From the IMG/VR virus record IMGVR_UViG_3300025818_000197, positions 1 through 23,517 of that record: a stretch of 23,517 nt of DNA, one strand, 5' to 3'. The notes beneath the pieces are model-generated. The model was given only the letters and a program-made list of their open reading frames with translations. It did no database searches and had not been told where the DNA came from. Shown here piece by piece: positions 1 to 23,517 of the stretch. Position numbers and translations under genes: made by a program. The stretch is from a virus. Positions within the stretch are counted from its first letter, which is position 1; each line of letters begins with the position of its first letter.

Positions 1-1
1 C

Positions 2-2056
2 TTCAAAGCTAGGGATGAAAAAATATCTACTGTCGATGAGGCAGGTGGTGACTTAACTCGCTTAGGTATTACCTTTGGTGAGGACGTAGGAACTATGTTA
101 AACAGTCAAAGGATGCGTAGAGGCGATACACCTTTGATGGAGTTTGGTGGTAATCTTGCTGTAAACGACAGTCCCATAGTAGCTATGGCTGACCAGTTTG
201 GAACTGAAGCTTTTGGCTATGCTAATCGTGCAGCTACACAAAATGCTATAGATGGTTGGAACAAACTAGCTGCTAGAAACGAAGGTCTAATAACTAACTG
301 GGATGATCTGAAGAACTTAGATCCCATGACTAGGTTTATGAGAGCAGAAGTAACTAAGACAGGTAAGTTCAACGATATAGCAGCGCAACTAAGAGAACAG
401 CAAGCTATCATTAAACGTAGGTTGAACCAGCCAACTCCTTTAAGTACATCTTGGGAAACCTTTACTACTGCAGCAACAGAGGCTGTCTTTAGTATAACAA
501 ACCGTAAGATAGACTTTTCTAAGATTGGTGTAACTTCTGACCCTTCATCTCAGCTACTAAAGGTAGGGTTCTACTCTAAGTTTGGTTTCTTTAATCCTGA
601 TCAAGCTTTTTTACAAGGTATGCACGCATCTACTATAGCTGCTATATCTCCTAGAGCAGGTACTAAAGCTATGGGTATGGCTATGCCTATGATGATTATA
701 GCCCAACTACCTGATAGTGCTACGAGAGCTACTGCTATCAGAAGATTTGCTAGAATGTCAGGTATGACAGAAGATGAGCTACGAACTCTTGTGCAGTACA
801 TAGATGAGAGTGGACGTAATATCATTGACAATCAGGTCATAGAACTACAGGCTCCTCAGAAGTTTGGTGTCGCAAGTAACCTAAGTCAGAAAGCTCAAGG
901 ATACGTTGGTGACTTCTTAGACAAGTCCACATTCTTCTTTAGAGAGGGTGAGAGATACGGACGTTTAACTGGTATAATTACAGCTTTCTTAGAACACAGA
1001 GCTAAAAGACCAGACATTGACCCCTTGTCACCAGACGGTAAAGCTTGGATCACTAACAGAGAACAAAGTCTAACCTTTAGAATGACTTCAGCTTCTAGAA
1101 GTTTTGCTCAAAGTGGACCTATGAGAGTTCCTACACAATGGTTAACCTTTACTCTTAGAGCTATGGAGAACATAGTAGTAGGTAGAGAGTTTACTAGAGG
1201 TGAAAGATTTAGAATGGCTCTTATCCTTGGACCTGCTTGGGGTCTGACAGGAATAGGTATGGGTAAATCGACAGGGTATATAGTAGAAAAACTAGGCTAT
1301 AATCCATCAGAACCTGAAGCTTTAGAAAAGTTTAACCAATTAAAGTACGGTTTCTTTGATCAGTTACTTGGTTGGGGTTTTGGTACTGAGACTGCTTATG
1401 CTGAACGTGCAGCACCCCTTGGTCAGGTAAAAGATACACTAAGAAAACTAAAAGAAGAACCTCTAATGACTACTCTTCTTGGTCCTTCAGGCGAAATCTT
1501 TGGTGACATGAAGAGTGCTGTAACAAACGCTATTATGTCAATGCTAGGTGGTAGACCTGAATCAGTAAGAGAGGACTTGACATCTCTTGTACGTAACCTA
1601 TCAACTGTTGACAAGTACGTAAAGATAACAGAACTGATAGACACAGGTAACTACAAAGGTAGAACAAGAAAACAAGTAGTAAGCGGTTTGGATAAGGGTG
1701 ACGCAGCAGCAGTTTTATTTGGTGCTACACCTGCACCAGTGCAAAACTACTATGATGTTCAAGAAATTATTTACGATAAAAACGATGTAGTTAAAAAACT
1801 TACCTCAAGGCTTGAACAAAAGGCTCGTTTAGCTACTGACCTATTGACAAACGGTGATGAGAGTGATATACTTAGAGGTAATAAACTGTGGGTAGAAATT
1901 TCAGAAGAGTTATGGTCTTCTAATTTGTCTTACGAATTAAAAACTTCTATACAAGACAGACTTGTTAATGTAAACGCAATTCCAAATTGGTTTAGAAATG
2001 CTCAAAGGTTGGATTTAGGACCAGATGCAGCACTTCTAGGTCAACAACTATACTAA
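2..2056 (+). CDS. Large virion protein, probably internal/ejection protein (C-terminal part, 5'-truncated)
   Basis: The frame is open to the left edge of the window. The ATG at 95 is internal, because codons before it (FKARDEKISTVDEAGG...) read through without a stop, so the true start lies outside. About 685 residues are visible. There is no catalytic motif I recognise. The sequence is helix-rich, with Met/Ala-rich stretches around the middle (GTKAMGMAMPMMIIAQL) and a Gly-rich segment (GPAWGLTGIGMGKSTGY), as in long phage proteins that are injected with DNA. It is followed after 9 nt by another long protein and then a lysin, the usual end of a podovirus structural operon. The internal-virion role is inferred from size, composition and position, not from a recognised domain. 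A promoter-like sequence lies inside it at 1844-1872. Confidence 0.6.
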   Translation, partial: FKARDEKISTVDEAGGDLTRLGITFGEDVGTMLNSQRMRRGDTPLMEFGGNLAVNDSPIVAMADQFGTEAFGYANRAATQNAIDGWNKLAARNEGLITNWDDLKNLDPMTRFMRAEVTKTGKFNDIAAQLREQQAIIKRRLNQPTPLSTSWETFTTAATEAVFSITNRKIDFSKIGVTSDPSSQLLKVGFYSKFGFFNPDQAFLQGMHASTIAAISPRAGTKAMGMAMPMMIIAQLPDSATRATAIRRFARMSGMTEDELRTLVQYIDESGRNIIDNQVIELQAPQKFGVASNLSQKAQGYVGDFLDKSTFFFREGERYGRLTGIITAFLEHRAKRPDIDPLSPDGKAWITNREQSLTFRMTSASRSFAQSGPMRVPTQWLTFTLRAMENIVVGREFTRGERFRMALILGPAWGLTGIGMGKSTGYIVEKLGYNPSEPEALEKFNQLKYGFFDQLLGWGFGTETAYAERAAPLGQVKDTLRKLKEEPLMTTLLGPSGEIFGDMKSAVTNAIMSMLGGRPESVREDLTSLVRNLSTVDKYVKITELIDTGNYKGRTRKQVVSGLDKGDAAAVLFGATPAPVQNYYDVQEIIYDKNDVVKKLTSRLEQKARLATDLLTNGDESDILRGNKLWVEISEELWSSNLSYELKTSIQDRLVNVNAIPNWFRNAQRLDLGPDAALLGQQLY
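1844..1872 (+). promoter_or_regulatory. Candidate internal sigma70 promoter
   Basis: TTGACA (1844-1849), a 17-nt spacer and TATACT (1867-1872), with TGA immediately before the -10 box, which matches an extended -10. It lies inside the upstream virion gene, about 190 nt before the next start codon. Eleven of twelve box positions match consensus. It may be coincidental because it sits in coding sequence. Confidence 0.35.
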
Positions 2057-2065
2057 GGATTTATA

Positions 2066-4081
2066 ATGGCTGACACGTATGATGTAGATATAGGTGATGC
2101 TGGAGCAGACTATGCAAGGGGCATAGCTTACCCTAGCAACTCAGAGCTAAGTGTTGCTGCTCAAGGTATAAACGCTGTAAGTAAAGGTGTTTTTAGTGTA
2201 CTAGGAAGTATGCAATCATCAAGCAAACCTACAGACACTTCTATAAACAGAGAATTGTACAAGGGTTTTGTTTCAGATATAGAAGCTTTGAGAGGACAAA
2301 CAGGTTTAGGTCTTAGGTCTGGTGTAACTTCTGCTTTATCTAAGTGGACTGGGCAAGGTCTAAAGGTAAATGAAGAAGTTTCAAAATATGTCAAAATTAC
2401 AACTGGTATTGACTTAGACTACTTGAATGCAAACCCTGAACAAGAGATGCTAAATAAAGTATCTGCACAGTTAGCTGAAAATCCTGCCTACCCTCTTCTA
2501 GCTAAAGATAATTTAATTGCTAGTGGCAACGAAAATCCATCTGAGCAACAGGTGCTTGTTGAAGCTGCACGTATGATAGCTGAACAAGAAGCTGCAGCCT
2601 TACTGATATCCAACGCAAACACTTTATCTGCTGCTGAATACACTAAACAAGAACCATTCTGGATAAATACTCTTGACAGAACAAGAGAACTTGGTGTAAA
2701 AGCTTTAGCTATAGAATTAGCTGGCGGCAATGCAGGTGCTGAAACTATAGAAAGATTCAGGGCAAATGTTTTCTTGCTTGAGCAAAACTACATACAACCT
2801 AGAGGTGTCTCTGATGACGAGTTTAAAGAGGTAAGAAAAAGAATTGATGGTCTAAAAGAAATGGTAGACTTTATCAGTAACTATGACACAAGAGTTTTAG
2901 AAAAGTTAAGAACTGATACTCTAAACAACGTGGACTTAGCTATAGTAAAACAACTTCAAGCATCAGACCTCGATCCTACTATGCAAAGAGCTATACTAGG
3001 AAACTTAGACAAACTTACTGAAGTCTTGTTAGCTAAAAAACACAACGAAGTTTTAGGTTTTATTCAAAATATTCCTTTAGAAAATATCAACTACGAAAAC
3101 ATTGAGATACCTCTTGAAGGAATAGACAATCTTTTAAATCTAACTTCAGATCCAAATGCTGAGGTAACTTCTAGTGCTCTAGACAAAGAGGATCAGATAT
3201 ACTCAGAAGTAGAAATAGAAAAAGCAACTGAGTTAAACAACAGAACTAGGGGTAAGAAAACAGTACAGTCTTTGATTGACTACTCTCTTACATTTGAGGT
3301 TCTTGCTTTAGAACCAAAAGCTTTAGAAGAAGACGAGAACGCTAGAAAACTATTCTTGAAAGGCATAGGTAGAACATCACTGCTAATGTCCAAATCATCT
3401 GACTTTATAGACAGTCAAATGTTTAACCCTACGACTGGTCTCTTCAGCAATAAAACTTTTGATTTACTAGAGAAAGTAAAAGTGTACGATCCATCAGGCT
3501 ACGAACTAGCTGTAGCACAGTTGAAGAACGTACTACAAAAGCAATCTCAAGTATTCCAAACACAGACATCAGGTGAACTTCAGTCATCGTTCTTTAACAT
3601 GACTGCATTAGGAAAGGTTGAGTACGATTTAGAACGTAGACTAGATACTGGTCAAATAAGAATGGACAAACGAATCTTACCTTTACTCAACAACTATGCT
3701 ACTATACACTACAATGGTAATGTCACAGAGATGATAGCTGACAGTGGTAAAAGGTTGTCAACTCTTGAAAGAAACCAGCTAGATACTCTAGGTTTTAAAA
3801 TACGTAATGCTTACCAAGACTACAGACAAATCGAAGCAGCTTCTAAGATGTACAAACAGTATGTCAAGAACATGGAAAGACTTGGTATGGATACAACCAT
3901 GATAGAGCAAACTATGATTCAAGGGGTAAACGTCAAGGATGCTGGATCTTTTGGAAGTTTACAGAACCCATATCCAATCCAATGGTCAAACGAAACGGAC
4001 ACAGACGAGATACTCTTTATGTCTCTAGAAAAGGGTGATCACTACATTGACATCAACGGTGATGTAAGAAGAAAGCAGTAA
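2066..4081 (+). CDS. Large virion protein of unknown fold (probable internal virion protein)
   Basis: This is a 671-residue protein with an AAGGA ribosome site upstream of its ATG. It is mostly polar and helical, with many Asn, Glu and Leu residues, and has no Cys-rich, transmembrane or nuclease motif that I can see. It is sandwiched between another large virion protein and a GH19 lysin, and its stop overlaps the next start (TAATG), indicating translational coupling. By position it corresponds to the internal core or ejection proteins of podoviruses. I do not recognise the family, and a tail-associated structural role is equally possible. Confidence 0.55.
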   Translation: MADTYDVDIGDAGADYARGIAYPSNSELSVAAQGINAVSKGVFSVLGSMQSSSKPTDTSINRELYKGFVSDIEALRGQTGLGLRSGVTSALSKWTGQGLKVNEEVSKYVKITTGIDLDYLNANPEQEMLNKVSAQLAENPAYPLLAKDNLIASGNENPSEQQVLVEAARMIAEQEAAALLISNANTLSAAEYTKQEPFWINTLDRTRELGVKALAIELAGGNAGAETIERFRANVFLLEQNYIQPRGVSDDEFKEVRKRIDGLKEMVDFISNYDTRVLEKLRTDTLNNVDLAIVKQLQASDLDPTMQRAILGNLDKLTEVLLAKKHNEVLGFIQNIPLENINYENIEIPLEGIDNLLNLTSDPNAEVTSSALDKEDQIYSEVEIEKATELNNRTRGKKTVQSLIDYSLTFEVLALEPKALEEDENARKLFLKGIGRTSLLMSKSSDFIDSQMFNPTTGLFSNKTFDLLEKVKVYDPSGYELAVAQLKNVLQKQSQVFQTQTSGELQSSFFNMTALGKVEYDLERRLDTGQIRMDKRILPLLNNYATIHYNGNVTEMIADSGKRLSTLERNQLDTLGFKIRNAYQDYRQIEAASKMYKQYVKNMERLGMDTTMIEQTMIQGVNVKDAGSFGSLQNPYPIQWSNETDTDEILFMSLEKGDHYIDINGDVRRKQ

Positions 4082-5220
4082 TGGTTAATATATCTGTATC
4101 AGGTGGAACGCTAGTATTTCCTAAAGAAGTTCCACAAGCTCAACAAAACAACCCAAATAAACTAGAAGATCACGTATCTACTAAAGGTTCCTTTGTGACT
4201 ATAATTCAGAAAGGGTTAGAAAATCTTGAACAAGAAAGAACTCTTACAAAAACCCCAGTATCAGAAAATCCTGAAAGACAATTCTATCAATCAACTGTTC
4301 CTATGGATCAAAGGGTCACTGAGCCTGAAGCTGTTGGTGTTCCTGATCCCTCTGTTGTTACTATGGAACCAGCCGATAAAAAAGTAGACATACCTCAAGC
4401 TCCTGAGGTTACTAAGAGAGAGCTACTACCTCAAGGTATAAGACCAGAATCTGATATTGAAGCAGGAATACAACAAGATAATGTTATAGATTGGAAAATG
4501 GTTCCTTTTAATAATGAACTAGGTAAAGTAATTAATAGTGAATTAAGAAATCAAACGCTTTCTCAAAGTTTAGAAACTGTCTTTGGATCGGATAGAGCTT
4601 CAGCTATAGACGCTACAATACAGGCTGAAAGTGGTGGAGAACTGATAGAAGAAAGTTTTAATTACACAAGGGCAAGTGCTAAAGCTACCTTTAACTCTAA
4701 ATATCACGCAGCAATAGACAATGTGTTTGACAACAATGCTGACCCAAACAACTCAGATAGATTGACACAAGCAGGTCAAGTCGCATTAGCTAACGCAGTT
4801 TACGGTGGTAGAATGGAAAACTCTGAGGATGAAGGGTATACCTACAGAGGCAGAGGTTACATTCAGATTTCTGGAAAATCAAATTACAGAAGAATAGGTG
4901 AAATAATAGGAGAAGATTTAGTAAGCAACCCTGACCTTCTTCTTGATCCTGAGATAGCAAGAAAAGCTACTATCGCTTATTTCTATTTGAAGAAAGAAGA
5001 TAGCCCTGCTACAAATATTTTTAGTAATTTAAATGCAACTAAACTAAGTAAAATAATAGGTCATGCTACTGATACAGCAGATGAAAGATGGAGAAGTTCT
5101 GGTCTTCCTGAGAGTGTTGCTACGCTGTACGAAATAGACAGCTCTTTGAGACCAAAAGTAAGGGCTGGAAGAAGAGATTACAGAACAGCTTCAGTAGGAG
5201 AAGAAGGTAGAAACAGATGA
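4081..5220 (+). CDS. GH19-type peptidoglycan hydrolase (endolysin or virion lysin)
   Basis: This 379-residue protein has a C-terminal lysozyme/chitinase-like GH19 domain at about residues 155-350. The family hallmarks are visible: ATIQAESGG, with the likely catalytic Glu183; ESFNYTRASAKATF, matching the family's ENLNYS element; LANAVYGGRMEN; and YRGRGYIQISGKSNY at 255-269. About 150 residues of Pro/Gln/Glu-rich sequence precede the domain, much longer than in a minimal endolysin, and there is no signal peptide. The long N-terminal tail and the position directly after two large virion proteins leave open whether it is a virion-borne entry lysin or the lysis endolysin. A 4-nt overlap couples it to a spanin-like lipoprotein, which favours lysis. 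Confidence 0.85.
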   Translation: MVNISVSGGTLVFPKEVPQAQQNNPNKLEDHVSTKGSFVTIIQKGLENLEQERTLTKTPVSENPERQFYQSTVPMDQRVTEPEAVGVPDPSVVTMEPADKKVDIPQAPEVTKRELLPQGIRPESDIEAGIQQDNVIDWKMVPFNNELGKVINSELRNQTLSQSLETVFGSDRASAIDATIQAESGGELIEESFNYTRASAKATFNSKYHAAIDNVFDNNADPNNSDRLTQAGQVALANAVYGGRMENSEDEGYTYRGRGYIQISGKSNYRRIGEIIGEDLVSNPDLLLDPEIARKATIAYFYLKKEDSPATNIFSNLNATKLSKIIGHATDTADERWRSSGLPESVATLYEIDSSLRPKVRAGRRDYRTASVGEEGRNR

Positions 5221-5588
5221 GACTAATACTAGCACTAACACTCGTACTATTTCTAGGTGGTTGTCTATCACCCCTAGCATTCATGAGCAGCTTCGGTGGT
5301 GGAGGTGGTGGTGATGGTACATCTGTCAACGCCAACACACAGATAGGTAAAGAGAACAACCAGTCAGCTATTGACCAGAGTAGAGACATATCAGGTGAGA
5401 ACGTAAACGTCAATCAGTCAGAGGGTGCATTCAGTATTGATGGTGACGCAGGTAACGTCAAGGTTCTGAACCAAGACATACCCATGTGGATGATACTACT
5501 AGCTGTACTAGGCTGGATGCTACCGTCACCAATAGAAATCTGGAGAGGTTTCTTAAAAACTATAACACTAGGAAGATACCGTGGCTAG
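5217..5588 (+). CDS. Small lipoprotein with C-terminal membrane segment, candidate u-spanin
   Basis: This 123-residue protein starts with a signal sequence and lipobox (MRLILALTLVLFLGGC), so Cys16 would be the lipidated residue. A Gly-rich stretch and about 70 polar, probably beta-rich residues follow. A hydrophobic segment at about residues 87-104 (IPMWMILLAVLGWMLP) and a basic tail ending KTITLGRYRG complete the protein. Outer-membrane lipidation plus a C-terminal inner-membrane helix is the architecture of unimolecular spanins such as T1 gp11, which fuse inner and outer membranes in the last step of lysis. The ATGA overlap with the lysin gene supports a lysis role. The call rests on topology and context, not on sequence similarity. 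Confidence 0.6.
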   Translation: MRLILALTLVLFLGGCLSPLAFMSSFGGGGGGDGTSVNANTQIGKENNQSAIDQSRDISGENVNVNQSEGAFSIDGDAGNVKVLNQDIPMWMILLAVLGWMLPSPIEIWRGFLKTITLGRYRG

Positions 5589-5829
5589 GACACCTATAGA
5601 CAAATCAAAGATGAAGTGTAACAGACCTAAGCGTCAGGTATCTGGCGGTAAGAAGTTTGTTGTCAAGGCTTGTAAAGGCGGTAAAGAAAAGATCATCAGG
5701 TTTGGTGACGCAAACATGACAATCAAAAAGTCAAACCCTAAACGTAGAAAATCATTTCGTGCAAGACATAAGTGTTCAACTGCAAAGGACAAGTTTTCAG
5801 CACGTTACTGGTCATGTAAGAAGTGGTAG
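5581..5829 (+). CDS. Small basic Cys-containing phage protein, function unknown
   Basis: This 82-residue, strongly basic protein uses a GTG start preceded by AGGAAG at 5-nt spacing and overlaps the end of the lipoprotein gene by 8 nt. Visible elements are KFVVKACKGGKEKIIRFGD near the middle and a C-terminal part with RRKSFRARHKC, SARYWSC and KKW. This arrangement recurs in a family of small proteins found in many tailed phages, which I know only as uncharacterised. Four Cys residues and the high charge are compatible with nucleic-acid or metal binding, but neither is shown. Confidence 0.65.
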   Translation: MARTPIDKSKMKCNRPKRQVSGGKKFVVKACKGGKEKIIRFGDANMTIKKSNPKRRKSFRARHKCSTAKDKFSARYWSCKKW

Positions 5830-5834
5830 ATAAA

Positions 5835-6224
5835 ATGGAGAACATGAAACTTCCTATAGCCCTTGTGATGGCTATGGCTGTACAGCTTGCTGGTGGCGTT
5901 TGGTGGGTCAGTCAACAGGCAGCTACAATCACATCACTGGAGGACACAGTAAGTCAGCTTGGTAGTCGTATGGCTATCGAAGATACTGTCAACACCAAGA
6001 GGGATGTAGAAGAAAACAAAAAGAATATAAACGAATTAGTAGGCATCATGGCTGAGATGGAATCAGATTTATATGATGAAACTGATGAACTATGGGATGA
6101 GATAGACAGCATAAGTCTAAGCATCATGCGTATAGTTGACTTACAACAAAGGGTAGCCCTATTAGAAAGGACACTAGAGTTCATCAATCGTGATCACAAA
6201 GATATGTTTGATCCTAGAGGCTAG
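5835..6224 (+). CDS. Membrane-anchored coiled-coil protein (Rz-like topology)
   Basis: The frame opens at a GTG at 5823 inside the preceding gene. I place the start at the ATG at 5835 (MENMKLPIALVM), though the ATG at 5844 is also possible. The protein is about 129 residues, with one N-terminal membrane helix (LPIALVMAMAVQLAGGVWWV) followed by a long heptad-rich helix: SLEDTVSQL, then VEENKKNINELVGIMAEM, then LQQRVALLERTLEFI. A single N-terminal anchor with a coiled coil outside the membrane is the topology of inner-membrane spanins such as lambda Rz. Because it lies two genes after a lysin and a spanin-like lipoprotein, a lysis-cassette role is plausible but unproven. Confidence 0.6.
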   Translation: MENMKLPIALVMAMAVQLAGGVWWVSQQAATITSLEDTVSQLGSRMAIEDTVNTKRDVEENKKNINELVGIMAEMESDLYDETDELWDEIDSISLSIMRIVDLQQRVALLERTLEFINRDHKDMFDPRG

Positions 6225-6226
6225 TT

Positions 6227-6673
6227 ATGATTGATCCACTCAGCGCATTGGCAATGGTCAAGGGTGGCATCTCCGCAGGTAGAACAATAGCATCAATGTC
6301 CAAGGAACTAGCAGGTTTCTTTGACAGTGTAGATGACGCAAAAAAAGCACACGAAAAGAAAAAACTAAGCCCCTTTAGTAGCTCAAATGAAGAAGCTTTA
6401 GACACCTTCATGAAACGCCAACAGGCGAAACAGGCTGAAGAAGAATTGAGAGAGTTCATTGTTAACAACCTTGGCTATTCTGCTTATCAGGAACTTCTCA
6501 AACTTCGCAGAGAAGTTGCACAAGAAAGAAAAGAAGCAGAAAGACAAGCAAGATTAGAAGCTGAACGAATGAAAGAGAACGCTGAGATGGCGTTCATTGC
6601 TGTAGTGATATTCTTATTGGTATGTGGTGGGGCGTTAGGTTTACTAGTCGCTATGGGTTGGGTAGATTTATAA
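6227..6673 (+). CDS. Membrane protein with charged helix and C-terminal anchor
   Basis: This 148-residue protein starts MIDPLSALAMVKGGISAG, with a short amphipathic or hydrophobic N-terminus. A highly charged Lys/Glu/Arg helix follows at about residues 60-118 (KLRREVAQERKEAERQ and similar), and a clear C-terminal membrane segment (MAFIAVVIFLLVCGGALGLLVAM) ends the protein. I recognise this pattern from marine phage genomes, where it is uncharacterised and sits near lysis genes. The stop overlaps the next ATG by one base (TAATG), so translation is probably coupled. A holin accessory or membrane scaffold role is a guess. Confidence 0.6.
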   Translation: MIDPLSALAMVKGGISAGRTIASMSKELAGFFDSVDDAKKAHEKKKLSPFSSSNEEALDTFMKRQQAKQAEEELREFIVNNLGYSAYQELLKLRREVAQERKEAERQARLEAERMKENAEMAFIAVVIFLLVCGGALGLLVAMGWVDL

Positions 6674-6975
6674 TGGTAGAAGAGTACGACTTAGATAAAA
6701 ACGGTAAACTAGATGCCGAAGAGCGTCAGCTTTACTTAGAAGATAGACGTAGAAAAATTGAAGATGACGATGCCAAGCGTGATGCCCAGCGCAACATGAC
6801 TTGGTTTGCTCTATCTGGTATGGTATTGTACCCTTTGGGTATCTTTCTTTGTACCATAATTGGTCAAGAGACTGCAGCAATGTTGATAGCTGACATAGCT
6901 AACATCTACGTTGTATCTGTATCAGCACTTGTTGGAGCGTACTTTGGGTTTACTGCAATGGGAAATAAAAAATAG
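6673..6975 (+). CDS. Two-helix membrane protein with an EF-hand-like loop (holin candidate)
   Basis: The ATG at 6673 is chosen because it overlaps the preceding stop; the longer frame from 6622 runs inside the upstream gene. The product has 100 residues. Near its N-terminus, DLDKNGKLDAEE fits the 12-residue EF-hand calcium loop at every ligand position (Asp1, Asp3, Asn5, Gly6, Asp9, Glu12). A charged helix follows (YLEDRRRKIEDDDAKR), then two membrane segments (TWFALSGMVLYPLGIFL and VVSVSALVGAYFGFTAM) and a basic end. The small size, two membrane helices and position next to the lysin and spanin genes make a holin plausible. Calcium binding is inferred from the motif only. Confidence 0.6.
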   Translation: MVEEYDLDKNGKLDAEERQLYLEDRRRKIEDDDAKRDAQRNMTWFALSGMVLYPLGIFLCTIIGQETAAMLIADIANIYVVSVSALVGAYFGFTAMGNKK

Positions 6976-6987
6976 TAGAGGTAAATA

Positions 6988-7158
6988 ATGGCAAGTCCAA
7001 AACCAAACAATCCTGCTCTTTGGTCAAGAGCAAAACAAGCAGCAAGAAAGAAATTTAAAGTATACCCTAGTGCCTACGCAAATGCTTGGGCTTCCAAATG
7101 GTACAAGTCTAAGGGTGGTACATGGTCAGGTAAAGACAACAGAGTAAAGAAAGCGTAG
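6988..7158 (+). CDS. Very small basic protein (56 aa), function unknown
   Basis: ATG at 6988 with AGAGG 6 nt upstream; stop at 7156-7158. The product is Lys/Trp-rich: MASPKPNNPALWSRAKQAA, then KFKVYPSAYANAWASKWYK and a basic end. The PSAYAN...WYK pattern is typical of small uncharacterised proteins common in marine phages and cyanophages. Spacing of 2 nt to the next gene and a good ribosome site support a real gene. Confidence 0.65.
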   Translation: MASPKPNNPALWSRAKQAARKKFKVYPSAYANAWASKWYKSKGGTWSGKDNRVKKA

Positions 7159-7160
7159 AC

Positions 7161-7394
7161 ATGGCTAAGGGTGGCTTAGGTAAGTGGTTTGCTGAGGATT
7201 GGCGTGATGTTAAGACTGGCAAGAAGTGTGGGCGTAAGAGTGCAAAGGGAAGCAAGCGTCCGTATCCAGCCTGTCGCCCGAAGTCGGTGGCAGGAAGAAT
7301 CTCCAAGAAGGAAGCTGCCAAAAAAACAGGACCGAAGAGAGTATCTTGGTCCACAACAGCATCAGGAAAGAAAAGAAAGAAGAAGGGAGCCTAA
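7161..7394 (+). CDS. Small Lys-rich protein (DUF5872-like), function unknown
   Basis: This 77-residue, extremely basic protein begins MAKGGLGKWFAEDWRDV and contains GKKCGRKSAKGSKRPYPACR, a pattern I associate with a small family seen in marine phages and labelled DUF5872 in some annotations; the label is from memory. Two Cys residues flank the basic stretch, and the C-terminus is Lys-rich (SGKKRKKKG). It is the last gene of the rightward operon. An intrinsic terminator overlaps its stop codon. A nucleic-acid-binding or DNA-condensing role would fit the charge but is not shown. Confidence 0.65.
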   Translation: MAKGGLGKWFAEDWRDVKTGKKCGRKSAKGSKRPYPACRPKSVAGRISKKEAAKKTGPKRVSWSTTASGKKRKKKGA

Positions 7395-7410
7395 GTAGCT
7401 CCCCTTTTTT
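7385..7410 (+). terminator. Intrinsic terminator of the rightward late operon
   Basis: The stem GGGAGC (7385-7390) pairs with GCTCCC (7398-7403) around a 7-nt loop, followed by CTTTTTT. It lies between convergent transcription units and overlaps the end of the last rightward gene. No T-run follows the stem in the leftward direction, so it is directional. Confidence 0.85.
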
Positions 7411-7594
7411 ATACCTTAGCACCCCACCTATGACAGTGAGAATCCATGACCATCCACCCTTGTGCTCTGATCTGATCCTTACCATCCTCTAAAGATACAA
7501 GGCATTCTTTTTCTGTGTTAAAAACTCTAGGTGTTCCAAAGCTTCTACAGTCTGTTGCTCCTACATTACACGCTAGAATTATAGCAGTAAACAT
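7409..7594 (-). CDS. Small Cys-containing protein, possibly exported
   Basis: This 61-residue protein has a short hydrophobic N-terminus (MFTAIILACNVG) and four Cys residues, with the body pattern CRSFGTPRVFNTEKECLVSL and a Cys near the end (DSHCHRWG). The length and spaced Cys residues suggest a small disulfide-bonded domain outside the cytoplasm or a membrane-tethered peptide. It is the last gene of the leftward unit, directly after the DUF3310 gene. A second gene with similar architecture is at 17370-17543. Function unknown. Confidence 0.55.
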   Translation of the reverse strand: MFTAIILACNVGATDCRSFGTPRVFNTEKECLVSLEDGKDQIRAQGWMVMDSHCHRWGAKV

Positions 7595-7816
7595 TTAGTT
7601 TCCTTCCATTTCCTGAATCAATCTAGATAAGTACCAATCAGCTTTCTTCAGGTCTTCTAATGGTTTGCCCTTGTATCTATACCTATGTAAGTATTTCTTA
7701 CAGTTACCTTCTAGGTATCCCATGAACATCATAGTGTCCATGTTGTCCTTCATATAATCAATACACTCTATCTCGCCATCACCATAGTGTGGTGGCTTAT
7801 TTACTACATCTTCCAT
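7595..7816 (-). CDS. DUF3310 protein, related to T7 gp1.7-type nucleotide kinase
   Basis: This 73-residue protein matches the DUF3310 pattern throughout: NKPPHYGDGEIECIDYM, then GYLEGNCKKYLHRYRYKGK and a C-terminal DLKKADWYLSRLI. The family includes the C-terminal part of T7 gp1.7, which has been described as an unusual nucleotide kinase lacking a P-loop. In this window it lies beside the ribonucleotide reductase and MazG-like genes, so a role in nucleotide-pool handling is consistent. It is a minimal version of the domain with no extra sequence; activity is inferred from the family only. Confidence 0.8.
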   Translation of the reverse strand: MEDVVNKPPHYGDGEIECIDYMKDNMDTMMFMGYLEGNCKKYLHRYRYKGKPLEDLKKADWYLSRLIQEMEGN

Positions 7817-9724
7817 CTAAGCTCCTATATCTACTACTTCACAGACATCACCAGTGCAAGCAAATGTCTGGCTTGAGTTAGTACTATCTTCTTTTTCGTA
7901 ATCTGTCAAGAGTGACCAGTCTATTTTTTCTGGCATGAGTGACAATAATGTCTCATATTCTCTCTTGGTTATGTCCTGATAAGGTGCTTGCTGATAGGTG
8001 TGTTCGTTATAAGGTAGGAAAGATACACCTGACATCTCATCAAAATGTTTGTAGACAAACGCACCAACCTCAAACCATTCATCCTTCCTGACGTTGATAG
8101 TCACACTAGGTTTATGCTCACACCAATGTCTCTGATACATGAGCCACATCTCTAGCTGATCAATAGCTGACATATCCTCAGTAACTATTGCGTTGGTAGG
8201 AGACTTGATAGGAAAGCTGAACACTGTAGTCTGCTCAGGTTTCATTACACAAGGTTGACTAGGTATCTTTTGATCCTTCATAAACTGTGTTAGTGGGTCT
8301 TTGTTGTCACCTCGTACAGTCCTTATGTATTGTCTGGAATGACGTGCGTGGATACCTGAGGCACTGTCAACAAGTTGACTGACGGTTCCTGAAGGTTTGA
8401 CACAGGTAATAGCAGTGGAATGATTAATACCAAGATTATCAGCCAGACTACGATTTGTGTTAACCGCCACTTGTCTAAGGCTTTCCAAGTTTTTAGATAG
8501 TCCATTGTTTGTCCTCGTCAATAAAGGGTTATCCATTATGCCTGTTAGAGATACACCTAACAGACGCTCCTCTTCAGTGTTATCCTTCCATATCTTACGT
8601 AAGTATGGGAACTTAGTATACGTAGACTGTATAGTACCTAGTGTTGTAGCTATCTTAACCTTACGTGCCAAGTCACCAAAGTTATCAGCAGACCTGACAA
8701 CAACCTCAGTTAGGTTACAGAACTGATAAGGTCTGAGTATAATCTCACTGCATGGGTTAGTGCCAAAGTCGTAGCTAGGGTCACGTCTTTCAAACTTAGC
8801 TGCTTGTTTCTTACTAGCCTCTCTGTTGAAGACACCACGCTCACCACTACCTGATTCAACTAGAGCCATCCACTCACGCATGAACGACAAGCTATCAGGC
8901 TTCTCTGTGTAGGACACTGAGTTGTTAGCTAAAGCACGTTGAGGGTTGTTAGTCCACCAATCACCTGACTTAGCGTGACGCATCCTATCATCTGACAAGT
9001 TAGACAGACTGATCATAGCTGACCTACGGACACCGCCTACTACAACTACCTCTCCTATCTTACACATAAGGTCGTGACACTCGATAGAGGATAGCTTACG
9101 TCCTTGTGCGTCTTTGAATATCTTGACTGTAAAGGTAAACAAGTCAACTAAAGGAGCAGGTCCACTAGCTCTACCACCAAATGTCTTTAGTCTAGCACCT
9201 GCAGGTCTGACGTTTGACACATCCCACTGAGGTATCTCACCTGCCCACAGTAATGCTAGTAGTTGTCTGAAAGCCTTAGCCCAACCCTCTTTGCTGTCCT
9301 TGACTATGATCTTAGTGTCACTGTCGTATAGCTCAGGTACATCAGGTAGCTTCTGTATGTACTGACGCTCAACTGAGAAGCCTACACCAGTGCCACACAA
9401 CAGGATAAACATAGCCTCATCGAATGACTTGGGGTCATCAACAGGTAAGTAGCTGCAGTTGTAACCTGAGGTGTTGTCTCTATCCAACGCTTTACCTGCT
9501 GTCATCATAGCTCTCATGCTAGGCATGACTTCTAGGTTTAGGATCGCTTGTTCTATCTGATTGACAAAGCTGTCTTTACCCATGACAGGTATGACTACAT
9601 TGGTCATGTATCTGTCTACTGTCTCAGCCCAAGTCTCTCTGCGTTGCTCTTTGTCTAGCCATCGTGCATACCTTGACGTGTGTATGAACGCTTGGTAATC
9701 TGTAGGTAAGTAGTTGTCTCTCAT
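7817..9724 (-). CDS. nrdJ: Adenosylcobalamin-dependent ribonucleotide reductase, class II (monomeric)
   Basis: This enzyme makes deoxyribonucleotides from host ribonucleotides for phage replication, using coenzyme B12 as radical source. In its 635 residues the radical-chemistry residues are visible: Cys90 in YNCSYLP, Cys325 and Glu327 in NPCSEI (thiyl-radical Cys and active-site Glu), Cys336 in FCNLTEV, and the phosphate-binding segment CVKPSGTVSQL at 441. The C-terminal CTGDVC pair (623-628) fits the swinging dithiol that is re-reduced by thioredoxin. It is about 100 residues shorter than the Lactobacillus leichmannii enzyme but carries all the key motifs. It overlaps the MazG gene by 4 nt (ATGA). 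The host presumably supplies cobalamin. Confidence 0.95.
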   Translation of the reverse strand: MRDNYLPTDYQAFIHTSRYARWLDKEQRRETWAETVDRYMTNVVIPVMGKDSFVNQIEQAILNLEVMPSMRAMMTAGKALDRDNTSGYNCSYLPVDDPKSFDEAMFILLCGTGVGFSVERQYIQKLPDVPELYDSDTKIIVKDSKEGWAKAFRQLLALLWAGEIPQWDVSNVRPAGARLKTFGGRASGPAPLVDLFTFTVKIFKDAQGRKLSSIECHDLMCKIGEVVVVGGVRRSAMISLSNLSDDRMRHAKSGDWWTNNPQRALANNSVSYTEKPDSLSFMREWMALVESGSGERGVFNREASKKQAAKFERRDPSYDFGTNPCSEIILRPYQFCNLTEVVVRSADNFGDLARKVKIATTLGTIQSTYTKFPYLRKIWKDNTEEERLLGVSLTGIMDNPLLTRTNNGLSKNLESLRQVAVNTNRSLADNLGINHSTAITCVKPSGTVSQLVDSASGIHARHSRQYIRTVRGDNKDPLTQFMKDQKIPSQPCVMKPEQTTVFSFPIKSPTNAIVTEDMSAIDQLEMWLMYQRHWCEHKPSVTINVRKDEWFEVGAFVYKHFDEMSGVSFLPYNEHTYQQAPYQDITKREYETLLSLMPEKIDWSLLTDYEKEDSTNSSQTFACTGDVCEVVDIGA

Positions 9725-10083
9725 CTCTTGTCACCGTTCCCTCGTAGTGTTCCTCTTTTCTTTCTGCCATGTAGCTTCTCTAAGTTATCGTAGGCTACGG
9801 TCTCCATGTCAATGTTCAGGTCTCTACACAAAGCAGCTATGTACCATAGACAATCACCTATCTCATCAGCTATACCTTCACGGTCAAGCTTACCATCTCT
9901 CATAATCTTCTTTACTTTGTTTGCTACCTCTCCTGCCTCAGCAGCTAAACCCAAAGCAGGGTATATGACTGAGTGTTTCTGATCGTAGATAGCTGTCGTT
10001 GCAGCTTGTTGTTGATACTTGTCCATGTCAAGAGGGTCTTGATTGTAGTACTGAAATGCGTTTATGTCATCTAGGGTAATCAA
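9721..10083 (-). CDS. MazG-like nucleotide pyrophosphohydrolase
   Basis: The protein contains the MazG-fold metal-binding pattern: GLAAEAGEVANKVKKIMRD (EAGE) followed by the second acidic helix EIGDCLWYIAALC (EIGD). Such enzymes hydrolyse NTPs or dNTPs to monophosphates; in phages they are thought to adjust nucleotide pools or alarmone levels. The frame extends to a GTG at 10101, but that GTG lacks a ribosome site. I prefer the TTG at 10083, which has AAGGA 9 nt upstream and overlaps the preceding stop as TTGA, giving about 120 residues (MITLDDINAFQYY...). The 4-nt overlap with nrdJ indicates co-translation. Confidence 0.82.
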   Translation of the reverse strand: MITLDDINAFQYYNQDPLDMDKYQQQAATTAIYDQKHSVIYPALGLAAEAGEVANKVKKIMRDGKLDREGIADEIGDCLWYIAALCRDLNIDMETVAYDNLEKLHGRKKRGTLRGNGDKR

Positions 10084-10271
10084 TTTTCTAAGTCCTTCCA
10101 CTGTCTAATTTCTACATCTAGGTAGAAGTAATCATTCATGTTGATAGTTCCATCGTCTACCAGTTTACGTATGATTGCTTCCTCATCCAAATCATTCTGT
10201 TCCATCAACAACTGTAGTCCGTAGTTATTGACAAGAGCTTCTATCTTACTATCATGATCAAACATTGTCAA
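10080..10271 (-). CDS. Small acidic protein, function unknown
   Basis: This 63-residue acidic protein begins MTMFDHDSKIEALVNNYGLQ and contains QNDLDEEAIIRKLVDDGTIN and YFYLDVEIRQWKDL. No recognised domain is visible. The gene packs directly against the MazG gene and sits 3 nt from the upstream gene, which supports expression as part of the replication operon. It may be helical throughout. Confidence 0.55.
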   Translation of the reverse strand: MTMFDHDSKIEALVNNYGLQLLMEQNDLDEEAIIRKLVDDGTINMNDYFYLDVEIRQWKDLEN

Positions 10272-10274
10272 GCC

Positions 10275-10484
10275 TTAATGTATCCAAAGAGAAGTTTCTT
10301 TTTCGTGAATGATAGGTTCTACTGAAGACTTTAGTTTGTTCATGAAGTTGTAAGCTTCATTAAAGTCTTTGAAGTATATCTCATCATCAAAGACCATACC
10401 TTTTTCTTCAACCATACATACTAAAGCCCACTTGTCACCCTGATCTATTGGACCTTCTAAGAACTGATGTACTTTAACCTCCAT
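10275..10484 (-). CDS. Small protein of unknown function
   Basis: This 69-residue protein begins MEVKVHQFLEGPIDQGDKW and contains YFKDFNEAYNFMNKLKSS. The mixed alternating pattern with a late helix suggests a small alpha/beta fold. A good ribosome site (AAGGGAG) lies upstream of the ATG. I do not recognise the family. It lies in the tight leftward operon between endonuclease I and the MazG gene. Confidence 0.55.
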   Translation of the reverse strand: MEVKVHQFLEGPIDQGDKWALVCMVEEKGMVFDDEIYFKDFNEAYNFMNKLKSSVEPIIHEKETSLWIH

Positions 10485-10599
10485 ATTTAACTCCCTTAAA
10501 CCTGTGTTTAAAAAACACTATTGCATTTATTGTTGTATTGATAGTAACCATAATTAGTATCCACCATTGCCACCATACTAAACCACCGAGTTCAAACAT
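10474..10599 (-). CDS. Possible 41-aa single-span membrane peptide
   Basis: An ATG at 10599 opens a 41-residue frame beginning MFELGGLVWWQWWILIMVTI, with a hydrophobic, Trp-rich span followed by a basic tail (KHRFKGVKYGG). It overlaps the end of the endonuclease I gene by 22 nt and the start of the next gene by 11 nt, exactly filling an otherwise empty gap. The ribosome site is weak (AGAAGAAAAT). Translational coupling is plausible. Confidence 0.4.
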   Translation of the reverse strand: MFELGGLVWWQWWILIMVTINTTINAIVFFKHRFKGVKYGG

Positions 10600-10988
10600 A
10601 TTTTCTTCTTTCTTTCTTTTATCCAATCATGCGGTATAACTTCTTTAGCAAACATGAACCCATAGTAATTACACCAATCTGCGTAGGTCATCTTTGCTCC
10701 TTTGTTTAGTCTCTGGTAAGGATTACTAAAGACAAATCTTATGTCAAGCTCAGGGTGTAACTCTTGTATCCACTTGTGCTTGTTCCTGTCTGGTAAAGTA
10801 AACCTACCTTTAGTTTCGACTATAATACCATTGGGTAAAATAAAGTCAGGAGTATACTTTCTTATTCTCATGTCACGCCACTGTACCTTTAGTGTCTCGT
10901 ACTCAAACTTGACACGTTTCTTTTGTAGGTACTTAGCGTTGCGTTCTTCTAGTCCTGATCGGAATCTGTGAACTTTGGTGGTTGCCAT
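10578..10988 (-). CDS. Endonuclease I, Holliday-junction resolvase (T7 gp3 family)
   Basis: The visible signature is that of T7 gene 3: FRSGLEERNAKYL near the N-terminus, YTPDFILPNGIIVETKGRF with the catalytic Asp, Glu and Lys of a PD-(D/E)XK nuclease, then ELDIRFVFSNP-like sequence and TYADWC near the end. The enzyme cuts branched DNA and, in T7, also degrades host DNA. I start it at the ATG at 10988 (MATTKVHRF, 136 residues); a GTG at 11015 gives a longer form with an unneeded Arg-rich extension. The 40-nt overlap with the exonuclease gene is typical of this operon. The T7 partner gene 6 exonuclease is its direct neighbour. Confidence 0.92.
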   Translation of the reverse strand: MATTKVHRFRSGLEERNAKYLQKKRVKFEYETLKVQWRDMRIRKYTPDFILPNGIIVETKGRFTLPDRNKHKWIQELHPELDIRFVFSNPYQRLNKGAKMTYADWCNYYGFMFAKEVIPHDWIKERKKKICLNSVV

Positions 10989-11662
10989 ACTTGTTCTTCT
11001 TCTCTTCGTAGCCACAACAGCTTACCGTTTTCTATTACTCTTTCTTCATCACCACCGTAGGCTCTGACACACTCTTCATACAAGTCTTGTTCTGTCTTAC
11101 AGTCAGCTAGTATCTTATCAGCTTTCTTAGGTCCAACGCCATAGATACCTTGGATGTTGTCTGCCGAATCACCTGTAAGTATCTGCTTGTAGAAAAACCT
11201 CAACCCTTCAAACTCTTCAACTGTTTGCCAAGTACGTCTGTGTGGATTGTAGTGTGTGCATGGTAGCTGAAGCATGTCCTTGTCTATTGATACGACAATG
11301 CTCTCAGGGTTAGACCAGATGCCTATCAGGTCATCAGCCTCTTCATCCTTGGACACAATAGCTTTCCAGTTGTCGATCAGGTGCTGCCTAATATCACCAA
11401 GGTGTACAGGTCTTTCTTGTTTCCTGTTGCCTTTGTATTCTCTGGTAACAGCAATGTTCTTTCTGAAGTTACCTTTACCTGTCAGGAAGATCTGATACTT
11501 GTCATCAGTTACCTCCCACAGTACTGCCTCTAGTGCAGTCTCTAGTAACTCATCAATCTTTTCTACTGCTGCTTGTACTTCTTCATCTGCACAAGAGAAA
11601 GCTGCACGATAAGCAAACGGATCACCGTCAACCAGTATTTGCAAGTTGTCGTTCTTTTGCAC
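10949..11662 (-). CDS. 5'-3' exonuclease, FEN family (T7 gp6-like)
   Basis: This 237-residue protein shows the FEN/PIN layout: ILVDGDPFAYR with the first metal ligand, an arch region containing REYKGNRKQERP, EEADDLIG with clustered acids, VVSIDKDMLQL, and the helix-hairpin-helix segment GIYGVGPKKADKIL after TGDSADNI. In T7-like phages this enzyme removes RNA primers and supplies nucleotides from degraded host DNA. The GTG at 11662 is chosen because AAGGA lies 8 nt upstream. The gene overlaps its upstream neighbour by 35 nt and endonuclease I by 40 nt. Confidence 0.92.
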   Translation of the reverse strand: MQKNDNLQILVDGDPFAYRAAFSCADEEVQAAVEKIDELLETALEAVLWEVTDDKYQIFLTGKGNFRKNIAVTREYKGNRKQERPVHLGDIRQHLIDNWKAIVSKDEEADDLIGIWSNPESIVVSIDKDMLQLPCTHYNPHRRTWQTVEEFEGLRFFYKQILTGDSADNIQGIYGVGPKKADKILADCKTEQDLYEECVRAYGGDEERVIENGKLLWLRREEEQVWQPPKFTDSDQD

Positions 11663-11873
11663 GTTGACGTTCCTTCTGTGTCATTGGTCTAAGTATATCG
11701 TCACTGTAGTCAACGATGATACCTGTGTTCCACTTACTGCGTTCTTCTTCTGCTGCTTCGTAAGTATTAAACAACTTTGGTTTGTACCCTTCTGTGGTAT
11801 TACAAGGCCACTCTTCAGGCACGTAGTTGTAATCCTCATCAGTATCAAACATAATCATTACTGCGTATTTCAT
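11628..11873 (-). CDS. Small protein of unknown function (81 aa)
   Basis: The frame can be extended upstream to 12065, but that extension runs through the terminator and into the SSB-like gene. The ATG at 11873 (MKYAVMIMFDTDEDYNYVPE) has AAGGAT upstream and is the likely start. The 81-residue product has a beta-type N-terminus, a central KLFNTYEAAEEERSKWN and a charged C-terminal helix (TQKERQRAKERQL). I recognise it only as a type of small protein frequent in marine phages. It is coupled to the exonuclease by a 35-nt overlap. Confidence 0.65.
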   Translation of the reverse strand: MKYAVMIMFDTDEDYNYVPEEWPCNTTEGYKPKLFNTYEAAEEERSKWNTGIIVDYSDDILRPMTQKERQRAKERQLANTG

Positions 11874-11884
11874 ATATATAATCC

Positions 11885-11965
11885 TTAGTGCAAGTATTGA
11901 ACTACTTGGGCTGCTAATAAAAAGAAAATTATCATAGCTACCCATACTAGTGCTAACTCTTTCAT
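11885..11965 (-). CDS. Possible 26-aa membrane peptide
   Basis: The ATG at 11965 opens a 26-codon frame (MKELALVWVAMIIFFLLAAQ, then VVQYLH) that is one hydrophobic helix, ending 11 nt before the next start. There is no convincing ribosome site, because the terminator T-tract lies directly upstream. Single-span mini-proteins are common in phages, but this could be chance in AT-rich sequence. Confidence 0.25.
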   Translation of the reverse strand: MKELALVWVAMIIFFLLAAQVVQYLH

Positions 11966-11994
11966 GGGAGAAAAAGGACAGGGCCGAAGCCCTG
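11966..11994 (-). terminator. Leftward intrinsic terminator with UUCG tetraloop after the SSB-like gene
   Basis: Reading leftward, the stem CAGGGC pairs with GCCCTG around TTCG (11979-11994), closing as the very stable C(UUCG)G tetraloop, followed by TCCTTTTTCT. It ends the transcript of the SSB-like gene 30 nt after its stop codon. Confidence 0.85.
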
Positions 11995-12024
11995 CCAGTT
12001 ACAACGAAAGGAGTACATGGGTTG

Positions 12025-12513
12025 TTACCAACGATCCTCTGCAGCCATCTCTTCAAATGGTACATGTTCGAGGATGCCCACTTTCTCTAACCTTACTGAG
12101 GCGGTAGAACCCTCACCGTAGATAGAGATTTTAACCTTGGCCTTAGTGCCGTTACCAAGAGCACCGTCTTCAATGTAATCCCAAGGTTTATTGGTAGTGC
12201 CGTGGGTAACGGATGGCGCACCACCAAAGTCTTCAATACCAGAAGGGTGTTTGTTAGGACGTTTGAGTTTCATACCTGCACGATTGTCTGCTGCAGTAAT
12301 TGGTTTGATCATACGGTTGCCCATTGATTCTTCAGGGAAACCTAAATCAACCATCTTCTGTAGCTCATCATCATCCTTGGGTACGAACACAGTATTGAAC
12401 TGTCCTTCTGTACGTTCATGGTATTCTGAGTCATCTATGTTGTCCTCGAAGATACGTGCATAATATAAGTCACCTTCGAATACACCATACTGAGTTTTCT
12501 TTTTAGCTGCCAT
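12025..12513 (-). CDS. Probable single-stranded DNA-binding protein (T7 gp2.5-like role)
   Basis: This 162-residue protein begins MAAKKKTQYGVFEGDLYYAR and has a beta-rich, charged body (GQFNTVFVPKDDDELQKMV; KAKVKISIYGEGSTASVRLE). Its acidic C-terminus, PFEEMAAEDRW, ends in an aromatic residue. Phage SSBs such as T7 gp2.5 use an acidic tail with a terminal aromatic residue to contact polymerase and helicase. The position between exonuclease and polymerase matches that role, as does a private strong promoter (12546-12574) and strong terminator, since SSBs are needed in large amounts. I see no diagnostic motif, so the call is from composition, tail and context. Confidence 0.7.
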   Translation of the reverse strand: MAAKKKTQYGVFEGDLYYARIFEDNIDDSEYHERTEGQFNTVFVPKDDDELQKMVDLGFPEESMGNRMIKPITAADNRAGMKLKRPNKHPSGIEDFGGAPSVTHGTTNKPWDYIEDGALGNGTKAKVKISIYGEGSTASVRLEKVGILEHVPFEEMAAEDRW

Positions 12514-12545
12514 TATCTAGCTCCTCTTTACTGATTCGTTTCATC

Positions 12546-12574
12546 AACATATACGTAATTAATTCCAATGTCAA
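12546..12574 (-). promoter_or_regulatory. Leftward sigma70-like promoter for the SSB-like gene
   Basis: TTGACA (plus coordinates 12569-12574), a 17-nt spacer and TATGTT (12546-12551), about 35 nt before the SSB-like start codon in a 96-nt intergenic gap. GAGGAG ribosome-site sequence follows downstream. Confidence 0.65.
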
Positions 12575-12609
12575 GCAAAAAATTACAGGGGATAGTGCAA
12601 ATATCCAAA

Positions 12610-13626
12610 TCAATGTGTGTCTCTCCAATTATACCCTATGTCAGTTGAACCTGCGAGTGGGCAGACCATACCAAACTTTATACCAGTGTCAACAATAGAT
12701 TGCCTTTGTATCTTACCTAGTAGTTCAGCATCTTTCATCTGCCCACGCACTTCTGTTTGCCACTCATCATGAGGCCACGTAACAAGCTTAAACTCAAGGA
12801 ACTGTCTCTTAGCTTTGTAGACCCAATCAAGTGCTGCATGTTTCATTATGGTTGACTCACCATTCTGAAGCATACCTGCTAGTGTCTTGTGTTCTGAAGG
12901 TACTATAACCCTACGTCCATCAAGACCTCTGAACCACCCACGTTTAGCTATGTGTGGTATTACCTTTTTCTTTAACTCAGCAAGTCCTTGAATTGATTGC
13001 ATAAAGTTTTCAACTGCTTGCTTTGCTTCTTTCTGACTGACGTTTAGTATCTGTGCTACCTTGGCATTACCTGCACCTAGTAGGAACGCATAGATGAAAG
13101 TCTTAGCCATATCTCTAGTGACATGTGACATACCCAGAGCCTTACGGTTCAGGTTATGTATGTCTGTCTCATCTTCCTTCTTGCCTGACACGATAGCGTG
13201 TACGTATTCCTCTGACTTCATCAGGTGTGCGAGTACACGTAACTGGATACCCTCAGCATCTGTGCCTACCAAGTAGCAGCCCTTGGGTACACACCATAGC
13301 TCACGTAGTTGACCATCGTATCTGTCCTTCACCTTCTCTACAGCAGTGACAGCATCACCATGAAACTGTGCAGGGATGTTAGCTTGGTTAGGGTTCCTGT
13401 GTGCCATCCTGCCTGTCCATGCACCAACGTGTGTAAAGCTGCCGTGAATACGTGAATCGTCACCACAATGCCCCAGCCACTCCACTAGTGAGGATCGCCT
13501 ACCTTCAAGTGTCAACCACTCTGCTAGACGTTTGCCTCCTGCAGGTGCTGTCTCAGGCAGTGTGTTAAGGTTTGCCTCAGATAAAGTCCATCCGAACTTA
13601 GCAAACTTCTGTCCTCGTTCATCCAT
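12610..13626 (-). CDS. DNA polymerase A, polymerase domain (split gene, C-terminal part)
   Basis: This is the polymerase half of a T7 gp5-type enzyme, about 338 residues. Numbering from the longer frame start at 13638: RIHGSFTHVGAWTGRMAH at 63-80; motif A GTDAEGIQLRVLAHLM with catalytic Asp127; motif B RDMAKTFIYAFLLGAG at 175-190 with the dNTP-contacting Arg/Lys and Tyr183; motif C WPHDEWQTEV with Asp291 and Glu292. The ATG at 13626 is chosen because GAGG lies 6 nt upstream, inside the end of the endonuclease gene, so this part can be translated on its own. Leu187 replaces the conserved motif B Tyr (Tyr530 in T7). The exonuclease half is encoded separately at 13971-14864, in a different frame. 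Confidence 0.9.
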   Translation of the reverse strand: MDERGQKFAKFGWTLSEANLNTLPETAPAGGKRLAEWLTLEGRRSSLVEWLGHCGDDSRIHGSFTHVGAWTGRMAHRNPNQANIPAQFHGDAVTAVEKVKDRYDGQLRELWCVPKGCYLVGTDAEGIQLRVLAHLMKSEEYVHAIVSGKKEDETDIHNLNRKALGMSHVTRDMAKTFIYAFLLGAGNAKVAQILNVSQKEAKQAVENFMQSIQGLAELKKKVIPHIAKRGWFRGLDGRRVIVPSEHKTLAGMLQNGESTIMKHAALDWVYKAKRQFLEFKLVTWPHDEWQTEVRGQMKDAELLGKIQRQSIVDTGIKFGMVCPLAGSTDIGYNWRDTH

Positions 13627-14002
13627 TTTGTTCCTCATGTTTTTCTAAATACCTAAGTGCTCTAGTCACACCTTCAATATCATCACCTAACTTTCCTATA
13701 CCAGTGTTGCAAAAATGACACAGAAAGCCTCTGTACTTACCTGTCTTGTGGTCATGATCAAAGTGTAAGCTTTTAATTTTTCTTCCACAACAATGACATA
13801 AACCTGTATCTAAGTGTTCGTATTTCTTTCTTTCTTTTCTTCTCCACTCTCTCCCCTCATTACAACAAGCCATACATCTAGAATCTCTTGTTGTATTTGT
13901 TGGAGATTTGTGCCTTTTATGAAATCTATCTATAGGTTTTTCTACACTACATATCCTACAAACTCTTGTTTCAACGAAAAGTTCTAGCTGATTCTCTTTC
14001 AT
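13619..14002 (-). CDS. HNH endonuclease of the endonuclease VII type, inserted in the DNA polymerase gene
   Basis: Starting at the ATG at 14002 (MKENQLELFVETRVCRICSV), the 127-residue protein has paired Cys knuckles (CRIC, CMACC, CHCC, CHFC) and the catalytic signature LHFDHDHKTGKYRGFLCHFC followed by NTGIGKLGDDIEGV, the hallmark of the recombination endonuclease VII family (T4 gp49 fold). Relatives of this type often act as free-standing homing endonucleases. It sits exactly between the exonuclease and polymerase halves of the polymerase, overlapping the upstream part by 32 nt and the downstream part by 8 nt, and in a different frame from both. Many Arg/Lys residues (REWRRKERKKYEH) may contact DNA. 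Confidence 0.9.
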   Translation of the reverse strand: MKENQLELFVETRVCRICSVEKPIDRFHKRHKSPTNTTRDSRCMACCNEGREWRRKERKKYEHLDTGLCHCCGRKIKSLHFDHDHKTGKYRGFLCHFCNTGIGKLGDDIEGVTRALRYLEKHEEQNG

Positions 14003-14864
14003 AATCAATATGGCCTTTCGTTTTCTCAAATGGTTTCCATCCTGCTTCCCATAGTCTTTCTATCCGCATCTTTGGTGAGGCAGGGTTGAACTCTATGAAG
14101 TCGTAGCACACTAGCTCAGGGTCTTGCTTTGACCAGTCTACTTGTGTCTTTGCGTGTTTCTTTTGTGCGTTGGTCACGTTACTGTACAGTGTACCGTCAG
14201 CTTTCTTTCTGTACTTGATACGATTGACTTCCTCTAGCTTGGGTGGGAAGTCCTCTTGGAAAGCATCTTCAAGGTGTGCTTTGCGTTGTTCTATCTCATC
14301 AAGTAACTCTTCAGCCTTAGCCTTGTTGAAGTAGAAGCCGTTGTCTGTCATGGTCTGACACAGTATTTGTATGTCATGCTCACATTTTATAGCCCACTCC
14401 CAATCAGGATCATGTATTACTTTCTTGAACTTATCGTACACTCTTAATGTAACTGTAACGTCCTGATGACAGTACTTGATCATCTCATCCGACAGCATCG
14501 AGAAGTCGGAGAAGTCCATCTTGAAGTTACCTAGCCTTATACCCCAAGCCTTGAGGCCATGCCCATGCTTGATGTCGAAGTCAACCAGTCTACTGACAAT
14601 CAGTGTGTCAAGGACTGACTCCAAAGGTATCAAGTCTTTCTTTACAAGGCGATTAATAATAGGAACATCAAAACAGATTCCATTGTGAAATATAAACCTA
14701 TCGTATCTGCTACAGTACTCAATGAATCTCTCCTTCTCTTCCTGTATTGTTGTTAGGTGAACGAAGTGTTCCTTTTCACCTGTCTCTACATCCTCTGCAC
14801 AGATACACCAAATCTTTTCTGGTGTAAGTGATTCTGTTTCTATGTCCATAGCTACACTACGCAT
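13971..14864 (-). CDS. DNA polymerase A, 3'-5' exonuclease domain (split gene, N-terminal part)
   Basis: This part carries the proofreading exonuclease of a T7 gp5-type polymerase. Exo I is AMDIETESL with the Asp/Glu pair, Exo II is FHNGICFDVPII, and Exo III is YCHQDVTVT with the Tyr and Asp in place. The linker to the polymerase domain follows (NPASPKMRIERLWEAGWKPF), and the frame stops shortly after GHIDYERES. The frame opens at 14888, but AGGAG at 14874-14878 best serves the ATG at 14864 (9-nt spacing); the ATG at 14870 is the alternative. The last residues (about RESARTFR) are probably not native, because the coding sequence already overlaps the inserted endonuclease gene there. Confidence 0.9.
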   Translation of the reverse strand: MRSVAMDIETESLTPEKIWCICAEDVETGEKEHFVHLTTIQEEKERFIEYCSRYDRFIFHNGICFDVPIINRLVKKDLIPLESVLDTLIVSRLVDFDIKHGHGLKAWGIRLGNFKMDFSDFSMLSDEMIKYCHQDVTVTLRVYDKFKKVIHDPDWEWAIKCEHDIQILCQTMTDNGFYFNKAKAEELLDEIEQRKAHLEDAFQEDFPPKLEEVNRIKYRKKADGTLYSNVTNAQKKHAKTQVDWSKQDPELVCYDFIEFNPASPKMRIERLWEAGWKPFEKTKGHIDYERESARTFR

Positions 14865-15069
14865 GGTCATCTTCTCCTGTAAACTCATACCATAATAGAA
14901 CTAGCGTATTGAATATCCAGAAGATACTGCTAGTGATAGCTCTTCTTTGGCTCATCTCATGTTGTCTTTCCATGAAATAGAATATAGTCCTGACATGTAC
15001 GTAGTGTAAGAATATGCCAAGAAAATAAATTACTGCTGCAAAGGCAGCGTATGGGTCAATATACTGCAT
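14857..15069 (-). CDS. Small two-span membrane protein
   Basis: This 70-residue protein has two hydrophobic helices (AAFAAVIYFLGIFLHYVHV and ITSSIFWIFNTLVLLWYEF) separated by a charged loop (MERQHEMSQRRA), with an acidic C-terminus (TGEDDHA). It overlaps the helicase end by 14 nt and the polymerase start by 8 nt, so it is likely co-translated. No family is recognised. A membrane location for a gene between helicase and polymerase is unusual. Confidence 0.5.
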   Translation of the reverse strand: MQYIDPYAAFAAVIYFLGIFLHYVHVRTIFYFMERQHEMSQRRAITSSIFWIFNTLVLLWYEFTGEDDHA

Positions 15070-16669
15070 ACTTTTCTTTCAATGTAAAGGAGTCAGGGTC
15101 AAACTGTAGTTGCCCTGCGTATCCTGTTGGACCTACTGGTCTGTTCTTGGTTACTAATAGTTTGGTTGTGTTCCTCTCTTCTCTGTCCTCTGACATCTTG
15201 TCACGCTGTAGATCAACTACAACTGAGGCACGTTGCTCAATCATACGACAGTACTTTACCTGACCGTCATCGTTAGTGTGACCAATTGTCACAATACCTA
15301 CACCCAACTCTGCTGCAAGCTTGGATAACCTGACTGACAGGTCAGCTAGGAACTGCTCCTTGCTATCCTCTGTACCTGCGTTGGCAGATATATCTTGGAT
15401 AGGTTCGAAGAATACGTAGTTGACATCACATGCTTGAGACAGATACCTGATCTGTGACAATAAGTCAAGTGGATCATCCTCATCATTGAGGAAGAACTGG
15501 TATAGCCTCTCGTCTTTGGTCAGCTTGGTGATAGCTTCTTGTACTAGATCGTCAGCGTTCTTGTCTTCGATCAAGTCCTTGCGTGTCAGGTTGTCGTTCA
15601 ACTCATAGGATACCAAGCCAAGGATAGACCGTAGCTTAGTCTCTTCCATGTGCCACGTAGCTATCTTGATGTCAGGGTATTGACTGAGTATCCTGTACTC
15701 AAGGTAACGCATGAACTCTGTCTTGCCTATACCTGTCTGTGCTTTGAACAGTGTGAAGTGCCCTTGCATCAGGCCAAGACACATCTCATCGAACTCCTGC
15801 ACACCTGTCTCCACATACACATGGTTCTCTGACTTGTTGTACAAGCCAAGGAATTGATCAGGTGTATTCAGTATGTTAGCAGGTGTATACTTTCTAGCAT
15901 TGAACCATGCAGACTTGAATGTCTTGGCATGACCCTCTTGCAAGAACTCATTGGCGTCCTTGTACTTGTCAAGCTCCATGCGATAGACCTTGTTAGGGTA
16001 CAGGCTTGCAATCTTTGCAGCTACTGAGTTACCTTGGTCATCGTGTTCGATAGACAATACTATCTTGTCAAATGAACTCAGGAACTTGTTTATCTTTTCC
16101 CATAGCTTGTGCGATGGTGTCGATGATGGCAATGACACAACAGGGTTGTCGAACTTAGGGTTGTGTAGCATCTGGTATGCTGACATAGCATCTAGCTCAC
16201 CCTCTGTGATAGTAATGATCTTGCTTGTGCCACTGTTCCATAGGTTCATACCAAACAACTCATCAGTCTTTAGATTCCTAGCACTGAATGTCTTTGGTAG
16301 TTGTCTGACCTTCACACCACCCGAAGGGTAGATGTACTCTTGGCGTACTGGTTCACCCTTGCCATCTATGAAAGTCTTACAGTCGTAGAACTCCATAGTT
16401 TCTTTGGTGATGCCACGGTATGCCATGTGCATAGGCTTGACAAACTCCGTGACATTTGATTGTTCTTGTTGTTGCATATCCCAAGATTCCTTGCTGCTTT
16501 GATATGTTGGATACTCTTCTTCTGCCCAATTGTCAAGGTCTCTCATTTGTTTTGGGTAAGACCTGTTGCAAGAATGACACTTACCTGCCATAGTTTCTGT
16601 GTTGTATGAGAACGCATCACTGCTATCGCAGTCAGCAGCAGGACATTCTTTGTGGCTTATCCAAGTCAT
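15056..16669 (-). CDS. Primase/helicase (T7 gp4-like, TOPRIM plus RecA-type helicase)
   Basis: This 537-residue protein has an N-terminal Cys4 zinc motif (Cys9, Cys14, Cys31, Cys34), then a TOPRIM primase core with TITEGELDAMSAYQML (Glu156) and LSIEHDDQG (Asp210/211). The C-terminal hexameric helicase domain has Walker A QTGIGKTEF at about 311-319, KIATWHMEET, a hydrophobic strand ending FFEPIQDI in the Walker B position, and GIVTIGHTNDD followed by RASVVVDLQRD. It would unwind the fork and may prime lagging-strand synthesis with the split polymerase next door. The order zinc, TOPRIM, helicase equals T7 gp4. Confidence 0.92.
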   Translation of the reverse strand: MTWISHKECPAADCDSSDAFSYNTETMAGKCHSCNRSYPKQMRDLDNWAEEEYPTYQSSKESWDMQQQEQSNVTEFVKPMHMAYRGITKETMEFYDCKTFIDGKGEPVRQEYIYPSGGVKVRQLPKTFSARNLKTDELFGMNLWNSGTSKIITITEGELDAMSAYQMLHNPKFDNPVVSLPSSTPSHKLWEKINKFLSSFDKIVLSIEHDDQGNSVAAKIASLYPNKVYRMELDKYKDANEFLQEGHAKTFKSAWFNARKYTPANILNTPDQFLGLYNKSENHVYVETGVQEFDEMCLGLMQGHFTLFKAQTGIGKTEFMRYLEYRILSQYPDIKIATWHMEETKLRSILGLVSYELNDNLTRKDLIEDKNADDLVQEAITKLTKDERLYQFFLNDEDDPLDLLSQIRYLSQACDVNYVFFEPIQDISANAGTEDSKEQFLADLSVRLSKLAAELGVGIVTIGHTNDDGQVKYCRMIEQRASVVVDLQRDKMSEDREERNTTKLLVTKNRPVGPTGYAGQLQFDPDSFTLKEKYAVY

Positions 16670-16899
16670 TAATTATCTTCTCCAGTATTCTCAAACTGAT
16701 GGTGAAGACCCCAATAAGCTGAGTCTAGTTTACCTAACTGAGGTACAGATATCTCATAGCTTTGGTGCATAGTACTTACAGCGTCTTTTATGACCTCTAT
16801 TGCTTCTTTTATAGCTTCTAGTTGACCATCAGTTAGTTGGCTCATACCATTTCTTTTGTCCTCTTGTTTTTTTCTGTACTGTATTTCCCATTCTTCCAT
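16669..16899 (-). CDS. Small protein of unknown function (76 aa)
   Basis: The frame extends to 16920, but the ATG at 16899 (MEEWEIQYRKKQEDKRNG) has AGAGGAG 7 nt upstream and follows the previous stop directly, so it is the likely start. The 76 residues are mostly helical, including LTDGQLEAIKEAIEVIKDAV and YWGLHHQFENTG. No motif is recognised. Its stop overlaps the helicase start by one base, so it is co-translated with the primase/helicase. Confidence 0.55.
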   Translation of the reverse strand: MEEWEIQYRKKQEDKRNGMSQLTDGQLEAIKEAIEVIKDAVSTMHQSYEISVPQLGKLDSAYWGLHHQFENTGEDN

Positions 16900-16900
16900 A

Positions 16901-17107
16901 TCAATACTCCTCTGTTGCAAGAACTGGTTCTTCTGCTAGGCCACAGAAACATTCCTTCTCCTTCAACTCAGCAATCCTTTTGTATGCTGCTTGTAGTTGT
17001 GCTTGTAGCTCTAACACATTTCGTTCTATCAAATCTATTTTATCTGACATTTCTAAGATTATCTTACGATTCTTCTCAGCTTCCATCTCATCAGGTAGCA
17101 CCATCAT
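16901..17107 (-). CDS. Small coiled-coil protein
   Basis: This 68-residue protein contains a long heptad-like helix (KIILEMSDKIDLIERNVLEL, then QAQLQAAYKRIAELKEKE) and ends with a Cys pair (CFCGLAEEP). AGGAGG abuts the tandem start codons at 17107 and 17104, so either may be used. The coiled coil suggests self-association. Function unknown. It precedes the 76-residue gene with a 1-nt gap. Confidence 0.55.
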   Translation of the reverse strand: MMVLPDEMEAEKNRKIILEMSDKIDLIERNVLELQAQLQAAYKRIAELKEKECFCGLAEEPVLATEEY

Positions 17108-17228
17108 CCTCCTCTAGTATAAACCTAAAGTAATAGTTGTGTTCATCCTCTATGTCTTCAAGTACCCAATCAACTGGCTTGTCCTTGACTACTTCTCTCA
17201 ACATAGCTATCAGGTCTTCCTTTGTCAA
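17091..17228 (-). CDS. Possible small acidic protein (45 aa, TTG start)
   Basis: A TTG at 17228 with AGAGGAG 7 nt upstream opens a 45-codon frame (MTKEDLIAMLREVVKDKPVD, then WVLEDIEDEHNYYFRF and an acidic end), which stops at 17091-17093. An ATG at 17204 gives a 37-residue form. It overlaps the end of the next upstream gene by 59 nt, long for this operon, so one of the two may not be real. The residue pattern looks like a genuine small helical protein. Confidence 0.4.
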   Translation of the reverse strand: MTKEDLIAMLREVVKDKPVDWVLEDIEDEHNYYFRFILEEDDGAT

Positions 17229-17373
17229 CCTTCCACTCCTCTACTTCTGTTACATAATAATCCTCACCAAGCTGATCAACGATCTGTCCTACACTGTACG
17301 CCTTGATGTATAGGGTCTTGTATACACTGCTCCTTAGATCAGTCTTGAGTTGCACTTGATAGTTCTTCATCAT
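17170..17373 (-). CDS. Small protein of unknown function (67 aa)
   Basis: This protein begins MMKNYQVQLKTDLRSSVYKT and contains LYIKAYSVGQIVDQLGEDYY, an alternating beta pattern followed by a helix, as in small phage proteins with a beta-alpha fold. The C-terminal end (GRPDSYVERSSQGQAS) is overlapped by another candidate frame and is low in structure. The start overlaps the stop of the upstream gene (CAATGATG). Unknown family. Confidence 0.5.
   Translation of the reverse strand: MMKNYQVQLKTDLRSSVYKTLYIKAYSVGQIVDQLGEDYYVTEVEEWKVDKGRPDSYVERSSQGQAS
17200..17228 (-). promoter_or_regulatory. Weak candidate leftward promoter
   Basis: TTGACA (17223-17228), a 17-nt spacer and TATGTT (17200-17205) read leftward, the same boxes and spacing as the promoter before the SSB-like gene. 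It lies in overlapping coding sequence, so it may be fortuitous. Confidence 0.3.
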
Positions 17374-17543
17374 TGTCTTGTGTCCACTTCTAGACAGGCA
17401 AGCATCTCTGAACTGGTACTGACTAGCACTACAGCTTCCTTGAGTGCTGCCTGACAGTCTGTTTCTTTAGTGAACGTGCCTAGTTGATAGTGTTCTACAC
17501 CTTGGCTAGTCACTAGCTGCATCCATATTAATATCCACATCAT
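17370..17543 (-). CDS. Small Cys-containing protein with hydrophobic N-terminus (57 aa)
   Basis: The ATG at 17543 is preceded by AGAGGA. The frame encodes 57 residues starting MMWILIWMQLVTSQGVEHYQ, then LGTFTKETDCQAALKEA and a late Cys in EMLACLEV. The hydrophobic start plus two Cys residues suggests an exported or membrane-tethered disulfide peptide. The layout parallels the 61-residue protein at 7409-7594 (hydrophobic start, short Gly-containing strand, Phe-x-Cys helix, final Cys). The stop overlaps the next start. Confidence 0.55.
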   Translation of the reverse strand: MMWILIWMQLVTSQGVEHYQLGTFTKETDCQAALKEAVVLVSTSSEMLACLEVDTRQ

Positions 17544-17555
17544 TTGTTTTTCCTC

Positions 17556-17583
17556 TTGACAAATCAGAAAATGTTGGTATACT
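17556..17583 (+). promoter_or_regulatory. Rightward sigma70-like promoter opposing the leftward operon
   Basis: TTGACA (17556-17561), a 16-nt spacer and TATACT (17578-17583), with TGG before the -10 box (extended -10). It lies in a 66-nt intergenic gap and faces against the surrounding genes. The predicted transcript would start near 17590, at a small hairpin. Confidence 0.5.
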
Positions 17584-17587
17584 AGGG

Positions 17588-17602
17588 CTGTCCTTTGGAC
17601 AG
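17588..17602. repeat. Short perfect inverted repeat at the predicted start of the antisense transcript
   Basis: CTGTCC-TTT-GGACAG, a 6-bp stem with 3-nt loop. No T-run follows in either direction, so it is not an ordinary terminator. It may be an operator or a 5' RNA hairpin. Confidence 0.4.
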
Positions 17603-17609
17603 GGTACTA

Positions 17610-17798
17610 TTAGAAATTAGGATACCAAAGCTCACCTTCATCCATGTCTCTTTTTATTTGTTCCTTCTCAGGTAAGTATAACTCTACTACGTCATCCTCA
17701 CCCATCCATTCAGCATCATCAATGATTCTTGATATATCATTGTAGTACTGTTCTATGGGTACAACCTTAGCTGTACCCTGAGTTTGTTTGTTGTTCAT
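17610..17798 (-). CDS. Small acidic protein of unknown function (62 aa)
   Basis: This protein begins MNNKQTQGTAKVVPIEQYYN and continues with DISRIIDDAEWMGEDDVVEL and a charged tail ending ELWYPNF. AAGGA lies 6 nt before the ATG. It is acidic and probably helical, with an aromatic C-terminus. No known motif. It is one of a run of small early-type genes and may be a host-modifying protein. Confidence 0.5.
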   Translation of the reverse strand: MNNKQTQGTAKVVPIEQYYNDISRIIDDAEWMGEDDVVELYLPEKEQIKRDMDEGELWYPNF

Positions 17799-17801
17799 TA
17801 A

Positions 17802-18167
17802 TTATCCTTTTTGTTTTCTGACGTTAGTGTCAGATAGAATAGCTTTTAATAAATTCATATTAAAAAGTATACCTTCAGCTTTATCTATATTGGAAGCTAT
17901 AATGTATTGTGCATGCTCTGGGTCTTTTGCAACAATACTTCCAAACTTCTCTTGTTTACCTTGAGCATTACAATACTTTCGGTTGATAGCATTAGTCCAA
18001 TGTATCTGCTTTCTTGTATTATAATTTCTTTGATTCTTTATAGTCCTACGTCCTGTCTTTAAAACAGTGACACCAGTCTTATAAGTTTTACCATTAGGGT
18101 ATAGTTCATCACAAATATTTTCTGCTGCTGCTAAAAATTCTGCTGCTTCTTTAAAGTTAGTACTCAT
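17802..18167 (-). CDS. Hypothetical basic protein (121 aa)
   Basis: This protein begins MSTNFKEAAEFLAAAENICD, then has a basic central region (TVLKTGRRTIKNQRNYNTRK) and a C-terminal helix (NIDKAEGILFNMNLLKAIL). AAGGA lies 9 nt upstream of the ATG. The Arg/Lys/Asn-rich middle could bind nucleic acid, but there is no recognisable domain. The gene is 3 nt from its downstream neighbour in the early-type leftward cluster. Confidence 0.5.
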   Translation of the reverse strand: MSTNFKEAAEFLAAAENICDELYPNGKTYKTGVTVLKTGRRTIKNQRNYNTRKQIHWTNAINRKYCNAQGKQEKFGSIVAKDPEHAQYIIASNIDKAEGILFNMNLLKAILSDTNVRKQKG

Positions 18168-18186
18168 TTCATTTATTCCTTTATAT

Positions 18187-18807
18187 TTAGTTTACAATTT
18201 TAAGTCTCTCCTTAGAGAAACGGTTAAGATCAGGGGTTGAATAATCTAGTAGTTGTTTTAAAGTTAACAACCCTCTGATATAACTACTTGCGTTATAAGG
18301 GTCTTTGGTTGCAACGTCAAGTAGTATTCTTGATGCCTCTTCAATTTCAAGAGTACATTCATTCTTAAATCTCTCAGCCAACATCATTATAGCTGTAAGG
18401 GATTGATCAGTCTTATATATGATAGGCTTCTTTTCTAATACTTTTTCCTTGAACTCCTTGACATCTTTGACAGATGGGTTGGGGTTCTGCTCAAGGAACT
18501 CATGAGCTTTTTCCTCAGGTAAAGATGGTGCTGATAGTTCGTAGAGTACCGTGATTGGTAACTGGTGTGACATAAATGTCCCACCGAACCTAGTGCCAAC
18601 TTGCATAATACGTGATCTCATTTTTCGGTTAAGATCAGGAAACTCTTTAGCACACCAATCGTGAAAAGCATTATCACTAGGGTGCATATCACGCCCACAT
18701 TGTAGAGCTTGACCTGCTCTAATGATATGCTCAACTGATTTGGTTAGGTTTGAACGTACATCATCAGCTATTTGATCAAGCTCTTGTTGTTGTAAATTAT
18801 CAGACAT
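18187..18807 (-). CDS. DUF3102-like helical protein (206 aa), possible DNA-binding regulator
   Basis: The N-terminal half (SNLTKSVEHIIRAGQALQCG, then DNAFHDWCAKEFPDLNRKMR and MQVGTRFGGTFM) follows the layout I associate with DUF3102-type domains: a helix carrying GxxL, a short FxxW segment, then a helix resembling a recognition helix. The middle (PITVLYELSAPSLPEEKAHEFLE) resembles the helical part that follows in ParB-like or KorB-like proteins. The C-terminal 70 residues are unassigned. AGGA precedes the ATG. A DNA-binding regulatory role is inferred from the pattern and not secure. Confidence 0.5.
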   Translation of the reverse strand: MSDNLQQQELDQIADDVRSNLTKSVEHIIRAGQALQCGRDMHPSDNAFHDWCAKEFPDLNRKMRSRIMQVGTRFGGTFMSHQLPITVLYELSAPSLPEEKAHEFLEQNPNPSVKDVKEFKEKVLEKKPIIYKTDQSLTAIMMLAERFKNECTLEIEEASRILLDVATKDPYNASSYIRGLLTLKQLLDYSTPDLNRFSKERLKIVN

Positions 18808-18810
18808 TAT

Positions 18811-19035
18811 CTATCCTGCAAAATGTTGTAGCTTTCTTGAGCTAGTGCGGTTAGGTTTTCTCTCAATGTAAACTGATCGTTTACCTAAGTGATAGCCTGT
18901 CATGCACTGGCCTTTTGTAATACCTAAACGGTTAACAGTTGATCGCTTTCTTGTCAACCCCTTGATACCAATAAAATTAAATCTAAATCCTTGGGTGTTA
19001 TCGTTTAGTGGTTTAGTTGCGAATAGTACAAACAT
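18811..19035 (-). CDS. Small basic protein of unknown function (74 aa)
   Basis: This protein begins MFVLFATKPLNDNTQGFRFN and continues with FIGIKGLTRKRSTVNRLGIT and a strongly basic end (GKRSVYIERKPNRTSSRK). AAGGAG lies 6 nt before the ATG and is formed by the last codons of the small upstream gene, so translation is coupled. The charge suggests nucleic-acid contact; no family is recognised. Confidence 0.55.
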   Translation of the reverse strand: MFVLFATKPLNDNTQGFRFNFIGIKGLTRKRSTVNRLGITKGQCMTGYHLGKRSVYIERKPNRTSSRKLQHFAG

Positions 19036-19038
19036 TGT

Positions 19039-19170
19039 TTACTCCTTTTCTGTTTGTAGTTTGATTAATAATTTTTGGCAAACTTTTTTGTTTCTTGACA
19101 TGATTACAATCTTTCCTTGTTTATCATAGACAATGTATTTGCCTGATTTAGTTTCTTTCATAATAGTCAT
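19039..19170 (-). CDS. Very small basic protein (43 aa)
   Basis: The ATG at 19170 opens 43 codons: MTIMKETKSGKYIVYDKQGK, then IVIMSRNKKVCQKLLIKLQ and a charged end. The pattern of two short strands and a helix looks like a real mini-protein. Its final codons (AAG GAG TAA) provide the ribosome site of the next gene. The start at the second Met (19161) is also possible. Confidence 0.5.
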   Translation of the reverse strand: MTIMKETKSGKYIVYDKQGKIVIMSRNKKVCQKLLIKLQTEKE

Positions 19171-19182
19171 CTGTTGTCAACC

Positions 19183-19773
19183 TTAAATATTATTTTCTCT
19201 TTTCCATGTAGTCCAAGTGATAGCTTGCAGTACATGTGGCTTGATGTCAACACGCTTTGCAGCCCTGACATATACCTCTTGCATTTGTCTATAGACTTTC
19301 TTTGACATGTTTGTCTTGTCTGTAGTCAGACCTTGCCTGACACCCAGCGCAATGTTCAAGGCATGTCCGTCTATAGTCACCTCATCTAGTCCACGTATGT
19401 TAGAATAGAATGATCTAATCTTTTGCCCATTGAGCCTGTCAAGTATCTCATCATCACTAGTCAAGTTGTCCTCTAGTATTGACCATGCCTTGAGCTTCAT
19501 AGTGTTGTAGCATGACACCTTGAAGTCATCCAAGTCATCACCTTTGACCCATGCCCAGCACATACGCTCACAGTCAGCAATGTTGCGTTCCCATTTGTTG
19601 TTGGGTGACAGTGCAGCCATCACACCAATCACAGTGTTAAGCTTGACACCTGACAGCCCTGATATGATTGAGCAATATGTCTTGGCTTCATCATACCATT
19701 TGTAGCCGTTTGCAATGTCCTCAGTGCTTGCCCTACGGTAAACCTTGAGTATGTTTCTAACGTGTTGTGTCAT
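19183..19773 (-). CDS. Uncharacterised phage protein with HhH-GPD DNA glycosylase-like motifs
   Basis: This 196-residue protein belongs to a type I recognise from several phage groups as uncharacterised. The segment VIGVMAALSPNNKWERNIAD resembles the helix and LSxQxT loop of endonuclease III-type glycosylases. Further on, LNGQKIRSFYSNIRGLDEVT then IDGHALNIALG aligns with their helix-hairpin-helix and catalytic Asp region. Lys118 and Asp135 are 17 residues apart, against 18 for the Lys/Asp pair of E. coli endonuclease III. This suggests base-excision or base-specific DNA recognition but is a motif-level inference. There is no Cys4 iron-sulfur cluster. The start overlaps the preceding stop as ATGA. 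Confidence 0.5.
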   Translation of the reverse strand: MTQHVRNILKVYRRASTEDIANGYKWYDEAKTYCSIISGLSGVKLNTVIGVMAALSPNNKWERNIADCERMCWAWVKGDDLDDFKVSCYNTMKLKAWSILEDNLTSDDEILDRLNGQKIRSFYSNIRGLDEVTIDGHALNIALGVRQGLTTDKTNMSKKVYRQMQEVYVRAAKRVDIKPHVLQAITWTTWKRENNI

Positions 19774-19997
19774 TCATCCATACCTTCCAATGCTAGTTTT
19801 ATAGATCGTTTATTGAATACTGCTCCGTCAGGTGTTTTCTTACCTTCCCAAATTTTGGTCAGTAAGTTGATAACTCTTTCTGTTTCTTTACTCTGCATTA
19901 AAGTATAAGCAGTCATGTATAATTCGTAGTCGTTGTTTATCCAAAGTGAAACGTTCCAACTGTTCCAACTTGGGTATCCGTTGTATGGTTTAGCCAT
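19770..19997 (-). CDS. Small YNGYxSWNxWNVSLWI-type protein (DUF7249-like), function unknown
   Basis: I take the ATG at 19997 (MAKPYNGYPSWNSWNVSLWI) because GGAGG lies 6 nt upstream; an ATG at 20003 sits directly on the ribosome site. The N-terminal motif, with its aromatic residues followed by NNDYELY, is the hallmark of a small protein family widespread in phages; the DUF7249 label is from memory. The C-terminal part (INLLTKIWEGKKTPDGA) is helical. It overlaps the glycosylase-like gene by 4 nt. No activity is known to me. Confidence 0.7.
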   Translation of the reverse strand: MAKPYNGYPSWNSWNVSLWINNDYELYMTAYTLMQSKETERVINLLTKIWEGKKTPDGAVFNKRSIKLALEGMDE

Positions 19998-20178
19998 TAG
20001 CATCCTCCAATTCTTTTACGTGTTTGATCATCTCACTTACTGATTTAAAACAGTACTTGATGTCATTCAATTCGTCAAACACTTGTTGTAATAATTTTGT
20101 TGCTTGCTCATCTCTTTGAGCACCTAGTAGCACGAACACATGTTCAAGCTTTCGTGATATTCTCTCACCATTATTCAT
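19990..20178 (-). CDS. Small helical protein of unknown function (62 aa)
   Basis: This protein begins MNNGERISRKLEHVFVLLGA and continues with DEQATKLLQQVFDELNDIKY and a helical end. AAGGAG lies 8 nt before the ATG. It is all-helical by pattern. It follows directly after a strong leader hairpin (20206-20270) and starts a tight series of small genes, so the hairpin may control it. Confidence 0.5.
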   Translation of the reverse strand: MNNGERISRKLEHVFVLLGAQRDEQATKLLQQVFDELNDIKYCFKSVSEMIKHVKELEDANG

Positions 20179-20205
20179 AGTTAGTACTCCTTATCTTTTC
20201 AGTAA

Positions 20206-20270
20206 GACACACAAGCAACCCATATGTCAAGCATAAGTTTAGGTTGGCCTAAATTAGTTGCTTATGTGTC
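20206..20270 (-). repeat. Long inverted repeat (leader hairpin) upstream of the 62-aa gene
   Basis: Arms 20206-20219 (GACACACAAGCAAC) and 20257-20270 (GTTGCTTATGTGTC) are 14 nt each and complementary except at one position. In the leftward RNA that position is a U-G wobble, while in the rightward RNA it is an A-C mismatch, so folding favours the leftward transcript. Inside is a second perfect stem TTTAGG/CCTAAA at 20238-20253. The structure ends 28 nt before the next start codon. Confidence 0.6.
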
Positions 20271-20723
20271 CAAGAAAAAGACACTCTCTCCTAATGACGG
20301 ACTGATTCAAGTCACCGTTCTATAAAGTGGGCTTTCACACTTCTACTGCTGTAATCCTGCGTCACTTCCATCAGACAGCTTTACTAGTTCCTTAGTCTAG
20401 TTCATTTGGTCAGCTTGTGAACATCCATTCACTAGGGCTTTTTTTTTAGTCTTTCAGTTTTAGTTTTGTTAGTCAAGTCTTTTATTTTAGTGTGCGGTGC
20501 TTTGAATGTTCCCACCAATAAGTGCACCGCAACTCATCGGTCAAGTAGCCTAGATTTCTAGTCAACTGCTAGGCCAGCTATTTAGTGTAGGACTGGATTA
20601 CACCTACGGAGCTTGGATCAATCAATGCTCTGGGTCAAGGCCAAAAGGCTCACCGTCTGCTAGTTGACTTTCCGTCATGGCTATACCTCAGCATAGCCAA
20701 AAGAGATAGTCAAGAGTTTTTTT
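20271..20723. other. 450-nt stretch with no ordinary gene, rich in inverted repeats (possible ncRNA)
   Basis: No frame longer than about 30 codons is convincing. The stretch contains a perfect 8-bp stem TGCGGTGC/GCACCGCA (20493-20500 and 20524-20531). A second 8-bp pair, AGTCAACT/AGTTGACT (20560-20567 and 20662-20669), encloses several small stems: GTAGG/CCTAC, GAGC/GCTC and GGCC-AAAA-GGCT. A further stem GGCTAT/ATAGCC lies at 20679-20698. Two runs of nine T on the plus strand, at 20439-20447 and 20717-20725, could end rightward RNAs. Base composition is less AT-rich than the control region to its right. Short leftward peptides with a ribosome site exist (for example one of 18 codons starting near 20677) but I cannot support them as genes. 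Confidence 0.45.
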
Positions 20724-20912
20724 TTACGCTCCCTCAGGCAACATTTCTTTATTGCCTATGTACTTAAAGTTTTGGTCTGGATCATATTCAAAGCAAAACC
20801 ATTTTTGACTTATGACAGCACTAATGAGTTTTTCACCAACTCCTAGTCTTTCCATATCGTCCACCATTTTGTGGACTTCACGTATATGTTCTTTGTCTTC
20901 TTCTGTAAGCAT
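20724..20912 (-). CDS. Small protein of unknown function (62 aa), first leftward gene
   Basis: This protein begins MLTEEDKEHIREVHKMVDDM and continues with SAVISQKWFCFEYDPDQNFK and GNKEMLPEGA. A Glu/Asp-rich N-terminal helix is followed by an aromatic, probably beta, C-terminal half. AAAGGA precedes the ATG. It is the first leftward gene after the control region and therefore probably expressed early. The gene's stop codon lies within a run of nine T on the plus strand. No family is recognised. Confidence 0.55.
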   Translation of the reverse strand: MLTEEDKEHIREVHKMVDDMERLGVGEKLISAVISQKWFCFEYDPDQNFKYIGNKEMLPEGA

Positions 20913-21114
20913 TTATTTTTCCTTTTCGTTGTTGTTGAAACCATTAAGCATTAAACCACAACATAACGCAATAGTTATTTTCAATTATTTTATAAGTTAT
21001 TGTTTTTAAACGAATACTTTTTTATTGTTTCATGTTTTGTTCGTTAGTGTTCCATTTGGTTAGTGATTCGTTTATGTTTTGTTCTAACATTTCTTTTAAT
21101 TGGATATATGAACC

Positions 21115-21155
21115 TGCGCGTGTATGCGCGTGTGCGTAACGTGCGCGTGTGCGTA
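21115..21155. repeat. GC-rich alternating purine-pyrimidine repeat
   Basis: TGCGCGTGTA (21115-21124) is followed by two copies of TGCGCGTGTGCGTA (21125-21138 and 21142-21155). Nearly all positions alternate purine and pyrimidine, in strong contrast to the AT-rich surroundings. It could favour Z-DNA or be a protein-binding direct repeat. Confidence 0.7.
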
Positions 21156-21249
21156 GGGGAAAACGTCAGATATTTTGTAAGATATATGACACAAAGGATA
21201 ACACATTACATTGTCAATAAAATCAGTGGGTTAGCTTTGGTGAAGCGTT

Positions 21250-21259
21250 TGTGATCACA
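21250..21259. promoter_or_regulatory. Palindromic site 1 of 3 (TGTGATCACA)
   Basis: Perfect 10-bp palindrome. It shares 14 nt (TTTGTGATCACATT) with site 2. It lies in non-coding DNA of the control region. Confidence 0.6.
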
Positions 21260-21301
21260 TTTCCCATAGGAAACACTTTAGTCTCACTAAGGTTTTACAT
21301 T

Positions 21302-21311
21302 TGTGATCACA
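21302..21311. promoter_or_regulatory. Palindromic site 2 of 3 (TGTGATCACA)
   Basis: Perfect 10-bp palindrome, 52 bp from site 1 (about five helical turns) and 33 bp from site 3 (about three turns). Confidence 0.6.
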
Positions 21312-21334
21312 TTACAGGCCTAGGGGTAAACTTT

Positions 21335-21344
21335 TGTGATCACA
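21335..21344. promoter_or_regulatory. Palindromic site 3 of 3 (TGTGATCACA)
   Basis: Perfect palindrome, extended here to 12 bp (TTGTGATCACAA). It is the copy closest to the leftward terminator and promoter. Confidence 0.6.
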
Positions 21345-21427
21345 AGAGGTAGGCACAAGGGGGTTGCGTGCATCCGCATATATGTACAATGTGACAAAAA
21401 ATTATCTCACTAAAATTTCACTAATGC

Positions 21428-21465
21428 AAAAAAATAGGCCCACCCAGTATGTACCTGAGTGAGCC
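21428..21465 (-). terminator. Leftward intrinsic terminator within the control region
   Basis: In the leftward RNA an 11-bp stem forms between 21465-21455 and 21447-21437, with two G-U wobbles and a 7-nt loop, followed by TA and seven T. On the plus strand the wobbles become C-A mismatches and no T-run follows, so it is directional. It lies about 100-135 nt downstream of the perfect leftward promoter. Confidence 0.8.
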
Positions 21466-21485
21466 AAAGGAGAAAACGAAAGTGT

Positions 21486-21562
21486 CCTTAGGGTATACTA
21501 TAGACAAATAACTAATTATGATTATTCATACTTATACTTATACTATAGCCCATCCCTAAGGG
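21486..21562. repeat. Inverted repeat CCTTAGGG ... CCCTAAGG with internal direct repeat
   Basis: CCTTAGGG at 21486-21493 and CCCTAAGG at 21554-21561 are perfect complements. Just inside each arm lies a copy of TATACTATAG on the plus strand. Together they frame the short leftward transcript. Confidence 0.55.
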
Positions 21563-21569
21563 ATAATTC

Positions 21570-21598
21570 ATTATACCACTGTTTTACACATCTGTCAA
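21570..21598 (-). promoter_or_regulatory. Perfect-consensus leftward sigma70 promoter
   Basis: TTGACA (21593-21598), a 17-nt spacer and TATAAT (21570-21575), all twelve positions consensus, plus TGG before the -10 box (extended -10). It is expected to be read very strongly by host RNA polymerase immediately after DNA entry. Confidence 0.9.
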
Positions 21599-21647
21599 CA
21601 ATAAAATGTAAAAAATTATATTTTTTTGAAAAATGTTGTAAAAGTGC

Positions 21648-21676
21648 TTGACAAACAAAACGAATCATGCTACTAT
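21648..21676 (+). promoter_or_regulatory. Rightward sigma70 promoter for the small terminase gene
   Basis: TTGACA (21648-21653), a 17-nt spacer and TACTAT (21671-21676), with TGC before the -10 box. An A/T-rich tract lies just upstream (21608-21633), like an UP element. The transcript would start near 21683, about 30 nt before the ATG at 21713. Confidence 0.75.
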
Positions 21677-21712
21677 TCAAATCAGTTGTATGAAAAAGAG
21701 GATTTATACTAT

Positions 21713-22243
21713 ATGCCATTATTTACAATGAGCCAACTAAAAGGTCCGAATGGCAAGTGTAGAACTAAAAGTTTATTCTATGAGTTGTCATACTATGACA
21801 CCACTGATGTTATCTTCACAACAAAAGAACATGACATAACAGTCAAAGATAAACTTTACGTGTCCTTACAACAGTTATTCATAAAGATGGTTCCAAATGA
21901 CCCGACTGAGTATGAGTTTGCTCAGGCGGTTTTTGGTTCTTGGAACGTGTGGAAAGGTATATCCGAAGCTCCACAAATAAAACCTTTTGTCAACCACTGG
22001 CGTAACGAAGTAGTTGTCAAAGTTAAATCACAAGCGATTCAAGCTATAGCTGAAGAGATGAAGTCTAACGGAAGAAGCTCGTTCTCTGCAGCTAAACTTC
22101 TATTGGATAAAGGTTGGTTAGATAACGATACAGCCTCACAAGCTAAAAAGAAGTTACAGGCTAAAGAACAAGAAGAACAAGATAAACAAGCATTGTCACT
22201 ATTACAGAACGATGCACAACGATTAGGATTGAAGGTTAACTAA
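21713..22243 (+). CDS. Probable terminase small subunit
   Basis: The frame is open from 21626, but that stretch contains the promoter. The ATG at 21713 (MPLFTMSQLKGPNGKCRTKS) has AGAGGA upstream and is the likely start, giving 176 residues. The centre (EFAQAVFGSWNVWKGISEAP, then VNHWRNEVVVKVKSQAIQAI and SSFSAAKLLLDKGWLD) fits the layout of small terminases of marine podoviruses: a W-rich helix, a WRxE helix and an AAKxLxxxGW segment. A coiled, charged C-terminus follows (KKKLQAKEQEEQDKQ). Small terminase recognises the packaging site and recruits the large subunit; the palindrome array upstream could be its target. The large subunit is not in the window. Confidence 0.6.
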   Translation: MPLFTMSQLKGPNGKCRTKSLFYELSYYDTTDVIFTTKEHDITVKDKLYVSLQQLFIKMVPNDPTEYEFAQAVFGSWNVWKGISEAPQIKPFVNHWRNEVVVKVKSQAIQAIAEEMKSNGRSSFSAAKLLLDKGWLDNDTASQAKKKLQAKEQEEQDKQALSLLQNDAQRLGLKVN

Positions 22244-22245
22244 GC

Positions 22246-22776
22246 ATGGCTAAGAAACCAACAGTAACTACAATCACTTCAGGTTTTGCCTCAGTTACAA
22301 CACTGAACGCTAACTACGAAGCATTGAGAGATGCTTTCGATAATACTATATCAAGAGACGGCAGCACACCCAACACGATGACTGCTGACTTTGACATGAA
22401 CAGTAACGACATTCTTAATGTCAAAAGTATTACAGATGCTACAGGTGCAGACATTGTAGCAGGAGCTAAGGCAAATGCTGACGCTGCAGCAGCAGCACTA
22501 GATGAGTTTACAGATTTATACTTAGGTGCAAAAACTGCAGACCCAACTGTTGATAATGATGGAGATGCACTACAAACAGGTGCGATCTATTACAATTCAG
22601 TAGATAAAATATTTAAAGTTTATAACGGTTCAAGTTTTGTTGTAGCTATAAATGTATCAACTCCTGTTTCTGTTTCAAACGGAGGTACAGGAGCAATCAA
22701 TGCTGCAGACGCTAGGCTAAACTTGAACGCAGAAGAAGCTGGTACTTCACTAGCTTTAGCAATCGCATTAGGCTAG
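22246..22776 (+). CDS. Short tail-fibre or appendage protein
   Basis: This 176-residue protein has a fibre-type N-terminus (TITSGFASVTTLNANYEALR, then TADFDMNSNDILNVKSI). A mid segment (FTDLYLGAKTADPTVDNDGD, then LQTGAIYYNSVDKIFKVYNG) recurs in phage fibre and appendage proteins of marine phages. The motif VSNGGTGAINAADARLNL near the end is typical of tail fibres just before the variable tip. It is much shorter than a full fibre and stops right after that motif, so it may be the adaptor part, with tip functions in the following genes. Confidence 0.75.
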   Translation: MAKKPTVTTITSGFASVTTLNANYEALRDAFDNTISRDGSTPNTMTADFDMNSNDILNVKSITDATGADIVAGAKANADAAAAALDEFTDLYLGAKTADPTVDNDGDALQTGAIYYNSVDKIFKVYNGSSFVVAINVSTPVSVSNGGTGAINAADARLNLNAEEAGTSLALAIALG

Positions 22777-22791
22777 TATAGGAGATTAAAA

Positions 22792-23241
22792 ATGGCTGAT
22801 AGCGCAGGTGTAACCCTTCAGGCAACAGTACTGCCTGATGAGATACAAAAAACTTTTTCGTCTACTATGACAGTAGCACCAGCAGACGGAAATGATAAAT
22901 GGTACTATAAACTAACAAGTGTAAGTAACGCTAGTACAGACCTTATGGCTGGTTACTTCACAGACTACACAGCAGTAGATGATGATACTGCTCCAACTGC
23001 TATTCATACTGCTGATAAAGTAAACTTTCTTTTTGTCAAAAACACTGACGCTGCTGAAAGCGTATACATTGTCTTAGACGGTGGTACAGCTTCTGCTAGT
23101 GAAGCTGATGGTATTACACTAGGGCCATCAGAAGGAATGGCTTTACGTTTACCAAACGCAACTGTTGGTAATATTCACGCTATCAGTTCTGCTGGTACAG
23201 TAACATGTATAGTATGCGCTTTACTTGACGATGTAGCGTAA
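22792..23241 (+). CDS. Probable virion surface protein (149 aa)
   Basis: AGGAG precedes the ATG. The sequence is beta-rich with low Lys/Arg content: LQATVLPDEIQKTFSSTMTV, then WYYKLTSVSNASTDLMAGYF and VNFLFVKNTDAAESVYIVLD. The pattern suggests a compact beta-sandwich like small decoration or fibre-tip proteins. It follows a short fibre protein and precedes another beta-rich protein, so it is probably part of a virion appendage module. No specific family is recognised. Confidence 0.55.
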   Translation: MADSAGVTLQATVLPDEIQKTFSSTMTVAPADGNDKWYYKLTSVSNASTDLMAGYFTDYTAVDDDTAPTAIHTADKVNFLFVKNTDAAESVYIVLDGGTASASEADGITLGPSEGMALRLPNATVGNIHAISSAGTVTCIVCALLDDVA

Positions 23242-23252
23242 GGTAGGTTCAA

Positions 23253-23517
23253 ATGCCTAACACATTTAAGAATTATACTAAATCGTCTGTAGGAACTACT
23301 GGTGATGTTGTATACTCAGTTCCATCAGGAACAACTTCTGTGATGATAGGGTGTAACGTATCAAACGTTGCATCCACACAGATCACTGCAGATGTCCTTA
23401 TGACTGGAATCCACATTGTTAAAAATGTTCCGATTCCTGCAGGATCAAGTATTTCTGTTTTAGATGGTAAGATAATTCTTGAAGCTGGAGATACTATAGT
23501 TGTAGAAAGCGATACAC
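23253..23517 (+). CDS. Probable virion protein, 3'-truncated by the window end
   Basis: AGG-type ribosome site before the ATG at 23253; 88 codons are visible and no stop is reached. The product (MPNTFKNYTKSSVGTTGDVV, then YSVPSGTTSVMIGCNVSNV and IPIPAGSSISVLDG-like sequence) is beta-rich with PSGTTSVMIG and PAGSS turns. I associate this pattern with small conserved structural proteins of marine podoviruses and myoviruses. Exact role unknown. Confidence 0.6.
   Translation, partial: MPNTFKNYTKSSVGTTGDVVYSVPSGTTSVMIGCNVSNVASTQITADVLMTGIHIVKNVPIPAGSSISVLDGKIILEAGDTIVVESDT

Follow-up and report, generated by a model that had tools for sequence, protein, structure and literature searches.

A family of marine Roseobacter phages encodes its split family A DNA polymerase as two separate proteins. 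The phage represented by the window (the whole analysed stretch of 23,517 nucleotides, from IMG/VR virus record IMGVR_UViG_3300025818_000197) carries a nuclease gene between the two halves, and we consider it highly likely that the enzyme is a two-polypeptide family A polymerase whose split junction serves as a hotspot for such genes. This one phage group keeps intact, split but empty, and split and occupied states of the gene, together with examples suggesting each of the two orders of events; a single codon is contested by at least five nuclease types, and in one genome the halves stand far apart. How the events were ordered, how the start codon was taken over and how a family A polymerase in two pieces assembles become directly testable questions, cultured phages being at hand (CRP-4 with an intact gene, CRP-5 and ICBM2 with a split one), and the system lets one ask how an essential enzyme survives division, and whether the cut or the invader came first.

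Layout of the split gene and position of the break

The nearest cultured relatives of the window are Veravirus phages (Zobellviridae, Cobavirinae), with CRP-5 at 80% and ICBM2 at 75% for the polymerase half. Elsewhere in the window, a DUF7178 protein (E=1.1e-42) is encoded at 19183-19773. The features at the split polymerase are as follows.

14864-13971, minus strand: exonuclease half of the split family A DNA polymerase (3'-5' exonuclease and first thumb part), 297 aa, ending in ...KTKGHIDYERESARTFR before the stop
13971-14002, minus strand: 32-nt dual-coding stretch holding the exonuclease C-terminal tail and the nuclease start, equivalent to the exo/pol overlap in empty relatives
14002-13619, minus strand: free-standing Endo VII-like (DHHRN-type) nuclease, 127 aa, PF02945 at E=1.6e-17, PHROG endonuclease VII, fold matches to Hpy99I and T4 Endo VII
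13624-13642, minus strand: ribosome site (GAGG) and new ATG of the polymerase half, within the 3' end of the nuclease gene, SD energy -6.3
13626-12610, minus strand: polymerase half (remaining thumb, palm and fingers; motifs A, B and C), 338 aa, beginning MDERGQKFAKFGW

The exonuclease, nuclease and polymerase ORFs lie on one strand in three successive different frames, and overlap by 32 nt (exonuclease/nuclease) and 8 nt (nuclease/polymerase, ATGGATGA). The Exo motifs DIET, HNGICFD and YCHQD are confined to the first ORF, and the polymerase motifs A (TDAEG), B (RDMAKTFIY) and C (PHDE) to the third. The corresponding Pfam assignments are PF01612/PF13482 (DNA_pol_A_exo1/RNase_H_2) for the exonuclease half, PF02945 (Endonuclease_7) for the nuclease and PF00476 (DNA_pol_A) for the polymerase half. 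A preliminary description of the sequence had reported this separation, with an HNH gene between and overlapping the two halves and with the ribosome site of the downstream half inside that gene, and both observations held. Two starts are available for the polymerase half, of which 13626 is better placed than 13638 because its ribosome site is stronger (SD energy -6.3 versus -3.7) and because the ATG at -30 is the conserved one. The nuclease ATG, for its part, occupies the place of the polymerase start codon in empty relatives.

Introns and inteins both occur in phage polymerase genes (PMC6892783, PMC10580990), but the probability that a group I intron, an intein or a sequencing error accounts for the arrangement is negligible. 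An Rfam search of the insert region gave no match at E<=5, and a group I intron was rejected on this ground; the insert is nearly wholly coding, in another frame with stops. An intein would lie in frame, and what was found is three different frames with stops. Nor is the split a sequencing error, because the same arrangement recurs at 100% identity in further IMG/VR datasets (L007-L009) and because the annotations of the isolates CRP-5 and ICBM2 each list two polymerase ORFs, the ICBM2 record naming both halves. The preliminary description had likewise seen neither intron nor in-frame intein, and the sequencing error for which it had allowed was not borne out.

When the junction was mapped against intact PolA, as that description had proposed, the break fell at about residue 358/359 in the alignment to T7 gp5. 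It lies not in the exo-pol linker, where it had been placed, but inside the N-terminal part of the polymerase region, which we take to be the thumb, as in T7 gp5. At the break itself the Pfam DNA_pol_A match sets in, from profile position 39-54, so that the exonuclease half carries the beginning of the polymerase region. In a structural model of the intact polymerase L165, the best fold match of which was T7 DNA polymerase, the equivalent residues 286-304 are of low confidence and flanked by better-defined parts; in a model of such moderate quality (pLDDT 70, pTM 0.51) this loop may weakly support the break site.

The window nuclease is assigned to the DHHRN (Endo VII-motif) family from its sequence features, namely the residues D82, H83, H85, R91 and N99, the zinc CxxC pairs C69/C72 and C95/C98, and a C-terminal Endo VII motif (PF02945 at residues 64-130 of the 136-aa ORF), to which a second resolvase in the phage is added. 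It carries an additional N-terminal CxxC...CxxC pair, and its model (pLDDT 88) best matches the restriction enzyme Hpy99I, followed by T4 endonuclease VII. A search of the window's own record found this copy only. A T7-type endonuclease I (PF05367, 10578-11015) is encoded in the window as well, which speaks against the nuclease being the essential resolvase; a second resolvase in the phage is an argument that has been used for homing members of the DHHRN family (PMC6083498). Cleavage and homing by the window nuclease are predicted activities. On the other hand, Endo VII includes true resolvases, and similar genes stand directly behind pol in T7-like cyanophages (SS120-1, L096-L117), so the protein could be a resident Holliday-junction resolvase or replication nuclease in an incidental position. 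We regard this as improbable, since at this site sister phages have a different type of nuclease or lack one, endonuclease I is encoded by the phage itself, and Hpy99I ranks ahead of T4 Endo VII as a structural match.

Junction states and evidence for two polypeptides

Several hundred relatives were drawn from IMG/VR, and duplicates were removed before the junctions were classified. Slightly different de-duplication and filtering gave two sets, one of 124 junctions, of which 20 were intact, 61 split and empty and 43 occupied by an insert, and one of 155 (37 intact, 77 empty split, 41 with an insert). An insert-free homologous site is accordingly present in close relatives, as 77 empty splits and 37 intact junctions. 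Among cultured phages, CRP-4 and CRP-9 have a single intact polA, and in CRP-5 and ICBM2 the polymerase is already two overlapping ORFs with no nuclease between the halves. The exonuclease of the empty splits ends shortly past KTKGH, and in 77/77 of them the flanking motifs are spaced by 1 modulo 3, whereas they are in frame in intact genes, a net difference of +1 nt. No nuclease remnant was recognisable in the empty splits.

The start codon of the downstream half is conserved. An ATG for the polymerase half lies within the exonuclease tail in 72 of the 77 empty splits, and the same ATG is found in 41/41 insert junctions; in the other five empty splits (L332-L334, L338, L342) it is absent and a GTG nearby is the apparent start. 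In 59 of the 61 empty splits of the first set a TAT codon supplies the ATG, and in the other 2 a CAT codon does, while TAT makes up 27% of the Tyr codons elsewhere in these exonucleases. A strong SD precedes the new polymerase start in 93% of insert-bearing loci. Median dN/dS in window-like phages is 0.09 for the exonuclease, 0.08 for the polymerase and 0.20 for the nuclease, and all three genes are under purifying selection there.

In T5S1 (L422, PQ867845) the exonuclease half (9610-10470) and the polymerase half (13195-14208) are 2.7 kb apart with a primase/helicase gene between them, and must therefore be separate polypeptides. The gene is broken at the same KTKGH motif, albeit on a long branch, and its break is possibly an independent split at the same point. 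The halves of the family A polymerase presumably assemble into one active enzyme, a view to which the purifying selection and T5S1 lend indirect support.

That the polymerase is kept in the same +1 frame at 77/77 empty junctions would also be expected if empty relatives made a single polymerase by programmed +1 frameshifting, but we give this explanation very little credence. The codons before the exonuclease stop vary and the overlaps range over 26-53 nt, so that no signal for programmed frameshifting is apparent, and with no conserved slippery site found it was rejected. Moreover, the start codon is conserved against codon bias, and frameshifting is impossible across the inserts or in T5S1.

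Nuclease turnover and the order of events

At least five distinct insert types occur among the 41 inserts at the junction: Endo VII/DHHRN (PF02945), HNH_3 (PF13392), T5orf172 (PF10544), HNH (PF01844) with a resolvase-type HTH (HTH_7), and an unclassified HNH-like type that bears the motif HHVDHMWP and matches no Pfam nuclease. One more HNH-like protein is also present among the inserts. Two tandem nuclease genes are present in L245, and two small ORFs without nuclease features occupy the junction in place of a nuclease in L066 (3231-3795). The inserts start at the polymerase's old ATG, except in L022 and L023, where this ATG opens a short ORF and the nuclease begins 70 nt later. Nearly all of them supply, at their end, a new polymerase start codon with a ribosome site, the new ATG lying 30 nt before the YGW motif in 39/43 loci, mostly as ATGGATGAACG.

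The identity of the insert is decoupled from that of its flanks. Different nuclease types are found in 81 of 180 locus pairs with at least 95% polymerase and at least 90% exonuclease identity, and in 69 of the 99 same-type pairs the inserts are less than 60% identical. Both halves of the window are 97% identical to those of L015, with the nuclease at 37%, and its polymerase half is 99% identical to that of L039, which has a different nuclease type. Median dS is about twice as high for the nuclease (0.61) as for the flanks (0.24-0.28). Empty and occupied junctions also occur in nearly the same context, with flanks 96-99% identical in the pairs L082/L065, L053/L047, L053/L049 and L182/L086; for L082 (empty) and L065 (HNH_3) the flanks are 98-99% identical and the polymerase proteins in the tree set are identical. 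The pattern suggests that the junction is a hotspot, entered repeatedly by unrelated, presumably homing, nuclease genes. No description of it as such was found in the open-access papers searched, and a term search of two publications on cultured relatives returned no mention of the split.

Nuclease genes were also observed at other borders. Those of the HHVDHMWP type stand directly upstream of the polA/exonuclease start in L167 (1958-2638), L177 (668-1336), L157 (2084-2605), L053 (2507-3088) and L049 (216-800), so that a second hotspot seems to exist at the 5' border of polA. In T7-like cyanophages and related contigs (L096-L117, L005, L006) the polymerase gene is immediately followed by an Endo VII-like gene that overlaps its end. 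A tree of Endo VII sequences was compatible with a single arrival of the junction Endo VII genes as well as with several.

The order of events was assessed with quick maximum-likelihood trees, one per half. The split sequences form one clade in the polymerase and exonuclease trees (support 99 and 97), with the exception of L170. Strong exo/pol recombination as the reason for the differing identities of the two halves was set aside, exonuclease branches being generally longer. An empty ancestor costs 11 changes against 12 for the other ancestor in the polymerase tree, and 13 against 15 in the exonuclease tree; the empty split is thus slightly favoured as the ancestral state, by one or two changes. 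Because it is the cheaper ancestral state, some dozen nuclease arrivals probably took place in a gene that had been split beforehand, and in the main clade the split may well have preceded the nuclease, which we hold to be the likelier order. The preliminary description had the nuclease divide the polymerase. This was not supported: 77 junctions, among them those of the closest cultured relatives, CRP-5 and ICBM2, share the break point without having a nuclease, and the nuclease as sole cause of the split was rejected.

The reverse order, in which a homing endonuclease gene split an intact polA and the empty splits are scars after its loss, is a possibility that we rate as rather unlikely. The ancestral-state margin is small, a short similar sequence flanking the inserts (ATGAAAGAGAAY / ATGGATGAACGAGG) could recombine out, and L170 appears to be an insertion of this very kind. 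In this single contig of 5 kb an HNH_3 gene, which shares 77% identity with its counterparts in split phages, lies inside polA with flanks that match the intact L165, L169 and L194. On the 3' side the flank next to the insert shares 100% identity with theirs, and on the 5' side identity is 98-100% in the block that lies past the adjoining 60 nt, whereas the last 60 nt of the 5' side are closer to the split clade (83%) than to the intact genes (68%), a stretch that looks like a short co-conversion tract. L170, as far as one contig can, shows what seems to be the opposite order, a cassette inserted in an otherwise intact polA lineage. Against a nuclease-first history for the main clade, the deep split lineages are seen mostly empty, loss-only histories require 28 and 23 changes while gain-only histories require 12-13, and the empty splits differ from intact genes by the net +1 nt with nothing recognisable left of a nuclease.

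With the split placed first, the following mechanism is proposed. The replicative family A polymerase of a Cobavirinae/Veravirus-like phage would be made as an exonuclease and a polymerase polypeptide, following an ancestral net +1 frameshift in the thumb loop past the KTKGH motif; the second half would have been rescued by a start codon within the gene, which is ATG but in some deep lineages GTG. The overlapping stop/start would then have become a hotspot at which free-standing endonuclease genes, presumably of the homing kind, insert. An incoming nuclease gene would take the polymerase's former ATG and end in a ribosome site and a new start (usually ATGGATGA), by which both halves stay expressed. 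Recombination in the near-identical flanks would allow nucleases to be swapped at this single site, of which the window holds the Endo VII/DHHRN type. More speculatively, and with the odds clearly against it, the junction might be a maintained docking site, the polymerase being kept in two pieces so that nuclease cassettes come and go harmlessly via the dual-coding stop/start, and the resident nuclease paying its way by excluding rivals or by driving exo/pol exchange between phages.

Comparison with known systems

HMO-2011-type PolA proteins carry a Cys-rich insertion, which the preliminary description had suggested could be an in-frame relic of such an endonuclease. This was rejected on grounds of position and sequence kinship. 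In CRP-1 (PolA, L264 10474-12525) the CxxCxGxG segment occupies residues 288-327, N-terminal of the FNxxS motif, while the split lies C-terminal of FNxxS, past the AGWxPxxKTKGH stretch, and a BLASTP comparison of CRP-1 PolA with the window nuclease gave no similarity. The DnaJ-like zinc finger of this PolA type immediately precedes FNxxS, close to the position of the thioredoxin-binding insertion of T7 gp5, and could be a processivity-factor site.

The OM43 phages MEP401 and MEP402, which belong to the same family, Zobellviridae, also have a DNAP divided over two ORFs, which a small ORF separates (PMC10580990). In MEP401 (L263 6111-8221), however, the break falls just before motif A and the intervening 77-aa ORF14 has no reported homologue; with the break elsewhere in the gene, the same event was rejected. 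The window nuclease shares with F-CphI and the DHHRN homing endonucleases the DHHRN residues, the C-terminal motif and a phage that has T7 endonuclease I (PMC6083498), but it is associated with neither psbA nor an intron, carries the extra N-terminal CxxC...CxxC pair, and is a homing enzyme by prediction.

Nucleases that divide essential phage genes are known from Aeh1 nrdA/mobE, T4 60/mobA/39 and phage 25 43A/seg43/43B (PMC2988022). The likeness to Aeh1 that had been noted was upheld: a nuclease ORF lies between two enzyme halves without intron or intein, insert-free relatives exist, and in both cases the gene is a free-standing HNH-type nuclease between the halves of an essential enzyme (PMC2988022). 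The Aeh1 NrdA halves are separate polypeptides that work together (PMC2988022). In Aeh1 the division of nrdA is attributed to the insertion itself (PMC2988022), whereas most relatives here are split without a nuclease, and many nuclease types use the old start codon of the downstream half.

A split replicative polymerase is also found in gene 43 of Aeromonas phages 25 and 44RR (43A, seg43, 43B), with a seg-type nuclease in phage 25 and an untranslated spacer in 44RR (PMC2988022). Whether the nuclease split this gene of T4-like phages or entered a split one was left explicitly unresolved, the review proposing that gene 43 may have been split before the nuclease came in (PMC2988022). Gene 43 encodes a family B polymerase and involves another nuclease and two phages, in contrast to the 118 split junctions here and their intact, empty and many-insert states. 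Finally, in HEG-islands, which lie at gene-exchange boundaries, different homing nuclease genes likewise replace one another at one position beside essential replication genes, including DNA polymerase (PMC10448857), but the site here is a dual-coding stop/start within one enzyme.

Follow-up and report, generated by a model that had tools for sequence, protein, structure and literature searches.

Phage T7 has a right-end promoter, phiOR, and a concatemer-junction pause, and the packaging RNA (pRNA) of phi29 is a short RNA whose promoter lies near the genome end. Phage-encoded small RNAs that act in trans include PreS of lambda and VpdS of VP882, as given in the available text of a review (PMC12197685). 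The locus described here occurs in a stretch of 23,517 nucleotides (the window), which DNA and protein matches to CRP-5 and ICBM2 place with the Cobavirinae of the Zobellviridae. It comprises a host-type promoter, a predicted non-coding RNA and an intrinsic terminator beside a predicted direct terminal repeat (DTR; Table 1), and we read it, with moderate confidence, as a small-RNA gene in its own right, located at the right-hand terminus of the linear DNA in Veravirus-like phages (Zobellviridae, Cobavirinae), with an RNA that would act in trans.

Table 1 Predicted features around the right genome end, in window coordinates.
Feature	Position	Strand	Basis
Predicted DTR, 132 bp; left edge ATTGTACATA, right edge YATGGGAAAT	21259..21390	-	Homology to the mapped ICBM2 DTR
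AT-rich element adjoining the DTR	21391..21428	-	Highest conservation in the region (0.977 identity in close relatives)
Predicted non-coding RNA, ~134 nt	21431..21564	-	Fold, close relatives, terminators
Intrinsic terminator hairpin; T tract to 21429	21437..21465	-	Terminator scan
C/U-rich linker ACACUUUCGUUUUCUCCUUU, single-stranded; candidate for pairing	21466..21485	-	Unpaired in fold; conserved in close relatives
3' arm of long-range stem, CCCTAAGG	21486..21493	-	Fold; retained, with G-U substitutions, in close relatives
5' hairpin UCCC-UUA-GGGA at the predicted RNA start	21553..21563	-	Pair types; set mean versus shuffles
5' arm of long-range stem, CCTTAGGG; mutually exclusive with the 5' hairpin	21554..21561	-	Fold
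Sigma-70 consensus promoter of the RNA (TTGACA-N17-TATAAT, TGG extended -10)	21570..21598	-	Motif scan; kept in relatives
Divergent promoter of the right (structural) arm, TTGACA-17-TACTAT	21648..21676	+	Promoter scan; counterpart in most relatives
First right-arm gene, phrog_8035	21713..22243	+	Small-terminase candidate by neighbourhood only

The promoter is the single exact match to TTGACA-N17-TATAAT in the window (0.00 expected; 0 of 100 shuffles), and the TGG ahead of its -10 makes it a TG-type extended -10 promoter, in agreement with the first-pass annotation, which had called it a perfect consensus. It is also the sole 12/12 site among 34 promoter-like sites of all strengths in positions 10000-23517, a total that shows no excess over shuffled sequences (34.1). 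The strong leftward intrinsic terminator described at the same time is likewise present, with an 11-bp stem containing seven G-C pairs and a 7-nt loop, followed by TATTTTTTT. The start of the RNA was placed approximately 7 nt past the -10 (~21564) and its end at the T tract (~21431). That no ordinary gene lies between promoter and terminator also holds: the one internal open reading frame (ORF) encodes 13 amino acids and is not kept in close relatives, and a leader peptide was rejected on this ground. As in a small-RNA gene, the unit's own promoter and its own terminator thus flank a short stretch without a conserved ORF.

Regions upstream of the first right-arm gene were compared at 85 loci, which represent 84 distinct records including the window (L093 repeats the L050 contig). 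At 80 of these, a promoter scoring at least 10/12 has a spacer of exactly 17, and in 69 of the 80 the score is 12/12. The five loci scored as lacking the unit are L025, which ends 147 nt from the gene; L046, whose promoter contains Ns; L109, missed through the DTR search pattern, yet with a promoter of 11/12; and L061 and CRP-4, both with TTGACA-17-TACCCT (9/12, by reading). Terminators were counted in 57 of 65 distinct units, the other eight being cut or without the DTR motif. A hairpin of -10 kcal/mol or lower is present in all 57 full units versus 22 of 171 shuffles, one of -12 kcal/mol or lower in 56 versus 10, and one of -14 kcal/mol or lower in 55 versus 1; the -12 kcal/mol threshold is also reached in 28 of 28 representative full units. 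Narrower scans gave lower counts, since superseded, because one was strict on loops and mismatches (25/57) and the other took even lengths only (41/57), and the terminator and internal-motif entry for L142 is unreliable because there the DTR search pattern matched a spurious site within the RNA. Across the 57 distinct units, the RNA measures 111-262 nt (median 154) and the gap from terminator to DTR 34-113 nt (median 40); the RNA predicted for ICBM2, a phage of Lentibacter SH36, would be ~260 nt long. The conservation of promoter, spacing and terminator on which the first reading had been made to depend is therefore found. By reading, the unit is absent from four sequences of the sister genus Siovirus (SIO1, P12053L, ICBM1 and ICBM3), all of which nevertheless carry the DTR motif together with a promoter directed into the structural arm.

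Other clades share, a little way ahead of the terminator, a motif similar to AAGGACA-nn-UCCAGAUUC; the window clade has ACACUUUCGUUUUCUCC in that position. Copies of this internal motif lie past the terminator in L146 and likewise, by reading, in L142, a placement that argues against the motif acting at the RNA level alone. Its one match in a collection of genome contigs is in an unrelated Ruminococcaceae contig.

The window RNA is predicted to fold with a minimum free energy of -49.1 kcal/mol (z -5.74), a stability reached in 0 of 200 shuffles. Both the 8-nt long-range complement and the direct repeat CTATAGTATA (21548-21539 and 21503-21494) noted earlier were confirmed, and in the minimum-free-energy fold they make up a single long stem, followed by a single-stranded linker of 20 nt and the terminator. 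As an alternative, the first 8-nt arm can pair locally, giving a small hairpin at the inferred start of the RNA. Scored over 32 representatives taken without regard to its presence, this hairpin reaches 11.47 versus 7.98 (sd 0.71) in shuffles, with several representatives lacking it by the simple score (for example L034, L054, L056, L058, L133, L141 and L153). It is present in 27 of 36 distinct 5' ends, and among these 27, which were selected for having the hairpin, the loop-closing pair is variously C-G, G-C, A-U, U-A or U-G, with other positions also variable. That one and the same pair is found in several Watson-Crick and G-U forms points to an RNA rather than a DNA operator. The expectation that compensatory changes would mark a conserved RNA is thus upheld for the 5' hairpin and not for the 8-nt stem that had been singled out, where the changes in close relatives are one-sided. 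The long-range stem is clear only in the window clade, and the fold differs between clades. Identity among the seven close relatives is 0.91 in the promoter, 0.87 in the start region, 0.87 in the linker and 0.93 in the terminator, and falls to 0.66 in the apical part of the stem, which drifts with insertions and deletions.

The position of the unit in the genome follows from ICBM2, whose record annotates a 159-bp DTR that starts with ATTGTACATACAGCAGGCTACCCCC and ends with CATAGGGGAAAT; the ends of this phage were determined from PacBio reads, according to the available text of the cobavirus paper (PMC6775973). In the window, ATTGTACATATATGCGG is found from 21390 and TATGGGAAAT ending at 21259, and on the strength of these edge motifs the DTR is predicted to span 21390-21259. 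The genome terminus, which the first-pass annotation had overlooked, therefore falls between the unit and the leftward genes: the unit occupies the right end of the linear genome, is directed outward and ends approximately 40 nt before the predicted DTR, and the gene at 20912 and those leftward of it belong to the left end. The unit is joined to the left-arm genes only in a concatemer or circle. Two oppositely transcribed arms are described for cobavirus genomes (PMC6775973, available text). The high conservation of the spacer between terminator and DTR indicates that this stretch also contains a DNA-level site of the genome end, and the AT-rich element is likely a terminus-processing site. 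A palindrome, TTGTGATCACA(A/T), occurs inside the DTR at 21334-21345 and 21301-21312 and across its right edge at 21249-21260; with one mismatch allowed, the window has four matches versus 0.13 expected, and several relatives have a sequence of similar type, TGTGATCAC, after the right-edge motif. The palindrome may possibly be a binding site.

On the other side of the unit, the right-arm promoter is 50 bp from the RNA promoter. The phrog_8035 gene that follows it stands directly ahead of the terminase large subunit gene in GP100, CVT22, CW02 and KpnP_VR7901 (Zobellviridae), and its product may on this account be the small terminase subunit; in PS32B.1, the gene after the homologue is unnamed. 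Structure comparison gave a best Z of 4.9 in pdb_via and unnamed matches in the viral library. Between the DTR and the first left-arm gene (20912-21259), the window has no sigma-70-like promoter of at least 9/12, although both right-end promoters are near consensus; in six relatives (L049, L113, L126, L136, L148 and L153), a near-consensus promoter lies just ahead of this gene. More than 500 bases (20179-20723) are non-coding between the first two left-arm genes, and the left ends of ICBM2, CRP-4 and SIO1 have long non-coding stretches sharing TTCATCGGCAA.CAAACACCG. Elsewhere in the window, a gene at 13619-14029, labelled HNH-endonuclease-like from reading of its sequence, lies between the halves of a split DNA polymerase (12610-13638 and 13971-14888); in ICBM2 and CRP-5, the polymerase is also in two genes, without an intervening gene.

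Taken from the sequence comparisons, the conserved promoter, start-site hairpin and terminator, together with the lack of a conserved ORF and all beside the DTR, are the grounds for reading the unit as a small-RNA gene of an apparently new family of phage small RNAs, which probably act in trans. Host RNA polymerase would produce a stable RNA of ~110-260 nt from the near-perfect sigma-70 promoter, protected at its 5' end by the hairpin and at its 3' end by the terminator, and this RNA would act in trans, its linker most likely base-pairing with an mRNA of the host or of the phage. Rfam searches returned no match at gathering score in the window and none up to E 0.5 in five loci, and none to 6S RNA. 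Of the translation start regions of the phage, which were searched for pairing, a 13-nt complement to the linker in the DNA polymerase gene was dropped as a target because the site is changed in one relative (L010) while its linker is identical. The start regions of CRP-5 and ICBM2 revealed no common target, their genes not corresponding, and the best linker-target energies were reached by 13% and 2% of shuffles, respectively. Besides this lack of a conserved target, the small-RNA reading has against it that the window clade does not have the internal motif, that the long-range stem is clear in that clade only and changes there on one side only, and that Siovirus is without the unit.

The main rival, ranked next after a trans-acting small RNA, is a role in cis at the genome junction, in which transcription and its termination ~40 nt before the DTR would matter rather than the RNA. 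The unit might then serve to prime or open DNA in the right-end region, or to keep RNA polymerase waiting for the terminase at the concatemer junction, in the manner of the T7 right-end promoter and junction pause but with the polymerase of the host. This explanation would accommodate the terminator-DTR gap (34-113 nt, median 40), the terminator-DTR block being the most conserved (0.977) and the adjoining gene being a small-terminase candidate by neighbourhood; in addition, the available text of PMC6775973 reports no RNA polymerase for SIO1, and the DTRs that it describes for the group point to T7-like concatemers. However, conservation of the 5' hairpin and linker would be unnecessary for a cis role, a cis site could be kept for the terminase alone, and Siovirus phages with similar DTRs have, by reading, no unit; on balance, we consider it possible but unlikely. 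It is, in our judgement, distinctly improbable that a DTR phage lacking an RNA polymerase of its own employs the consensus host promoter, a dedicated RNA and termination ~40 nt before the DTR so that host transcription, or the RNA itself, is coupled to the recognition and cutting of the concatemer junction by a terminase with its small subunit encoded by the neighbouring gene. It is very unlikely that the unit is a by-product of the divergent promoter pair, with a terminator that silences useless outward transcription before the terminus: the right-arm promoter, with its counterpart in most relatives, does lie close by, but a useless promoter would not stay at 12/12 in 69 of 80 loci, nor would the 5' hairpin be kept.

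The first-pass annotation had offered two readings, a small RNA or an attenuated leader with read-through to the leftward early genes. The small RNA gains from the conserved promoter, spacing, 5' hairpin and terminator, whereas the leader suffers from the intervening DTR, which favours a stand-alone RNA over attenuation. In a leader, a factor would let polymerase read past the terminator and on over the DTR as far as the gene at 20912, which is on the same strand and, in the window, has no promoter of at least 9/12 between it and the DTR. On the infecting linear genome, however, the left arm is at the opposite end (ends mapped in ICBM2), so the early genes cannot depend on the unit; by homology with these ends, the DTR interrupts what would have to be a continuous transcription unit. 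Some relatives have a near-consensus promoter directly ahead of the left arm's first gene, and the minimum-free-energy fold shows no alternative pairing of the terminator stem. We rate the leader as less probable still than a by-product. A structural RNA of the packaging motor, like the pRNA of phi29, might be suggested by a strong promoter and a short RNA adjoining the genome end and a small-terminase candidate gene, but the absence of an Rfam match to any family, the difference in fold between clades and the lack of the unit in the sister genus Siovirus make it extremely improbable.

Literature searches for Zobellviridae with small RNA, and for Roseobacter phage transcriptomes with noncoding RNA, yielded no description of such a unit, and 'promoter', 'ncRNA' and 'small RNA' are absent from the main text of the cobavirus paper (PMC6775973). 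The cultured phages ICBM2 and CRP-5 contain the unit in their sequences, and their records leave it unannotated. A widely conserved, unannotated predicted RNA gene is thereby added to globally distributed marine phages of Roseobacter-group hosts, and the case illustrates how an overlooked terminal repeat can make an end-of-genome unit resemble a leader.

Compared with phi29 pRNA, the window RNA is likewise a short RNA from a promoter near the genome end, but has no sequence or structure match in Rfam. With T7 phiOR, the unit shares an outward promoter near the right end and transcription nearing the terminal repeat; it differs in having an intrinsic terminator and a host-type promoter, of sigma-70 consensus rather than for a phage single-subunit RNA polymerase, and SIO1 has no reported RNA polymerase in the available text (PMC6775973). 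The unit fits best with the phage-encoded small-RNA genes, and its family itself appears to be new. Like PreS and VpdS, its product is predicted to be a short non-coding phage RNA, here with a folded 5' portion, an unpaired linker and an intrinsic terminator; whereas those RNAs come, according to the available text on them, from temperate phages, this one would be transcribed from a consensus promoter beside the DTR of T7-supergroup podoviruses.
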